A DNA stretch of 64,000 nucleotides from Pseudothioclava arenosa (GTDB lineage: Bacteria; Pseudomonadota; Alphaproteobacteria; Rhodobacterales; Rhodobacteraceae): NCBI RefSeq assembly GCF_002358085.1, contig NZ_NTJD01000002.1, forward strand, positions 310,001 through 374,000, in the 5' to 3' direction. Positions 1 to 64,000 of the stretch are shown here, piece after piece (the first letter of the stretch is position 1; the number at the start of each line of letters is the position of its first letter). A program made the translations under genes and the position numbers. The notes under the pieces are model-generated. The model was not told the DNA's origin and searched no databases. It was given only the letters and a program-made list of their open reading frames with translations.

Positions 1-1
1 G

Positions 2-364
2 GAAGAGCGCAAGCTCAGCCGCGCCGCGATCGAGACGCTGGCGATCATCGCCTATCACCAGCCCGTCACCCGCGCCGAGATCGAGGAAATCCGCGGCGTC
101 GCGGTGTCGCGCGGCACGATCGACCAGCTGCTGGAAATGGAATGGATCCGTTTTGGTCGCCGCCGGATGACGCCGGGCCGCCCGGTGACCTTCGTGGTCA
201 CGCAAAGCTTCCTTGACCAGTTCGGCCTTGAATCCGCACGTGACCTGCCGGGCCTCAAGGAGCTGCGCGCCGCGGGCCTTCTGGATAGCCGCCCGATGCC
301 GGGTACCGGCTCGGACGAAGATGGCGAGGGCGACGAAAACCAACCCGAACTGTTCGAGGAGTGA
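2..364 (+). CDS. scpB: Segregation and condensation protein B, 3' part
   Basis: The 5' end lies outside the window; the reading frame is open from base 2 to the stop at 364. The visible 120 residues contain the second winged-helix domain of ScpB, with the family motif LAIIAYHQPVTRAEIE followed by RGVAVSRGTIDQLLE and a conserved GRPVTFVVT strand. ScpB dimers bind the kleisin ScpA and, with SMC, help organise and segregate the chromosome. The tail after about residue 95 is acidic (DEDGEGDE) and probably disordered. The next gene starts only 4 bases after the stop, suggesting cotranscription. Confidence 0.93.
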   Translation, partial: EERKLSRAAIETLAIIAYHQPVTRAEIEEIRGVAVSRGTIDQLLEMEWIRFGRRRMTPGRPVTFVVTQSFLDQFGLESARDLPGLKELRAAGLLDSRPMPGTGSDEDGEGDENQPELFEE

Positions 365-368
365 GCCG

Positions 369-578
369 ATGACCGTGAACCAAATTCTGGACATGGTGCT
401 GCGGATCGTGCTGCGCCGTGGGGTGAACTGGGGCATTAACAAGGGCATCGACCTTGCCTCGGGCAAGGGCAAGAGCGCCGCCGAAATGACCCCGGAAGAG
501 CGCAAGCAGGCCCAAGACGCGAAAGCCACCGCACAGCGCGCGCGCAAGATGGCGCGGATCACGCGGCGGATGTTCTGA
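369..578 (+). CDS. Small conserved hypothetical protein (69 aa)
   Basis: A 69-residue protein starting at ATG 369, four bases after the scpB stop, so translation is probably coupled. I do not recognise a named domain. The N-terminal third is amphipathic (NQILDMVLRIVLRRGVNWGINKGID), the middle is polar, and the C-terminal 25 residues are strongly basic (RARKMARITRRMF), which could suit membrane-surface or nucleic-acid contact; that is only inference. There is no signal peptide. A longer reading from 213 overlaps scpB in another frame and is not used. Its position right behind scpB is what makes it credible as a gene. Confidence 0.7.
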   Translation: MTVNQILDMVLRIVLRRGVNWGINKGIDLASGKGKSAAEMTPEERKQAQDAKATAQRARKMARITRRMF

Positions 579-590
579 ACCGATCACGCG

Positions 591-721
591 GAGGGGGCGC
601 TGCCCCCGCCGAGGCAGGGCCTCGGCCCCCCGGGATATTTCGGGCAAAATGAAGAGAAGCCCCTGCTTTCACGGAGCCTCAAATACTCCGGGGGAGCCCG
701 AAGGGCGGGGGCGGAGCCCCC
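591..721. repeat. Family B intergenic inverted repeat, copy 1
   Basis: About 130 bases fill the gap between the convergent ends of the 69-aa gene and the dCTP deaminase. Two imperfect arms (627-654, containing GGGATATTTCGGGCAAAATG, and 666-694, containing CAAATACTCCGGGGG) are flanked by short GC hairpins (gggggcgctgccccc at 594-607 and gggggcggagccccc at 707-721). The same core recurs at 19880-20010 and 25408-25539, in the opposite orientation. Likely acts as a two-way terminator; mobility is possible but not shown. Confidence 0.75.
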
Positions 722-1801
722 TCAACCGATGCGGAAATGCTTGGCGAGCTTGAGGCCCTGGCCCTGATAGTTGGATTTCAGGTCGGCGCCATAGAGCCGC
801 TCGGGGCGTTCGGCCATGCGCTCATAGACGAGCCGGCCGACGACCTGCCCGTGTTCGAGCACGAAGGGCGCCTCGTGGCAGCGCACTTCGAGCACGCCGC
901 GCGATCCCTGGCCGCCGGCCGCGCCATGGCCGAAGCCCGGATCAAAGAAGCCCGCATAATGCACGCGGAACTCGCCCACCATCGCCAGATAGGGCGCCAT
1001 TTCGGCAGCGAAATCGGGCGGGATCGTCACCGCCTCGCGCGAGACGAGGATGTAGAAGGCGCCCGGATCGAGAATGATGCGGCCCTCGCGGGTGCGGATT
1101 TCCTCCCAGAATTCCGAGGCCGGGTAATGCGCGATCCGGTCGAGGTCGATCACGCCGGTATGCGGCTTGGCGCGGTAGCCGACAAGGTCGCCCTCGGCGG
1201 GTTTGAGGTCTACCGAGAAGCCCAGCCCGTGGTCGATCACGGCCTCGCCATCGACCAGCGGCTCGGCGGAATGGAGCGCCTTCAGTTCGGCATCCGAGAG
1301 CGCGGCTTGCCCGGCGCGGAAGCGGATCTGGTTCAGGCGCATCCCCGGGCGCACCAGCACCGAGAAGCTGCGCGGGCAGATCTCGGCATAGAGCGGGCCG
1401 GTGTAACCCTCTGGGATTCGGTCGAATTCGGTGCCGTCATCGGTGATGACGCGGGTCAGCAGGTCCAGCCTCCCGGTCGAGCTTTTGGCGTTGGCGACGG
1501 CGGTCAGGCCCTCGGGCAGGGCGAGGCTTTCCATCAGCGGCACGAGATAGACGCAGCCCTTTTCCAGCACCGCGCCATTGCTCAGGTCCATCCGGTGCAT
1601 CTCGAATTCCGCGAGCCGCGCTTCGACGCGCCGGCCCTTGCCCGAAAGGAACGAGGCGCGGATGCGATAGGCCTGCGTGCCCAGTCGCAGATCGAGGCTG
1701 GCGGGCTGGATCTGTTCGGGGGTGACCGGCATCTCGGCCGAAATCTCGCCCTTGCGGATCATCTCTTTCAGGAAACGGTCGGGCAGAACGCCAAGCGTCA
1801 T
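722..1801 (-). CDS. dcd: 2'-deoxycytidine 5'-triphosphate deaminase, two-domain form
   Basis: A 359-residue protein of the dCTP deaminase/dUTPase trimeric fold. It would convert dCTP to dUTP for dTMP synthesis in the cytoplasm. The family's usual bacterial form is about 190 residues; this one holds two copies of the fold. The first half carries PASLDLRLG (34-41) and the KSSTGR loop (106-111) resembling the RSS..R substrate loop of E. coli Dcd. The second half carries GFFDPGF, VLEVRCHE (resembling the VLEF strand with the catalytic Glu) and the closing YQGQG motif. Thus each half seems to keep only part of the active site, which is inference. Strong AAGGAGG precedes the start. Gene stands alone on the minus strand, downstream of tRNA-Pro. 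Confidence 0.85.
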   Translation of the reverse strand: MTLGVLPDRFLKEMIRKGEISAEMPVTPEQIQPASLDLRLGTQAYRIRASFLSGKGRRVEARLAEFEMHRMDLSNGAVLEKGCVYLVPLMESLALPEGLTAVANAKSSTGRLDLLTRVITDDGTEFDRIPEGYTGPLYAEICPRSFSVLVRPGMRLNQIRFRAGQAALSDAELKALHSAEPLVDGEAVIDHGLGFSVDLKPAEGDLVGYRAKPHTGVIDLDRIAHYPASEFWEEIRTREGRIILDPGAFYILVSREAVTIPPDFAAEMAPYLAMVGEFRVHYAGFFDPGFGHGAAGGQGSRGVLEVRCHEAPFVLEHGQVVGRLVYERMAERPERLYGADLKSNYQGQGLKLAKHFRIG

Positions 1802-1826
1802 CGGTCATGCCTCCTTGGATACACGA

Positions 1827-1857
1827 ACGCCCACCCCTGAAAAGGGATGGGCGTTTG
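1827..1857 (-). terminator. Hairpin downstream of tRNA-Pro
   Basis: A 12-bp stem with one mismatch (1827-1838 with 1843-1854) closed by a four-base loop lies directly 3' of tRNA-Pro and just before the dcd ribosome site. On the minus strand no strong T-run follows; on the plus strand TTTG follows. It is most likely the tRNA terminator, though read-through into dcd is possible. Confidence 0.55.
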
Positions 1858-1863
1858 TCGTGA

Positions 1864-1941
1864 TGGTCGGGCCGGCGAGATTCGAACTCGCGACCTTCCG
1901 CCCCCCAGACGGACGCGCTAACCAGGCTGCGCCACGGCCCG
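1864..1941 (-). tRNA. tRNA-Pro (anticodon GGG)
   Basis: On the minus strand the sequence folds as a standard cloverleaf: acceptor stem CGGGCCG pairs with CGGCCCG, D arm GCGCAGCCTGGTTAGCGC, anticodon stem TCCGT/GCGGA with loop CTGGGGG giving anticodon GGG, and T arm with GTTCGAATC. The discriminator A and an encoded CCA end follow. It decodes proline CCC/CCU codons and resembles E. coli tRNA-Pro in the D arm. Confidence 0.95.
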
Positions 1942-2013
1942 ACGAGGCGCATATAGAAGCAAGCGCGAGGGGTGTGCAAGCGGCAAAACGCATTTTCCGG
2001 CTCTCGATCGGTG

Positions 2014-2925
2014 TTAGCGGCGGGCGGGGGCGAGGCGCTCGTGCAGGGCGCCCATCCGGGCCTGCAGGCCGCGCAAATGGGCCAGCTCTTCGGGGGTGAA
2101 TTGCGCGGCGCGCAAACCGCGCAGACGGGTCGAGGGGCCGGGCGGGATGGTGTCGAGCAGGTCGGGCGTAGCCGGGGAGGCGGCCTGCGCCGGGGCACGG
2201 GCCGGGCGCGGCGCGCGCGGCTCGAGGCGCAGGCTGACGACCTTGGCCGAGGCCTTGGGCGGCTCGACATTCTCGGCCATCGGCGCCTCTCCGAAGAGCG
2301 AGGGCTGGGTCCAGCTGGCGGTGGGCGAGAGGATTGTCTGCGGCGCCTCCGCGTCTTCGGGATCGGGCGAAAGGCCCGCGTCAGCGGGGGCGGGCGCGGG
2401 CGTGGGAGCCTCAGGCCAGTGGGCAGGGGGCGCCGGTTCGGGCTCGGAGGCGCGTTCTCCCGCGGGTTCGGCGATCGGCTGAGGGGGTGCTTCGAGCTCA
2501 GGCGCGGCGGATTCGACGGTCTGGTCCTCGGGATCATGCGGGAAGGCGGCCGTGGCGTCGGATGCGGGCGCCGGATCGAGGGCAGGGGCCTCCGGCCAGG
2601 TCTCGGCAGGCGCGGCAACAGGTGCTGCGGCCTCGGCCTCTTCGCCGCCCAGATCCACCGGCACCAGCGCCGCGACATGGCGCACGCCCTCAGCCCGGAT
2701 CAGCTTTTGCGCGTCGCGGATCGACATCCCGTCTTCATGCAGCAGCTTCTTGAGCCCGGCGATCAGTTCGACATCGGCGGGGCGGTAATAGCGTCGCCCG
2801 CCCGCGCGCTTGACGGGCTTGATCTGCGTGAACCGGCTTTCCCAAAAGCGCAGCACATGCGCGGGCACGTCCAACAGCTCTGAGACTTCCGAAATCGTCC
2901 GGAAGGCATCGGCGGATTTGGCCAT
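2014..2925 (-). CDS. MerR-family transcriptional regulator with long low-complexity tail
   Basis: A 303-residue protein. Residues 8-80 form a MerR-type winged helix-turn-helix ([20 protein letters not shown], then [19 protein letters not shown]). Residues about 90-260 are Ala/Pro/Glu-rich and probably disordered. The last 40 residues ([20 protein letters not shown]) look structured again. There is no cysteine effector-binding pattern typical of metal-sensing MerR proteins. The gene lies 18 bases downstream of ihfA on the same strand, a neighbourhood I associate with alphaproteobacteria. The regulated genes cannot be told from the sequence. Confidence 0.85.
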
Positions 2926-2943
2926 GGGCAGGGGGCCCCTTCG

Positions 2944-3243
2944 TTACGCGTTGCCGTCGGCGACGCGATCTTTCATCAGGTGCGAGGGACGGAACGACAG
3001 AACCCGGCGCGGTGAGATCGGAACCTCTTCGCCGGTCTTCGGGTTGCGACCCATCCGCGAGGCTTTCTCGCGCACCGAAAATGTGCCGAAGGACGAGATT
3101 TTCACCGTCTCGCCGGCGACCAGCGCGTCGGACATATGTTGCAGAACGCTCTCGACCAGTTGCGCGGATTCGTTTCGCGACAGACCCACTTCACGGAACA
3201 CAGCTTCGCTCAGGTCCATGCGGGTCAGCGTATTGTTCGTCAT
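2944..3243 (-). CDS. ihfA: Integration host factor alpha subunit
   Basis: A 99-residue DNA-binding protein of the HU/IHF family: [20 protein letters not shown], then [21 protein letters not shown] with the conserved GRNPKTGE arm and [14 protein letters not shown] is a heterodimer with IhfB that bends DNA sharply at specific sites. The start at 3243 is chosen because family members begin at MT(N/D)xTLTR and a GGGGGA stretch sits just upstream; an in-frame start at 3291 would add 16 unrelated residues. It is flanked by fabH upstream (115-base gap) and merR downstream. Confidence 0.95.
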
Positions 3244-3358
3244 GACATCCCCCCGGATTGCATCCGACCACGATGGGACATGGGCAATCACGAGTCAATA
3301 TCAATGGGTTGCAAGGCCCTGTTGAGATTGGGGAAATGGGCGCTTTTCGGGCGCACGC

Positions 3359-4333
3359 CTACCAGCGCAGCACCACCGCGCCCCAGGCAAGCCCGCCGCC
3401 GATCGCTTCGGTGACGATCAGGTCGCCTTCCTTGATCTGGCCGCGCTCCTTGCCGACCGAAAGCGCGAGCGGGATCGACGCGGCCGAGGTGTTGCCGTGA
3501 TTCTGCACGGTGACGACGACACGATCCATCGGGACCTGCATCCGCTCGGCGGTGGCCGAGATGATCCGCAGGTTGGCCTGATGCGGCACGATCCAGTCCA
3601 CGTCGCCACCCGAGAGCCCGAGCTTGTCGAGCGCGTGATGGGCGGTTTCGGCGAGCTTCTGCACCGCATGCTTGAAGACCTGATTGCCCTGCATCCGCAG
3701 ATGCCCGGCGCGGCCGTCGCTGGAGACGCCGCCATCGACGAAGAGCAGGTCTTTATAGCGCCCGTCCGAGTTCAGGTCGGTCGCGAGGATGCCGCGATCC
3801 TCGGTGCTGCCGGTGCCGTCCTCGGCCTCAAGGACCAGGGCGCCAGCGCCATCGCCGAACAGCACGCAGGTGCCGCGATCGGTCCAGTCCATGATCCGCG
3901 AGAAGGTTTCGGCGCCGATCACCAGCACGCGCTTGGCCTGGCCTGACAGGATCAGCCCGTTGGCATTGGCCAGCGCAAAGACGAACCCCGCGCAAACCGC
4001 CTGCACGTCATAGGCAAAGCCGTTTTTCATCCCGAGTCCGGCCTGCACCATCGTGCCGACCGAGGGAAATGTCAGGTCCGGCGTCGAGGTCGCGACCACG
4101 ATCGCGTCGATCTGCTCGGGGGTCATGCCGGCATCGGCCAGAGCGGCTTCGGCGGCGCGGGTCGCGAGCTGCGAGGTGGTCTCCCCCTCGGCCGCGATAT
4201 GGCGGCGCTCGATCCCGGAGCGCGAGCGAATCCACTCGTCGGTGGTCTCGAGCGTGGCCTCGAACTCGCTGTTCTCGACCACGCGTGCGGGCAGGTAATG
4301 CCCGACGCCACGGACCACCGCTCTCATTGTCAT
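3359..4333 (-). CDS. fabH: Beta-ketoacyl-ACP synthase III
   Basis: A 324-residue condensing enzyme that starts fatty-acid synthesis by joining acetyl-CoA to malonyl-ACP. The catalytic triad is visible: Cys114 in QAVCAGF, His251 in VPHQANLRI, and Asn281 in NHGNTSAAS. Length is normal for the family. The start lies two bases after the plsX stop, so the two are almost certainly cotranscribed and translationally coupled; a second ATG two codons in (4327) is an alternative start. Confidence 0.97.
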   Translation of the reverse strand: MTMRAVVRGVGHYLPARVVENSEFEATLETTDEWIRSRSGIERRHIAAEGETTSQLATRAAEAALADAGMTPEQIDAIVVATSTPDLTFPSVGTMVQAGLGMKNGFAYDVQAVCAGFVFALANANGLILSGQAKRVLVIGAETFSRIMDWTDRGTCVLFGDGAGALVLEAEDGTGSTEDRGILATDLNSDGRYKDLLFVDGGVSSDGRAGHLRMQGNQVFKHAVQKLAETAHHALDKLGLSGGDVDWIVPHQANLRIISATAERMQVPMDRVVVTVQNHGNTSAASIPLALSVGKERGQIKEGDLIVTEAIGGGLAWGAVVLRW

Positions 4334-4335
4334 TC

Positions 4336-5445
4336 TCAGGCCTCGCTTGCGCTGTCGCTTTCCGTGACGGCATCCTGCACCGGGTGCTGCGCAGAGGCAA
4401 CCCGTGCCATCAGTCGCGCGCCAAAGCCCGATTCGGCCAGTTTTACCGCCAGATCCAGCGCGGCGGCGACGCCGGTGGCATCCGCCCCGCCATGGGATTT
4501 CACCACCATCCCGTTCAATCCGAGGAACACCCCGCCATTGGCGCGTCGCGGATCGATTCGTTCTTTCAACCGCTTGAGCGGCCCCATCGCCAGGAGCGCG
4601 CCGAACTTGGCCAGCGGCGAGGCGGTCAGCGCCTCTTTCAACAGCTCGCCCGCAAGCTTCGCCGTGCCCTCGCCGGTCTTGAGCGCGATATTGCCGGTGA
4701 AGCCGTCGGTCACGATCACATCGACGCGGGCGGAGGGCAGGTCATTGCCCTCGACGAAGCCCACGAATTCGAAGGTGCCCGCCTCTTCATTGGCGCGGAT
4801 CAGGTCATAGGCGGCCTTCAGCTCCGAGCGGCCCTTGTGCTCTTCGGTGCCGACATTCAGCAGCCCCACGCGCGGACAGGCGAGCCCCAGCGCGTTGCGC
4901 GCATAGGAGGTGCCCATCAGCGCATAGGTCAGCAGGTCATCCTCGTCGGCCTTCACATCGGCGCCCATGTCGAGCATCACGTTCCAGCCGGTCGGGTTGC
5001 GCGAGGGCCAGAGCGAGGCGATCGCGGGGCGGTTCACCCCCGGCGCCTTGCGCAGCCGCAGCATCGAGATCGCCATCAGTGCCCCGGTATTGCCGCAAGA
5101 CACCGCGATCTGCGCCGCGCCATCGCGCACCGCATCGACCGTGGACCACATCGAGGTGGCCTTGCCCGTGCGCATCACCTGGCCGGGCTTGTCATGCATG
5201 GTGACGACATCTTCGGCGTGGCGGATCTCGCAGCATGCGGAAAGCCCCGCCGAACGGATCAGCGGGGCCAGATCGGCCTCGCGGCCGTTGACAAGGAAAC
5301 GCACGCCGGGGTGGCGTTTCGCGGCGAGCGCGATACCGCCGACGACCGCCGCGGGGCCTTGGTCGCCCCCCATCGCGTCAACGGAAACGACAACGGCGCC
5401 GGAGCGAGCCGGCGCCTTGTCTTGTTCGCTCGATTGCATGTTCAT
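4336..5445 (-). CDS. plsX: Phosphate acyltransferase PlsX
   Basis: A 369-residue soluble enzyme that makes acyl-phosphate from acyl-ACP for phosphatidic acid synthesis. Recognisable motifs are VSVDAMGGDQGP near the N-terminus, SCGNTGALMA, RPAIASLWP, LDMGAD, NVGTEEHKG, EGNDLP, VIVTDGFTGNIALK and GGVFLGLNG, all characteristic of PlsX. It sits in the widely conserved order DUF177-rpmF-plsX-fabH. The N-terminal 15 residues are extra relative to the conserved start at about VVVSVDAMGG; the ribosome site is weak, so the exact start is uncertain. Confidence 0.96.
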   Translation of the reverse strand: MNMQSSEQDKAPARSGAVVVSVDAMGGDQGPAAVVGGIALAAKRHPGVRFLVNGREADLAPLIRSAGLSACCEIRHAEDVVTMHDKPGQVMRTGKATSMWSTVDAVRDGAAQIAVSCGNTGALMAISMLRLRKAPGVNRPAIASLWPSRNPTGWNVMLDMGADVKADEDDLLTYALMGTSYARNALGLACPRVGLLNVGTEEHKGRSELKAAYDLIRANEEAGTFEFVGFVEGNDLPSARVDVIVTDGFTGNIALKTGEGTAKLAGELLKEALTASPLAKFGALLAMGPLKRLKERIDPRRANGGVFLGLNGMVVKSHGGADATGVAAALDLAVKLAESGFGARLMARVASAQHPVQDAVTESDSASEA

Positions 5446-5513
5446 CGGGTGCCCTCGTCTTGAAATGCAGCTTCCTGCACGCGCGACGCTCTCAGGCAGC
5501 CTCTGAAACGTGC

Positions 5514-5720
5514 TTACGCGGCGTCTTCGTCCAGATCGACTTCGTCAGCCAGCGCGACCACTTCACGGTCGGCGTAATGGCCGCAGGCGCCACAGACGTG
5601 GTGCGGACGCTTCAGCTCGCCGCAGTTCGGGCACTCGGCGGGGTTTGCCGCGACGAGCGCGTCATGCGCGCGGCGCATGTTACGGCGGGAGCGCGTAACT
5701 CGGTTCTGAGGGACAGCCAT
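5514..5720 (-). CDS. rpmF: 50S ribosomal protein L32
   Basis: A 68-residue ribosomal protein starting [17 protein letters not shown], the typical basic N-terminus of bL32, followed by a zinc-ribbon CPNCGE...CGACGHY. The C-terminal ten residues are acidic. It lies 68 bases upstream of plsX and downstream of DUF177, as in E. coli yceD-rpmF-plsX-fabH. Presence of all four cysteines means this is the zinc-binding form. Confidence 0.97.
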
Positions 5721-5849
5721 GTCACAACCTCGTGTTCGGGGGCGCTAACGCCCTGATTTCTAAGGGATTTCGACACTGGCGCCGAAGGCTGACCGGGTGC
5801 GAACCCAAAACTTTCAATGAGGCCGGGAAAATAGCGGGATTCTCCCGAA

Positions 5850-5869
5850 CCGCAAGGACTTTCTTGCGG
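5850..5869. terminator. Hairpin between DUF177 and rpmF
   Basis: A 7-bp perfect stem (CCGCAAG/CTTGCGG) with a six-base loop lies in the 178-base gap between the DUF177 stop and rpmF. It is followed on the plus strand by CTATTTTCG and has no clear T-run on the minus strand. It may be a weak attenuator between the two genes rather than a full terminator. Confidence 0.35.
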
Positions 5870-5898
5870 CTATTTTCGTCATTGCGGCGAAAACAGGT

Positions 5899-6477
5899 TT
5901 AATCCTTGTTTTCCTTATCATTTTCCCGTGCCGAAAGCAGGTCTTTGAGGCCCGCGAAGGGGCGCATCGCCTCTTCGGTGAGGGGGGCAGCACCCGGTTC
6001 GGAGGCTTGCAGGTTGCCCAGTTCCGCCCCTTTGGCGCGCGGAAACAGCGGCAGCGCCAGTTCCAGCACCTCGAGCGCCACCGCCGCGAGGTCGATCACC
6101 TCGGGCAGGGGCTCGGCGCTGTCATCCTCGGGCATCTCGGTTTCCTCGGCGGTGGGCATCTGCATGTCGGCGATGTAGCTGCGACTCACCGTCTCGCTGA
6201 GTTTGGTTACCACCGGCGCCAGCGTGATCGCGCAGGGCTGGGTGACGCGCGCGCTGAACGCGGCTTCAAGCTGGAAGTCGCGCCGCCCCATCGGGCGGAT
6301 TTCGCCTTTCAGGCGCAACCCCTCCAGCGCATCGATTCCCGCCCAGTCCGCGATCGCGGCGGAGGTCTCGGCATCGGGGCTGAGATCGAAGCGGAGCGCC
6401 TTGCGTCCGGGCAGCTCGGCGCTGCGCAACGGGTGGCTCCAGGGCAGGTTTTCGGGCGGATCGAGGGGCTCAGACAT
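5899..6477 (-). CDS. DUF177 (YceD-family) protein
   Basis: A 192-residue protein of the DUF177/YceD family, recognised by its central VTQPCAITLAPVVTKLSE segment and by its place just upstream of rpmF. The family is linked genetically to ribosome assembly and 23S rRNA processing in several organisms; the molecular role is not settled. The start at 6477 has an AAAGGA ribosome site eight bases upstream; the in-frame start at 6546 would overlap the divergent promoter region and add a Pro/Ser-rich tail. Confidence 0.88.
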   Translation of the reverse strand: MSEPLDPPENLPWSHPLRSAELPGRKALRFDLSPDAETSAAIADWAGIDALEGLRLKGEIRPMGRRDFQLEAAFSARVTQPCAITLAPVVTKLSETVSRSYIADMQMPTAEETEMPEDDSAEPLPEVIDLAAVALEVLELALPLFPRAKGAELGNLQASEPGAAPLTEEAMRPFAGLKDLLSARENDKENKD

Positions 6478-6600
6478 GAAAATCCTTTCGCCGGACGGGC
6501 TTGGGGCAGGATCGGGGCGCAACGCGCTTGAGGGCGCGGCTTGCATGATGTAATCGGGATAAAAGGCCAGAAGCCATCAGGCAAGGGGGGCGACTTGGGC

Positions 6601-7059
6601 ATGACATCCACGACCCGGCGGGCGATCGCCGTGATCGCGCTTGGCGCGACGCTGTTCGCGGCCAGCTGCACGGCGGTGTATCGCAATCATGGCTATGTGC
6701 CCTCGGAGGAGGATCTCGCGCTGGTCGAGGTCGGCAAATCCAACCGTGACGACGTGACCCGCGCGGTCGGGCGTCCGTCCTCGGCGGGGCTGCTGCAAGG
6801 CGCCGGCTGGTATTACGTCGGCTCGCGCTGGAAGCATTTCGGCGCCCGCGCCCCCGAGGAGATCGAGCGCGAGGTCGTCGCGATCAGCTTCGATGACAAG
6901 GGCACGGTCACCAATGTGGAGCGTTTCGGGCTTGAGGATGGCGAGGTCGTCGTGCTGTCGCGGCGCGTCACCGAGACCTCGATCAAGGGCATTGGCCTGA
7001 TCCGGCAGGTGTTGGGCAGCTTCGGCCGCGTGTCGGCGGATCAGATTCTCAACCGCTAA
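6601..7059 (+). CDS. bamE: BamE/SmpA-like outer-membrane lipoprotein
   Basis: A 152-residue lipoprotein. The signal peptide RRAIAVIALGATLFAASC ends in a lipobox with Cys23 as the likely lipidated residue. The mature part has the SmpA/OmlA pattern (YVPSEEDLALVEVGKSNRDD, VGRPSSAG, WYYVGSRW, VAISFDDKGTVTNVERF). BamE is an accessory subunit of the outer-membrane protein assembly machine. Divergently transcribed from the DUF177-rpmF-plsX block, with the 123-base gap holding both promoters. An upstream in-frame start at 6541 is rejected because it would bury the signal peptide. Confidence 0.9.
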   Translation: MTSTTRRAIAVIALGATLFAASCTAVYRNHGYVPSEEDLALVEVGKSNRDDVTRAVGRPSSAGLLQGAGWYYVGSRWKHFGARAPEEIEREVVAISFDDKGTVTNVERFGLEDGEVVVLSRRVTETSIKGIGLIRQVLGSFGRVSADQILNR

Positions 7060-7095
7060 GGTCGGCCAGAGGGCCGGGAGCAGGCGGAGACGGGC

Positions 7096-7833
7096 ATGGA
7101 GCTTGGCTTCGAGAAAGGGCGCTATCGGCTTCGGCTTAGCCGGTCGCCCGAGGATGTCGCGGCGGTGCAGGCGCTGCGCGGCGCCTGTTTCAGGGGCGGC
7201 GGCCTTGATGCGGATGCGCTTGATTCTCAGTGTCACCATGCCTTGATCGAAGACATCACGGGCGACCGCTTGGTCGCCTGTTTTCGTTTGTTGCACCTGC
7301 CGTCGGGGGCGGATCTGGGGCACAGCTATTCGGCGGGTTTCTACGACCTGGGCCCGCTGGCGGCGCTGGAGGGCGGCTTTGTCGAGCTGGGCCGGTTCTG
7401 TGTGGCGCCCGATGTGATCGACCCCGATATTTTGCGCCTCGCCTGGGCGGCGCTGGTGAAGATCGTCGAGGGGGCAGGGGCGGCGCGCTATCTGATCGGC
7501 TGCTCGTCGTTTCAAGGCACGGACTGGGCGCGGTTTCGCGATGCGCTGGGGGCCTTGGCCGCGCGCCATCTGGCGCCGCCAGAACTGCAACCGGGGCGGC
7601 GCGCGCCCGAATGGCTCGATTACCCCGCGCAGATCGCCCCCGACAGCATCGACCCGCGCGAGTCGCTGCGCCAGATGCCGCCCCTGCTGCGCAGCTATCT
7701 GACGATGGGGGGTATGGTCAGCGATCACGCGGTGATCGACCGCGATCTGGGCACGCTGCATGTGTTCACGATGCTCGACACCACCCGAATTCCGCCCGCG
7801 CGGCTGCAGGCGCTGCGCGCTTTGGCCCAGTAA
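7096..7833 (+). CDS. olsB: OlsB-like GNAT N-acyltransferase (ornithine lipid type)
   Basis: A 245-residue protein of the Acetyltransf_5 type used by OlsB, which transfers a 3-hydroxyacyl group from ACP to ornithine to give lyso-ornithine lipid. Supporting segments are VQALRGACFRGGGLDADALD, RLVACFRLLHLPSG, FVELGRFCVAP and YLIGCSSFQGTD. No plsC/olsA-type O-acyltransferase, the usual partner enzyme, follows; the next genes encode an exporter. It starts 36 bases after bamE and may be cotranscribed with it. Function beyond N-acyltransferase is inferred; other acyl-amino-acid synthases share this fold. Confidence 0.75.
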   Translation: MELGFEKGRYRLRLSRSPEDVAAVQALRGACFRGGGLDADALDSQCHHALIEDITGDRLVACFRLLHLPSGADLGHSYSAGFYDLGPLAALEGGFVELGRFCVAPDVIDPDILRLAWAALVKIVEGAGAARYLIGCSSFQGTDWARFRDALGALAARHLAPPELQPGRRAPEWLDYPAQIAPDSIDPRESLRQMPPLLRSYLTMGGMVSDHAVIDRDLGTLHVFTMLDTTRIPPARLQALRALAQ

Positions 7834-7880
7834 ATAAGCAGGGTGCGGCCCTGCGCGCCCCGGCCCGCGCTTTTGCCTTT

Positions 7881-7926
7881 CAACCAAGGTTGGGATCGGC
7901 TAGGCATGAATTTAAACCGATTGGTT
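7881..7926. promoter_or_regulatory. Two palindromes ahead of the exporter operon
   Basis: CAACC-AA-GGTTG (7881-7892) and AACC-GATT-GGTT (7915-7926) are two inverted repeats with the same AACC/GGTT half-site and centres 34 bases apart, in the 119-base gap before the yhiI-like gene. A dimeric repressor such as a TetR protein is a plausible ligand, but no regulator gene is adjacent. Confidence 0.45.
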
Positions 7927-7952
7927 CAGTGTATGATGGGAGTCGTTTCCAG

Positions 7953-8996
7953 ATGATCGCGACCACACCTTTTTCCCACGCCGCGCGCCCGATGGTGCTG
8001 AAATCCCTCTGCCTCGCAGCTCTGCTGGGAGTGGCGATGGTGCCCGCGCCCGGCCATGCCGAAACCGGGCTTTCTACGCTGATCGAGCGCTTCACCGGCG
8101 CGACCGAGGCGCCCTCGATCAGCCATTCCAACGGTCGGATCGAAGCGCAGACGGTCGATGTGGCGACGAAATACGCCGGGCGGATCGACAGTATCGCGGT
8201 CTCCGAGGGCGATCTGGTGGCGGCGGGCGATGTGATCGCGCAGATGGAGACGCGCGACACCCAGGCCAAGCTGAACGGCGCCAAGGCGGCGGTGCTGCGC
8301 GCGCGGGCCTCCAAGACGCTGGCCGAGGCCACGCTGATGCAGGCCGAAAGCGCGCTCTCGGTGGCGCAGACGACCTATGAGCGCACGCTCAAGCTACGCG
8401 ACAGCGGCACCGCGCCGCAAAGCGCGCTTGATGACGTGACCAATGCGCTCAACAGCGCCAAGGCGGCGGTGGCGATGGCCAAGGCGCAGATCGAGGATGC
8501 CGATGCGCTGATCGCGGCCAGCGAGGCCGATGTGGAGCAGGTGCAGATCGCGCTTGACGATCTGACGATCACCGCGCCCCTGCGCGGGCGCGTCCTCTAC
8601 CGGCTGCACGAGCCGGGCGAGGTGCTGGCGGCGGGCTATCCGGTGGTGACGCTTCTGGACCTGACCAATGTCTACATGAACATCTACCTGCCCGCCTCGG
8701 TGGTGGGGCAGCTCACGCTGAATGACGAGGCGCGGCTGGTGCTCGACCCGATCCCTGATCTGGTGGTGCCCGCACGGGTCAGCTTTATCTCGCCGCAATC
8801 GCAATTCACGCCGAAGAATGTGGAAACCGAGCAGCAGCGCGAAGAGCTGGTGTTCCGCGTCAAGCTGGCGGTGCCGCGCGACCTGCTCGAACGCTACGAG
8901 GCGCAGATCAAGACCGGCGTGCGCGGCATCGGCTTCGTGCGCACCGCGCCCGATGCCGCCTGGCCCGATGACCTGCAGGTAAAACTGCCCGAGTGA
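7953..8996 (+). CDS. yhiI: HlyD/YhiI-type periplasmic adaptor of an ABC exporter
   Basis: A 347-residue membrane-fusion protein. A signal anchor (LCLAALLGVAMVPAPGHA) is followed by a biotinyl-lipoyl-like half (VSEGDLVAAGDVIAQMETRD), a long alpha-helical hairpin rich in Ala and Glu (about residues 110-200), the second lipoyl half (ITAPLRGRVLYRLHEPGEVL) and a beta-barrel. Start 7953 has GGGAG upstream; 7992 is an alternative that begins right at the signal peptide. It is the first gene of a three-gene unit with the ATPase-permease and permease that follow, matching E. coli yhiI-rbbA-yhhJ. Confidence 0.88.
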   Translation: MIATTPFSHAARPMVLKSLCLAALLGVAMVPAPGHAETGLSTLIERFTGATEAPSISHSNGRIEAQTVDVATKYAGRIDSIAVSEGDLVAAGDVIAQMETRDTQAKLNGAKAAVLRARASKTLAEATLMQAESALSVAQTTYERTLKLRDSGTAPQSALDDVTNALNSAKAAVAMAKAQIEDADALIAASEADVEQVQIALDDLTITAPLRGRVLYRLHEPGEVLAAGYPVVTLLDLTNVYMNIYLPASVVGQLTLNDEARLVLDPIPDLVVPARVSFISPQSQFTPKNVETEQQREELVFRVKLAVPRDLLERYEAQIKTGVRGIGFVRTAPDAAWPDDLQVKLPE

Positions 8997-9003
8997 GGCC
9001 CCG

Positions 9004-11712
9004 ATGGAGCATGTCGCGGAACTGACGCAGGTCTCGCATCGCTACGGCGCCACCGCGGCGCTGAGCGAGGTCAGCCTGCAGATCCCGGCGGGCTGCATGG
9101 TCGGCCTGATCGGGCCGGACGGGGTGGGCAAATCCACGCTGCTCGGGCTGATCGCGGGGGTGCGCAAGCAGCAGGCGGGGCGGATCTGTGTGCTCGGTCA
9201 GGATATCGGCTCGGCGCGGGTGCGCAGCGAGCTTGGCGCGCGCATCGCCTACATGCCGCAGGGGCTTGGCCGCAATCTCTACCCCACGCTCAGCGTGCGC
9301 GAGAACCTCGATTTCTTTGGCCGCCTGTTTGGCCAGAAGGCCGAGGAGCGCCGCGCCCGCATCGCGATGCTGACCGAGGCGACGGGGCTTGCGCCCTTCC
9401 TCGACCGACCGGCGGGCAAGCTCTCGGGCGGGATGAAGCAGAAGCTCAGCCTCTGTTCCGCGCTGATCCACGACCCCGACCTGCTGATCCTTGACGAGCC
9501 GACGACCGGGGTCGACCCGCTCTCGCGCCGGCAGTTCTGGGACCTGATCGACCGCATCCGCCAGCATCTGGGCGACATGAGCGTGCTGGTCGCCACCGCC
9601 TACATGGAAGAGGCCGAGCGCTTCGACTGGCTCGCGGCGATGAATGACGGGGCGGTGATCGCCTCGGGCAGCCCCGCCGAGATCCGTGCCCAAAGCGCGA
9701 GCGCGACGCTCGAAGAGGCGTTCATCAAGCTCTTGCCGGGCGGCCCCGAAGAGGCGGGCGTCACGCTGCGCCCGCGCGTGGCCGCCCCCGATGCCGTGCC
9801 CGCGATCGAAGCCACCGGGCTGACCAAGCGGTTCGGCGATTTCACCGCTGTCGATGACGTCAGCTTTACCATCCCCGAGGGCGAGATCTTTGGCTTCCTC
9901 GGCTCGAACGGCTGCGGCAAGTCGACGACGATGAAGATGCTGACCGGGCTTCTTGAGCCCAGCGCGGGGCGCTCGAAGCTCTTTGGCGAGGAACTGGCGA
10001 GTTCGGATATGCAGGCCCGCCAGCGCATCGGCTACATGTCGCAGAGCTTCTCGCTTTATGGCGAGCTGACGGTGCGCCAAAACATCGAGCTGCACGCCAA
10101 GCTCTATCACATTCCGGCGGCGCGCCGGGCTGCCCGTGTGGCCGAGGTGATCGACGAGTTCGACCTGCACGACGTCGCCAATGCGATGCCCGACGACCTG
10201 CCGCTGGGCCTGCGTCAGCGCCTGCAACTGGCGGTGGCCACGATCCACGAGCCGCGCATCCTGATCCTCGACGAGCCGACCTCGGGCGTCGATCCGCTGG
10301 CGCGCGACGGGTTCTGGCGCAAGCTGATCTCGCTGTCGCGCGACCGGGGCGTCACGATCTTCATCTCGACCCATTTCATGAACGAGGCCGAGCGCTGCGA
10401 CCGGATATCGCTGATGCATGCGGGGCGGGTGCTCGAGGTGGGCACCCCCGCCGAGATCGTCGCGCGGCGCGAGGCGGCGACGCTCGAAGAGGCGTTCATC
10501 GGCGTGCTCGAACACGAGCTGCCGCCCGATCCGGCCAATACCGATCTGCCGATGGCGCCGGTCGAGGCCGAGGCGCCGGGCGCGATCGAGCGCGCCTTTA
10601 CCCGGCTCTGGGCCTATACTTGGCGCGAGACGCTGGAACTGGTGCGCGACCCGATCCGCATGTTCTTTGCGCTGATGGGGCCGGTGATCCTGATGCTGAC
10701 GATGGGCTTCGGGATTTCCTTCGATGTCGACAAGCTCAGTTTCGCGGTGAACGATCAGGACAAGAGCCCCGAGAGCCGCCGCCTGATCGAGGCGTTCTCC
10801 TCGATCCGGCAATTCGAGCGGCTCGACGATTTCTCGACCATGGCCGAGCTGGACCGGCGCATGGGCGAGGGCGGGCTGACGCTGGCGCTGGAATTCCCTG
10901 ATGGGCTGGGCAAGGCGCTGCATCAGGGCGAAGAGGTGCCCGAACTGTCGATCTGGATCGACGGCGCGATGCCGTTTCGCGCCGAGACCACGCGCGGCTA
11001 TGCGCTGGGTCTGTTGAATCAGGCGGCGCAGACGATGGCTGCTGAGCGCGGCGAGGACAGCAACACCACGCTCTCGATCCAGAGCCGCTTCCTCTACAAC
11101 CAGGCCTTCAAGAGCGCCTATGCGATGGTGCCCTCGATGCTGATGGTGATCCTGATGCTGATCCCGGCGATCATGTCGGCGATCTCGGTGGTGCGCGAAA
11201 AGGAAACCGGCACGATCGCGAATTTCCGCTCGACCCCGGTCAGGCGGGTGGAATTTCTGGTTGGCAAGCAATTGCCCTATGTGCTGGTCTCGTGGATCGC
11301 GTTCTGGCTGCTGATCGCGCTGGCGCTTTATGTCTTCGGCCTGCCGCTGACGGGCAGCCTGCCGGCGCTGGCGCTCCTGGCCTTGCCCTTCGTGCTGGCG
11401 ACGACGGGCTTTGGGCAGGTGATGTCCTCGTTCACGCGCACGCAGGTCTCGGCGGTGTTCGCGACGGCGGTGATCTCGATTATCCCGGCGGTGAATTTCT
11501 CGGGGCTGATCATGCCGGTCTCGACGCTGGCGCCGGGCGCGCGGCTGGTGGGGCTGTCGTTCCCCGGCGCCTGGTTCCAGCCCGCGTCGGTCGGCACCTT
11601 CCTGAAGGGCTTCGGCCTGGCCGACATGGCCGGCACGCTTGTCGTGCTGATCGCCTTCGGTTTCGCTTATCTCGGGCTGGCGGTGCTGGCCCTGCGCAAA
11701 CAGGAGCCCTGA
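9004..11712 (+). CDS. rbbA: RbbA-type fused ABC ATPase-ATPase-permease
   Basis: A 902-residue protein with two ATP-binding domains followed by an ABC-2 membrane domain, the architecture of E. coli RbbA (YhiH). Domain 1 has Walker A GPDGVGKST (38-46) and Walker [14 protein letters not shown]; domain 2 has Walker A GSNGCGKST (about residue 300) and LILDEPTSGVDP. Both domains end in the same ATLEEAFI segment, marking an internal duplication. From about residue 553 there is an ABC-2 permease with one N-terminal and five C-terminal membrane segments around a large periplasmic loop. E. coli RbbA was described as ribosome-associated; the permease domain and neighbours argue for export. Starts 7 bases after yhiI. 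Confidence 0.9.
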   Translation: MEHVAELTQVSHRYGATAALSEVSLQIPAGCMVGLIGPDGVGKSTLLGLIAGVRKQQAGRICVLGQDIGSARVRSELGARIAYMPQGLGRNLYPTLSVRENLDFFGRLFGQKAEERRARIAMLTEATGLAPFLDRPAGKLSGGMKQKLSLCSALIHDPDLLILDEPTTGVDPLSRRQFWDLIDRIRQHLGDMSVLVATAYMEEAERFDWLAAMNDGAVIASGSPAEIRAQSASATLEEAFIKLLPGGPEEAGVTLRPRVAAPDAVPAIEATGLTKRFGDFTAVDDVSFTIPEGEIFGFLGSNGCGKSTTMKMLTGLLEPSAGRSKLFGEELASSDMQARQRIGYMSQSFSLYGELTVRQNIELHAKLYHIPAARRAARVAEVIDEFDLHDVANAMPDDLPLGLRQRLQLAVATIHEPRILILDEPTSGVDPLARDGFWRKLISLSRDRGVTIFISTHFMNEAERCDRISLMHAGRVLEVGTPAEIVARREAATLEEAFIGVLEHELPPDPANTDLPMAPVEAEAPGAIERAFTRLWAYTWRETLELVRDPIRMFFALMGPVILMLTMGFGISFDVDKLSFAVNDQDKSPESRRLIEAFSSIRQFERLDDFSTMAELDRRMGEGGLTLALEFPDGLGKALHQGEEVPELSIWIDGAMPFRAETTRGYALGLLNQAAQTMAAERGEDSNTTLSIQSRFLYNQAFKSAYAMVPSMLMVILMLIPAIMSAISVVREKETGTIANFRSTPVRRVEFLVGKQLPYVLVSWIAFWLLIALALYVFGLPLTGSLPALALLALPFVLATTGFGQVMSSFTRTQVSAVFATAVISIIPAVNFSGLIMPVSTLAPGARLVGLSFPGAWFQPASVGTFLKGFGLADMAGTLVVLIAFGFAYLGLAVLALRKQEP

Positions 11713-11713
11713 G

Positions 11714-12829
11714 ATGCAGAGCCTCCTGAACATCCTGCGCCTGACGATCAAGGAGCTGCGCGCCTTTCGCCGCGACAAGGTGATGATCGTGCTGATGATC
11801 TATGTCTTCACGCTGGCGGTTTGGCTGGTCTCCAGCGCGGCCTCGACCGAGGTGCGCGACCTGACGGTGGCGGTGGTCGACGAAGACCACAGTCCGCTCT
11901 CGACCCGGCTGATCGACGCGATCCGCGGCCCGCTGTTCAAGGCGCCCGAGTTGCTGACGGCGCAACAGGCCGATCAGGCACAGCTTGACGGCAAATACGT
12001 GCTGGTCGTCGAAATTCCCCCCGATTTCGAGCGCGACCTGCGCGCCGGGCGCGAGGCGACGCTGATGGTCTTTGTCGATGCGACCGCGGTCGCCTTCGCG
12101 GGCAACGGATCGAGTTTCATCCAGCATGTGCTCTCGCAGGAGGTCTCCGACTACCTCTCCCCCGGCACCAGCTCCGCGAGCGCGCTCAATGTCGTGCTGC
12201 GCAGCCGCTTCAACCCGAACATGACCGGCGAGTGGTTTGCCTCGGTGATGCAGCTGATGAACAGCATCACGATCCTGATGCTGATCCTCTCGGGCTCCTC
12301 GATGATCCGCGAGCGCGAGCATGGCACGATCGAGCATGTGCTGGTGATGCCGGTGCGCCCGCATGAGATCGTGCTGTCGAAGATCTTCGCGATGGGGGCG
12401 GTGATCCTCGCGGCCTCGGTGGCGAGCCTCCTTCTGGTGGTCGAGGGCTTTATGGGGGTGCCGGTCTCGGGCTCGCTGGGGCTGTTCGCGCTGGGCACGG
12501 GGCTTTACGTGATCGCGGTCGGCTCGATCGGGCTGATGCTGGCGAGCTTCACCCATAACATGGGGCAATACGGGCTTTTGGTGATCCCGGTGATCATCGT
12601 GATGATCCTGCTGTCGGGCGGCATGACGCCGCTGGAATCGATGCCCGAATGGCTGCAGATCCTGATGCGCACGATCAGCCCGGCACCGCATTTCGTGATT
12701 TTCGCGCAGGCGGTGCTCTATCGGGGCGCGGGGATCGGGCTGGTGCTGAACGAGCTGGCGATGATCTCGGGGATGTCGCTGGTGGCGCTCGCGCTGGTGC
12801 TCGCGCGGTTCCGCAAGATCCTGTCCTGA
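11714..12829 (+). CDS. yhhJ: ABC-2 permease, YhhJ-type
   Basis: A 371-residue ABC-2 transporter permease. It has one N-terminal membrane helix (VMIVLMIYVFTLAVWLV), a periplasmic domain of about 150 residues, then five membrane helices including MNSITILMLILSGSSMIRE with the adjoining REREHGTIEHVLVMPVRP motif typical of DrrB/YhhJ permeases. It begins one base after the rbbA stop and presumably forms the second half of the membrane pore with the RbbA permease domain. The substrate is unknown. Confidence 0.9.
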   Translation: MQSLLNILRLTIKELRAFRRDKVMIVLMIYVFTLAVWLVSSAASTEVRDLTVAVVDEDHSPLSTRLIDAIRGPLFKAPELLTAQQADQAQLDGKYVLVVEIPPDFERDLRAGREATLMVFVDATAVAFAGNGSSFIQHVLSQEVSDYLSPGTSSASALNVVLRSRFNPNMTGEWFASVMQLMNSITILMLILSGSSMIREREHGTIEHVLVMPVRPHEIVLSKIFAMGAVILAASVASLLLVVEGFMGVPVSGSLGLFALGTGLYVIAVGSIGLMLASFTHNMGQYGLLVIPVIIVMILLSGGMTPLESMPEWLQILMRTISPAPHFVIFAQAVLYRGAGIGLVLNELAMISGMSLVALALVLARFRKILS

Positions 12830-12841
12830 GCGCGCCCCCCG

Positions 12842-12870
12842 TTGACCTTTCGCACGCGTCCCGCTAGCGG
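12842..12870 (+). promoter_or_regulatory. Candidate promoter of uup
   Basis: TTGACC (12842-12847), a 17-base spacer and TAGCGG (12865-12870) lie in the 47-base gap before uup. The -35 box fits the alphaproteobacterial consensus; the -10 is poor. If real, the transcript would start within a few bases of the start codon. Confidence 0.35.
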
Positions 12871-12876
12871 GGAGCC

Positions 12877-14697
12877 ATGGCACGCGCACCCCTTTTGCAG
12901 CTCTCCGGCATCTCGCTCACCTTCGGTGGTAACCCCGTTTTCGACGGGCTCGATCTGGTCGTCCAGCAGGGCGACCGGGTGGCCCTGGTCGGGCGCAACG
13001 GCTCGGGCAAGTCGACGCTGATGAAGGTGATGGCGGGGCTGATCGAGCCCGACCATGGCGAGCGTGTCGTGCCTGCCGGCGTGCGCGTGGGCTACATGGA
13101 GCAGGAACCCGATCTGTCGGGCTTTGCGACGCTGGGCGAATTTGCCGCCTCGGCGCTCGATCCGTCCGAAGCCTACCGTGTCGAGATGGTGGCCGAGGGG
13201 CTGAAGTTCCGCCCCGAGACGCCGATCGCGACCGCCTCGGGCGGGGAGCGCCGCCGCGCCGCGCTGGCGAAGCTCTTGGCCGAGGCGCCCGAGCTGATGC
13301 TTCTGGACGAGCCGACCAACCACCTCGACATCCAGGCGATTGGCTGGCTCGAAGAACAGCTGCGCGATACCCGCACCGCCTTCGTGCTGATCTCGCACGA
13401 CCGCGCCTTTTTGCGGCATCTGACGCGCGCGACCTTGTGGATCGACCGCGGGCAGGTGCGCCGGCAGGAACGCGGCTTTGAGGCGTTCGAGGAGTGGCGT
13501 GAGCAGGTCTGGGCCGAAGAGGACGAGGCGCGTCACAAGCTCGATCGCAAGATCAAGGCCGAGGCGAAATGGGCGGTCGAGGGGATCTCGGCGCGGCGCA
13601 AGCGCAACATGGGCCGGGTGCGCGCGCTGCAGGATCTGCGCGCCGAACGCGCCGCCCAAATCCGCCGTCAGGGCACCGCCGCGCTGGAGCTGGACACCGC
13701 GCCGCAATCGGGCAAGCGGGTGATCGAAGCGCGCGGGCTGTGCAAGAGCTTTGGTGACAAGCAGATCGTGAAGAACTTCGACCTGCGCGTGATGCGCGGC
13801 GACCGCGTGGCCTTTGTCGGCCCGAATGGTGTCGGCAAGACCACGCTTTTGAAGATGCTGGTCGGCGAGGTTGCCCCCGATGCCGGCACGCTCACGCTGG
13901 GCAAGAACCTCGAAATCGCCGTCTTCGATCAGGCCCGCGCCACGCTGAATTTCGAGCAGACGCTCTGGGACGGGCTGGTCAACGACCCCGAGATGCGGGT
14001 CTCGGGACGCTCGGATCAGGTGATGGTGCGCGGCCAGCCCAAGCATGTCGTGGCCTATCTCAAGGACTTCCTGTTCGACGAGGCGCAGGCGCGCGCCCCG
14101 ATCGGCTCGCTCTCGGGGGGCGAACGTGCGCGGCTTTTGCTGGCGCGGATCATGGCGAAGCCCTCGAACCTCCTGATCCTCGACGAACCGACGAACGATC
14201 TCGATGTCGAGACGCTGGACCTGTTGCAGGATATCCTGGGCGAGTATGACGGCACGGTGCTGCTGGTCAGCCACGATCGCGATTTCATCGACCGCGTGGC
14301 GACCACGACGATCGCGATGGAGGGCGACGGGCGCGCGACCGTCTATGCCGGCGGCTGGACCGACTATCAGACCCAGCGCGCGCTGGCGGCCCCCGAGGCG
14401 GCGAAACCCGCTGCCGCGAAAAAGCCTGACGCCCCGAAAGAGGCTCCGGTCAAAGAAGCGCCGAAGAAATCCGGCCTGAGCTTTACCGAGAAACACCGCC
14501 TCGAAGAGCTTCCCGGCGTGATCGAAAAGCTCGAACGCGAAATCGGCAAGCTCAACGAATTGCTGTCCGACCCGGACCTGTTCACCCGCGAGCCGGTGAA
14601 ATTCGCCAAGGCCACCGAGATGCTGGGCGAGCGTCAGGCCGCGCTGGACGCCGCCGAGGAAGAGTGGCTCACGCTTGAAGAAAAAGCCGCAGGCTGA
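12877..14697 (+). CDS. uup: ABC-F family ATPase Uup
   Basis: A 606-residue soluble protein with two ABC domains and no membrane segment. Walker A motifs are GRNGSGKST (about 45) and GPNGVGKTT (about 318); signatures are ASGGERRR and LSGGERARL; Walker B segments are LLDEPTNHLDIQ and ILDEPTNDLDVE. The linker KIKAEAKWAVEGISARRKRN is Uup-like, and residues about 535-606 form the C-terminal coiled coil seen in Uup. ABC-F proteins act on the ribosome or on branched DNA; Uup affects transposon excision and ribosome function in E. coli. GGGGAG precedes the ATG. Confidence 0.92.
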   Translation: MARAPLLQLSGISLTFGGNPVFDGLDLVVQQGDRVALVGRNGSGKSTLMKVMAGLIEPDHGERVVPAGVRVGYMEQEPDLSGFATLGEFAASALDPSEAYRVEMVAEGLKFRPETPIATASGGERRRAALAKLLAEAPELMLLDEPTNHLDIQAIGWLEEQLRDTRTAFVLISHDRAFLRHLTRATLWIDRGQVRRQERGFEAFEEWREQVWAEEDEARHKLDRKIKAEAKWAVEGISARRKRNMGRVRALQDLRAERAAQIRRQGTAALELDTAPQSGKRVIEARGLCKSFGDKQIVKNFDLRVMRGDRVAFVGPNGVGKTTLLKMLVGEVAPDAGTLTLGKNLEIAVFDQARATLNFEQTLWDGLVNDPEMRVSGRSDQVMVRGQPKHVVAYLKDFLFDEAQARAPIGSLSGGERARLLLARIMAKPSNLLILDEPTNDLDVETLDLLQDILGEYDGTVLLVSHDRDFIDRVATTTIAMEGDGRATVYAGGWTDYQTQRALAAPEAAKPAAAKKPDAPKEAPVKEAPKKSGLSFTEKHRLEELPGVIEKLEREIGKLNELLSDPDLFTREPVKFAKATEMLGERQAALDAAEEEWLTLEEKAAG

Positions 14698-14730
14698 GCC
14701 TCTGGCTTGCCGCGGGACGCCTCCGGCGGG

Positions 14731-14809
14731 CGTATTGGGACCAAGAAGAAACAGATGACGCTGCGTCATTTCGAGTGGCGCTTGTCCTCTTCTTCTTGGG
14801 GAAAATACG
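14731..14809. repeat. Family A inverted repeat with enlarged loop
   Basis: Arms CGTATTGGGACCAAGAAGAA (14731-14750) and TTCTTCTTGGGGAAAATACG (14790-14809) match except for four central bases. The 39-base loop holds a second perfect palindrome, ATGACGC-T-GCGTCAT (14755-14769). Located between uup and the CoA racemase. Confidence 0.8.
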
Positions 14810-14819
14810 CTGCGGGGGT

Positions 14820-14840
14820 CCGGGGGCGCAAAGCCCCCGG
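14820..14840 (+). terminator. GC hairpin just upstream of the racemase ribosome site
   Basis: An 8-bp perfect stem CCGGGGGC/GCCCCCGG with a five-base loop ends five bases before the GGGAGG of the CoA racemase. It has no T-run. It is part of the family A repeat block and could reduce expression of the downstream gene. Confidence 0.45.
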
Positions 14841-14855
14841 CGTCGGGAGGATAGC

Positions 14856-15971
14856 ATGACCACAACCGCCACCGGCCCGCTTGCGGGGCTGCGCATCGTC
14901 GAGTTCTCGGGGCTCGGCCCCACGCCCTTTGCCGCCATGTGCCTGGCCGATATGGGTGCCGAGGTGATCCGCATCGCGCGCCCCGGATCGGCGGGCGCGA
15001 AGGCGCATGTGCTGGGGCTGGAAAACGACCTGCTGGACCGAGGCCGCGATGTCGTCGAGCTGGACCTGAAATCGCCCGAGGGCCGGGCCGCCGCGCGCGC
15101 CCTGATCGCGCGGGCCGATGCGCTGATCGAGGGGATGCGCCCGGGCGTGATGGAGCGGCTGGGGCTGGGGCCTGACGATTTCCCCGACCATCCCGCGCTG
15201 GTCTATGGCCGGATGACCGGCTGGGGGCAGGAGGGGCCGCTGGCCGACCGCGCGGGGCACGACATCAATTACATCGCGCTGAGCGGCGCGCTTCATGCGA
15301 TGGGGGGCGACGCGCCTGCGATCCCGCTGAACCTGCTGGGGGATTTCGGCGGCGGCGGGATCTACCTTGCCTTCGGGATGCTCGCGGCGCTGTGGCAGGC
15401 GCGCGTCTCGGGGCAGGGGCAGGTGGTGGATTGCGCGATCACCGATGGCGTCGCGCATCTGCTGGCGATGATCACCGGCATGGCGCAGGAAGGCCTCTGG
15501 GCGGATCGGCGCGGCGCGAACCTGCTTGATGGCGCGGCGCCTTTTTACACGACCTATGCCTGCGCCTGCGGCGGGCACATGGCCGTGGGCGCGCTTGAGC
15601 CGCAGTTCTATGCCGCGCTGCTGTCGGGGCTGGAGCTGGAGCCAGCCGCGCTGCCCGACCGTGCCCGGGCCGAGAACTGGCCTGCCCTGCGCGAGGTCTT
15701 TGCGCGGCGCTTCGCCAGCCGGTCGCGCAACGATTGGGCGGCGGTGTTCGCGGCGACTGACGCCTGCGCAACCCCGGTGTTGAGCCTTGCCGAGGCGCGC
15801 GCCCATCCGCAAAACGCCGCCCGCGGCGCCTATCTGCGCCACGAGGGCCGCGATCAGCCCGCGCCCGCGCCGCGGCTCTCGCGCACGCCGGGGGCGATCG
15901 GGACGGGCTCGGGGCAGCGCCGGATCGCAGCCGCCGAGGCACTCGCGCGCTGGGGCGCGAAACTGCCTTAA
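14856..15971 (+). CDS. CoA racemase/transferase of the CaiB-BaiF (alpha-methylacyl-CoA racemase) family
   Basis: A 371-residue class III CoA-transferase-fold protein. MTTTATGPLAGLRIVEFSGL, PTPFAAMCLADMGAEVIRI, MRPGVMERLGLGPDD, LVYGRMTGWGQEGPLADRAG and GHDINYIALSGALH are hallmarks; the RAGHDINY segment fits alpha-methylacyl-CoA racemases better than formyl- or carnitine-CoA transferases. It would epimerise 2-methylacyl-CoA in branched-chain fatty-acid breakdown. Start 14856 is fixed by GGGAGG nine bases upstream; 14775 would run into the repeat. The gene stands alone between uup and rplU. Confidence 0.85.
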   Translation: MTTTATGPLAGLRIVEFSGLGPTPFAAMCLADMGAEVIRIARPGSAGAKAHVLGLENDLLDRGRDVVELDLKSPEGRAAARALIARADALIEGMRPGVMERLGLGPDDFPDHPALVYGRMTGWGQEGPLADRAGHDINYIALSGALHAMGGDAPAIPLNLLGDFGGGGIYLAFGMLAALWQARVSGQGQVVDCAITDGVAHLLAMITGMAQEGLWADRRGANLLDGAAPFYTTYACACGGHMAVGALEPQFYAALLSGLELEPAALPDRARAENWPALREVFARRFASRSRNDWAAVFAATDACATPVLSLAEARAHPQNAARGAYLRHEGRDQPAPAPRLSRTPGAIGTGSGQRRIAAAEALARWGAKLP

Positions 15972-15975
15972 ATCG

Positions 15976-16004
15976 CTTGACTCGCGCCCGGCGATCCCGG
16001 ATAA
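15976..16004 (+). promoter_or_regulatory. Candidate promoter of rplU-rpmA
   Basis: CTTGAC (15976-15981), 17 bases, and GGATAA (15999-16004) form a good sigma-70-type promoter right after the racemase stop, 139 bases ahead of rplU. Confidence 0.6.
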
Positions 16005-16012
16005 GCCGCGAA

Positions 16013-16050
16013 CCGGGCGGGAGGAGTCTCTTTCCGCCCGGCTCATTTTT
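16013..16050 (+). terminator. Hairpin with T-run in the rplU leader
   Basis: CCGGGCGG (16013-16020) pairs with CCGCCCGG (16034-16041) and is followed by CTCATTTTT. It has the form of an intrinsic terminator. It lies downstream of the candidate promoter, so it may be an attenuator of rplU or simply the racemase terminator. Confidence 0.6.
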
Positions 16051-16142
16051 GATCTCGCCCGCAAGGGCGCGCTGTCCGACGGCGGGGTGACCCGGCAACA
16101 CCGCAAGGGGCCACAGGACGCGGCAGGAAAAAGGAAAGACCC

Positions 16143-16529
16143 ATGTTTGCGGTCCTCAAGACTGGCGGCAAGCAATACAAGGTTCAGGCGGGCGATGTGC
16201 TCCGCGTCGAACTGATTGCGGCCGAAGCTGGCGACAAAGTCCAGTTCAACGAAATTCTGATGGTTGGCGGCGACACGCTGACCGTTGGCGCCCCCACTGT
16301 TGAAGGCGCTGCGGTCGTGGCCGAGGTCATCGACAACATCAAGGCCGACAAGGTCATCACCTATCACAAGCGCCGCCGCAAACATTCGTCGCAGCGCACC
16401 CGTGGCCACCGTCAGAAACTGACGCTGGTGCGCGTGACCGAGGTTCTCGCCTCGGGCGCCGCTGCCTCGGGCGTGAAGGAAGCCGTTGGCACCGCTGTTG
16501 CGCGCCGTGCCGCGCATGAAGCGAAGTAA
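16143..16529 (+). CDS. rplU: 50S ribosomal protein L21
   Basis: A 128-residue bL21. MFAVLKTGGKQYKVQAGDVL and KRRRKHSSQRTRGHRQ are family signatures, the latter being the RNA-binding basic loop. A C-terminal extension of about 25 Ala-rich residues (GVKEAVGTAVARRAAHEAK) goes beyond the 103-residue E. coli protein, as is usual in alphaproteobacteria. rpmA follows after 14 bases, the universal L21-L27 pair. Confidence 0.97.
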   Translation: MFAVLKTGGKQYKVQAGDVLRVELIAAEAGDKVQFNEILMVGGDTLTVGAPTVEGAAVVAEVIDNIKADKVITYHKRRRKHSSQRTRGHRQKLTLVRVTEVLASGAAASGVKEAVGTAVARRAAHEAK

Positions 16530-16543
16530 GAGGAGACTGATCC

Positions 16544-16813
16544 ATGGCACACAAGAAAGCAGGCGGTTCGTCCCGTAACGGCCGCGACTCCGCCGGTCGT
16601 CGCCTTGGCGTGAAACTCTACGGTGGCCAGGAAGCGATTCCGGGCAACATCATCGTGCGTCAGCGCGGCACCAAATGGTGGCCGGGTGAAGGCGTCGGTA
16701 TGGGGAAAGATCACACCATCTTCGCCACGTCCGAAGGCAAAGTCACCTTCCGCAAAGGCCTCAAGGGCCGCACCTTCATTTCGGTTCTTCCCACCGCGGA
16801 GGCGGCCGAATAA
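16544..16813 (+). CDS. rpmA: 50S ribosomal protein L27
   Basis: An 89-residue bL27 beginning [16 protein letters not shown], so no N-terminal prepeptide of the Firmicute type is present; the N-terminus reaches the peptidyl-transferase centre. [18 protein letters not shown] is typical. AGAGGAG precedes the start. A strong terminator follows, closing the rplU-rpmA unit. Confidence 0.97.
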
Positions 16814-16836
16814 GCCGATACCGAACCAGGTAGTTT

Positions 16837-16866
16837 GGGGGATCGGCGCAAGCCGGTCCCCCTTTT
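16837..16866 (+). terminator. Rho-independent terminator after rpmA
   Basis: An 11-bp stem (GGGGGATCGGC at 16837-16847 with 16852-16862; one mismatch) closed by a GCAA tetraloop and followed by TTTTCGTTT. Confidence 0.9.
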
Positions 16867-17012
16867 CGTTTCGGGACGTGGCCGTTGGGCCAGGAGGAGC
16901 GGACCGACGCGGGAATGTGAAGACCTGTCATCTTGTCATGTCTTTGCCGGATTTTAAGTTTAGGGCGTTAGGAAAGAGAATTTCCGCGTCCCATGCGTTC
17001 GAGGAGGACCGC

Positions 17013-17564
17013 ATGCTTCAGGAAAAGATTTCGGGGCTTCAGGCCCATGATCAGCCTGTGATCGAGGCCGAACGCTTCGTTCTGCGCCCGCCGCGCGCGT
17101 CTGATGCGGGGCTGATCGCGCATTATGCTGGCGACAAGCGCGTCGCCGAAGGCACGCGTGCGATCCCGCATCCGCTGCCGCCGGGCACGGCCGAGAATTT
17201 CGTCGCCCGCGCCATGGCGGAAAAACACGCCGAGGATGTCTGGGTGCTCGACGGCTCCGCGCAGGGGCTGGCCGAGGTGCTCGGCGTGATCTCGCTGCAG
17301 CGCGTCGAGGTCGACCAGTCCGAGATCGGCTACTGGATCGGGCCGGGCTTCTGGAACGCGGGCTTCGCTTCCGAGGCGGTGGCGGCGCTGGTCGCGGCCA
17401 ACCCGCATCGCGCGCGCACGCTCTTTGCCGAAGTGTTTCAGGACAATCCCGGCTCGGCCCGCGTCCTGACCAATTGCGGCTTCGAATACCTCGGCGATGC
17501 CGAGGCCTGGTCGGTCGCGCGCGGCCGTTCGGTCCCGACCTGGACCTATCTGCGCAAGATGTGA
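17013..17564 (+). CDS. GNAT family acetyltransferase, RimJ/RimL type
   Basis: A 183-residue acetyl-CoA-dependent N-acetyltransferase. The pattern VIEAERFVLRPPRASDAGLI at the N-terminus, the strand EIGYWIGPGFWNAGFASEAV (the acetyl-CoA-binding segment) and FQDNPGSARVLTNCGFEYLG are typical of RimJ/RimL-like members that modify protein N-termini or small amines. The substrate cannot be deduced. Start 17013 is preceded by GAGGAGG; upstream in-frame codons run into rpmA. It is monocistronic between a terminator and a family A repeat. Confidence 0.87.
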   Translation: MLQEKISGLQAHDQPVIEAERFVLRPPRASDAGLIAHYAGDKRVAEGTRAIPHPLPPGTAENFVARAMAEKHAEDVWVLDGSAQGLAEVLGVISLQRVEVDQSEIGYWIGPGFWNAGFASEAVAALVAANPHRARTLFAEVFQDNPGSARVLTNCGFEYLGDAEAWSVARGRSVPTWTYLRKM

Positions 17565-17601
17565 GTCTGCCGGGAGGGCCAGCCCTCCCGGACCCTCCCG
17601 G

Positions 17602-17651
17602 CGTATTTGGGCCAAGAAGAAGCGAAGGGGTTTCTTCTTGGCCCAAATACG
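17602..17651. repeat. Family A inverted repeat, perfect copy
   Basis: A perfect 20-bp inverted repeat: CGTATTTGGGCCAAGAAGAA (17602-17621), a ten-base spacer, then its exact complement (17632-17651). A smaller hairpin GCCGGGAGGG...CCCTCCCGG at about 17568-17590 precedes it. Located between the GNAT gene and obgE. Confidence 0.92.
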
Positions 17652-17684
17652 CACCGGCGCGGCGCGCCCCTTCGGAAAGCCCGC

Positions 17685-19874
<2,190 letters not shown>

Positions 19875-19879
19875 CCGGG

Positions 19880-20010
19880 CAGGGGGCGCTGCCCCCTCTT
19901 TTTCTGCGAAAAATTCACCCCCGGAGTATTTCGGGCTCAGTGAAAGGGGTGTCCTTCATTTTGCCGCAAATATCCCGGGGGGCGTCCGAAGGACGGGAGG
20001 CGGAGCCCCC
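19880..20010. repeat. Family B intergenic inverted repeat, copy 2
   Basis: Fills the gap between the convergent ends of proB and the M20 peptidase. Contains GGGGGCGCTGCCCCC, then CGGAGTATTTCGGGCTCAGTGAA, a short loop, CCTTCATTTTGCCGCAAATA, CCCGGGGGGCGTCCGAAGGACGGG and GGCGGAGCCCCC. Very similar to copy 3 at 25408-25539, with long identical stretches. Confidence 0.85.
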
Positions 20011-20019
20011 TTTGCCGTT

Positions 20020-21393
20020 TCAGCCCGCGATGCGGTCGAGGATGCGTGCCCAGGAGCGGATGCCCTTGTGGAAACACTCGACGTCGTATTTCTCGTTCGG
20101 CGAGTGGATCTGATCGTCGTCGCGGGCGAAGCCGATGAGCATCGCGTCGGTGTCGAGAAGCGTTTTGAAATAGCCCGCGATCGGGATCGAGCCGCCGCAG
20201 CCGACGAAGGCGGCGGGCGTGCCCCATTCTTCCGAAAGCGCCTGGCGGGCAGCCTCGAAGGCGGGGTTTTCCAGCGACATCATCGAGGCCGGGCTGGCTT
20301 CGGGTTCACGCCAGTCGACGCTGACATCGGCGGGCAGTTGCGCCTCGAACCACTTGCGGAAATTGGCCAGAACCTTTTCCGGGTCCTGCTGGCCGACGAG
20401 GCGGAACGAGATTTTCGCATGCGCCTCGGCAGGCAGCACGGTCTTGAAGCCCGCGCCGGTATAGCCGCCCCAGATGCCGTTGATCTCGGCGGTGGGGCGT
20501 GACCAGATCTGTTCGAGCGGGCTGCGATCGGCCTCGCCGGCGGGCTGCGACAGGCCGACCTCGCCGAGGAAGCTGGTGGCGTCGAAGCCAAGGCCTTGCC
20601 ATTGCGCGGCGACCTCTGGCGAGAGCTCGGCGACGCCGTCGTAGAAGCCCGGGATCGTGACGCGGCCCAGATCGTCCTGCAGGCTCCCGAGGATGTGGGT
20701 CAGCACGCGGATCGGGTTGATCGCGAGGCCGCCGAACATGCCCGAATGCAGGTCCTTGTTCGCGGCTTTCAGGGTCAGCTCGACCTTGGAGAGGCCGCGC
20801 AGCATGGTCACGATCGCGGGGGTGTCATGGCCGAAAAGCCCGGTGTCGCAGATCAGCGCGAGATCGGCGCTGAGCTCGTCGGCATTCTCTTTCATGAAGG
20901 GAATGAGCGAGGGCGAGCCTGATTCTTCCTCGCCCTCGAAGAAAATCGTCAGGTTGCCCGGTAAATCTCCCGTGACCTCACGCCAGGCGCGACAGGCTTC
21001 GAGGAAGGTCATCAGTTGACCCTTGTCATCCGAGGCGCCGCGGCCCCGGATCACCGCGCCTTTCGGGGTTTCCTCGATTGCGGGGTCGAAGGGGTCACGG
21101 CTCCAGAGAGACAGCGGGTCGACCGGCTGCACGTCGTAATGGCCGTAGAACAGGATATGCGGCCTCGGCGCCTCGTGGCGGGCGACGACCATCGGATGCC
21201 CGGGAGTGGTCCGTTTTTCCGCTTTGAAACCAATCTCTTGCAATTCGCGAACCAGCCAGTCGGCGGCGGCTTCGGTTTGCGGGATATAGGCGGGATCGGT
21301 GGAAATCGACGGGATCCGCAACAGGTCCAAAAGTCGCTCTTGCGCGGCGGGAAGATTTTCATCGATACGGGTGAGAATGGCCTCGAGTGACAT
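20020..21393 (-). CDS. M20 family metallopeptidase (dipeptidase)
   Basis: A 457-residue di-zinc amino-/dipeptidase of the M20 family. Visible motifs: FYGHYDVQPVDP (first zinc ligands and catalytic Asp), GRGASDDKG (bridging Asp), FFEGEEESGS (catalytic Glu pair), ALICDTGLFG, and the C-terminal GFARDDDQIHSPNEKYD with the last zinc-binding His. The dimerisation domain is inserted at about residues 200-350. The closest characterised proteins are broad-specificity cytosolic dipeptidases. Start 21393 has GGAGG upstream; a longer start at 21522 would overlap the hemA regulatory region. Confidence 0.92.
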   Translation of the reverse strand: MSLEAILTRIDENLPAAQERLLDLLRIPSISTDPAYIPQTEAAADWLVRELQEIGFKAEKRTTPGHPMVVARHEAPRPHILFYGHYDVQPVDPLSLWSRDPFDPAIEETPKGAVIRGRGASDDKGQLMTFLEACRAWREVTGDLPGNLTIFFEGEEESGSPSLIPFMKENADELSADLALICDTGLFGHDTPAIVTMLRGLSKVELTLKAANKDLHSGMFGGLAINPIRVLTHILGSLQDDLGRVTIPGFYDGVAELSPEVAAQWQGLGFDATSFLGEVGLSQPAGEADRSPLEQIWSRPTAEINGIWGGYTGAGFKTVLPAEAHAKISFRLVGQQDPEKVLANFRKWFEAQLPADVSVDWREPEASPASMMSLENPAFEAARQALSEEWGTPAAFVGCGGSIPIAGYFKTLLDTDAMLIGFARDDDQIHSPNEKYDVECFHKGIRSWARILDRIAG

Positions 21394-21531
21394 GGGCGCC
21401 TCCTTTTGGCGGCAGCCTAGCGAGGCGCACGGGATAGTCCAGAAGGGCGTGGGGGAAATTTCATCTTCCAAAAATTGAATGTTTGCAAAAGATGTGGATC
21501 TGCGACATTTTTGCGCTCCCAAGGGGGAGGA

Positions 21532-21545
21532 TTGACCTTTATCAA
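21532..21545. promoter_or_regulatory. FnrL-type binding site upstream of hemA
   Basis: TTGACCTTTATCAA fits the FNR/FnrL consensus TTGAY-N4-RTCAA exactly. Its centre is 67 bases ahead of the hemA start codon. In Rhodobacter, hemA transcription is known to respond to FnrL under low oxygen. Confidence 0.88.
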
Positions 21546-21604
21546 GGTCGCGCGCAGGCAGGGAAGCTAGGCAATAGCCCAGCGAATAGGCGAGGATTAC
21601 ACCG

Positions 21605-22834
21605 ATGAACTACGATCACGCTCTGGAACAGGCGATCACCCGGCTCCACGAAGAAGGCCGTTATCGCACCTTTATCGATATCGAGCGTGAGAAGGGGAAC
21701 TTCCCGAAAGCGACCTGGAACCGCCCCGACGGCGCGCGCCAGGAAATCACCGTCTGGTGTGGCAACGACTATCTGGGCATGGGCCAGCACCCGGCGGTTC
21801 TGAGCGCGATGCACGAAGCGCTGGACGCGGTGGGCGCGGGCTCGGGCGGCACGCGCAACATCTCGGGCACGACGGCCTATCACAAGCGCCTCGAGACCGA
21901 GATCGCGGGGCTGCATGGCAAGGAGGCCGCGCTGGTCTTCTCCTCGGCCTATATCGCCAATGACGCGACGCTTTCGACCCTGCGCATTCTGTTCCCCGGC
22001 CTGATCATCTATTCCGACGAGCTGAACCACGCCTCGATGATCGAGGGCATCCGCCGCGGCGGTGGCCACAAGCGGATCTTCCGCCACAACGATCTCGCCC
22101 ACCTGCGCCAGCTTCTTGAGGCCGACGATCCGGCTGCGCCGAAGCTGATCGCCTTTGAGTCGATCTATTCGATGGATGGCGACATTGGCCCGATCAAGGG
22201 CTTCTGCGATCTGGCTGACGAGTTCGGCGCGCTGACCTATCTCGACGAGGTGCACGCGGTCGGCATGTATGGCCGTCACGGCGGCGGCATCTCGGAGCGC
22301 GACAACCTCGCGCATCGCATCGACATCATCAACGGCACGCTGGGCAAGGCCTTTGGCGTCTTCGGCGGCTATGTCGCGGCCTCGGCCCGCATGGTCGACG
22401 CGATCCGCTCCTACGCGCCGGGCTTCATCTTCACCACCTCGCTGCCGCCGGCAGTCGCGGCGGGCGCTGCGGCCTCGATCGCCTTCCTCAAGACCGAAGA
22501 GGGCCAGAAACTGCGTGACGCCCAGCAGCTGCACGCCAAGATCCTCAAGATGCGCCTGCGCGCGCTTGGCCTGCCGATCATCGACCATGGCACCCATATC
22601 GTGCCGGTCATCATCGGCGATCCCGTGCACTGCAAGGCGCTCTCGGACATGCTGCTGTCGGAATTCGGCATCTACGTGCAGCCGATCAACTTCCCGACCG
22701 TGCCGCGTGGCACCGAACGGCTGCGTTTCACGCCCTCGCCGGTGCATACCACGGACCAGATCGACCACCTCGTGCGCTCGATCGACAGCCTGTGGTCGCG
22801 CTGTGCGCTGAATCGTGCCGAAGCGAGCGCCTGA
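21605..22834 (+). CDS. hemA: 5-aminolevulinate synthase
   Basis: A 409-residue PLP enzyme that condenses glycine and succinyl-CoA to 5-aminolevulinate, the committed step of tetrapyrrole (haem, bacteriochlorophyll, cobalamin) synthesis by the C4 route. Signatures include [38 protein letters not shown] with Asp214, and [13 protein letters not shown] with the PLP-binding Lys248. It matches the length of rhodobacterial HemA. The promoter region carries a perfect FnrL site, so expression should rise when oxygen falls. Monocistronic as far as visible. Confidence 0.97.
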
Positions 22835-22945
22835 GCTTTTTCTGCCGATGCATCGTTCACGCGGCTGTGTTAGTCTCGTAGCAAGTTTCGTGAATAGCAC
22901 GACGCGAATCGGCAAGATTTAGCGATATTGGGGCAGGACAGGCGC

Positions 22946-24196
22946 ATGATCGGGCGGAAGGACGGACCTTCGGCACAAGAAGAGGTCAAACCGAAAGGCT
23001 TTGACGACTTCGAGCTTCGGCTAGGTGATGTGATGCGCGGCGAGCGGGCGACGCTCGCCAAGTCGCTCCTTGATGTTCAGCGCGAACTCCGGATCAAGGC
23101 CTCGCATATCGCGGCGATCGAAGCCTGCGACGTCGATGCCTTCGAGACCCCCTCGTTCATCGCCGGTTACGTGCGCTCCTACGCGCGCTATCTGGGTATG
23201 GACCCGGACTGGGCCTTTGAGCGCTTCTGCAAAGAGGCGGGCTTCACCCCCACCCATGGTATGGCCGCGGCCGCTTCGGGCCCGAAACGCGCGCGTCCGA
23301 TCGTGGCCGAGCCGCTGGCCGACCCGAACGCGAGCTTCGTGCCGCGTGGCGAGGCCTTCTGGACCAAGATCGAGCCGCGCGCTGTCGGCTCGGTTCTGGT
23401 GCTTCTGCTGCTGGCCAGCGGGATCGGCTATGGCGGCTGGTCGGTGCTGCAAGAGGTGCAGCGCGTGCAGCTGGCCCCGGTCGATCAGGTGCCGGGCGTT
23501 CTGGCCGAGCTTGACCCGCTGCAATCCGTGCGTCCCATCGAAACCGCCGAAGCCGTCGGCACGATGCCCGAGCTGCCCTCGACCGAGGCGCTTGATCGCA
23601 TCTATCGCCCCGCCGCGCTCGAAGTGCCCAAACTCGTGTCCCGCGACGGGCCGATCGCCGCGATCGACCCGAACAGCACCGGCGTTCTGGCCGGGCTGAG
23701 CGCGCCGACGCAGGATGCGCCCGTCGCCACCGCCGCCGATGACCCAACCGCGCTTGCCTCGGCCGAGCCGCTGGTGCGCGCGCTTGGCGAAGACGCCCCC
23801 GAGGTCGAGATTCTCGCGGTGCGCCCGTCCTGGGTGCGGATCGTCTCGGCGGAAGGCACGGTGATCTTTGAAAAGGTGCTCGATGCTGGCGAACGCTACG
23901 CGCTGCCGCGGCTCGAACAGCCGCCGGTGATGCGCACGGGCGAGTCGGGCGCGATCTATTTCGCGGTGAATGGCGTGGCCCATGGCCCGGCTGGCGCGCG
24001 CGGCGAGGTGACCAAGAACATCACCCTCTCGCCCGAGGCGCTGTCGCAGAAATTCGCTGTCGCCGATCTGGGGCGCGACGCCGACTTGGCAAGCATGATC
24101 GCCGTGGCCGATGCCGGCCCGATCGCCGCTCCGGCGCCCGAGGTTCTGCCCGCTCCGGCCAATGCGCTGCGCCCGCGCCAGCGCCCCGCGCAGTAA
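22946..24196 (+). CDS. rodZ: RodZ-like helix-turn-helix membrane protein
   Basis: A 416-residue protein. Residues about 20-120 hold a Cro-like helix-turn-helix (LGDVMRGERATLAKSLLDVQ, IKASHIAAIEACDVDAF, FIAGYVRSYARYLGMD) as in RodZ, which links MreB to the cell-wall synthesis machine. A single membrane segment follows (SVLVLLLLASGIGYGGW, about 148-166), a Pro/Ala-rich linker, and a C-terminal DUF4115 domain (VRPSWVRIVSAEGTVIFEK). The ATG at 22946 is preferred; the upstream TTG at 22928 lacks a ribosome site. It precedes ispG, the same pair as in E. coli. Confidence 0.85.
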   Translation: MIGRKDGPSAQEEVKPKGFDDFELRLGDVMRGERATLAKSLLDVQRELRIKASHIAAIEACDVDAFETPSFIAGYVRSYARYLGMDPDWAFERFCKEAGFTPTHGMAAAASGPKRARPIVAEPLADPNASFVPRGEAFWTKIEPRAVGSVLVLLLLASGIGYGGWSVLQEVQRVQLAPVDQVPGVLAELDPLQSVRPIETAEAVGTMPELPSTEALDRIYRPAALEVPKLVSRDGPIAAIDPNSTGVLAGLSAPTQDAPVATAADDPTALASAEPLVRALGEDAPEVEILAVRPSWVRIVSAEGTVIFEKVLDAGERYALPRLEQPPVMRTGESGAIYFAVNGVAHGPAGARGEVTKNITLSPEALSQKFAVADLGRDADLASMIAVADAGPIAAPAPEVLPAPANALRPRQRPAQ

Positions 24197-24282
24197 CACC
24201 AAGCTGATCCCTGATCTCGCAACAGCCGTTGCCCTCGGGCGGCGGCTGACTTACGTTCCGGCCAAAGCCGAAGGAGATGCGC

Positions 24283-25404
24283 ATGTCGCTCAATCACATC
24301 CGCCCGTGGCGCAATGTCTACCGCCGCAAGTCGCGCCAGATCATGGTCGGCAATGTGCCGGTGGGGGGCGACGCGCCGATCTCGGTGCAGACGATGACCA
24401 ACACCGACAGCTCGGATGTGAAGGCGACTCTGGCGCAGGTGATCCGCGCGGCGGATGTGGGGGCCGATATCGTGCGGGTCTCGACGCCCGACGAATCCTC
24501 GACCCGTGCCCTGCGCGAGATTTGCCGCGAAAGCCCGGTGCCGATCGTGGCCGACATCCATTTCCACTACAAACGCGCGATCGAGGCCGCCGAGGCTGGC
24601 GCCGCCTGTCTGCGTATCAATCCGGGCAATATCGGCGATGCGAAGCGCGTGGCCGAGGTGGTGCGCGCCGCCAAGGACCACGGTTGCTCGATCCGCATCG
24701 GCGTGAACGCGGGCAGCCTCGAAAAGCACCTGCTGGAAAAATACGGCGAGCCTTGCCCCGAGGCCATGGTCGAAAGCGGTCTCGACCATATCAAGCTCCT
24801 GCAGGACAATGATTTTCACGAATTCAAGATCTCGGTGAAAGCCTCGGACGTGTTCCTCTCCGCCGCCGCCTATCAGGCGCTGGCCGAAGTGACCGACGCG
24901 CCCATTCACCTCGGCATTACCGAGGCGGGCGGGCTGATGGCGGGCACGGTGAAGTCGGCGATCGGGCTGGGCAACCTGCTGTGGATGGGTATCGGCGACA
25001 CGCTGCGCGTCTCGCTTTCCGCCGATCCGGTCGAAGAGGTCAAGGTCGGCTTCGAGATCCTGAAGTCGCTCGGCCTGCGCACCCGCGGCGTGCAGATCAT
25101 CTCCTGCCCGAGCTGCGCACGGCAAGGCTTCGACGTGATCAAAACGGTCGAGGCGCTGGAGAAACGGCTCGAACACATCAAGACGCCGCTCAGCCTCTCG
25201 ATCATCGGCTGCGTGGTGAACGGGCCGGGCGAGGCGCTGATGACCGACATCGGCTTTACCGGCGGCGGTGCGGGCTCGGGGATGGTCTATCTGGCGGGCA
25301 AGCAGGACCACAAGCTGTCGAACGACAAGATGGTCGATCATATCGTCGAGCTGGTGGAGAAACGCGCCGCCGAGATCGAGGCCGTCGAGGCTGACGAGGC
25401 CTGA
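24283..25404 (+). CDS. ispG: 4-hydroxy-3-methylbut-2-enyl diphosphate synthase
   Basis: A 373-residue 4Fe-4S enzyme of the non-mevalonate isoprenoid pathway, acting on methylerythritol cyclodiphosphate. N-terminal TIM barrel: [58 protein letters not shown]-terminal cluster-binding residues: [11 protein letters not shown] and [11 protein letters not shown]. The ATG at 24283 is chosen over 24277 because AAGGAG ends at 24276, directly abutting 24277. The E. coli order rodZ-ispG is kept, with an 86-base gap. Confidence 0.96.
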
Positions 25405-25407
25405 GGG

Positions 25408-25539
25408 CAGGGGCCGCCGCCACCTCTTTTTCTGTGAAAAATTTACCCCCCGGAGTATTTCGGGCTCAGTGAAGGGGCCCCTTCATTTTGCCGTAAATAT
25501 CCCGGGGGGCGTCCGAAGGACGGGGGGGCAGAGCCCCCC
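25408..25539. repeat. Family B intergenic inverted repeat, copy 3
   Basis: Fills the gap between the convergent ends of ispG and the DsbA-family gene. Same modules as copy 2; here the two arms meet at a perfect 14-base palindrome, GAAGGGGCCCCTTC (25471-25484), with no loop. Confidence 0.85.
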
Positions 25540-25548
25540 TCGCGGGTC

Positions 25549-26295
25549 TCAGCCGCGCTGGTCGGCGACGATCTTTTCCATCACGTTCACCGGCGCATAA
25601 CCGCGCATCAGCTCGCCGCCGATGACGAAAGCCGGGGTGCCCGATATCCGCATCCGCTCGGCCAGCTGGTGGTTGGCGCGCAGCACGGCGGTGACCTCTT
25701 CTTCGTTCATCCGCTTGAGGAGCGCGTCAGCATCCAGCCCCTGATCCTTGGCAAGCCGCGACAGGCTTTCGAGGGTGAAGTCGCCGCGGAAGGCCATCAT
25801 CGCGTTATGCGTCTTTTCATAGGCTTCGGGGCCGGCGAGTTGCAGCACCGCGACGGCGAAGCGCGACGACAGGTCGGATTGCTCGCCCAGGATCGGGAAT
25901 TCCTTGACGATGAAGCGGATATTGCCATCGGATTCCAGAAGCTTTTCAACCTCTTGATAGGCCTTCTTGCAGTAGCCGCACTTGTAGTCGAGAAACTCGA
26001 CGATGGTCACGTCGCCGTCGGGGTTGCCACCGACCCAGGAATAACCGTCCTCGAACAGGTCCTTGGCGTTGGTCTCGACCAGCACCTGATCGTTCTGCGC
26101 CTCCATCGCCTGCTGGCGCTCTTCGAGGACATTGATCGACTCGATCAGTACTTCGGGATTGGCCATCAGATATTCGCGCACGGCCTCGCCGAAAGCGGCT
26201 TTCTCGCCCTCGCTCATCGCCGAGATATCGAAGGCGGCGGCGGGAAGCGCCATGGCGGAGCTGAGCGAAAGGGCGGCAAGAAGTTTACGGGTCAT
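25549..26295 (-). CDS. DsbA-family periplasmic thiol-disulfide protein
   Basis: A 248-residue secreted protein. A signal peptide (RKLLAALSLSSAMALPAAA) precedes an N-terminal helical stretch of about 50 residues, then a thioredoxin/DsbA fold with the active site CGYC (106-109) in FLDYKCGYCKKAYQEVEKL and the cis-Pro loop SGTPAFVIGG near the end. The helical N-terminus resembles that of ScsC-type, oligomeric DsbA proteins that act as disulfide isomerases; this is inference. Start 26295 is chosen to expose the signal peptide. It is divergent from the aminotransferase gene. Confidence 0.9.
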   Translation of the reverse strand: MTRKLLAALSLSSAMALPAAAFDISAMSEGEKAAFGEAVREYLMANPEVLIESINVLEERQQAMEAQNDQVLVETNAKDLFEDGYSWVGGNPDGDVTIVEFLDYKCGYCKKAYQEVEKLLESDGNIRFIVKEFPILGEQSDLSSRFAVAVLQLAGPEAYEKTHNAMMAFRGDFTLESLSRLAKDQGLDADALLKRMNEEEVTAVLRANHQLAERMRISGTPAFVIGGELMRGYAPVNVMEKIVADQRG

Positions 26296-26470
26296 TCGTG
26301 GGTCCTGTTCTGTGGCCCCGGCGGGTGCGGGGCGGCTCGGGCCTTGATGGCGGTTCGGGCGCGGCGGAGCAAGGGCAAGTGCGGGCCCTGCGACGTCGCG
26401 CCTCGGGCTTTCGGCTTGCACCCCGCGGGGCCATCGCGCATGGATGTCGCGCGCAGAATGGAGCAGTGAC

Positions 26471-27616
26471 ATGCGTTTCTCAAGCCGTGGGCAGGTTGAT
26501 CCCTTCATTGTGATGGACGTGGTTGAGACCGCGCGCGCCGCCGAGGCCGCGGGGCGCGATATCGTCCATATGGAGGTGGGGCAGCCCTCGACCCCGGCAC
26601 CGGCCGCCGCGCGTGCGAAGCTGATCGCGGCGCTGGCGCGTGATGCGATGGGTTACACGGTGGCCTTGGGCCGGCCCGAGCTGCGCGCGGGCGTCGCGGA
26701 GTATTATCGGAGGGTTTACGGCGTCGATCTCGATCCGAGGCGCGTGGTGATCACCTCGGGTTCGTCGGGGGCGTTCCTGCTGGCCTTCTCGGCGCTGTTC
26801 GACGCGGGCGACAAGGTCGCGCTCGGCGAGCCGGGCTATCCGAGCTATCGCCAGATCCTGCGCGCGATGTCGGTCGAGCCTGTGGGCATCCAGACCCGCC
26901 CCGAAAACCGCTATCAGCCGCTGCCCGAAGAAATCCCCGAAGGCGTGAAGGGCCTGATGCTGGCCTCGCCGGGCAACCCCTCGAGCACGATGCTGGGGCG
27001 TGACGAACTGGCCGCGCTGATCGCGGCGGCGCAGGCGCGCGGCATCGCGGTAATCTCGGATGAGATTTACCACGGGCTCGATTATGGCAAGCGCGCGGTG
27101 ACGGCGCTGGAGGTCAGCGACGACGTCTATGTGATCAACTCCTTCTCGAAATATTTCTCGATGACGGGCTGGCGGATCGGCTGGATGGTCGTGCCCGAGG
27201 CGCATCTGCGCACCGTCGAGCGGCTGGCGCAGAACATGTTCATCTGCCCCCCGCACGCCAGCCAGATCGCCGCGCTTGGCGCGCTGGAGGCGATCGACGA
27301 GCTGGAGGCGAACCGCGCCGTTTATGCGAAGAACCGCACGCTGATGCTCGAAACCCTGCCGCGCATCGGCTTTGACAAGATCGCGCCGCCCGATGGGGCG
27401 TTCTACGTCTATGCCGATGTCTCGGATCTGACCGGGGACAGCCGCGAGCTGGCGCGCGAGATCCTCGAAGAGGCCGGGGTGGCGGTGACGCCGGGGCTCG
27501 ATTTCGACCCGATCCGGGGCGCGCAGACCTTGCGCTTTTCCTATGCGCAATCGACCGAGCGGATCGAAGAGGGGCTGCGGCGGTTGCAGGCCTTCATGGC
27601 CGCGCGCGGGCACTGA
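26471..27616 (+). CDS. PLP-dependent class I/II aminotransferase
   Basis: A 381-residue fold-type I aminotransferase. Motifs: MEVGQPSTPAPAAA, YTVALGRPELRAGVAEYY, SGSSGAFLLAF (phosphate/cofactor binding), LASPGNPSSTMLG (Asn contacting PLP), VISDEIYHGLDYG (Asp-Tyr pair), NSFSKYFSMTGWRIGW with the PLP-binding Lys, and the C-terminal LRFSYAQS with the carboxylate-binding Arg. The amino-acid substrate cannot be told; aspartate, aromatic or branched-chain donors are all possible. ATG 26471 is favoured over 26444 since the conserved part begins at once. Confidence 0.9.
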   Translation: MRFSSRGQVDPFIVMDVVETARAAEAAGRDIVHMEVGQPSTPAPAAARAKLIAALARDAMGYTVALGRPELRAGVAEYYRRVYGVDLDPRRVVITSGSSGAFLLAFSALFDAGDKVALGEPGYPSYRQILRAMSVEPVGIQTRPENRYQPLPEEIPEGVKGLMLASPGNPSSTMLGRDELAALIAAAQARGIAVISDEIYHGLDYGKRAVTALEVSDDVYVINSFSKYFSMTGWRIGWMVVPEAHLRTVERLAQNMFICPPHASQIAALGALEAIDELEANRAVYAKNRTLMLETLPRIGFDKIAPPDGAFYVYADVSDLTGDSRELAREILEEAGVAVTPGLDFDPIRGAQTLRFSYAQSTERIEEGLRRLQAFMAARGH

Positions 27617-27624
27617 GCCGCGGC

Positions 27625-27653
27625 TTTCGCTAAGCCCCGCGCCCCGCTATAGT
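27625..27653 (+). promoter_or_regulatory. Candidate promoter of the amidase gene
   Basis: TATAGT (27648-27653) is a good -10 box; TTTCGC (27625-27630) 17 bases upstream is a weak -35. It lies 27 bases ahead of the amidase start codon. Confidence 0.35.
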
Positions 27654-27679
27654 GGCGAAAACAACAGGCGGGATCGGGC

Positions 27680-28906
27680 ATGACACGCTGGTTATCGAGG
27701 ATTGCGGCCCTTGTGGTCACGGGCTGGGCGTCGCTGGGCGGTGTGGCGGCGCAGGATCTGTCCGCGCTGGCCTATCTGCGCCCCGAAGAAAGCCGCGTCG
27801 AGGCCTCGGGCGATGAAACCTGGCTCACGCTCGGGCTGACCCAGCCCGTGCCCTACCGCGCCTTTCTGCTCGATCAGCCGCCGCGTCTGGTGATGGATTT
27901 CCGCGAGGTCGATTTCGGCGCGGCAAAGCCCGAGGCGTTGCTCTCGGGTAAGGGGCTGAGCGGGTTGCGCTGGGGCAAGTTCCGGCCCGGCTGGTCGCGG
28001 CTGGTGGCGGAGCTGCCCGGGCCGATGCGGCTGGTCTCGGTCACGCAAGAGACCGAAGGCGAGGATGGCGCGGTGATCCGGGCGCATCTTGAGGGCGTTC
28101 CGGCGGGTGCGTTTGCGCCGCGCATCGGCGCCCCCGATTCCGCGCTCTGGGATCTGCCGCAGCCCGCCCCGGTCGATACTCCGCACCCGCGTCAGGATGG
28201 GTCCGAGCCGCTTCTGGTGGTGCTCGATCCGGGCCATGGCGGCATCGACCCGGGCGCCGATGCGGGCGACGGCTCCGAGGCGGATCTGGTGTTGGGCTTT
28301 GCGCGCGAGTTGAAAGAGGCGCTGCGCCGGGGCGGGTTGCGCGTGATCCTGACCCGCGAGGAAGACGTGTTCATCCCGCTTGAAACCCGGGTCACGGTGG
28401 CGCGTGCGGCGGGGGCGGACCTGTTCCTCTCGCTCCATGCGGATATCGTGCCCGAGGCGAATGTCGCGGGCGCGACGGTGTACCTGCTCGACGAGGAGGC
28501 CAGCGACGAGGCCTCGCAGAAGCTGGCCGAGCGCCATGACCGCGCCGACCTGCTGGCCGGCGTCGACCTTGAGGGCCATGACGACGAGGTCGCGCATGTG
28601 CTGATGGACCTCGCGCGCACCGAGACCCAGCCGCGTTCGCGTCGGCTGGCGCAGGTGCTGGCGGGGGCGATCAAGGCCGAGGGGCTCAAGATGCACCGCC
28701 GCCCGGTGCAGGGCGCGGATTTCTCGGTGCTGAAATCGCCCGATATTCCCTCGGTGCTGCTGGAGCTTGGCTTTGTCTCCTCCGAGGTTGACCGCGAGCG
28801 GCTGCGCGATCCGCAATGGCGCGCGCGGATGGTGCGGGCGATCGCCACGGGGATTTCGGGTTGGGCCGAAGGTGACGCTGCGGAAGCGCGGCTTCTGCGT
28901 CAGTAA
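27680..28906 (+). CDS. amiC: N-acetylmuramoyl-L-alanine amidase (AMIN + Amidase_3)
   Basis: A 408-residue exported cell-wall hydrolase that cuts the bond between MurNAc and the stem peptide, important for daughter-cell separation. Signal peptide (residues 1-24, ending GVAAQ), then an AMIN domain (about 30-140, with PPRLVMDFREVDFG), then a zinc-dependent Amidase_3 domain: VVLDPGHGGIDPGAD (first His), GSEADLVLGFAREL (Glu), FLSLHAD (His) and PSVLLELGFVSSEVD (catalytic Glu). Members with an AMIN domain are targeted to the division site. mrcA follows with its own promoter. Confidence 0.93.
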   Translation: MTRWLSRIAALVVTGWASLGGVAAQDLSALAYLRPEESRVEASGDETWLTLGLTQPVPYRAFLLDQPPRLVMDFREVDFGAAKPEALLSGKGLSGLRWGKFRPGWSRLVAELPGPMRLVSVTQETEGEDGAVIRAHLEGVPAGAFAPRIGAPDSALWDLPQPAPVDTPHPRQDGSEPLLVVLDPGHGGIDPGADAGDGSEADLVLGFARELKEALRRGGLRVILTREEDVFIPLETRVTVARAAGADLFLSLHADIVPEANVAGATVYLLDEEASDEASQKLAERHDRADLLAGVDLEGHDDEVAHVLMDLARTETQPRSRRLAQVLAGAIKAEGLKMHRRPVQGADFSVLKSPDIPSVLLELGFVSSEVDRERLRDPQWRARMVRAIATGISGWAEGDAAEARLLRQ

Positions 28907-28928
28907 GCCGAATTTTCCCCCGCAACTT

Positions 28929-28954
28929 CTCGCCAACGTGAGGCGAGTTGTTTT
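28929..28954 (+). terminator. Terminator after the amidase gene
   Basis: CTCGCC (28929-28934) pairs with GGCGAG (28942-28947), followed by TTGTTTT. It overlaps the -35 box of the mrcA promoter. Confidence 0.6.
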
Positions 28955-28981
28955 GACCCTCGCGCACGCGCGCGGTATACG
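28953..28981 (+). promoter_or_regulatory. Promoter of mrcA
   Basis: TTGACC (28953-28958), 17 bases, TATACG (28976-28981): a near-consensus alphaproteobacterial promoter, 41 bases ahead of the TTG start. Confidence 0.7.
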
Positions 28982-29022
28982 CATCCGCAATCGGGGGCAG
29001 CGGGCCCTCTCGGGAGTGCGTC

Positions 29023-31575
29023 TTGATCCGTTTCTTCACCTCTTCGATCGGCGGCCTGTTTTCCTGGCTGGTGACCGCCGCCTTTTTTGGCGCGCTGGTG
29101 ATCGGGGCGGTTTTCTTCATGTATTCCAACAACCTGCCCAGCCACGAGCAGCTTGCGCAATACATGCCCAAGACGATCTCGCGGATCTATAGCGGCGAGG
29201 GGCGGCTGATCGACGAGTTTGCCACCGAGCGGCGCCTCTTCGTGCCGATCGCGGATATGCCCGAAATCGTCACCGGCGCTTTCGTTTCGGCCGAGGATCA
29301 GAACTTCTATCACCACAAGGGCTATGACGCGCGCGGTATGCTCTCGGCGCTGATCGACGCGGTGAAATCGCGCGGCGAGAATGTGCGCGGGGCCTCGACG
29401 ATCACGCAGCAGGTGATGAAGAACTTCCTGCTCAGCTCGGACCGCTCGGTCGAGCGCAAGATCAAGGAGCTGGTGCTGGCGAGCCGCGTCGAAGAGGCGC
29501 TGTCGAAGGATCGCATCCTCGAGCTCTACCTCAACGAGATCTACCTCGGGCAGAATTCTTACGGCGTCGCGGCGGCGGCGCAGACCTATTTCAACAAGAC
29601 GCTGGCCGAGCTGAGCGTGGGCGAGGCGGCCTATCTGGCGGCGCTGCCGAAGAAGCCCGCCGCGCTGCATCCGGTGCGCGACTACGACACCGCCGTGTCG
29701 CGCCGCAACTACGTGCTGCGCCGGATGTTCGAGGATGAGCGCATCGACCAAGCCACGATGGAGGCCGAGCAGGCCGCGCCGCTGAAAACCGTGCAGCGTG
29801 GCGATTACGCGCCTTTCCGCGATCAGCTGCCGCCGCGCGACTATTTCACCGACGAAATCCGCCGCCAGCTCTCGCGCAGCTTCGGTGAAGAGGAATTCTT
29901 TGGTGGCGGCCTGACCATTCGCGCCACCGTCGATCCGGCGATGCAGGACGAGGCGGGCATGGCGCTGCGCGAGGCGCTTGAGGATTACGACCGCAACCAG
30001 GGCGTCTGGCGCGGCACCGGAGCCATGATCGAGGCCGACAAGCTCAGTGACGAGGCAAGCTGGCGCGGGGCCCTGGCGGAAGTCCCGGTCGACAAGGCGC
30101 CGCGCGACATTCCGGGCTGGTATCCGGCTGTCGTGCTGCAACTCGGCGAGCAGGGCGCTCGGATCGGGATCGAAGGCATCGAGGAAGACAATGACGGCCA
30201 TTGGGTATCCGCCGCCGACGTGACCTGGGCGCGCAAGCTGCAGGACGACGGCAAGCTCGGCCCCAAGGCCAAGACCCCCGCAGATCTGCTCGCCCGTGGC
30301 GAGGTGGTGCTGGTGCGCGCCCTGACCGACAAGGAGGGGGCCTTCCAGCGCTGGAGCCTGCGCCAGGTGCCCGAAGTGCAGGGCGCCTTCATGGCGATGG
30401 ACGTCAACACCGGCCGTGTGATCGCGATGCAAGGTGGCTTCAGCTATCAGGCCTCGGTGTTCAACCGCACGACGCAGGCGATGCGCCAGCCGGGGTCGTC
30501 CTTCAAGCCCTTCGTCTATGCCGCCGCGATGGATTCGGGCTTCAGCCCCGCCACTATCGTCGTTGACGCGCCGATCGAGATCGACACGCCGCAGGGCCTG
30601 TGGCGGCCCAAGAACGCCTCGAACAAGTTCTACGGGCCGACGCCCGTGCGCACCGGCATCGAGCAGTCGCGGAACCTGATGACGATCCGTATCGCGCAGG
30701 AAATCGGCATGGACACGGTCGCGGGTTATGCCGAGCGTTTCGGCGTCTACAGCCCGATGAAGACCTTCCTCGCCAACTCGCTGGGCGCGCAGGAAACCAC
30801 GATGTTCCGCATGGTCGCGGCCTATGCGATGTTCGCCAATGGCGGCGAGCGGGTCGAACCGACGCTCGTCGACCGCGTGCAGGACCGTTTTGGCCGCACC
30901 ATCTATCGCCACGATCAGCGTAGCTGCCTCGATTGCGCCGAGCCGAACCTGCCCGAGGGGCAGGGCCCGCGCATCCAGACCAACCGCGAGCGCGTGATGG
31001 ATGCGATCACCGCCTATCAGCTGACCTCGATGATGGAAGGCGTGGTCAAGCGCGGCTCGGGCTCGCGGGTCGACCTGCCGGTGCCCGTCGCCGGCAAGAC
31101 CGGCACCACCAATGACGCCAAGGACGTGTGGTTCATCGGCTTCACCTCGAATATCGTCGCGGGCTGCTACATGGGCTTCGACAATCCCCGCTCGCTGGGG
31201 CGCGGCGCCTATGGCGGCACGCTCTGCGTGCCCGTCTTCAACGCCTTCATGAAAGAGGCGGTGAAGAAATTCGGCGGCTCCGAGTTCCGCGTGCCGCCGG
31301 GCGGGCACTGGGTCAAGATCAACCGCTACACCGGCGAGCATCTGCCCGGCGACGCCGTGGGCGAGCATGTCGTGGCCGAGTATCTCAAGGACGGTCAGGA
31401 TCTGGTGGGCCTCGGCATGATCATCGACGGTGGTTTTGCGATGGGGGCGAACCTGCCGCTGTTCGGGCAGGGCGAGAGCGACGAGACCACCTCGATCACC
31501 ACCTCGACGGGTCAGAAGAAGGTGATCCCGAAAAAAGCCGACTTTGGCTCCATGTCATCGGGCGGGCTTTACTAG
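29023..31575 (+). CDS. mrcA: Penicillin-binding protein 1A (transglycosylase/transpeptidase)
   Basis: An 850-residue class A PBP. A TTG start is used (CGGGAG nine bases upstream; no in-frame ATG/GTG nearby). After one membrane anchor (about 14-33) comes the glycosyltransferase domain with catalytic Glu91 in SAEDQNFYHHKG, GASTITQQVMKN, RKIKELVLASRVE and LYLNEIYLG. An OB-like insert spans about 330-450. The transpeptidase domain has SSFK (492-495), a SRN motif in GIEQSRNLMT, and KTGTT. The C-terminal 30 residues are Ser/Thr-rich. It polymerises and cross-links peptidoglycan at the inner membrane. Confidence 0.96.
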   Translation: MIRFFTSSIGGLFSWLVTAAFFGALVIGAVFFMYSNNLPSHEQLAQYMPKTISRIYSGEGRLIDEFATERRLFVPIADMPEIVTGAFVSAEDQNFYHHKGYDARGMLSALIDAVKSRGENVRGASTITQQVMKNFLLSSDRSVERKIKELVLASRVEEALSKDRILELYLNEIYLGQNSYGVAAAAQTYFNKTLAELSVGEAAYLAALPKKPAALHPVRDYDTAVSRRNYVLRRMFEDERIDQATMEAEQAAPLKTVQRGDYAPFRDQLPPRDYFTDEIRRQLSRSFGEEEFFGGGLTIRATVDPAMQDEAGMALREALEDYDRNQGVWRGTGAMIEADKLSDEASWRGALAEVPVDKAPRDIPGWYPAVVLQLGEQGARIGIEGIEEDNDGHWVSAADVTWARKLQDDGKLGPKAKTPADLLARGEVVLVRALTDKEGAFQRWSLRQVPEVQGAFMAMDVNTGRVIAMQGGFSYQASVFNRTTQAMRQPGSSFKPFVYAAAMDSGFSPATIVVDAPIEIDTPQGLWRPKNASNKFYGPTPVRTGIEQSRNLMTIRIAQEIGMDTVAGYAERFGVYSPMKTFLANSLGAQETTMFRMVAAYAMFANGGERVEPTLVDRVQDRFGRTIYRHDQRSCLDCAEPNLPEGQGPRIQTNRERVMDAITAYQLTSMMEGVVKRGSGSRVDLPVPVAGKTGTTNDAKDVWFIGFTSNIVAGCYMGFDNPRSLGRGAYGGTLCVPVFNAFMKEAVKKFGGSEFRVPPGGHWVKINRYTGEHLPGDAVGEHVVAEYLKDGQDLVGLGMIIDGGFAMGANLPLFGQGESDETTSITTSTGQKKVIPKKADFGSMSSGGLY

Positions 31576-31595
31576 CGCAGGCGCCCCGGTCGCGC

Positions 31596-31624
31596 CTGCC
31601 CGCTTGCGGGGGCGGGCGGTTTTT
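31596..31624 (+). terminator. Terminator after mrcA
   Basis: An 8-bp GC stem (31596-31603 with 31612-31619, one G-T pair) followed by TTTTT, between mrcA and prfB. Confidence 0.75.
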
Positions 31625-31659
31625 CGTATCACCCGGCCAAAGCCAGACAAGGACATCCC

Positions 31660-32787
31660 ATGCGCGCCGAGACGCAGAGCATCGTTGAACAGATTCGCAA
31701 GTCGCTGAGCCTCTTGGGCCAGCGCCTCGACGTGGAGACCGCGCCGCACCGGATCGAGGAATTCAACGCGATGATCGAGGACCCCACGCTGTGGGACGAT
31801 CCGGCCCGCGCGCAAAAGCTGATGCGCGAGCGTCAGACGCTGATGGACAAATACGAAACCTATCAGCGCATCTCGCGCGAGCTGACCGACAATGTCGACC
31901 TGATCGAGCTGGGCGAGATGGAAGACGATGCCGATATCGTCAAGGAGGCCGAGGCCGCGCTGAAGGCGCTGCGCGAGGAGGCCGCCGCCAAGGAGCTTGA
32001 GGCACTGCTTGATGGCGAGGCCGATGGCAACGACACCTACCTTGAGATCCACTCGGGCGCGGGCGGCACGGAAAGCTGCGACTGGGCCTCGATTCTCGCG
32101 CGGATGTATGTCCGCTGGGCCGAGAAAAAGGGCTATGACGTGGAGCTTGAGGCCGAGACCCCCGGCGAAGAGGCGGGCATCAAATCGGCGACCTACAAGA
32201 TTTCGGGCCCCAATGCCTATGGCTGGCTGAAATCGGAATCGGGCGTGCACCGGCTGGTGCGGATCTCGCCCTACGATTCGGCGGCGCGCCGGCATACTTC
32301 GTTCTGTTCGGTCTGGGTCTATCCGGTGGTCGACGACAATATCGACATCGTCATCAACCCCTCGGAAATCCGCATCGACACCTACCGGTCTTCGGGCGCG
32401 GGCGGCCAGCACGTGAACACCACCGACTCGGCGGTGCGGATCACCCACATCCCGACCAATATCGTCGTGACCTCCTCGATGAAGTCGCAGCACCAGAACC
32501 GCGAGATCGCGATGAACGCGCTGAAATCGCGCCTCTACCAGATGGAGCTCGACCGTCGCAACGCCGCGATCAACGAGGCCCACGAGGCCAAGGGCGAGGC
32601 AGGCTGGGGCAACCAGATCCGGTCTTACGTGCTGCAGCCCTACCAGATGGTGAAGGATCTGCGCACCGGGTTTGAAACCTCGGACACGCAAGGGGTGCTT
32701 GATGGCGACCTTGACGGGCTGATGGCGGCGACGCTCGCGATGGATGTCGCGGGCAAGTCACGCGCCGACGCACAGGCGGGGGACTGA
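31660..32787 (+). CDS. prfB: Peptide chain release factor 2
   Basis: A 375-residue release factor for UAA and UGA. The GGQ loop that triggers hydrolysis is visible in [15 protein letters not shown]. The codon-reading tripeptide is SPY ([17 protein letters not shown]) where E. coli has SPF. The reading frame is continuous: the programmed +1 frameshift with an in-frame UGA found near codon 26 of E. coli prfB is absent, so autoregulation of that type is not present. It precedes a small P-loop gene by 4 bases. Confidence 0.97.
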
Positions 32788-32791
32788 TCGG

Positions 32792-33334
32792 ATGGCGGCG
32801 CGGGTCTACATTACCGGCGCCGCTGGAACGGGGTGCTCGTCGCTGGGGCGGGCGCTGGCTGAACGGCTGGGCGTTCCTCATTTCGACACCGACGATTACG
32901 ACTGGCTGCCGAGCGAGCCACCCTTCACGGAAAAACGCCCCAAGGCCGAGCGGCTGGCCTTGCTCGAAACCGATCTGGCTGCGCATCCGGGCGACGGCTG
33001 GGTGATTTCGGGTTCGGCCGACGGCTGGGGCGATGCGGTGCTGGCCGAGGCGTCGCTGATCGTGTTTCTGCGCGCCCCGATGCCCGTGCGGCTCGCGCGT
33101 ATCCGCCGCCGCGAGGCGGAGCGCTTTGGCGACCGGATCAAGCCCGGCGGCGATATGGCGCTGGTGCACAAGCAATTCCTCGACTGGGCGGCGAGCTATG
33201 AAGACGCCTATTCCCGCGGTCGCTCGCTGATCCGGCATCGGGCCTGGCTCGATGCACAGCCGGTGCCGGTTCTGGTGCAGAGCGGCACCGCCCCCGTCGA
33301 AGACCTGCTGGCCGAAATCACCGCGCGACTCTGA
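32792..33334 (+). CDS. P-loop NTPase, nucleotide-kinase-like, atypical Walker A
   Basis: A 180-residue protein resembling small nucleoside/shikimate kinase-like P-loop proteins. The N-terminal strand-loop is VYITGAAGTGCSSLGRALAERLG, where the Walker A lysine (GxxGxGKS) is replaced by Cys. PHFDTDDYDWLP resembles the substrate-binding start of kinases, and FLRAPMPVRLARIRRREAERFG looks like the lid. Relatives I recall carry T or other residues in place of the Lys too, so this may define the family rather than a loss. Starts four bases after prfB, so likely cotranscribed. Substrate unknown. Confidence 0.75.
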   Translation: MAARVYITGAAGTGCSSLGRALAERLGVPHFDTDDYDWLPSEPPFTEKRPKAERLALLETDLAAHPGDGWVISGSADGWGDAVLAEASLIVFLRAPMPVRLARIRRREAERFGDRIKPGGDMALVHKQFLDWAASYEDAYSRGRSLIRHRAWLDAQPVPVLVQSGTAPVEDLLAEITARL

Positions 33335-33532
33335 GCGCGCCTCCTCCCCCTTCGGTTCCTGTCCCCGGTTTATGCTGCGCGCGCCCTGCTGCGCTGCGGC
33401 GAGGGAAATTCTTGCCAAGCCCAGCCCGCGCCGCCCATGCTGCGTCCGGGCGGTTCATCGCGTCGCGGCTTGGGAGGGCTGGCGCGCATCATGACGGGCC
33501 CCCGAACGCGTTAGGATACTTGGGAGGGTATC

Positions 33533-34315
33533 ATGGATGATGTGATCGAGCGGCCGTCGGAGCCCTCGGCAATCCCCGAAGTCAAGGATATGAAGGTCGG
33601 CACCATTCGCGCGGTGCTGGAAGCGGGTTGGCAGGATTTTCGCCGCGCCCCGGCCTTTGGCCTCTTTTTTTCAGGGTTTTATGTGTTGGGCGGTCTGGTG
33701 CTCTGGGGGGTGTTCGCCGCGCGTGGCGAGGAATGGTGGCTGATGCCCTTCATCCTCGGCTTCCCGCTGCTGGCACCCTTCGCGGCGATCGGGCTCTATG
33801 AGGTCAGCCGCCGGCTCGAGGCGGGCGAGAGCCTCGTCTGGCGCGAGATCATCGGCTGCTGCATCGCGCAAAAGGACCGGCAGATCCCGTCGATCGCGGT
33901 GGTGATCTTGCTGCTTTTCATGTTCTGGATCTTCATCGCCCATACCAGCTTCGCGTTGTTTCTGGGAACCAAGGCGTTTAGCGGAAATACCTCGCCCGTC
34001 GATGTGCTGCTGAGCGCGAACGGGCTGGCGATGCTGGCCTTTGGTTCGGCGGTCGGCGGGGCTTTCGCGGCGGTCCTGTTCTCGTTTACCGTGGTCGGGC
34101 TGCCTTTGCTGCTCGAACGCGATATCGATTTCATCACCGCGATCATCACCTCGTTCAAGGCGGTGGCGGCGAACCCGGCCTCGATGGCGATCTGGGCGGC
34201 GGTGATCTCGGGGCTGCTGTTCCTCGGGATGCTGCCGGGCTTCCTGGGGCTGTTCATCGTGCTGCCGGTGCTCGGCCATGCCAGTTGGCACATGTATCGC
34301 CAGCTCACCAAATAG
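33533..34315 (+). CDS. DUF2189 integral membrane protein
   Basis: A 260-residue membrane protein with about six hydrophobic segments (around residues 40-60, 70-90, 120-150, 165-190, 220-240). The beginning VGTIRAVLEAGWQDFRRAP and the LLAPFAAIGLYEVSRRLEAGE segment match DUF2189, predicted membrane proteins sometimes linked to cytochrome oxidase genes. No function is established. GGGAGG lies nine bases upstream. The 198 bases before it hold no recognisable gene or motif. Convergent with the bactofilin gene, separated by a perfect hairpin. Confidence 0.85.
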   Translation: MDDVIERPSEPSAIPEVKDMKVGTIRAVLEAGWQDFRRAPAFGLFFSGFYVLGGLVLWGVFAARGEEWWLMPFILGFPLLAPFAAIGLYEVSRRLEAGESLVWREIIGCCIAQKDRQIPSIAVVILLLFMFWIFIAHTSFALFLGTKAFSGNTSPVDVLLSANGLAMLAFGSAVGGAFAAVLFSFTVVGLPLLLERDIDFITAIITSFKAVAANPASMAIWAAVISGLLFLGMLPGFLGLFIVLPVLGHASWHMYRQLTK

Positions 34316-34339
34316 CGCCGACACGCGCGCCGGAATGCG

Positions 34340-34365
34340 AAAGGGCGGCCCGAGGGCCGCCCTTT
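34340..34365. terminator. Bidirectional terminator between DUF2189 and bactofilin
   Basis: A perfect 12-bp stem AAAGGGCGGCCC/GGGCCGCCCTTT with a two-base loop; A-run on one side and T-run on the other let it serve both convergent transcripts. Confidence 0.9.
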
Positions 34366-34388
34366 GATTATTCTCGCGAAGCCTTGCC

Positions 34389-34901
34389 TCAGGCGCCGGC
34401 CTTGTCGTCGGTGGCCGGCGGCGGGGTCAGCGCACGCGGTGCGCCGCCGTTGCCCAGCGGGTCGTCCTGACGCTGCACCGAGCCCTCGAAATGGGCGCCC
34501 GATTCAATCGCGATGGTCTTGTGGATGATGTCGCCTTCGACCTTGGCGGTCGAGGTCAGGCGCACCTTGAGGCCGCGCACGCGGCCCACGACGCGGCCAT
34601 TGACGACGACGTCATCGGCGACGATCTCGCCGCGGATGGTCGCGCCTTCGCCGACGGTCAGCAGATGGGCGCGGATATCGCCTTCGAGCGTGCCTTCGAT
34701 CTGCACGTCGCCGGTGGTCTTGATGTTGCCGACGACCGTCAGGTCGGACGACAGCACCGAGGCGGCGGGTTTCGCGCGCGGCGTCGAGGGCATGAAGTCA
34801 GCGCCCGTGCGCGCCGGAACCGGTTTAGCTTCGGCGGCGGCGTCTTTGTTTTCGGTGGTGGCCTTCGGGCCGGGCTCGTGGATTTTGCTCTTAGAAAACA
34901 T
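34389..34901 (-). CDS. Bactofilin
   Basis: A 170-residue polymer-forming cytoskeletal protein (DUF583). The right-handed beta-helix core spans about residues 48-140, with rungs such as LTVVGNIKTTGDVQIEGTLE, GDIRAHLLTVGEGATIRGEI and VVNGRVVGRVRG; both termini are Pro/Ala/charged and disordered. Bactofilins self-assemble without nucleotide and often recruit cell-wall enzymes. Its start overlaps the end of the upstream M23 peptidase gene by 11 bases, a conserved bactofilin-peptidase pairing that supports a shared role in cell-shape control. Confidence 0.93.
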   Translation of the reverse strand: MFSKSKIHEPGPKATTENKDAAAEAKPVPARTGADFMPSTPRAKPAASVLSSDLTVVGNIKTTGDVQIEGTLEGDIRAHLLTVGEGATIRGEIVADDVVVNGRVVGRVRGLKVRLTSTAKVEGDIIHKTIAIESGAHFEGSVQRQDDPLGNGGAPRALTPPPATDDKAGA

Positions 34902-36207
34902 CTTGTCCAGCCTTGATGAATTTCATCGGGTTGATTGGTTTATCGCCCATCCGGATCTCATAGTGCAGATGCGGACCGGTGGAGCGGCCGGTGTTTCCCA
35001 TATCACCGATCCGCTGCCCGCGCGAGACTTTTTGACCGGGCTTCACGCGGATGCGCGAAAGGTGGCCATAGATGGTTTTGATGCCGAATTCGTGCTGAAT
35101 GCGGATCATGTTGCCATAGCCGGATTCCCGCCCGGCCTTGATCACGACGCCATCGGCGGGCGCATAGATCGGGGTGCCCACGGGGCCGGCAAGATCGACG
35201 CCCGCATGCAGCCGCCCCCAGCGTTGCCCGAAGGGCGAGGTAAAGCGGAACTGGCCCCGATGGACGGGCAGGGCGAAGGGCATCTTGTCGACGGCCATGC
35301 GGTACATGTTCATTTCGTCGAGACGGCCAAGGATACCGCTGGCGCGATCAAGATCGCCCGCGGCGTCGATCGCGCCCTTCGACGACAGCGAGATCGCCGC
35401 GAGCGGCCCGCCGGTGCCCGAATAGCCGCGGCGGATCTGGCCGATGATCTTGTCGGGGCTCATGCCGACATTGCGGAACATCTTGTCGAGCGGCTCCATC
35501 GAGACCTGAACCGCGCCTTCGAGCGTCGAGAAAATCTCGTCGTTGCGCTCTTCGAGCAGGCGTTTCTCCAGCGCGATCTCCTCGGCCATGTTGCGCGCGT
35601 CTTGTGCTTCGGCGCTGGCGGCGTCGCGTTCCTTCGCAGTGGCGCCCAGCGTTTCGGACAGAAGCGCGAGCGTGCGTTCCATTTCCACCGATGCGGCAGG
35701 GGCGGCGCCTGGGGTCCTGGCCTTGCCTTCCGACAGCGCCGCAACCTGCTCGCGCGCGCCGTCGCGTTCGGTCATGGTGCGTTTCAGTGTCGTCTGGATG
35801 ACGCGGATGCCGGTTTCCAGCTCGCGGCGGCGCTCTTCCGAGGCCAGCAGCTGCGATTGCATCTTGGACACCTCGCCAAGTGCGATCTGGAAACGCTCCT
35901 GCGCCTTCTGCGCTTCTTGCGCGCGCTGGTCGCGTTCTTGCGAAAGCGTCACGAGGCGATCTTCGAAGGCGGCGGTTGCAACCACGGACTGGTCGCCTGA
36001 GCCCGCCGAAAGCCCCGAAATGAACAGCAGCGACGAGGCCACCGCCGACCAGGTGAACAGCATGACCCCCGCCGCCAGCAACCCGGCCTGGGTCAGGGGC
36101 CGCAGCCGGATGAACCGCGTGGCATCGTCGGATTTGATGAACAGGCGCTGCTCGGGCAGCCAACGTTCGAGGCTGGAGTTGACGCGATTCACAAGGCGCT
36201 TGGGCAC
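34891..36207 (-). CDS. M23 family peptidoglycan endopeptidase, membrane-anchored
   Basis: A 438-residue inner-membrane protein facing the periplasm: a basic N-terminus, one membrane helix (about 38-65), a long coiled coil (about 80-260), and a C-terminal LytM/M23 domain with the zinc-binding HxxxD in LHAGVDLAGPVG and the HxH motif in GPHLHYEIRMG. The intact zinc ligands suggest an active DD-endopeptidase. It lies immediately upstream of, and overlaps, the bactofilin gene; bactofilins are known to interact with M23 partners in several bacteria. Confidence 0.93.
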   Translation of the reverse strand: MPKRLVNRVNSSLERWLPEQRLFIKSDDATRFIRLRPLTQAGLLAAGVMLFTWSAVASSLLFISGLSAGSGDQSVVATAAFEDRLVTLSQERDQRAQEAQKAQERFQIALGEVSKMQSQLLASEERRRELETGIRVIQTTLKRTMTERDGAREQVAALSEGKARTPGAAPAASVEMERTLALLSETLGATAKERDAASAEAQDARNMAEEIALEKRLLEERNDEIFSTLEGAVQVSMEPLDKMFRNVGMSPDKIIGQIRRGYSGTGGPLAAISLSSKGAIDAAGDLDRASGILGRLDEMNMYRMAVDKMPFALPVHRGQFRFTSPFGQRWGRLHAGVDLAGPVGTPIYAPADGVVIKAGRESGYGNMIRIQHEFGIKTIYGHLSRIRVKPGQKVSRGQRIGDMGNTGRSTGPHLHYEIRMGDKPINPMKFIKAGQDVF

Positions 36208-36340
36208 GGGCTGGGTCCTGTGTCGGTTACGAGGGCACGAGGCCTCCTCCCCGCGCGTGACGCGCCCAGGCCCGAAGGCACCCGAAGGCGGCGCGTGTCA
36301 GGACTTAGCAACCGGGCGCGCTACCGTGCAACCGAAAATG

Positions 36341-36372
36341 CCCCGAACCGTCCAAAACGACAGGGTTCGGGG
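36341..36372 (-). terminator. Hairpin downstream of bcp
   Basis: A perfect 9-bp stem CCCCGAACC (36341-36349) with GGTTCGGGG (36364-36372), 14-base loop; on the minus strand it is followed by CATTTTC. Lies 50 bases beyond the bcp stop. Confidence 0.6.
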
Positions 36373-36422
36373 CCGCAAAATCAGCGATTTTCCGCCGAGT
36401 TTCCAAAGGGCTGAGCAATGGG

Positions 36423-36896
36423 TCAGACGATCTGTCGCACCTTCTCCAGAACCTCTTCGGCATGGCCCGCCACCTTGACCTTGGTCCAATGCGCGGCGAC
36501 CTTGCCGGTGCCGTCGATCACCACGGTCGAACGCTCGATCCCCATGAAGGTCTTGCCGTACATGGATTTCTCGCGCCACACGCCATAGCGTTCGCAGGTA
36601 TCGCCCTCTTCGTCCGAGGCCAGGCGGATCGTCAGCCCGTGCTTCGCGGTGAACTTGCAATGCCGCGCGAGGCTGTCCTTCGAGATCCCCACGACCACGG
36701 CGCCCGCGGCCTCGAACTCGGCGGCGAGGCGGGTGAAATCGAGCGCCTCGGTGGTGCAGCCCGGCGTGTCGTCCTTGGGGTAGAAATAGAGCACTACCTT
36801 GGCGGGGCGCAGCGCCGAGAGCGTCAGCGGCGCCTCGCCATCGGGGCCGGTTGCGGGCAGGGTGAAATCGGGCGCGGTTTCGCCGATCGCGATCAT
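36423..36896 (-). CDS. bcp: Thioredoxin-dependent peroxiredoxin Bcp/PrxQ
   Basis: A 157-residue peroxiredoxin that reduces hydrogen peroxide and organic peroxides. Peroxidatic Cys47 lies in DDTPGCTTEA, with the active-site Thr and later Arg (GIERSTVVID). The resolving Cys found five residues on in E. coli Bcp is replaced by Leu52; Cys80 (LARHCKF) is the likely alternative resolving residue, as in another known Bcp subtype. Cytosolic, no signal peptide. Divergent from the YhdP-like gene. Confidence 0.93.
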   Translation of the reverse strand: MIAIGETAPDFTLPATGPDGEAPLTLSALRPAKVVLYFYPKDDTPGCTTEALDFTRLAAEFEAAGAVVVGISKDSLARHCKFTAKHGLTIRLASDEEGDTCERYGVWREKSMYGKTFMGIERSTVVIDGTGKVAAHWTKVKVAGHAEEVLEKVRQIV

Positions 36897-36992
36897 CGTG
36901 GTCTCCTTGGCTCTTGCTCCGATACCAGAACTAATTCACCATTGGCGGGAATAAAGGGGACGAGGGAAAAAACCCCCGCGCCGCGAGGTAGG

Positions 36993-39900
36993 ATGACCGA
37001 CACGCAACAGCCACCGCCCGCACCCGACGGTGCGGCGCCCGTTCGGGCGAAGGCATCGGCTGGCCCGGACCTGCCCCCGGTGGCTCCGGGTGGTCCGGCG
37101 GAACGGCGCCGCAAGGGTGGGCGCTTTGGGCCGCTGATGTTGCTCAGCCTGCCGTTCATTCTGGTCTTTCTGCTTTTTGTCGGCCTCGCGGTCACGCATC
37201 GCGCGCTCGCCTTGCCGGGCTGGGTGGTGACGCAGGTCGAGACCCGCGCGAACGCGGCGTTGGCAGGGCAGATGCGGGTTCGGATCGTCGAAGGCGCGGA
37301 TGTCATCGTCGATGAGGGCGTGCGCCCGCGCATCCGCTTTCACGGGGTGACCTTGATGCGCCCGGATGGTCGCCCGCTGGCGCATCTGCCCGAGCTGCGC
37401 ACCACGCTTTTTGCCCAGCCGCTGTTGCGCGGCAAGGTGGTGCCGCGCTCGTTCCGGGTGCGCGGCGCGGAGGTCGCGCTGGCGCGCCTGCCCGACGGGC
37501 GGCTTGACCTTGAGCTGGGGCCGGGTGGCGATTTCGCCGAGATGGAAGGCGTCTCGCTGACGCAGGTGCTGGCGGCGTTCGAAGGGCTGTTCGGTCTGCC
37601 GGGGCTGCGCGATCTGGAGCGGATCGAGGGTGAGGATCTGCGCATCCGGCTGACCGATCAGCGCCTTGATCGGGTCTGGAACGTGCGCGACGGCGCCGTC
37701 ACGCTGACGCAGGATGCGCGCGAAATCTCGATCCTGCTGGCCTTTGGCATCGGCGGCGAGGGCGAGGTGCCTGCGCGCGTGGCGATCACCGGCAGCACCT
37801 CGAAAGCCGGGCTTGAGGCGAATTTCTCGGCCAATGTGACCAATGTGAATGCGCGCGATCTTGCGGTGCAGACGCCCGCGCTGGCGCCGCTGCAGGTGGT
37901 CGATGCGCCGATCTCGGGCTCGCTGCGTTCGGGGATCGACGGGCAGGGGCGGCTGTCGCGGATGAACGCGGTGCTGGAGATCGGCCCGGGCGCGATCCGC
38001 CCCGACCCGCGCGTCGAACAGGTGCCGATGCGCGGCGCCAAGGTCTATCTCGAATACGATCCGCAGGCCGGGCAGATGCGCTTTACCGACCTGAGCTTCG
38101 ACAGTCGCGCGCTGCGGCTGCGGGCCTCGGGGCAGACGTTGCTGCGTGATCTGCAAGGCGGGCTGCCGCGGCAGGTGATCGGGCAGGTCGAGATCGCCGA
38201 TCTGCAGCTTGACCCCGAGGGGTTGTTCGAGGCGCCCGCGATCTTTACCGGCGGCGCGGTGGATCTGCGGCTGAGCTTCGATCCTTTCGCGCTGGAAATC
38301 GGGCAGATGCAGCTTCTGGATGGCGACACGCGGCTGACCGCGACCGGCACCGCACGGGTTCTGCCCGAGGGCTGGCAGGTTGCCGTCGACAGCCGCATCA
38401 ACCAGGTCAGCTCCGAGCGCCTGATTCAGCTCTGGCCGACCTTCGTCGTGCCCAAGACCCGCGACTGGGTCGCGCAGAACGTCTCGACGGGCGAGCTGCG
38501 CAATGTGCGCGCGGCGCTGCGCACGCGGCCGAAGCAGGACCCGGAACTGGCGCTGAACTACGAGTTTCGCGGTGCCGAGGTGCAGGTGCTGCGCACCCTG
38601 CCCAAGGTGCAGGAGGGCCGCGGCTTCGCCGCGATTTTCGGGCATCGCCACGGGCTGATGGTCGAGGAGGGACATGTCGTGCCGCCCTCGGGGGGCAAGG
38701 TCGAGGTGGCCGACACGGTGCTGGTCGTGCCCGACCTGCGCATCAAGCCCGCCCCGGCGGTGGTCAACCTGCGCACCCGCTCGCCGATCCCGGCGGCGCT
38801 GTCGCTGCTTGATCAGCCACCCTTCGAGTTTCTGACCAAGGCGGGCCGACCGACCGATCTGGCACAGGGCTGGGCCGAGGCGCTGACCATTCTGCACCTG
38901 CCGCTGGCGGAACATCTCGCGCCCGAGGATGTCGTCTTCGAGGTGGCGGCGCGGCTGACCGATGTCACCTCGGATCAGGTCGTGCCGGGGCGGGAGCTGC
39001 GCGCGTCGCAGCTCGACCTGCGCGCGGATCGCGAGACGCTGTCGATTGCGGGGGCGGGGACGCTCTCGGAGGTGCCCTTCGAGGCCGAATGGCGCCAACC
39101 GCTTGCCGCCGAGGCCAAGGGGCGCTCGCAGGTCGATGGGCGGCTTTTGCTGAGCCAGGCGGCGCTGGATGCTTTCGAGATCCGCATGCCGCAGGGGATG
39201 GTGTCGGGCGAGGGCTGGGCCGATCTGCATCTCGATCTGTCCAGCGAGGCGCCGACGCGCTACCGCCTGACGAGCCGGCTGGAGGGGATCGGCCTTGCGC
39301 TGCCGCAGATCGGCTGGGCGCTTGGCAAGGGCACAACCGCGCGGCTCGAACTTGACGGCGCGCTGGGGGCGCCCGCCAGCGTCGAGCGGCTGTCCTTTGC
39401 TGGGCCCGGGCTGAAGGCCGAAGGCGCGCTGAGCCTGTTGCCCGAAGGCGGGCTGGAGCGCGCGCGCTTCTCGGAGCTCGATATCGGCAGCTGGTTCTCG
39501 GGCAGCGCGGAGCTGATCGGGCGCGGCAATGCGGCCCCGGATGTCGTCGTGACCGGTGGGCAGTTCGATCTGCGCAATTTCCCCGGTGGTGGTGCGGCCA
39601 GCGGGCAGGGCGACGCGGGGCAGATCACGGTTTCGCTCGACGGGCTGCGGGTGAGCGACTCGATCCAGCTGACCGATGTGCAGGGCACGTTCAGCACGCG
39701 CGGCGGCATGAATGGCAAGTTCACGGGCGAGGTGAACGGGCGCGGTCCGCTCCGTGGCACGGTGGCGCCTGCCGAAAACGGCCGGGCGGCGGTGCGGGTG
39801 CTGTCGGACGATGCCGGGCGGGTGTTGCGCTCGGCCGGGGTGTTCGACCGGGGTCGCGGCGGCACGCTCGACCTGACCTTGCTGCCGGTCGGGGCAAACG

Positions 39901-40358
39901 ATTACGACGGCAAGCTCAAGATGACCGATTTCCGCGTCAAGGATGCGCCGGTGCTGGCGACGATGCTGGGGGCGGCCTCGGTGATCGGGCTGGTCGAGCA
40001 GTTGAATGGCGACGGCATCCTGTTCTCCGAGGTCTCGGGGCGGTTCCTCTTGACCGATCAGGGGGTTCAGATCAGAAGGGGCGACGCGGTCGGGGCCTCG
40101 ATGGGGGTCACGATGACCGGCAATTTCTATCCCGCGAGTGGAAAGATCGACATGCAGGGCGTGGTGTCGCCATTCTATCTGGTCAATGGCATCGGGCAGG
40201 TGCTGACCCGGCGCGGCGAGGGGCTGTTCGGCTTCAACTACACGCTGACCGGCACGCAGCTTGCCCCGGTCGTCACTGTGAACCCGTTCTCGCTGTTCAC
40301 GCCGGGCATGTTCCGCGAGATTTTCCGCCGCGACCCTCCGCCACTGGCCCAAGAATGA
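36993..40358 (+). CDS. AsmA/YhdP-like protein (DUF3971 domain), possible phospholipid-transport bridge
   Basis: A 1121-residue membrane-anchored periplasmic protein. A Pro-rich cytoplasmic tail precedes one membrane helix (about 46-68), then a very long beta-rich region with repeated LxG/xLxGxl patterns and a C-terminal AsmA-like part ([56 protein letters not shown]). This is the architecture of DUF3971/YhdP proteins, members of the AsmA/TamB group now thought to carry phospholipids between membranes. ATG 36993 with GAGGTAGG upstream is used; the open frame continues back to 36462 over bcp and is not coding there. Overlaps queA by 4 bases. Confidence 0.85.
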
Positions 40359-41401
40359 AACTGGACGATTTCGATTTTCACCTGCCCGAAGGGCTGATTG
40401 CGACGCGCCCGGCGCGCCCGCGCGACGCGGCGCGGCTGTTGCTGGCCGAGGGCGATGCGATCACCGATCGCCATGTGCACGACCTGGTCGATATCCTGCG
40501 TCCGGGCGACCGGCTGGTGTTGAACAACACCAAGGTGATCCCGGCGCGGCTGGCGGGCACGCGCACGCGCCAGAGCGCGCAGGGCGAGGTGGTGGCCAAG
40601 GTCGAGGTGACGCTGCTGGAGCCCGCGCCGGGGGGCGAATGGAGCGCGCTGGCAAAGCCCCTGCGCAAGCTCCGCGAAGGGGAGGAGATCGTGTTCTCGC
40701 CGGCGCTCTCGGCTGAGGTGCGCGCGATCGAGGCAGGCCAGATGCGCATCGCCTTCAACCTCGCGGGCGAGGATTTCGACGTGGCGCTGGCCGAGGCGGG
40801 CGCGATGCCCTTGCCGCCCTATATCGCCGCGCTGCGCGCCCCCGACGAGGCCGACAAATCCGATTACCAGACCGTTTTCGCGCGCCATTCGGGCGCCGTG
40901 GCGGCCCCCACCGCGAGCCTGCATTTCACGCCGGAACTTCTGGAAAAACTGCATGAAAAAGGCGTCACCTTCACCGAGGTCACGCTGCATGTCGGCGCGG
41001 GCACCTTCCTGCCGGTCAAGGTCGAGGACGTGACCACCCATAATATGCATGCCGAATGGGGCGAGGTCAGCGCCGCTGCCGCCGCCGAGATCGCCGCCAC
41101 CAAGGCCGCCGGAGGGCGGGTCATTCCGGTCGGCACCACGGCGCTGCGGCTGATCGAGACGGCCGCGCGCAGCGGGCAGATCGCGCCTTTCGAGGGCACG
41201 ACCGATATCTTCATCTACCCGGGCTTCACCTTCCACGTGGCCGACGCGCTGATGACCAATTTCCATCTGCCGAAATCGACGCTCTTGATGCTGGTTTCGG
41301 CGCTGATGGGGCAGGACCGCATCCGCCGCATCTATTCCCATGCCGTGGCCAACGGCTATCGGTTCTTTTCCTATGGTGACGCGTCGCTTCTGATCCCGTG
41401 A
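40355..41401 (+). CDS. queA: S-adenosylmethionine:tRNA ribosyltransferase-isomerase
   Basis: A 348-residue enzyme making epoxyqueuosine in tRNA (queuosine pathway). Signatures: [79 protein letters not shown], and [15 protein letters not shown]. The ATG overlaps the stop of the YhdP-like gene (ATGA), so translation is coupled. No tgt gene follows in this window; the next gene is an MFS transporter. Confidence 0.97.
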
Positions 41402-41474
41402 TGTCGGTATCAGCCTGTTCCTGCCGTCGCGGCGGGGGTAGACGTGGCCTCTTTGACCTGTAAGGCTCGCGGTT

Positions 41475-42728
41475 ATGATCGACGTTCTCAAACAATCCTG
41501 GGCGCTGTTGCTGGGCATCCTTTTGCTGATGGTCGGCAATGGGATGCAGGGCACGCTCCTGGGGATTCGGGGCGAGATCGAGGGCATCGACACCTTCCAC
41601 ATGTCGCTGGTGATGTCGGCCTATTTCGCAGGCTTCCTGTTCGGCTCGCGCATGGTGCCGGGGATGATCGCGCGGGTGGGCCATGTGCGGGTCTTCGCGG
41701 CGCTCGGATCACTGATCTCGGCGGTGCTGATCCTCTATGCCGCCGCGCCGAACTGGTATGCGTGGACGGCGCTGCGGCTGTTGATCGGGTTCTGTTTCTC
41801 GGGGGTCTATATCACCGCCGAGAGCTGGCTGAACGCCTCCTCGACCAATGCGACGCGTGGGCGCGCGCTCTCGGCCTATATGATCATGCAGATGGTCGGC
41901 ATCACCGCCGCGCAATTCCTGCTGAACGTGGGCGATCCGGCGGGGTGGTTCCTGTTCGTGATCCCCTCGGTGCTGGTGTCGATCGCCTTCACGCCGATCC
42001 TGCTGTCGGCGAGCCCCGCGCCGCGCTTTGATACGATCGAGCGGATGAGCTTCGCGCGGCTGTTTCGCGCCTCGCCGCTGGGCTGTGTCGGCATCTTCCT
42101 GATGGGCGGGATATTTTCGGCGCTTTTCGCCATGGCCTCGGTCTGGGGCACGAGCGTCGGCCTCGGCGTGCGCGAGATTTCGTCCTTCGTCGCCGCGATC
42201 TATATCGGCGGGCTGGTCGCGCAATATCCGATCGGCTGGCTGTCGGACCGGATGGACCGGCGCGTCCTGATCCTCGCGCTTTCGGCCCTCGGTGCGGTGG
42301 CGATGTTCGCAGTGGTGGCGCTGGACCCGCCCTTTGGCGTGATCCTCTTTGCCGGCGCGCTGATGGGCGGCGTCGCGAACCCGCTCTATTCGCTGCTCCT
42401 GGCCTATACCAACGACTTCCTTGAGCTCTCGGACATGCCGGCGGCCTCGGCGGGGTTGATGTTCATCAACGGGGTGGGGGCGGTGACCGGCCCGATCCTG
42501 ACCGGCTGGCTGATGGGCGCGACCGGGTCGAACGGGTTCTTCCTGTTCCTCGGCGTGCTGAGCGCGGGGCTGGCGGGCTATGCAGGCTGGCGGATGACGC
42601 GCCGCCCGTCGGTGCCGCCCGAAGAGACCGGGGCCTTTGCGGTGCTTTCGCCAGCGGCGACAACGCTTGCCGTCGAGCTCGCGCTGGAGGCCGCGCAAGA
42701 GGACACGCCCGAGCCTTCCGCGCCCTGA
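41475..42728 (+). CDS. MFS transporter
   Basis: A 417-residue major facilitator with about 12 hydrophobic segments. The start WALLLGILLLMVGNGMQGTL, the GxLaDr-like loop GSRMVPGMIARVGHVRV between helices 2 and 3, the helix-5 region YITAESWLNASS, and QYPIGWLSDRMDRR between helices 8 and 9 place it with YcaD-like transporters. Substrate not predictable. The C-terminal 40 residues are cytoplasmic and acidic. It follows queA after 73 bases. Confidence 0.9.
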   Translation: MIDVLKQSWALLLGILLLMVGNGMQGTLLGIRGEIEGIDTFHMSLVMSAYFAGFLFGSRMVPGMIARVGHVRVFAALGSLISAVLILYAAAPNWYAWTALRLLIGFCFSGVYITAESWLNASSTNATRGRALSAYMIMQMVGITAAQFLLNVGDPAGWFLFVIPSVLVSIAFTPILLSASPAPRFDTIERMSFARLFRASPLGCVGIFLMGGIFSALFAMASVWGTSVGLGVREISSFVAAIYIGGLVAQYPIGWLSDRMDRRVLILALSALGAVAMFAVVALDPPFGVILFAGALMGGVANPLYSLLLAYTNDFLELSDMPAASAGLMFINGVGAVTGPILTGWLMGATGSNGFFLFLGVLSAGLAGYAGWRMTRRPSVPPEETGAFAVLSPAATTLAVELALEAAQEDTPEPSAP

Positions 42729-42780
42729 GGTTGCAATCTGATCCCTCGAAGCGCAGCATGGAGCTTTGAGGGAGGATCGC

Positions 42781-43344
42781 ATGGAAACGCCACAGACGCT
42801 GCTGGACTATTGGGAACATGAGGTCGGTGCCAAGCGCTGGTATGCCTCGGACGGGGTGCTGGACGCCGCAATCCGCGATCGCTTTCTGGCGCTCTGGCAA
42901 GAGGCGCGGGGCGGGGCGCTTGAGGATTGGCGCGCGACACCAGAGGGCGCGCTCGCGCTGGTGATCCTGCTCGATCAGTTCCCCCGCAACATGTTCCGCG
43001 ATGGCGCCGAAAGCTTCGCCACCGATGCGCAGGCGCGCGAGGTCGCGCGATCCGCGATCGAGGCAGGGCAGGACGCAAGCATCGCACCGCCGCTCAAGCA
43101 GTTCTTCTACCTGCCCTTCATGCATTCCGAGGAGCTGGCCGATCAGGATTATGCCATCGCGCTGTTCTCGACGCGCCTGCCCGGCGACAACCTGCGCCAC
43201 GCCCGCGCCCATCGCGCGGTGATCGCGCGGTTCGGTCATTTCCCCTGGCGCAACCGCGCGCTCGGCCGCGAGACGGGCCGCGACGAAGAGCGGTTTCTTG
43301 CCGAGGGCGGCTATGGAAAAGCGCTGCAGGAGGTTTCTGATTGA
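42781..43344 (+). CDS. DUF924 family protein
   Basis: A 187-residue alpha-helical protein of DUF924. LLDYWEHEVGAKRWYASDGV, LALVILLDQFPRNMFRDGA, PLKQFFYLPFMHSEE and VIARFGHFPWRNRALGRE are the conserved blocks; the fold resembles tetratricopeptide-like helical repeats and the function is unknown. ATG 42781 follows GGAGG by seven bases; a TTG at 42766 in frame lacks a suitable ribosome site. An AT-rich hairpin follows before lpd. Confidence 0.9.
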   Translation: METPQTLLDYWEHEVGAKRWYASDGVLDAAIRDRFLALWQEARGGALEDWRATPEGALALVILLDQFPRNMFRDGAESFATDAQAREVARSAIEAGQDASIAPPLKQFFYLPFMHSEELADQDYAIALFSTRLPGDNLRHARAHRAVIARFGHFPWRNRALGRETGRDEERFLAEGGYGKALQEVSD

Positions 43345-43353
43345 AGTGCTGAA

Positions 43354-43382
43354 AAAAATAGTTTAATGCCAAACTAGTTTTT
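43354..43382. promoter_or_regulatory. AT-rich inverted repeat between DUF924 and lpd
   Basis: TAGTTT (43359-43364) and AAACTA (43371-43376) pair around a six-base loop, flanked by AAAAA and, after one G, TTTTT. It is the only such AT-rich stretch nearby and lies 15-40 bases before lpd. It could end the DUF924 transcript or bind a regulator of lpd. Confidence 0.4.
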
Positions 43383-43396
43383 AGGCGGAGGATCCC

Positions 43397-44791
43397 ATGA
43401 CCGAGAAAAGCTTCGATATGATCGTTATTGGCGCAGGCCCGGGGGGCTATGTGGCCGCGATCCGGGGCGCGCAGCTTGGGCTGAATGTCGCCATCGTCGA
43501 GCGCGAGCATCTGGGCGGTATCTGCCTGAACTGGGGCTGTATCCCGACCAAGGCGCTCCTGCGCTCGGCCGAGGTGTTCCACCTGATGGAGCGCGCCAAG
43601 GATTTCGGCCTCTCGGCGGACAAGATCGGCTATGACCTCGACGCGGTCGTGCAGCGTTCGCGCGGCGTGGCCAAGCAGCTTTCCGGCGGCATCGGTCACC
43701 TGATGAAAAAGAACAAGATCACCGTCTTCATGGGCGCCGCGACGATCCCGGCCAAGGGCAAGGTTTCGGTCAAGACCGACAAGGGCACCGAGGAGCTGAG
43801 CGCGAAGGCCATCGTGCTGGCAACCGGCGCGCGGGCGCGTGAACTGCCGGGCCTTGAGGCCGATGGCGATCTGGTCTGGACCTACAAGCACGCGCTGGTG
43901 CCGAGCCGCATGCCCAAAAAACTGCTGGTTATCGGTTCGGGCGCGATCGGTATCGAATTCGCCAGCTTCTTCAATACCTTGGGCGCCGACACCACGGTCG
44001 TCGAGGTGATGGACCGCGTCCTGCCCGTCGAAGACGCCGAGATATCGGCCTTCGCCAAGAAGCAGTTCGAAAAGCAGGGCATGAAGATCCGCGAAAAGAC
44101 CACGGTCACCAAGCTCGACCGCGCCAAGGGCAAGGTCACCGCGCATCTCGAAGCCGGCGGCAAGACCGTCACCGAAGAGTTCGACACGGTGATCTCGGCG
44201 GTGGGCATCGTCGGCAATGTCGAGGGGCTGGGCCTCGAGGCGCTCGGCGTGAAAATCGACCGCACCCATGTCGTTGTCGATGAATTCTGCCGCACCGGCG
44301 TCGATGGGCTTTATGCCATCGGCGACATCGCCGGCGCGCCTTGGCTTGCCCACAAGGCCAGCCATGAAGGCGTGATGGTGGCCGAAGTGATCGCGGGCAA
44401 GCACGCCCACCCGATCAAACCCGGCTCGATCGCGGGCTGCACCTATTGCCACCCGCAGGTCGCCTCGGTTGGCATGACCGAAGCCAAGGCGAAAGAGGCG
44501 GGCTATCAGGTCAAGGTCGGCCGCTTCCCCTTCATTGGCAACGGCAAGGCGATCGCGCTTGGCGAGCCCGAAGGCTTGGTGAAAACCGTGTTCGATGCGA
44601 AAACCGGTGAGCTTCTGGGCGCGCATATGGTCGGCGCTGAGGTGACCGAGATGATCCAGGGCTATGTGATCGGCCGCACGCTGGAAACCGTCGAGGAAGA
44701 CCTGATGAACACCGTCTTCCCGCATCCGACGCTCTCGGAAATGATGCATGAATCGGTGCTGAACGCCTATGGGCGCGCGCTGCACATCTGA
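43397..44791 (+). CDS. lpd: Dihydrolipoyl dehydrogenase (E3)
   Basis: A 464-residue FAD disulfide oxidoreductase that reoxidises dihydrolipoamide of 2-oxoacid dehydrogenase or glycine-cleavage complexes, passing electrons to NAD. FAD motif GAGPGGYVAA; redox pair Cys43/Cys48 in GGICLNWGCIPTKA; NAD motif IGSGAIGIEFASF; second FAD motif YAIGDIAGAPWLAHKA; and the C-terminal His443-Glu448 pair in HPTLSE. No E1 or E2 genes are near, so the complex served is not shown. Strong GGAGG upstream. Confidence 0.96.
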   Translation: MTEKSFDMIVIGAGPGGYVAAIRGAQLGLNVAIVEREHLGGICLNWGCIPTKALLRSAEVFHLMERAKDFGLSADKIGYDLDAVVQRSRGVAKQLSGGIGHLMKKNKITVFMGAATIPAKGKVSVKTDKGTEELSAKAIVLATGARARELPGLEADGDLVWTYKHALVPSRMPKKLLVIGSGAIGIEFASFFNTLGADTTVVEVMDRVLPVEDAEISAFAKKQFEKQGMKIREKTTVTKLDRAKGKVTAHLEAGGKTVTEEFDTVISAVGIVGNVEGLGLEALGVKIDRTHVVVDEFCRTGVDGLYAIGDIAGAPWLAHKASHEGVMVAEVIAGKHAHPIKPGSIAGCTYCHPQVASVGMTEAKAKEAGYQVKVGRFPFIGNGKAIALGEPEGLVKTVFDAKTGELLGAHMVGAEVTEMIQGYVIGRTLETVEEDLMNTVFPHPTLSEMMHESVLNAYGRALHI

Positions 44792-44792
44792 T

Positions 44793-44812
44793 TTCTTCTT
44801 GGCGAAAATACG
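44793..44812 (+). repeat. Family A repeat, single arm
   Basis: TTCTTCTTGGCGAAAATACG matches the right arm of the family A inverted repeats, but no left arm is present. It starts one base after the lpd stop codon. Confidence 0.7.
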
Positions 44813-44824
44813 CCGGGGGAATGC

Positions 44825-44851
44825 AAAAAGGGGCCGCTCAGGCCCCTTTTT
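44825..44851. terminator. Bidirectional terminator between lpd and the rhodanese gene
   Basis: A perfect 11-bp stem AAAAAGGGGCC/GGCCCCTTTTT with a five-base loop between two convergent genes. Confidence 0.92.
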
Positions 44852-44881
44852 CATGGGGGCAGCGCCCCCGTTTTTCCGGCC

Positions 44882-45256
44882 TCAGCCGCGCTCGACGGCG
44901 CCGCCCGCCTGATACCAGTCGTAAAGCCCGCCGAGGTTATAGACCTCTTTGTAGCCCATCTGCGCCAGCATCTGCGCCGCCCCCTGGCTGCGCGCGCCCG
45001 ATGCGCAATAGAGCGCAACCGGCGTCTCCGGCGACAGCTCCTTGAGGCATTCCGGGCTCGCCGGATCGCATTTCATCTTGAGCGCCATCAGCGGCACATG
45101 CAGCGCGCCCGCCGCCTTGCCCTGACGCAGCTCCATCCCGTCGCGCACGTCGATCACGACCAGCTCGCCCGCCGCGTGACGCGCGACCGCATCCTTTGCC
45201 GAGATCCGCTGCACACCCGCACCACCCGGGCCGGCCGCCCGCAGGAAGTTGAACAT
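44882..45256 (-). CDS. Rhodanese-like domain protein
   Basis: A 124-residue single-domain sulfurtransferase. VVIDVRDGMELRQGKAAGAL, HVPLMAL and the active-site loop YCASGARSQGAAQML define the rhodanese fold; the nucleophile would be the Cys of CASGAR. A central segment with two further cysteines (KMKCDPASPECLKEL) is unusual and could bind metal or form a disulfide. It may move sulfane sulfur or act in stress signalling; no partner is adjacent. Cytosolic. Confidence 0.9.
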   Translation of the reverse strand: MFNFLRAAGPGGAGVQRISAKDAVARHAAGELVVIDVRDGMELRQGKAAGALHVPLMALKMKCDPASPECLKELSPETPVALYCASGARSQGAAQMLAQMGYKEVYNLGGLYDWYQAGGAVERG

Positions 45257-45434
45257 CGCTTAGCCCTTTCGCGTTCATTGCGCCCAATCGTCGCGGGCGC
45301 TTTCCCCTCATGTGGCAGATGCAGCATTTAAATCAAGAGGCGCGTTTGGAAATACATTCAGAAAAGCGAATGACTGATGCCTTGCGCGGCTTTTTGCCTG
45401 CACCTTGGGCGGGCAGGGCGCGGAAGTGACGAAA

Positions 45435-45449
45435 GTTCCCGCTTCGTTC
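45435..45449. promoter_or_regulatory. LexA (SOS) box of uvrA
   Basis: GTTC-CCGCTTC-GTTC is an exact match to the alphaproteobacterial LexA site GTTC-N7-GTTC, just upstream of the uvrA promoter. Confidence 0.85.
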
Positions 45450-45460
45450 GCACATTTCGA

Positions 45461-45489
45461 TTGGAGACTCGCCGCCCTTCCCCTATCTA
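45461..45489 (+). promoter_or_regulatory. Promoter of uvrA
   Basis: TTGGAG (45461-45466), 17 bases, TATCTA (45484-45489), 23 bases ahead of the uvrA start; the LexA box ends 11 bases before the -35. Confidence 0.6.
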
Positions 45490-45512
45490 GAACCTGTCGA
45501 ACGGGGGTTGGC

Positions 45513-48368
<2,856 letters not shown>

Positions 48369-48370
48369 GG

Positions 48371-48760
48371 TTAACGCCGGTAGTGGCGTTTGACCTTTTC
48401 GATCACGGTCCCGGTCTCGGACGAGACCTTGTAGATCACGTTCTCGAAGATGTAATAGCGCCACGGCCCGTCCACCGGGGGCAGGTCGTAGCGGTTCAGG
48501 TCCATGATCATCGACTGTTCGTAGATCGGGAACGGGTCGCCGGGCTCGAACCGCTCGCGCAGCTTGCCCTGCAGCACCCAGCGCGTGTGACCGTTCACGC
48601 TGACCGCGCAGAACGTATCGCCGGATTTCAGCGTCCGGCACTCGCGTTCGGGCTCGGGCGCGGCGCCCGGACTGTCCTGCGCCAAGGCCGCCGTTGCCCC
48701 GCAAACCAGCGCCCCGGCGAGCCAGAGACGCAGCGGCGGCGGGGCGTATCGGCGATGCAT
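48371..48760 (-). CDS. Small secreted protein of unknown function (129 aa)
   Basis: A 129-residue exported protein: signal peptide RLWLAGALVCGATAALA, a Pro/Glu-rich linker, two cysteines (ECRTLKSGDTFC) that could form a disulfide, then an R-x-Y/W-rich segment ending FENVIYKVSSETGTVIEKVKR. That last part matches the neighbour's YVYRVDRETGKVLNFIG, and both proteins share a GD/RGD-Y-x(n)-R-Y pattern, so the two are paralogues. The pattern recalls RcnB-type periplasmic proteins, but I would not name it so. It ends two bases after the uvrA stop on the opposite strand. Confidence 0.8.
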   Translation of the reverse strand: MHRRYAPPPLRLWLAGALVCGATAALAQDSPGAAPEPERECRTLKSGDTFCAVSVNGHTRWVLQGKLRERFEPGDPFPIYEQSMIMDLNRYDLPPVDGPWRYYIFENVIYKVSSETGTVIEKVKRHYRR

Positions 48761-48770
48761 CGCGCTCTCC

Positions 48771-49124
48771 TTACTCCAGCAGGGCGGCGGCGGCTCCGAT
48801 GAAGTTCAGCACCTTGCCCGTCTCGCGGTCGACCCGGTAGACGTAGCCTTCCGAGCTCCAGTATTCATAACCGGGCTCCAGCCGGTAACGCGAGGGGTCG
48901 CGGATCACGACGTAATCGCCGCGGATCCGTTCGCCGCGCTCATAGCGATGTTTCAACTGACCGGGCGGCACGCAGCCATTGCCCTTCTTGGCGAGGCCCG
49001 GCGGGCAGAACAGCGTGCCCTGCGGCGGGGCGGCGGCTTTCATCTTGGGGCCATTGCCCTGCGCATGGGCCAGCGCGGGTTGCAAAAGCATCATGGCGAC
49101 AAGGCCAGAGGTCAGGATTTTCAT
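48771..49124 (-). CDS. Small secreted protein of unknown function (117 aa), paralogue of the next gene
   Basis: A 117-residue exported protein: signal peptide MKILTSGLVAMMLLQPALAHA, then CPPGLAKKGNGCVPPGQLKHRY with two cysteines, then RIRGDYVVIRDPSRYRLEPG and VYRVDRETGKVLNFIG. Proteins with the CPPGLAKKGNGC...PPGQ pattern are common in Rhodobacterales; I recall some being labelled as excinuclease A simply because they sit beside uvrA, which is not supported by their sequence. It is followed after 10 bases by a paralogue on the same strand. Start at 49124 exposes the signal peptide. Confidence 0.82.
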   Translation of the reverse strand: MKILTSGLVAMMLLQPALAHAQGNGPKMKAAAPPQGTLFCPPGLAKKGNGCVPPGQLKHRYERGERIRGDYVVIRDPSRYRLEPGYEYWSSEGYVYRVDRETGKVLNFIGAAAALLE

Positions 49125-49236
49125 CGGGTCTCTCCCATCCATTTCCCGGAAATTATTACGCTTTCCGCGGGAAAGGGCCAATCACGCCCCTGTGTGACGC
49201 TGCATCTTGGGCCAAATGCCGCCACGCGCCCATGCA

Positions 49237-49268
49237 AAAGCCCGCCAGGCCGGGGCCGGGCGGGCTTT
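49237..49268 (-). terminator. Terminator after DUF2892 gene
   Basis: A perfect 10-bp stem AAAGCCCGCC/GGCGGGCTTT with a 12-base loop; on the minus strand the stem runs into TTTTG. Confidence 0.8.
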
Positions 49269-49285
49269 CACGCAAGCGCTCAGGC

Positions 49286-49489
49286 TTATTTCTTCATCGG
49301 GCAGGTGCTGAGGCCGATGATCGAGTAGAGCGGGCAGGTGCCCAGCAGCCCGGTCAGCAGCGGCACGATGCCGATCAGATAGGCCCAGCGATAGGCCGCA
49401 TCGGCGTTAAGGAAGAAACCGACGAGAAGGGCGAGCCCGACGACGATGCGGAGGATGCGGTCGATGCCGCCGACGTTGTTCTTGAGCAT
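49286..49489 (-). CDS. DUF2892 small membrane protein
   Basis: A 67-residue protein with two membrane helices (RILRIVVGLALLVGFFL and YLIGIVPLLTGLLGTCPLYS). The start MLKNNVGGIDRILRI and the end GTCPLYSIIGLSTC are hallmarks of DUF2892, often fused to or beside rhodaneses and sulfide/stress genes. Function is unknown. AAAGGA lies seven bases upstream. It lies downstream of a Crp/Fnr regulator gene on the same strand, with a GTGAC/GTCAC palindrome between their coding parts, so it may be that regulator's target. Confidence 0.9.
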   Translation of the reverse strand: MLKNNVGGIDRILRIVVGLALLVGFFLNADAAYRWAYLIGIVPLLTGLLGTCPLYSIIGLSTCPMKK

Positions 49490-49572
49490 GAAAATGGTCC
49501 TTTCAGCGCGTTAGGGCGTGGGGACTGCCCCACGACTCACCTGAAATATAGCTCAAAGCGGGGGAAGCGTCT

Positions 49573-49585
49573 GTGACGAGGTCAC
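49573..49585. promoter_or_regulatory. GTGAC-GAG-GTCAC palindrome
   Basis: A perfect 5-bp inverted repeat with a three-base spacer overlaps the stop codon of the Crp/Fnr gene and lies about 84-96 bases ahead of the DUF2892 start. TGTGAC is the CRP-type half-site, though the spacer is shorter than usual. Confidence 0.35.
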
Positions 49586-50226
49586 GAAAGGCTGGCGAGG
49601 CGCTCAAGTCCCGCGACGTCACGGATGATGACCGTGCCGCGGGCGGTCTCGATCAGGCCTGCGCGCGCCATCGCGTCGAGGCGACGGCTGATGACCTCGC
49701 GTGCGGTGCCGATCAGGACAGCGATCTGCCCCTGGGTGGCCTCGACGCGGCCTCCTTCGGCGCGCTCCAGCAGCAGCGCGGCGAGCCGGCATTCGACGCT
49801 CTGAAAGGCGACGCGTTCGAGAAGGGTGACGACATCGGTCATCCGCGTGGCAAAGGCGCGAAACACCAGCGCGCGGAAAGCCTCGGACTCGGACATCAGG
49901 CTGGCAAACAGTGCGCGCGGCACCATCACCACGCGCAATTCGCTGGCCGCGATCGCTTCGGCGGAATAGGGCGCATCGCCCAGAAGCCCCAGCGTTGTCT
50001 GCACGCAGCTTTGCCCCGGCTCGACCGCGTAAAGCAGCACCTCGCGCCCGCTCGGTCCGGTCAGGAACACCTCGACCCGCCCCGTCAGAACGATCGAGAA
50101 GGCCTCGGCCCGGTCGCCGGGGCGAAACACGACATGCCCTTTGGGCACATCGAACGGGGTCAGCGCGCCAAGTCGCCGCTGGGCGGTCGGGTCAAGCGTG
50201 GGGAGGTCGGAAAGCCAATCGGACAT
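49582..50226 (-). CDS. Crp/Fnr-family transcriptional regulator
   Basis: A 214-residue regulator. The N-terminal cyclic-nucleotide-like beta roll runs from VPKGHVVFRPGDRAEAFSIV through GRVEVFLTGPSGREVLLY and QTTLGLLGDAPYSAEAIA. A dimer helix follows, then the winged helix EATQGQIAVLIGTAREVISRRLDAMARAGLIE. It has a single cysteine, so it cannot hold an FNR-type 4Fe-4S cluster; the signal may be a small molecule or nitric oxide, as in Dnr-like members. It is not FnrL. DUF2892 is the nearest candidate target. Confidence 0.9.
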   Translation of the reverse strand: MSDWLSDLPTLDPTAQRRLGALTPFDVPKGHVVFRPGDRAEAFSIVLTGRVEVFLTGPSGREVLLYAVEPGQSCVQTTLGLLGDAPYSAEAIAASELRVVMVPRALFASLMSESEAFRALVFRAFATRMTDVVTLLERVAFQSVECRLAALLLERAEGGRVEATQGQIAVLIGTAREVISRRLDAMARAGLIETARGTVIIRDVAGLERLASLS

Positions 50227-50313
50227 GGGTCCGATCTAATGCGCCACCGGAGGCGAGGCAAGGGGGCGAGGCAAGGGGAGGGGCCGGGTTTCCCCGGCCC
50301 CGGAGCGGGGCGC

Positions 50314-51186
50314 TTAGCCGCGCCCGCGTTTTTCGAACCGCGGCAGCATCGCCGAGAAATCCATGCCCTTGCCGTCTTCGAATTCGACAAACTGCGCGTA
50401 AAGCGCGGCCGCCAGATGCCCCATCGGCGTGTCGGCATTGGCCGATTCCGCCGCCTGCTGCGACAGCCGCAGATCCTTGAGCATCAGCTCGGCCGCGAAG
50501 CCGGGCTTGTAGTCGTTGTCGGCGGGGCTCGTCGGGCCGACGCCCGGCGCCGGGCAATAGGCGTTCATCGTCCAGCTGTAGCCCGAGCTGGTCGAGACCA
50601 CGTCGAACATCTTCTGCCGGTCGAGGCCGAGCTTGTCGGCCAGCGCAAAGGCTTCGCAGGTGGCGATCATGGTGACGCCAAGGATCATGTTGTTGCAGAT
50701 CTTGGCGGCCTGGCCCGCACCGGCCGCGCCGCAATGCACGGCCTTCTGGCCCATGATGTCAAAGAGCGGCTTCACGGTGGCAAAGGCCGCGTCGGTGCCG
50801 CCCGCCATGAAGGTGAGCGTGCCGTTGGTGGCGCCGCCGACGCCGCCCGAAACCGGCGCATCCAGCGCGCCGAGCCCGGCCTCTGCCGCCATCTCGGCCA
50901 CCGCGCGCGCGCTGTCGACATCGACCGTCGAGCAATCGCACAGCACCGCGCCCGCGCGCATCGCCGGGATCACCTCGGCCGCGACCGTGCGCAGGATCGC
51001 GCCATTGGGCAGCATGGTGATGACCACATCCGCACCCGCCGCCGCCTCGGCGGCGCTGGCCGCCTTGGCGACACCCTCGGGGCAGGGCGCCACGAGGTCA
51101 AACCCGGTGACCTCATGGCCCGCGCCGATCAGGTTGGTCGCCATCGGGCCACCCATGTTGCCCAGTCCGATAAATCCGATTTTCAT
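50314..51186 (-). CDS. mmsB: 3-hydroxyisobutyrate dehydrogenase
   Basis: A 290-residue NAD-dependent beta-hydroxyacid dehydrogenase that oxidises 3-hydroxyisobutyrate to methylmalonate semialdehyde in valine breakdown. Rossmann motif FIGLGNMGGPMATNL (5-19), substrate loop DAPVSGGVGGATNGTL (about 109-124) and catalytic Lys162 in GAGQAAKICNNMILG. The end (CPAPGVGPTSPADNDYKPGF) is typical of HIBADH. Start 51186 has GGAGG upstream. Last gene of the mmsA-acd-hydrolase-mmsB set. Confidence 0.94.
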   Translation of the reverse strand: MKIGFIGLGNMGGPMATNLIGAGHEVTGFDLVAPCPEGVAKAASAAEAAAGADVVITMLPNGAILRTVAAEVIPAMRAGAVLCDCSTVDVDSARAVAEMAAEAGLGALDAPVSGGVGGATNGTLTFMAGGTDAAFATVKPLFDIMGQKAVHCGAAGAGQAAKICNNMILGVTMIATCEAFALADKLGLDRQKMFDVVSTSSGYSWTMNAYCPAPGVGPTSPADNDYKPGFAAELMLKDLRLSQQAAESANADTPMGHLAAALYAQFVEFEDGKGMDFSAMLPRFEKRGRG

Positions 51187-51216
51187 GTTTCCTCCCATGG
51201 CGTCATGCGCCGTTTT

Positions 51217-52260
51217 CTAGCCGACGAAGGGGATACGCCACTCTTCCGGCAAGGGTTTCAGAAGCGCTGCCACTTCCTCCATCGGCAGCGTTTCATGCGA
51301 ATATTTCCACGACGGGTTGCGATCCTTGTCGATGATCTGGGCGCGGATGCCTTCCAGAAAATCGCCGTGCTCGGCCGCGCGCAGCGTAAAGCGAAACTCG
51401 TTTTCCAGCGCGGTGCGGATTTCGGGCGTGGCGCGGGTCATGCGGATCAGCCGCAGTGTCGCCTCTTCCGACAGCGCCGAGTTGCGGCGCAGGGTGGCCA
51501 GCGCCTCGGCGGCAAACGCGCCCGGCATCGCGGCGAGCTTCGCCATCACTTCATGGATATCCGCACCGTCGAAGGCCGCGTCGATCTCGGGGCGGCGCTC
51601 GGCCAGATAGCCCGGTTTCGCGGGGGTGCCGCCCTCGGGCAAGACGCCGGGATCGCCGGTCTCGGCCAGCTTAGCCTTGAGCGCCTCCCACTCGGCCTCG
51701 GGGATGTAGCGATCGGCAAAGCCCGCATAGATCGCATCCGCCGCGCCGATCCGGGTGCCGGTCGCGCCGAGGTATTCGCCCGTGCGCCCCGGCGCCGTCG
51801 CAAGGATCAACGTGCCGCCCACATCGGGGATCAGCCCGATGCCGGTTTCGGGCATGGCGATCTGCGTGGTGTCACCGACGATACGGTGGCTGGCATGCCC
51901 GCCGACCCCTACTCCGCCGCCCATCACGAAGCCCTGCATGAAGGCGACGACGGGCTTGGAATATTCCGCCACCACCGCGTTCATCCGGTATTCTTCGCGC
52001 CAGAAGGTCGGGCCGGTGGTGAAATCCCCCTGCCGCCCCATATGGTAGATCTTGGCGATGTCGCCGCCGGCGCAGAACGCCCGATCGCCCACCGCGTCGA
52101 TGATGACCAGCGCCACCTCGGGGTCGTCGCGCCAGGCGTTCAGCGCCTCTTCGATCCCCATCGACATGTCGTAATCCAGCGCGTTCAGCGCCTTCTGGCG
52201 ATTGAGGGTGATCCAGCCAGCGCGGCCTTGCTTGCGGGCGATCAGGGTCGGTTCATCCAT
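51217..52260 (-). CDS. 3-hydroxyisobutyryl-CoA hydrolase (enoyl-CoA hydratase family)
   Basis: A 347-residue crotonase-fold protein. GWITLNRQKALNALDYDM, DRAFCAGGDIAKIYHMG (first oxyanion loop) and GGGVGVGGHASHRI, then MPETGIGLIPDVGG with the conserved Glu, fit 3-hydroxyisobutyryl-CoA hydrolase, which is longer than ordinary enoyl-CoA hydratases (about 260 residues) as seen here. It would free 3-hydroxyisobutyrate for MmsB. Its ATG overlaps the stop of the acyl-CoA dehydrogenase by one base (TGATG), giving coupled translation. Confidence 0.92.
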   Translation of the reverse strand: MDEPTLIARKQGRAGWITLNRQKALNALDYDMSMGIEEALNAWRDDPEVALVIIDAVGDRAFCAGGDIAKIYHMGRQGDFTTGPTFWREEYRMNAVVAEYSKPVVAFMQGFVMGGGVGVGGHASHRIVGDTTQIAMPETGIGLIPDVGGTLILATAPGRTGEYLGATGTRIGAADAIYAGFADRYIPEAEWEALKAKLAETGDPGVLPEGGTPAKPGYLAERRPEIDAAFDGADIHEVMAKLAAMPGAFAAEALATLRRNSALSEEATLRLIRMTRATPEIRTALENEFRFTLRAAEHGDFLEGIRAQIIDKDRNPSWKYSHETLPMEEVAALLKPLPEEWRIPFVG

Positions 52261-53405
52261 CAGCCACGCTCCGCCAGCATCGCGCGGCCGACGATCAGCC
52301 GCATGATTTCATTGGTGCCCTCAAGGATCTGGTGCACGCGCAGGTCGCGCACGATCTTCTCGATCCCGTAATCGGCCAGATAGCCGTAGCCGCCATGCAG
52401 CTGCAGGCATTGGTTGGCCACGTCAAAGGCCGCGTCCGTCACGTAAAGCTTTGCCATGGCACAGAATTTCGTCGCGTCTGGCGCCTTGTTGTCGAGCTTC
52501 CAGGCGGCCTGGCGCAGGAAGGTGCGGGCCGATTGCAGCTTGACCTCCTGTTCCGCCAGACGGAATTGCAGCGCTTGGAACTGGTCGAGCGTGCGCCCGA
52601 AGGCCTTGCGTTCGCCCATGTAGCGCAGCGTCGCATCCAGCGCCGCCTGCGCGCCGCCAAGCGCCGAGGCCGCGATGTTCAGACGCCCGCCATCAAGCCC
52701 CGCCATCGCATAGACAAAGCCCTTGCCCTCCTCGCCCAAGAGGTTCTCGGCCGGAATGACGCAATCGTCGAACTGCACCTGCGCCGTGGGCTGCGCCTTC
52801 CAGCCCATCTTTTTCTCCAGCGCGCCGAACGAGAGGCCGGGCGTGCCGTCTTCCACGACCACCGTCGAGATGCCCTTGGGCCCGTCATCGCCAGTGCGCA
52901 CCATCGTCACGTAGACATCGGAATAGCCGCCGCCCGAGATGAAGGCCTTGGTGCCATTGAGCTTCCAGCCGCCCTCGACCGCTTCGGCGCGGGTGCGCAG
53001 CGCTGCCGCGTCCGAGCCCGAGCCGGGCTCGGTCAGGCAATAGGAAAACACCTTTTCCATCGTGCAGAGCTGCGGCAACCAGCGCGCCTTGTCTTCGTCG
53101 GTGCCGAACTTGTCGATCATGCCGCCGCACATGTTGTGGATCGACAGGAACGAGCCCACCGCCGGGCAGGCCATCGCCAGTGCCTCGAAAATGAGCGTCG
53201 CATCGAGCCGCGACAGCCCCGAGCCGCCGTACTCCTCGGAGACGTAAATCCCGCCGAGGCCAAGCGCCGCGATCTTTTGCCAAAGCTCCTTCGGGATCGT
53301 GCCGGCCTCTTCCCAGATCACCGCGTTGGGCGCGATCTCGTCCTGACCGAAGGCATAGGCCATATCGAAAATGGCCTGCTGTTCCTCGCTGAGCGCAAAA
53401 TCCAT
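52260..53405 (-). CDS. Acyl-CoA dehydrogenase, probable isobutyryl-CoA dehydrogenase
   Basis: A 381-residue FAD flavoprotein. FALSEEQQAIFDMAYAFGQD, SYCLTEPGSGSDAAALRT (flavin/substrate loop), KAFISGGGYSDVYV, and the C-terminal QCLQLHGGYGYLADYGIEK and LEGTNEIMRLIVGR with the catalytic Glu are standard. The gene order with hydrolase, mmsB and mmsA points to isobutyryl-CoA (valine pathway) as substrate rather than straight-chain acyl-CoA; that is inference. Electron acceptor would be ETF. GGAGG precedes the start. Confidence 0.9.
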   Translation of the reverse strand: MDFALSEEQQAIFDMAYAFGQDEIAPNAVIWEEAGTIPKELWQKIAALGLGGIYVSEEYGGSGLSRLDATLIFEALAMACPAVGSFLSIHNMCGGMIDKFGTDEDKARWLPQLCTMEKVFSYCLTEPGSGSDAAALRTRAEAVEGGWKLNGTKAFISGGGYSDVYVTMVRTGDDGPKGISTVVVEDGTPGLSFGALEKKMGWKAQPTAQVQFDDCVIPAENLLGEEGKGFVYAMAGLDGGRLNIAASALGGAQAALDATLRYMGERKAFGRTLDQFQALQFRLAEQEVKLQSARTFLRQAAWKLDNKAPDATKFCAMAKLYVTDAAFDVANQCLQLHGGYGYLADYGIEKIVRDLRVHQILEGTNEIMRLIVGRAMLAERG

Positions 53406-53506
53406 CGCATCCTCCCAAATCGCTATGAATTGAACACGTGTTTATTTTTCAATCCTTGCAAGAGTTTTGCAAGGTGGAGGGTGGGGGCGCTGCCCCCACA
53501 CCCCGG

Positions 53507-53557
53507 CGTATTTTTCCCAAGAAGAAGAGGGCCGGGTTTCTTCTTGGAAAAAATACG
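53507..53557. repeat. Family A inverted repeat between mmsA and the acyl-CoA dehydrogenase
   Basis: Arms CGTATTTTTCCCAAGAAGAA (53507-53526) and TTCTTCTTGGAAAAAATACG (53538-53557) match in 19 of 20 positions around an 11-base loop. A perfect GC hairpin GTGGGGGC-GCT-GCCCCCAC (53481-53499) stands just before it. Confidence 0.9.
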
Positions 53558-53604
53558 CGTGCCGGAGGCTGGCGGGCCGCCGCGAGGCAGCCCGCCGGGA
53601 CGGA

Positions 53605-55104
53605 TCAGTCCATGGCCTTGAAGTTGAAGGCCGAGCCTTCCTTGATGCCCGAGGGCCAGCGCGCGGTGACGGTTTTCGTGCGCGTGTAGAAGCGGAACCC
53701 GTCGGGGCCGTGCTGGTTCAGGTCGCCAAAGCCCGATTTCTTCCAGCCGCCGAAGGTGTGATAGGCCAGCGGCACTGGGATCGGAACGTTGATCCCGACC
53801 ATGCCGATGTTGATGCGGTTGGCGAAGTCGCGCGCGGTGTCGCCGTCACGGGTGAAGATCGCCGTGCCGTTGCCATACTCGTGGTCGATCGCGTAGCCGA
53901 TCGCCTCTTCGTAGGTCCTGGCGCGCACCGTCGAGAGCACCGGGCCAAAGATTTCCTGGCGATAGATATTCATGTCGGTGGTGACGTTGTCGAACAGGGT
54001 CGGGCCTACGAAGAAGCCGTTTTCATAGCCTTGCAGCTTGAAATCGCGCCCGTCGCAGACCAGCGTCGCGCCTTGCTCGACGCCCGAGGTGATCAGGCCC
54101 TTCACGCGCTCCATCGCGGCCGAGGTGACCAGCGGGCCGTAATCCACGTCATCGCCCGCGGTGTAGGGGCCGACCTTGAGCTTTTCGATCCGCGGCACCA
54201 ACGCCTCGATCAGGCGGTCGGCGGTTTCGTCGCCCACCGGCACCGCGACCGAGATCGCCATGCAGCGTTCGCCCGCCGCGCCAAAGCCCGCGCCCACCAG
54301 CGCATCGGCGGCCTGCTCCATGTCGGCGTCGGGCATGATGATCATGTGGTTCTTGGCACCGCCGAAGCATTGCGCGCGTTTGCCGGTCGCGGCGGCGCGC
54401 TCATAGATGTATTGCGCGATCGGGGTCGAGCCGACGAAGCCCACGGCCTGAATGACCGGGCTGTCGAGGATCGCGTCGACCGATTCCTTGTCGCCGTTGA
54501 CGACCTGCAGAATGCCGTCGGGCAGGCCCGCTTCCTGGCACAGCTCCGCCAGCATCAGCGGCACCGAGGGGTCACGCTCCGACGGCTTCAGGATCATCGC
54601 GTTGCCCGAGGCAAGCGCCGGACCCATCTTCCACAGCGGGATCATGGCGGGGAAGTTGAACGGGGTGATCCCCGCGACGACGCCCAGCGGCTGACGCATC
54701 GAATACATGTCGATGCCGGGGCCGGCACTGTCGGTGAACTCGCCCTTCATGAAATGCGGCGCGCCGCAGGAGAATTCGATCACTTCAAGCCCGCGCTGCA
54801 CATCGCCCTTGGCGTCGGGGAAGGTCTTGCCGTGCTCGCGCGAGAGCGCCTCGGCCAGCTTGTCCATGTCGCGGTTGATCAGGCGCACCAGCTCCATCAT
54901 CACGCGGGCGCGCTTTTGCGGGTTGGTGGCGCCCCAGGCGACCTGCGCCTTGGCGGCATCGGCGACGGCGGCGTCGAGTTCGGCCTTCGAGGCCAGCGCC
55001 ACGCGCGCCTGCACTTCGCCGGTGGCGGGGTTGTAGACATCGGCGAAGCGGCCCGAAGTGCCAGCCACGCGCTTGCCGTTGATCCAATGTCCGAGTTCTT
55101 GCAT
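53605..55104 (-). CDS. mmsA: Methylmalonate-semialdehyde dehydrogenase (CoA-acylating)
   Basis: A 499-residue aldehyde dehydrogenase that turns methylmalonate semialdehyde plus CoA and NAD into propionyl-CoA and CO2. MQELGHWINGKRVAGTSGRF at the start, NPATGEVQARV, ITPFNFPAMIPLWK, LKPSERDPSVP, VGFVGSTPIAQYIY and the catalytic Cys281 in GAAGERCMAIS are typical of MmsA. First gene of the valine set; GGGAGGACC precedes the start. A divergent LysR gene and a clear operator lie just upstream. A 199-base gap with a family A repeat separates it from the next gene. Confidence 0.95.
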   Translation of the reverse strand: MQELGHWINGKRVAGTSGRFADVYNPATGEVQARVALASKAELDAAVADAAKAQVAWGATNPQKRARVMMELVRLINRDMDKLAEALSREHGKTFPDAKGDVQRGLEVIEFSCGAPHFMKGEFTDSAGPGIDMYSMRQPLGVVAGITPFNFPAMIPLWKMGPALASGNAMILKPSERDPSVPLMLAELCQEAGLPDGILQVVNGDKESVDAILDSPVIQAVGFVGSTPIAQYIYERAAATGKRAQCFGGAKNHMIIMPDADMEQAADALVGAGFGAAGERCMAISVAVPVGDETADRLIEALVPRIEKLKVGPYTAGDDVDYGPLVTSAAMERVKGLITSGVEQGATLVCDGRDFKLQGYENGFFVGPTLFDNVTTDMNIYRQEIFGPVLSTVRARTYEEAIGYAIDHEYGNGTAIFTRDGDTARDFANRINIGMVGINVPIPVPLAYHTFGGWKKSGFGDLNQHGPDGFRFYTRTKTVTARWPSGIKEGSAFNFKAMD

Positions 55105-55140
55105 GAGGTCCTCCCGAGATCTGCTGGGTGCAGTTTAGGC

Positions 55141-55197
55141 TTGCGAAAATGCCTGTGAAAGAGGAAGTCTGGCAAAGGTGTTTTGCATTTTCGCAAA
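55141..55197. promoter_or_regulatory. LysR-type operator pair between mmsA and lysR
   Basis: TTGCGAAAATGC (55141-55152) and its exact complement GCATTTTCGCAA (55185-55196) form a long-spaced inverted repeat. The right element is itself a palindrome, TTTGC-N6-GCAAA (55182-55197), matching the T-N11-A pattern of LysR sites. This fits a primary and an activation site for the adjacent regulator. Confidence 0.75.
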
Positions 55198-55206
55198 GGT
55201 TGGGTC

Positions 55207-56109
55207 ATGGATTGGGACGATCTGCGCATCTTTCTGGCGGTGGCGCGCGCCGAGAGCCTGTCGGGGGCGGGGCGCGGGCTGAAATGCGACGCTGCCACGG
55301 TCGGGCGGCGTGTGGCGCGGCTGGAAGAGGCGATGGGCGCGCAGCTTTTCGTGAAGTCGCCGCAGGGCTATGCGCTGACCGAGGCCGGCGCCCGGCTCTT
55401 GCCCCATGCCGAGCGCGCCGAGCAGGCGATGGCGGGCGCCTCCGAAGAGCTTTCGGGGCGGGCGGGGCACCTGACCGGCTCGGTGCGGATTGGTGCGCCG
55501 GATGGCTGTGCGAATTATCTTTTGCCGCAGGTCTGCAAGGCGATCGCTGATGCCAATCCGGGGCTGGAAATTCAGGTCGTCGCGCTGCCGCGGGTGTTCA
55601 ACCTGTCGAAACGCGAGGCCGATATGGCGATTGCCGTGTCGCCGCCGTCGGCCGGGCGGCTGACGGTGCAGAAGCTGACCGACTATCACCTGAGCCTCGC
55701 CGCGCATCGCGACTACCTTGCCACCCATCCCCCGGTGACCTCGTTGGCCGAGCTGCGCGGGCATCGGATGATCGGCTATATCCCCGACATGATTTTCGAC
55801 AAGGAGTTGGACTATTTCGCCGAGACCGGCTGCGAGACGGTGACGCTGGGGTCGAACTCGGTCTCGGTGCAGACGCAGATGGTGCGCGCGGGCGCGGGGA
55901 TGGCGATCGTGCATGACTTCGCGATTCCCTTCTGCCCCGGTGTGTGTCGCATCCTGCCTGAAGCGTTTCGCCTGACGCGCGCCTTCTGGCTGATCCGCCA
56001 CGCCGATGACCGCCGCTCCGAGCGGCTGAACCGGCTGGCCGAGGCGCTGCGCATCGGTTTGCGCGATGAGGTGAACCGTTTGGAAACTCTTGCGCATGAG
56101 GCGACTTGA
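55207..56109 (+). CDS. LysR-family transcriptional regulator, probable regulator of the valine cluster
   Basis: A 300-residue LysR protein. The winged helix-turn-helix is MDWDDLRIFLAVARAESLSG through TVGRRVARLEEAMGAQLF and LTEAGARLLPHAERAE (1-75); a linker helix and an effector-binding domain follow (IGAPDGCANYLLPQVCKAI, GYIPDMIFDKELDYF, VQTQMVRAGAGMAIVHDF). It is divergently transcribed from mmsA with an operator in the 102-base gap, the classic LysR arrangement. The effector is probably a valine-pathway metabolite (inference). ATG 55207 gives the normal N-terminus; 55183 adds eight residues. Confidence 0.92.
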   Translation: MDWDDLRIFLAVARAESLSGAGRGLKCDAATVGRRVARLEEAMGAQLFVKSPQGYALTEAGARLLPHAERAEQAMAGASEELSGRAGHLTGSVRIGAPDGCANYLLPQVCKAIADANPGLEIQVVALPRVFNLSKREADMAIAVSPPSAGRLTVQKLTDYHLSLAAHRDYLATHPPVTSLAELRGHRMIGYIPDMIFDKELDYFAETGCETVTLGSNSVSVQTQMVRAGAGMAIVHDFAIPFCPGVCRILPEAFRLTRAFWLIRHADDRRSERLNRLAEALRIGLRDEVNRLETLAHEAT

Positions 56110-56165
56110 CAGATTGTCGCACCCCGTATGATGGTTGTGTTAGCGATAGCATTGGGGAGGTTTGC

Positions 56166-56600
56166 ATGCAGGTACAGCACATTCTGAAGGAAAAGGGCGA
56201 GAACGCGGTGATCACGGTCGCGCCGGGGAGCGCCCTTTCCGAGGTTGCCGAGAAGCTCTCGGTTCATCGGATCGGTGCGGTGCTTGTCTCGACGGATGGG
56301 AAAACGGTTGCCGGGATCGTCTCGGAGCGGGACGTGGTGCGCGTGCTCGGGCGCCAGGGCGCGGCCTGCCTCGCCGAGAAGGTCGAAAACGTGATGACCG
56401 CCAATCCCGAGGCCTGCACCCTCAATGAAGGCGTCGAAAGCGTGATGAACCGCATGAGCCGCGGCGGCTTCCGTCACATGCCGGTGGTCGAGGGCGGCGA
56501 ATTGGTCGGGGTGATCTCGATCCGCGACGTGATCAAGGCCCAGGTCGCCATGCTGGCGATGGAGAAAGAGGCCCTCACCGGGATGATCATGGGCAACTGA
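56166..56600 (+). CDS. CBS-domain pair protein
   Basis: A 144-residue protein made almost wholly of two CBS motifs: ALSEVAEKLSVHRIGAVLVS / VAGIVSERDVVRVLGRQG and CTLNEGVESVMNRMSRGGFR / LVGVISIRDVIKAQ. Stand-alone CBS pairs bind adenine nucleotides (AMP, ATP, SAM) and sense energy state; partners are unknown. GGGGAGG precedes the ATG at 56166, ruling out the longer frame from 56106. It follows the LysR gene after 56 bases. Confidence 0.92.
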   Translation: MQVQHILKEKGENAVITVAPGSALSEVAEKLSVHRIGAVLVSTDGKTVAGIVSERDVVRVLGRQGAACLAEKVENVMTANPEACTLNEGVESVMNRMSRGGFRHMPVVEGGELVGVISIRDVIKAQVAMLAMEKEALTGMIMGN

Positions 56601-56615
56601 CGCTGCAATGCGGCA

Positions 56616-56670
56616 TCGTGGGGCTTGCATTTCGGGGCGCAATATTGTTGCGTGGCCCTGAGCCCCACGA
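56616..56670 (+). ncRNA. Candidate structured leader upstream of coaD
   Basis: TCGTGGGGCT (56616-56625) pairs perfectly with AGCCCCACGA (56661-56670); the 35 bases between can form an inner stem with GCAA/TTGC at its tip. No T-run follows, so it is not a typical terminator, and it ends about 15 bases before the coaD ribosome site. Possible cis-acting RNA or processed 3' end of the CBS transcript. Confidence 0.4.
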
Positions 56671-56696
56671 ACTTCGGCGCAGCAGGAGAGACGCTC

Positions 56697-57188
56697 ATGC
56701 GCATTGGCCTTTATCCCGGCACCTTTGACCCGGTCACCCTTGGCCATATCGACATCATCGAGCGGGGGCTGGCGCTGGTCGACCGGCTCGTGGTCGGCGT
56801 TGCGATCAACCGCGACAAGGGGCCGCTGTTCTCGCTGGAAGAGCGCGTCGAGATGCTGGAAGCGGAATGCGCCCGCATCACCGCGCGCTGCGGTGGCGAG
56901 ATCGTCGTGCACCCGTTCGAGAACCTGCTGATCAACTGCGCCCATGACGTCGGCGCCCAGGTGATCGTGCGCGGCCTGCGCGCGGTGGCGGATTTCGAAT
57001 ATGAATTCCAGATGGTCGGAATGAACCGCGCGCTCGACAGCTCGGTCGAGACCGTGTTCCTGATGGCCGATGCCCGTCGGCAGGCGATCGCCTCGAAGCT
57101 GGTCAAGGAAATCTGCCGCCTCGGCGGGGATGTGTCGAAATTCGTCACCCCCGAGGTCAAGATCCGCCTCGACGAGAAGTTCCGCTAA
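56697..57188 (+). CDS. coaD: Phosphopantetheine adenylyltransferase
   Basis: A 163-residue nucleotidyltransferase for the fourth step of coenzyme A synthesis. MRIGLYPGTFDPVTLGHIDI holds the HxGH-type motif (TLGH), and VRGLRAVADFEYEFQMVGMN and SKLVKEICRLGGDVSKFV are diagnostic. CAGGAGAG lies nine bases upstream of the ATG at 56697; an upstream frame from 56625 runs through the hairpin and is not favoured. Cytosolic homohexamer in the family. Confidence 0.97.
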   Translation: MRIGLYPGTFDPVTLGHIDIIERGLALVDRLVVGVAINRDKGPLFSLEERVEMLEAECARITARCGGEIVVHPFENLLINCAHDVGAQVIVRGLRAVADFEYEFQMVGMNRALDSSVETVFLMADARRQAIASKLVKEICRLGGDVSKFVTPEVKIRLDEKFR

Positions 57189-57234
57189 TTCAATCGGATA
57201 GATTGGAAGCCGTCATGCTGGACGGTAGCTGGCG

Positions 57235-57378
57235 CTAGCGCCAGAAGGCGACGTATTGCACCAGTTCCAGGAACTTTCCCGCCAGGAACAGGATGCCGCG
57301 CCAGTCGAACGCGGAGGCGTCGACCAGGATAGCGAGAAGGATGATGGCTGCGAGCCAGAGGGCGATCCGGTTGGTCAT
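57235..57378 (-). CDS. Small membrane protein (47 aa), unknown
   Basis: A 47-residue protein with one hydrophobic helix (RIALWLAAIILLAILVDAS) and a short amphipathic end (FLAGKFLELVQYVAFWR). It follows gap on the same strand after 38 bases that include a UUCG-loop hairpin (57386-57405). No recognised family. The clean transmembrane pattern and placement behind gap suggest a real gene, but its ribosome site is weak. Confidence 0.6.
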   Translation of the reverse strand: MTNRIALWLAAIILLAILVDASAFDWRGILFLAGKFLELVQYVAFWR

Positions 57379-57385
57379 CCGTGAG

Positions 57386-57405
57386 TGCGCCCCCGAAGGG
57401 GCGCA
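57386..57405 (-). terminator. UUCG hairpin after gap
   Basis: On the minus strand, TGCGCCCC-TTCG-GGGGCGCA is a perfect 8-bp stem with a UUCG tetraloop, 11 bases after the gap stop. No T-run follows, so it may stabilise the gap mRNA end or only partly terminate. Confidence 0.55.
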
Positions 57406-57416
57406 GTCCGTTTCGG

Positions 57417-58418
57417 TCAGATCAGGCGGCCGATGGCATTGGCCACGTCGGCCATGCGGCACGAGAAGCCCCATTCGTTGTCATACCAGGCCAGCACGCG
57501 CACGAGCTTGCCGCCGGTGACCTTGGTCTGGTCCGGGGCGAAGATCGAGGATTGCTCGGTGTGGTTGAAGTCGATCGAGACTTTCGGCTCCGGATCGTAG
57601 CCCAGAACGCGCGCCATGTGTCCCATCGCGGCTTCGCGCACGATCTCGTTGACCTCGTCCACGGTGACCGACTTGTTGGCGATGAAGGTCAGGTCGACGG
57701 CCGAGACGTTCGGGGTCGGCACGCGCATCGCGGTGCCGTCGAGCTTGCCGACCAGCGCGGGCAGCACCTCACCGATCGCTTTCGCGGCACCGGTCGAGGT
57801 CGGAACCATCGACATCGCGGCGGCGCGGGCGCGATAGAGATCCTTGTGGCGACGGTCCAGCGTCGGCTGGTCGCCGGTGTAGGAGTGGATCGTGGTCATG
57901 ATGCCCGACTCGATGCCGATCGCATCGTTCAGCACCTTGGCCAGCGGCGCGAGGCAGTTGGTGGTGCACGAGCCGTTCGAAACGACCAGATGCTCGCTCA
58001 GCAGTTCGTTGTCGTTCACGCCGAAGACGATGGTCTTGTCAGCGTTTTTCGCCGGGGCCGAGACCAGAACGCGCTTGGCGCCGCGGCCGAGGTGCACCGC
58101 CGCCTTGGCGCGGTCGTTGAACTTGCCGGTGCATTCCAGCACGACATCGACGCCGTCCCAGTTCAGCTCGTCGGGATTGTAGGTCGACATCACGTCGATC
58201 GGGCCCTGACCGAGATCGAGCGTCTTGCCTTCGACCTTGACCTGACCGGCGAAGCGGCCGTGGACCGAGTCATATTTCAGCAGGTGGGCGTTGGTTTCGA
58301 TCGGGCCGGTCGCGTTGATCTTCACGACCTGCACGTCGTTGCGCGCGGCTTCCGCGATATGGGCCAGCGTGCAGCGGCCGATCCGGCCAAACCCGTTGAT
58401 GCCGATGGTGACGGTCAT
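57417..58418 (-). CDS. gap: Glyceraldehyde-3-phosphate dehydrogenase, type I
   Basis: A 333-residue NAD(P)-dependent enzyme of glycolysis, gluconeogenesis and, in autotrophs, the Calvin cycle. NAD site TIGINGFGRIGRCTLAHI; catalytic Cys in SNGSCTTNCLAPLAKV; His in IHSYTGDQPTLDRRHKD; substrate site RVPTPNVSAVDL; and WYDNEWGFSCRM. AGGAGAG sets the start at 58418. Upstream lies a 264-base gap with palindromes suggestive of carbon-metabolism control. Confidence 0.97.
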   Translation of the reverse strand: MTVTIGINGFGRIGRCTLAHIAEAARNDVQVVKINATGPIETNAHLLKYDSVHGRFAGQVKVEGKTLDLGQGPIDVMSTYNPDELNWDGVDVVLECTGKFNDRAKAAVHLGRGAKRVLVSAPAKNADKTIVFGVNDNELLSEHLVVSNGSCTTNCLAPLAKVLNDAIGIESGIMTTIHSYTGDQPTLDRRHKDLYRARAAAMSMVPTSTGAAKAIGEVLPALVGKLDGTAMRVPTPNVSAVDLTFIANKSVTVDEVNEIVREAAMGHMARVLGYDPEPKVSIDFNHTEQSSIFAPDQTKVTGGKLVRVLAWYDNEWGFSCRMADVANAIGRLI

Positions 58419-58502
58419 AGGCGCTCTCCTGAGGTGAATCCCTGAATTGTCGAGGCGATAGCACGGCGAGGGGGGCGCGGGAAAGCCGTGGAATGGGGCT
58501 GA

Positions 58503-58535
58503 TACCGCAAACAATGAATGGTTGCGGTAACGTTA
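58503..58535. promoter_or_regulatory. Palindromes upstream of gap
   Basis: TACCGCAA (58503-58510) and TTGCGGTA (58522-58529) form a perfect 8-bp inverted repeat with an 11-base spacer; overlapping its right end is the palindrome TAACGTTA (58528-58535), the core of sites bound by LacI-type carbon regulators such as CceR of Rhodobacter. About 85-115 bases ahead of the gap start. Confidence 0.5.
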
Positions 58536-58682
58536 GCGGTGACGTTCCGCGTCAGAACCGCGCAGCTTCGCGAGGCCCTGCCCGGGAGCCGCGGCGGGGT
58601 GGCCGCCGGGGTCACGCCGCACCCGCGATGCTGCGGGCGGGAACGAATCCGCTGCGCGCGCAGCAAATTCGGACCTGTGTGC

Positions 58683-59786
58683 CTAGTCCTCGTCTTCTGC
58701 GAGCAGGTAGATCTCGCCCTCGGCCTCCATTTCGCGGATCGCCGCGACCAGCTCGCCCGCCGCCTCTTCGGCATCCTTGTCCTTGACCTTGCCGAGCGCC
58801 TCGATCTCGTCGCGCAGGCTTGCGGCCATGCGCTGCGAAATATTGTCGAGGATGAAGGCCACGGTTTTTTCGTCGGCGCCGCGCGCGCCCGCCAGTGCCA
58901 CGACCACGCGCGCCTGATCGAGTTTGCGCAGGATTTTGGGGATGTCGCGCGGGTCGATGCGGGCGGGAATGTTGGTAAAGGTAAAGATCGCGCGCCGGAC
59001 CTGTTCGGCAAAAGCCTCGTCTTCTTCCTCTAGGCCCTGCAACACCGAGTCACGCGTGGCGGCGGCCGAATAGTTGAGGATCGCGCCGACGCGCTCGACC
59101 GGGCCGGTGTCGAACGCCTTGACCGGTTGCGCCTCGAGTTGCTGCGACAGCGCCATGCCGATCCGGTGCACCGTATCGGGCGAGACATTCCCGGTGAGCG
59201 ACACCGCATAAGCCACGCGGCGGGCCTTGTCGCCGGGCAGGCGCCCGAGCAGATCGGCGGCCTTGGCGACCGAGAGTTTCGACAGGACGACGGCGCCCAC
59301 CTCGGTGCTTTCCAGCTCCAGAACCGGGGCCAGAACCTCGGGCGCGAGGCCCGCGATCCGCTCCCACGGGTCGGCGCGCGAACTGCCCGAGGCGAGCCTG
59401 CGCAGCCGCGTTGTGGCGCCGGGGCTCAGTTGCCCGTCCAAGAGGCTCAGCGCTCGGTCGATGCCGCCCGGAAAGGCGATGCCGGCGGCTTCGAGCGTGG
59501 TCAGGAATTCGCGCAGCACTTCGTCGAGCGTGTCGCGATCGACCAGCCGCAGGTTCGCGATGGCCTGCGTGAGGTCGGCTTGCTGATCGTCGCTGAGTTC
59601 TGCCAGCGGCAGTTTCACTCCCTCCGCCGCGAGCATCCGCACCACGATCGCGGCCTTTTGCTTGCGGGTCAGGCCGGGGCGGGGCGCGCCCGGCGCAAGG
59701 GGTGGCAGGGCGGACCCCACCGGATCGGCGCCGCCAAAGGGGCCGAGCGGTTTGTCGAGTTTCGCCAGCGGCGTGAGCGCGTTCAC
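58683..59786 (-). CDS. fliG: FliG-like flagellar motor switch protein, divergent and isolated
   Basis: A 367-residue protein with the three-domain layout of FliG. N-terminal domain: LTRKQKAAIVVRMLAAEGVK. Middle domain (about 130-210): PEVLAPVLELESTEVGAVVL, where the usual EHPQ motif is not kept. C-terminal domain (about 225-350): VGAILNYSAAATRDSVLQGL, RIDPRDIPKILRKLD (corresponding to the DDRS torque-helix region), ISQRMAASLRDEIEALG, and IREMEAEGEIYL. It starts with GTG after GGAGG. No other flagellar gene is in the window. It could be a motor switch component, a second-system FliG, or a repurposed relative. Confidence 0.8.
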   Translation of the reverse strand: MNALTPLAKLDKPLGPFGGADPVGSALPPLAPGAPRPGLTRKQKAAIVVRMLAAEGVKLPLAELSDDQQADLTQAIANLRLVDRDTLDEVLREFLTTLEAAGIAFPGGIDRALSLLDGQLSPGATTRLRRLASGSSRADPWERIAGLAPEVLAPVLELESTEVGAVVLSKLSVAKAADLLGRLPGDKARRVAYAVSLTGNVSPDTVHRIGMALSQQLEAQPVKAFDTGPVERVGAILNYSAAATRDSVLQGLEEEDEAFAEQVRRAIFTFTNIPARIDPRDIPKILRKLDQARVVVALAGARGADEKTVAFILDNISQRMAASLRDEIEALGKVKDKDAEEAAGELVAAIREMEAEGEIYLLAEDED

Positions 59787-59869
59787 CTGTCATCCTCCGA
59801 GTCCGAGGCGTCACAGGCGACCTTGCCACAGGGGCGGTTAAGGCGAGCTTACCGACGGCGAGGAATGCC

Positions 59870-60022
59870 TCAGCTGCTCATCGGCTCGCAGGTCTTGGTC
59901 TGCGTGTTCCAGCTGTGCCCCTCGGGGCAGGACATCGAGGCGGCATGCTCGCGGCCACATTCCGCAAAGGCGGCGAGAGGCGAAAGGCCGAGTACGAGCG
60001 CTACAATCAAACTGCGTGTCAT
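59870..60022 (-). CDS. Tiny secreted cysteine-containing protein (50 aa)
   Basis: A 50-residue protein: signal peptide MTRSLIVALVLGLSPLAAFA, then a 30-residue mature part with four evenly placed residues of the pattern ECG...SMSCPEGHSWNTQTKTCEP. Three cysteines are visible. Proteins of this pattern occur beside purB in Rhodobacterales and, as I recall, some carry the label adenylosuccinate lyase only through position; sequence gives no support for that. Function unknown. It lies downstream of purB after a terminator. Confidence 0.65.
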   Translation of the reverse strand: MTRSLIVALVLGLSPLAAFAECGREHAASMSCPEGHSWNTQTKTCEPMSS

Positions 60023-60079
60023 CGTCGTTCTCCCTGATGATCCGATCAGGAAACCACGAATCAGTGGCCCTCTCCTAAG

Positions 60080-60106
60080 AAAAACGCCCGGGACGAGGCC
60101 CGGGCG
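60080..60106 (-). terminator. Terminator after purB
   Basis: On the minus strand a perfect 8-bp stem CGCCCGGG/CCCGGGCG with a six-base loop is followed by TTTTTC. Confidence 0.9.
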
Positions 60107-60128
60107 CTGTCGTATTCGCGTGATCCGC

Positions 60129-61433
60129 TTATTCGCCGAACACCCGGCGGAAGATCGTGTCGACATGTTTGGTGTGGTAATCCATGTCGAATTTCGCGTT
60201 GATCGCATCGACGCCAAGCGCCGCGACCACGTCCTTGTCGGCCAGCAGTTGCTCGCGGAAATCGACGCGCTCTTCCCAGACCTTCAGGGCGTTGCGCTGC
60301 ACCATCGCATAGGCATCCTCGCGCGACACGCCCGCCTGGGTCAGCGCCAGCAGCACGCGCTGGCTCATCACGAGGCCGGGGAACTTGTTCATATTGTCGA
60401 GCATGTTCTGCGGGAAGATCAGCATCTTCTCGACGACGCCGGCCAGCCGGTTCAGCGCGAAATCGAGGGTGATCGTCGCGTCCGGGCCGATGCCGCGCTC
60501 GACCGAGCTGTGCGAGATGTCACGCTCGTGCCAGAGCGCCACGTTCTCCATCGCCGGGATCACCGTCATCCGCACCAGGCGGGCCAGACCGGTGAGGTTC
60601 TCGGTCAGCACCGGGTTCTTCTTGTGCGGCATCGCCGACGAGCCTTTCTGGCCCATCGAGAAGAATTCCGCGCCTTCCAGAACTTCGGTACGCTGCATGT
60701 GGCGGATCTCGATCGCGACGTTCTCGATCGAGGAGGCGATGACGCCGAGAGTGGCAAAGAACATCGCGTGGCGGTCGCGCGGGATCACCTGCGTCGAGAT
60801 CGGCTCGGGGCGCAGGCCCAGCTTCTCGCAGACATGCTCCTCGACCGCCGGGTCGATATTGGCAAAGGTGCCGACCGCGCCCGAGATCGCGCCGGTGGCA
60901 ACTTCCCAGCGGGCTTTTTCGAGGCGGTTCTTGTTACGGTCCATCTCGGCGTAGAAGCGCGCGAAGGTCAGGCCCATGGTGGTGGGCTCGGCGTGGATGC
61001 CGTGCGAGCGGCCGACGCGGACGGTGTTTTTATGCTCGTAGGCGCGTTTCTTCAGCGCGGCCAGGACCTTGTCCATATCGGCCAGGAGGATGTCGGCGGC
61101 GCGCACCAGCTGCACGTTCAGGCAGGTATCAAGCACATCCGACGAGGTCATGCCCTGATGCACGAAGCGCGCCTCTTCCGAGCCGACATGCTCGGCCAGA
61201 TGGGTCAGGAAGGCGATCACGTCATGCTTGGTCACCGCTTCGATCTCGTCGATGCGATCGACGTCGAATTCCACGTCCTTGGCCTTCCAGACGGCCTCGG
61301 CGTTTTCCTTCGGGATCACCCCCAGCGCCGCCTGCGCGTCGCAGGCATGGGCTTCGATCTCATACCAGATCTTGAACTTGGTCGCGGGTTCCCAGATATC
61401 GACCATCTCTTTGCGGGCATAACGCGGGATCAT
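60129..61433 (-). CDS. purB: Adenylosuccinate lyase
   Basis: A 434-residue fumarase-superfamily enzyme acting twice in purine synthesis (releasing fumarate from SAICAR and from adenylosuccinate). MIPRYARKEMVDIWEPATKF at the start, HQGMTSSDVLDTCLNVQL, GRSHGIHAEPTTMG with catalytic His, and the superfamily signature GQKGSSAMPHKKNP (261-274). Length is that of the shorter, B. subtilis-like PurB. Well-formed terminator downstream. Confidence 0.97.
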   Translation of the reverse strand: MIPRYARKEMVDIWEPATKFKIWYEIEAHACDAQAALGVIPKENAEAVWKAKDVEFDVDRIDEIEAVTKHDVIAFLTHLAEHVGSEEARFVHQGMTSSDVLDTCLNVQLVRAADILLADMDKVLAALKKRAYEHKNTVRVGRSHGIHAEPTTMGLTFARFYAEMDRNKNRLEKARWEVATGAISGAVGTFANIDPAVEEHVCEKLGLRPEPISTQVIPRDRHAMFFATLGVIASSIENVAIEIRHMQRTEVLEGAEFFSMGQKGSSAMPHKKNPVLTENLTGLARLVRMTVIPAMENVALWHERDISHSSVERGIGPDATITLDFALNRLAGVVEKMLIFPQNMLDNMNKFPGLVMSQRVLLALTQAGVSREDAYAMVQRNALKVWEERVDFREQLLADKDVVAALGVDAINAKFDMDYHTKHVDTIFRRVFGE

Positions 61434-61514
61434 CGGCAGCGGCCTTTCGATTGTATGGGTTTTGCCGGGCTTCTAGACTGCGTAGGGCGGCGGGGCAAGG
61501 CAAAGGCAGGGGCA

Positions 61515-61931
61515 ATGGTTCCGGGATTGGCGGATTTTAAGGGCGATTGGCGGATTTCGCGGGTGATCGTGCCACGCGGTGCGCCCGAGGCGCGGCTCGA
61601 AGGGCGGGCGCGGTTCCGCCCCGAGGGTGCGGGGCTGCTTTACCACGAGGAGGGCGAGTTGATCCTGCCCGGCCAGCCGCCGATCCGGGCCGAGCGCAGC
61701 TATCTGTGGCGCGAAGGCGGGGCGGGGATCGTGGTCGATTACGCCGATGGCCGCCCGTTTCACGAGTTTGACCCGGCCCGGCCAAGGGCCGCGCATTGGT
61801 GCGACCCCGATGATTACCGCGTGCGCTATGATTTCACGCGCTGGCCGCTCTGGCGCGCCGAGTGGGAGGTGAGCGGGCCACGCAAGGATTACGTCATGAT
61901 TACCGACTATCGCCGGGATGACGCAGCGTAA
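61515..61931 (+). CDS. DUF6314 family protein
   Basis: A 138-residue protein, mostly beta-strand with repeated aromatic and acidic residues: GLADFKGDWRISRVI, EGRARFRPEGAGLLYHEEG, SYLWREGGAGIVVDYADGRP, HWCDPDDYRVRYDF, WRAEWEVSGPRKDYVMITDY. I place it in DUF6314, whose pattern suggests a lipocalin-like barrel that could bind a small ligand. The ATG at 61515 is chosen after GGCAGGGG; the same open frame extends far upstream antisense to purB and fliG but is not coding there. Divergent from purB. Confidence 0.82.
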   Translation: MVPGLADFKGDWRISRVIVPRGAPEARLEGRARFRPEGAGLLYHEEGELILPGQPPIRAERSYLWREGGAGIVVDYADGRPFHEFDPARPRAAHWCDPDDYRVRYDFTRWPLWRAEWEVSGPRKDYVMITDYRRDDAA

Positions 61932-62014
61932 CTATGCGTTGCGGGCCGCCCGGCCATGGCTGCAGTTGACCGCGCCTGCCGCAGCGCAGAACATCGGCGC
62001 AAAGGGAGACACGC

Positions 62015-62446
62015 ATGACCGACCAACTCGCCCCCGAGATCGAGGCCCGCATCCGCGAAAGCTTTGCGAAACAGCCGATGATGGAAACTGTCGGCGGTGA
62101 GATCGTCGAGATCGCGCCCGGTCGCATCGTGATCGAGGCCCCGATCCGCGAAGGGTTGCGTCAGCAACAGGGCTTTGCCCATGCCGGTCTGATCTTCACG
62201 CTGGGCGACAATGCGGCGGGCTATGCGGCGCTGAGCGTGATGCCGCCGGGCTCCGAGGTGCTTTCGGTCGAGCTCAAGATCAACCTGCTTTCGCCGGGGC
62301 TCGGCCGGCTGGTGGCCGAGGGCCGGGTGCTCAAGCCCGGCCGTCGTCTGGTCGTGGTCGCCGCCGATGTCTGGGGCGTCGATGAGAGCGGCGCGCGCAA
62401 GCTGGTCGCCGCCCTGCAGGGTACGATGATCCCGGTGACGGTTTAA
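62015..62446 (+). CDS. PaaI-family hotdog thioesterase
   Basis: A 143-residue single-hotdog acyl-CoA thioesterase. The active-site segment GLRQQQGFAHAGLIFTLGDNAAGYAAL matches the PaaI pattern (HGG-like turn read here as HAGL, followed by the catalytic Asp in LGDNAAG), and VELKINLLSPGLGRLVAEGRV and LVVVAADVWGVD are the remaining strands. Substrate may be a phenylacetyl- or aromatic/short acyl-CoA. Its stop codon overlaps that of the convergent TM2 gene. Confidence 0.88.
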   Translation: MTDQLAPEIEARIRESFAKQPMMETVGGEIVEIAPGRIVIEAPIREGLRQQQGFAHAGLIFTLGDNAAGYAALSVMPPGSEVLSVELKINLLSPGLGRLVAEGRVLKPGRRLVVVAADVWGVDESGARKLVAALQGTMIPVTV

Positions 62447-62754
62447 GCCGTCTGCCGCGAGAACTGCCAGCGCAGGATCGCGCGGTCCTCGGCGATCATG
62501 CCGGGGATCAGCAGCGCATCAATCAGCCACCACAGCCCCACCACCGCCAGCGGCAGGTAGCCGATCAGGATGATCGACAGCGCCGAGCCGATGCCGAAGA
62601 GCATCAGCATCAAAAGCCCCGAGCCCCAGCGCCCGAGGTAGAAGCGATGCGCACCGAGCATGCCGAGGAAGAACCACAGCAGATAGGCGGCAAGCGGCGA
62701 GGGCGCCTCGTTGGCGACCCGCTGTTCGATATAAAGGGCACGAGCGTCGGTCAT
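62443..62754 (-). CDS. TM2 domain protein
   Basis: A 103-residue membrane protein. AYLLWFFLGMLGAHRFYLGR is the TM2 signature (first helix with G..GaHrFYlG), followed by GSGLLMLMLFGIGS and LPLAVVGLWWLIDALLIP. The function of TM2 proteins in bacteria is not known. Start 62754 is preferred; 62805 would add 17 residues without a ribosome site. The last four bases overlap the stop of the convergent thioesterase gene. Confidence 0.9.
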   Translation of the reverse strand: MTDARALYIEQRVANEAPSPLAAYLLWFFLGMLGAHRFYLGRWGSGLLMLMLFGIGSALSIILIGYLPLAVVGLWWLIDALLIPGMIAEDRAILRWQFSRQTA

Positions 62755-62815
62755 GTGAGCCTCCTTAACATGCGCTTGATATGGGGAGGATCGGCCCGCG
62801 TTCAAGGGCGGGCCC

Positions 62816-63781
62816 TCAGAACAGGCGCTTGTCGAGCCGGGTGCGGATCAGCAGGGCAGTGACCGCCAGTGCGCCCAGAACCGAGATCAGGTAGACCTCG
62901 GCGCGGGGCAGGGTGAAGGTGCGGCTCAGCACGATGACAAAGGCGACATGGAGGAAATAGATCCCCGTCGCCGCCGTCCCCAGCGGCAGGCGCGCAAGCC
63001 AGCCGGGCAGGGCGGGTGCGGAGGCCGCAGCCGCGACCAGCGCGGGGCAGGCGAGCACGGCGGCGATCAGAGTCTCGGGGGCGAGCGGGTGATCGGGATG
63101 GGCCAGCAGTCGCAGCCCCCAGCTTTCGCCGACCGCCAGCACCAGCCCGGCCAGCCCCAGCCCCAGCGCCGGGCCAAAGCCCATCCGTGCGGACAGCCCG
63201 CTGCGCCGCAACAGATGCCCGAACAGGAAGAACGGCAGCCCCACCAGCAGCCCGTTGCGCACTTCGGCCGGCCAGATCCCCTTCGGGATCAGTTGCAACA
63301 GATGCCCCGATTGCAGCCCGTAGCCCAAGGCAAACAACGCCAGCGCCAACGCCAGCAAAGGCCCGTTGCGCCAGCGCCAGACCAGGCTCGCCGCCGCGAT
63401 CGCCATCGCCAGCCCGGTCAGGAACCACAGATGCCACCAGCCATAGATCCAGAGCTTGGCATAGGCCCAGAGCGGGTTGTCGACCAGCAAGAGCTTCCAC
63501 CACAGCGGCGTGTAAAGCGTCAGCCAGATCAGATGCAGCTTGAGATAGCGCCAGACCATCCGCCCGCTGCGCCCGGGCAGTTCGGGGCGAAACAGGAACC
63601 CCGCCACCACGAAGAACCCCGGCACCGCCACCCGCGCAAGCCCGTTGCCCAAGAGCCAGGTCGCCTCGACCGAGACCCCCTTGAACGGGTTGGCGTGGAT
63701 CGTCACCACCAGCAGCGCCAGGCAGAGCTTCAGCAGATCAAGCCCGGCAAGGCGAGATGAGGGGGCAGGGGGCGCAGACAT
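62816..63781 (-). CDS. Acyltransferase 3 (OafA-like) membrane protein
   Basis: A 321-residue integral membrane acyltransferase with about ten hydrophobic helices. The N-terminal RLAGLDLLKLCLALLVVTIH places the catalytic-type His at the end of helix 1, and VAVPGFFVVAGFLFRP is the second conserved block of AT3 proteins; the RR/ARG motif region follows in the cytoplasmic loop. Such enzymes O-acylate polysaccharides, lipids or other envelope molecules. Substrate unknown; no capsule or O-antigen genes are adjacent. It follows acnA on the same strand after a terminator. Confidence 0.88.
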   Translation of the reverse strand: MSAPPAPSSRLAGLDLLKLCLALLVVTIHANPFKGVSVEATWLLGNGLARVAVPGFFVVAGFLFRPELPGRSGRMVWRYLKLHLIWLTLYTPLWWKLLLVDNPLWAYAKLWIYGWWHLWFLTGLAMAIAAASLVWRWRNGPLLALALALFALGYGLQSGHLLQLIPKGIWPAEVRNGLLVGLPFFLFGHLLRRSGLSARMGFGPALGLGLAGLVLAVGESWGLRLLAHPDHPLAPETLIAAVLACPALVAAAASAPALPGWLARLPLGTAATGIYFLHVAFVIVLSRTFTLPRAEVYLISVLGALAVTALLIRTRLDKRLF

Positions 63782-63826
63782 CGGGTCACCGCACTTGAAA
63801 CAGCCGGATCGGCCCGGCCCGCCACG

Positions 63827-63851
63827 AAAAAGGCCCCGCCGAAGCAGGGCC
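63827..63851 (-). terminator. Terminator after acnA
   Basis: On the minus strand, GGCCCTGC-TTCG-GCGGGGCC (one G-T pair, UUCG loop) followed by TTTTTC, 20 bases past the acnA stop. Confidence 0.9.
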
Positions 63852-63871
63852 CTTTCCGGTATCAGAAGGCT

Positions 63872-64000
63872 TTACGACTTCGACAGGTTGCGCAGCACGT
63901 AATGCAGCACGCCGCCGTTCTTGAGGTACTCGATCTCCACCTCGGTATCGATGCGCGATTTGAGCTGGATCGTCTTCGTCGAGCCGTCCTTGTACGCGAT
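63872..64000 (-). CDS. acnA: Aconitate hydratase, C-terminal 42 residues
   Basis: The 5' part lies outside the window. The visible end reads IAYKDGSTKTIQLKSRIDTE followed by VEIEYLKNGGVLHYVLRNL and stop; this is the conserved C-terminus of AcnA (swivel domain, KNGGVL.YVLR). Aconitase isomerises citrate to isocitrate in the TCA cycle. A strong terminator follows. Confidence 0.85.
   Translation of the reverse strand: MAYKDGSTKTIQLKSRIDTEVEIEYLKNGGVLHYVLRNLSKS

Follow-up and report, generated by a model that had tools for sequence, protein, structure and literature searches.

A perfect inverted repeat stands in front of obgE. In the window, the whole stretch of 64,000 nucleotides of P. arenosa DNA analyzed here, the arms at 17602-17621 and 17632-17651 were exact reverse complements. 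A sequence-only reading had taken the repeat for a product of selection for pairing or of gene conversion between the arms. The inverted repeat consists of two facing copies of a 22-nt unit, which in Rhodobacter-type bacteria occurs just 3' of dozens of genes. We called this unit family A. At the main site, the unit GCGTATTTGGGCCAAGAAGAAG was located at 17601..17622 on the plus strand, sense relative to the upstream gene. Its facing arm, at 17631..17652 on the minus strand, was antisense in a codirectional gap, and a 10-nt loop separated the 20-mers. Directly 5' of the plus-strand unit, at 17570..17601 (+), lay a hairpin rich in GC, CCGGGAGGG-ccag-CCCTCCCGG (17570-17591), and after it ACCCTCCCGG. 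The upstream gene (17013-17564) gave no NCBIfam match when scanned as 16623-17564; we take it to be an acetyltransferase-type gene, and nothing depends on this. The codirectional gene after the site was obgE (17743..18768, +), which was used as the anchor for the same gap in relatives.

The 20-mer pattern CGTATTNNNNCCAAGAAGAA matched the window exactly seven times, where 0.15 matches were expected by chance at up to three mismatches, and the search at one to three mismatches gave no additional match. All seven were at the main site and at the places where copies had been read from the sequence before (14731-14809, 53507-53557 and 44793-44812). With the flanking letters the pattern was GCGTATTTNNNCCAAGAAGAAR, which gave six exact matches in the window and one with one mismatch. 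The unit at 14730..14751 (+) departed from the pattern once, with G in place of the last T of CGTATTT, and was faced by a unit at 14789..14810 (-) across a loop of 39 nt. A single unit at 44792..44813 (-) was sense-downstream of a rhodanese-domain gene (44882-45256, -) and convergent with lpd (43397-44791, +), and a hairpin with a T run was present upstream of it. The unit at 53506..53527 (+) was the antisense arm in a codirectional (- -) gap. It faced the unit at 53537..53558 (-), which was sense-downstream of the gene at 53605-55104 (-). The variable bases were TGGG/TGGG in the arms 17602/17651 and TTTC/TTTT in the arms 53507/53557 (19/20 match), and none were alike in the arms 14731/14809 (GGGA vs TTCC). 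An Rfam family for the repeat was rejected, as the sole window match at the gathering score was a tRNA.

The whole P. arenosa genome (2.79 Mb, 25 contigs) was searched with the 20-mer pattern. It occurred 66 times exactly and twice with one mismatch, and the reversed control pattern gave no match. This confirmed a real dispersed family. The DNA around all copies was retrieved, and 66 exact units were recovered for analysis. Sixteen letters of the pattern were fixed by the construction of the search. Among the letters left free, a G preceded the 20-mer in 66/66 units, a purine followed it in 66/66 (A 38, G 28), and the seventh base was T in 64/66. Beyond the G and purine flanks, no further sequence conservation was found. 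Used alone, CCAAGAAGAA occurred 75 times (reversed control 11), and 66 of these occurrences were exact units. The family A unit was GCGTATTT-NNN-CCAAGAAGAA-R, built from a 2-nt prefix and RTATTT, three bases free to vary, and a tail of roughly 10 nt before a purine. Its exactness was also observed in Rhodobacter capsulatus DSM 1710, where copies found by GTATTTNNNCCAAGAARAA alone, without the prefix letters, carried the prefix GC and the following purine in 81/81 cases.

Sister units (family B) were also present. The chief sister units in P. arenosa were GTATTTNNNGCTCGATGAA, GTATTTNNNGCTCAGTGAA and ATATTTNNNGCAAAATGAA, and there were 172 matches of RTATTTNNNNCNNNNTGAA. Among the 100 listed of these 172 matches, the first base of RTATTT was tied to the tail across the free bases (GTATTT with CTC in 62/62, ATATTT with GCAAA in 37/38). 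Both patterns used in P. arenosa, combined, gave 238 units in its genome. In the window, three sister pairs consisted of facing units of unlike type on the two strands. These were ATATTTNNNGCAAAATGAA (635-653, +) facing GTATTTNNNGCTCCGTGAA (668-686, -) at 635..686, and GTATTTNNNGCTCAGTGAA (+) facing ATATTTNNNGCAAAATGAA (-) at both 19926..19973 and 25455..25500.

Collected genomic copies were used to follow the relationship between the arms. It had been proposed that the four variable bases vary together in both arms. This likeness rested on two of three pairs within the window, and it failed beyond it. The three free bases (NNN) were identical in both arms of one of the 17 family A facing pairs (A/A) in P. 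arenosa, compared to 0.83 expected from shuffled arms, and this sole case was the pair at 17602-17651 itself. For R. capsulatus SP108 and R. viridis, loci were taken whose facing units enclose a loop of 4-30. Identity was found in 1/26 of the SP108 loci (2.6 expected), which leaned to unlikeness, and in 5/22 of the R. viridis loci (2.1 expected, P 0.054), which leaned to likeness. Compensatory changes across the arms had been suggested as a check, and the NNN identities in the three genomes did not support co-variation. The dialect letters described below were mixed within some facing pairs. In addition, 34/64 P. arenosa units had no facing arm within 50 nt, two mismatches being tolerated. Neither selection for pairing nor arm-to-arm gene conversion was supported. 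The family A arms are not under selection to pair.

Sister units gave a related result. Among the matches listed, one of 22 sister facing pairs was homotypic, compared to 7.0 expected (P 0.002), and GCTCGATGAA never faced itself, where 3.2 cases were expected (P 0.005). Since arms were no more alike than if dealt at random and sister types were rarely homotypic, the facing arms look, from their sequences, like two modules set against each other and not like a stem kept for pairing. Yet A units do face A.

Placement was determined with gene gaps assigned by a codon-usage gene caller. In P. arenosa, 45 of the 66 units were sense-downstream of a stop codon, 4-97 nt away from it (median 30); convergent gaps held 26 of these and codirectional gaps 19. 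Antisense units numbered 20/66, of which 18 were in codirectional gaps and 2, forming one pair, in a divergent gap; 1/66 was inside a called gene. The sequence-only reading had noted occurrence between codirectional genes, and this held at 3/4 window sites and for 37/66 units genome-wide. The contrast it drew with family B was only partly right, because 3/14 B units in the retrieved P. arenosa DNA were also in codirectional gaps. There were 17 facing A/A pairs and 5 pairs in which an A unit faced a sister unit, and for 27 units no partner was found within 100 nt.

Folding was calculated to describe the surroundings of the units. The 45 nt upstream of single sense units had a median of -19.6 kcal/mol (n=18), compared to -13.0 kcal/mol at other gene 3' ends (n=169; P 5e-5). 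Upstream folds of paired sense units were weaker than those of single sense units (-15.5 kcal/mol, n=27; P 0.02) and also somewhat stronger than those of the control 3' ends (P 0.01). A strong palindrome existed only in facing pairs and not within a unit, and four window units folded alone were weak (-0.8 to -2.8 kcal/mol, z +0.5 to -1.7). With stronger folds upstream of single units and hairpin-forming pairs elsewhere, a hairpin is available at many sites, from the upstream sequence or from the pair itself. When 12800-26000 was scanned in a simple way for terminators, 15 matches were obtained, where 9.9 were expected. One was inside the 14731/14809 loop, one overlapped the 25455 sister pair, and three were just upstream of the 19926 sister pair. 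None of the 15 consisted of an upstream hairpin that leads into an A unit. A T run after the hairpin was present at some units, and many had no good one.

CGTATTTNNNCCAAGAAGAA was found in 6 of the 394 family genomes searched, which were drawn from a larger group, with 64 copies in P. arenosa and 1-3 in five others. A congener (G001) had no copies of CGTATTTNNNCCAAGAAGAA, and its units carried other tails. Named records with facing pairs were R. capsulatus SP108, R. viridis JA737 and, once, R. capsulatus DSM 1710. At a tolerance of one mismatch, there were 117 copies in R. viridis, 95 in SP108 and 83 in DSM 1710. A looser grammar, RTATTTNNNSCNNRNWRAA, gave 229 matches in P. arenosa and none in the reversed control. 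Across 91 genomes it gave tens of matches in many family members with few or no control matches; some family members had none or few, and other families were near the control level.

Close relatives differed in the spelling of the tail. In three regions, R. capsulatus DSM 1710 and SP108 shared 93-94% identity. In DSM 1710, where the exact motif had looked scarce, the 81 exact copies had the tails GAAAAA (68) and GAAGAA (13). In SP108, the 89 exact copies had GAAGAA (86) and GAAAAA (3). P. arenosa had no GAAAAA and 64 exact GAAGAA, and R. viridis was mixed, with GAAAAA in 28/117 (one mismatch allowed in the 117). The two R. capsulatus strains were compared using 54 stretches that covered the listed DSM 1710 sites, plus the SP108 loci. 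Of the 81 DSM 1710 units, 18 had no retrieved SP108 counterpart, and of the 63 that could be aligned, 60 were exact and 3 inexact in SP108. Sites persist between relatives. Most of the SP108 DNA had been retrieved because it contains units, so that empty sites could hardly appear and this comparison says nothing firm about them.

At the 60 aligned sites, the tail letter differed in 51, the NNN positions in 8, 23 and 22, the final purine in 30 and the other positions in none, exactness of the conserved positions being the condition for counting a site. The dialect had thus switched at most sites together. The free positions were also fast, with 13-38% change per NNN position compared to 8.8% in noncoding DNA outside units nearby. 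Divergence around these sites was 5.5% in coding DNA, 12.6% at third codon positions and 12-37% at the ten loop positions. R. viridis compared with DSM 1710 gave a similar pattern (NNN 25, 53 and 47%; tail letter 69%; noncoding 13%). Changes of dialect and of NNN had no significant link over the 60 sites (30/21 vs 4/5, P 0.48). Whole-unit copying as the sole cause predicts joint change of the two and was not supported. Fast turnover confined to tight pairs was not supported either, since tight and other units did not differ significantly in changed NNN (24/40 vs 9/18, P 0.57) or changed dialect (35/40 vs 12/18, P 0.08). Loops of facing pairs were more alike across unrelated sites than shuffled loops in SP108, DSM 1710 and R. 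viridis; no such likeness was seen in P. arenosa. In 47 between-species pair comparisons, the reversed loop fitted better in 14 and the forward loop in 31. Unrelated loops often fit reversed too, so loop inversion is not claimed.

Whole types were switched as well. All six DSM 1710 units of the type GTATTT...GCAAGATGAA with a retrieved SP108 counterpart were of another type in SP108, namely three ATATTT...CCAAGGTGAA, two family A and one ATATTT...GCAAGATAAA. Two contigs with clusters resembling gene transfer agent (GTA) genes, from a viral collection, carried a hairpin and a facing pair with one arm differing in type (L176:8480-8580 and L175:12420-12520). At this one place, the type switch occurred behind a nearly identical hairpin. 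The L176 pair lay between terminase (PF03237/PF17289) and portal (PF04860) genes by Pfam, and the L175 pair was placed by frame order only. A hairpin with a facing pair inside a GTA-like cluster is possibly an attenuator; a 2024 paper addresses anti-termination in the Caulobacter GTA (PMC11150451).

The gap before obgE was also compared. It held an A/A pair in P. arenosa and an ATATTTNNNGCAAGATAAA pair in DSM 1710, SP108 and R. viridis; no RTATTT was found in this gap in the congener. In the named Rhodobacter genomes the gap is preceded by about 500 additional nt that appear to be coding. Free bases of the ATATTTNNNGCAAGATAAA pair (L161-L163) matched between the arms in DSM 1710 and R. viridis and not in SP108. 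With matching free bases in two of three genomes, the ATATTTNNNGCAAGATAAA type may behave differently from family A, as judged from three sequences only.

These results suggested, with somewhat better than even confidence on our part, a one-directional 3'-end module that would be homogenized genome-wide into species dialects. Each arm would be an independent, terminator-type module acting in one direction. It would be positioned just past the stop codon, often behind a GC-rich hairpin if single, or opposite a second hairpin-capable unit. As transcript or as DNA, the module would most likely help to end transcription or to set the 3' end of the mRNA, and in a facing pair each unit would serve one of the two directions. 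A homogenizing force would keep the spelling uniform genome-wide, be it a trans-acting reader to which one spelling is acceptable or copying between sites. Under such homogenization, each species would have its own dialect, switched jointly at most sites. The sweep of a lone letter would be best explained by a reader, and the type switches and fast NNN by copying. Against this reading, 20/66 units were antisense, many were without a good T run, the terminator scan gave no hairpin leading into an A unit, upstream folds of paired sense units were also somewhat stronger than those of controls, and several family genomes had no match of the looser grammar. Termination alone leaves the invariant 10-nt tail unexplained, and the lack of a significant link between dialect and NNN change speaks against copying of whole units.

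A putative DNA-binding protein would account for part of these observations in another way. It would read the bipartite 22-bp site and act as a roadblock that stops RNA polymerase or bounds a domain, with the letter co-evolving with the protein. Two invariant blocks around three free bases fit such a site, as does the scarcity of single-mismatch copies (2, compared to 66 exact). Some units were 3' of hairpin-T-run terminators, and the facing spacing was near-constant, with loops of 8-11 nt in 24/26 SP108 pairs and 21/22 R. viridis pairs at loci picked for loops of 4-30. The concerted letter change (51/60) is also consistent with it. However, several types per genome would require several readers or a tolerant one, and we regard the roadblock as unlikely, though worth serious attention.

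Ordinary intrinsic terminators, whose likeness would come from shared ancestry and local hypermutation of unpaired hairpin bases, seemed improbable to us. Like intrinsic or bidirectional terminators, the units were directly 3' of coding sequence, after stop codons (45/66 sense, 4-97 nt), with stronger folds upstream of single units and with units facing each other in convergent gaps. Hairpins nearby, and NNN and loops that were fast where the arms were slow, agree with this explanation. However, single units changed too, in NNN (10/39 base comparisons) and in dialect (9/13), and ancestry with hypermutation leaves the 51/60 letter switch and the whole-type switches unexplained. The definition of an intrinsic terminator includes no invariant tail of some 10 nt after the T-rich part and no genome-wide dialects.

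Rhodobacter receives GTA DNA with competence genes, and a signal for DNA uptake was considered. A putative receptor would prefer the motif, uptake bias would spread copies into 3' gaps and terminators, and the dialects would track the receptor. Uptake signals are the most similar in pattern among known systems. Those of Neisseriaceae and Pasteurellaceae (DUS/USS) are likewise short and highly conserved, with species dialects and facing terminator pairs, as described in PMC3630211 for DUS dialects and by Kingsford et al. 2007 (PMC1852404) for terminator pairs. The sharp motif, the species dialects (genome-specific and near-exact here, mixed in R. viridis) and the facing pairs in terminator position speak for this explanation. 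However, PMC1852404 gives generally at least 1,000 copies for uptake signals, with about 1,000 or more in DUS/USS, compared to tens to about 240 here (66 exact in P. arenosa, 66 to 117 per genome, 238 with both P. arenosa patterns). Unlike DUS/USS, the 22-nt unit is bipartite with a free spacer, its uptake role is putative, and several unlike types occur within one genome. Uptake with ordinary recombination also drags flanks along and does not predict NNN outpacing them. We consider an uptake signal quite improbable.

A mobile, REP-like palindromic repeat, with a transposase copying units or pairs into 3' gaps, deserves little credence. The units share with the REP/BIME/REPIN elements that accompany RAYT an extragenic 3' location, several types per genome and opposite-orientation doublets. 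Dispersal, the 8-11 nt loops of facing pairs and the loop vocabulary shared across sites in three relatives also speak for mobility. A REP/RAYT repeat was rejected on two counts, as the Y1/RAYT transposase (PF01797) was found in 0/4 genomes (P. arenosa, R. viridis, SP108 and DSM 1710; 5/14 control genomes were positive) and four window units folded alone showed no strong palindrome. The free NNN spacer and the unlike flanks also speak against a mobile repeat, and no clean occupied/empty pair was seen in a sample that could hardly show one.

We return to the one-directional module. No description of the motif in Rhodobacter was found by title or abstract among the papers listed in the literature searches, with subscription journals mostly outside the coverage. 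In its wider form, the proposal is tentative and in our judgment falls somewhat short of an even chance. Gene ends in Rhodobacter-type bacteria may carry a lineage-specific code of one-directional modules, kept by a sequence-specific reader or by in-place copying. The dialect would switch within a few percent of divergence (51/60), types would be swapped behind a nearly unchanged hairpin, and some types would avoid their own kind. That a bipartite, nearly invariant sequence changes its spelling jointly across dozens of gene ends, between strains with 93-94% identity, implies that recognition or homogenization is strong and acts across the genome. A reader, if there is one, would represent a new factor of Alphaproteobacteria, with a role in termination, as a barrier or in uptake. 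Copying as the cause would mean concerted evolution of 22-nt units for which no transposase is known. The two dialects of R. capsulatus, a genetic model, form a ready-made pair for testing.
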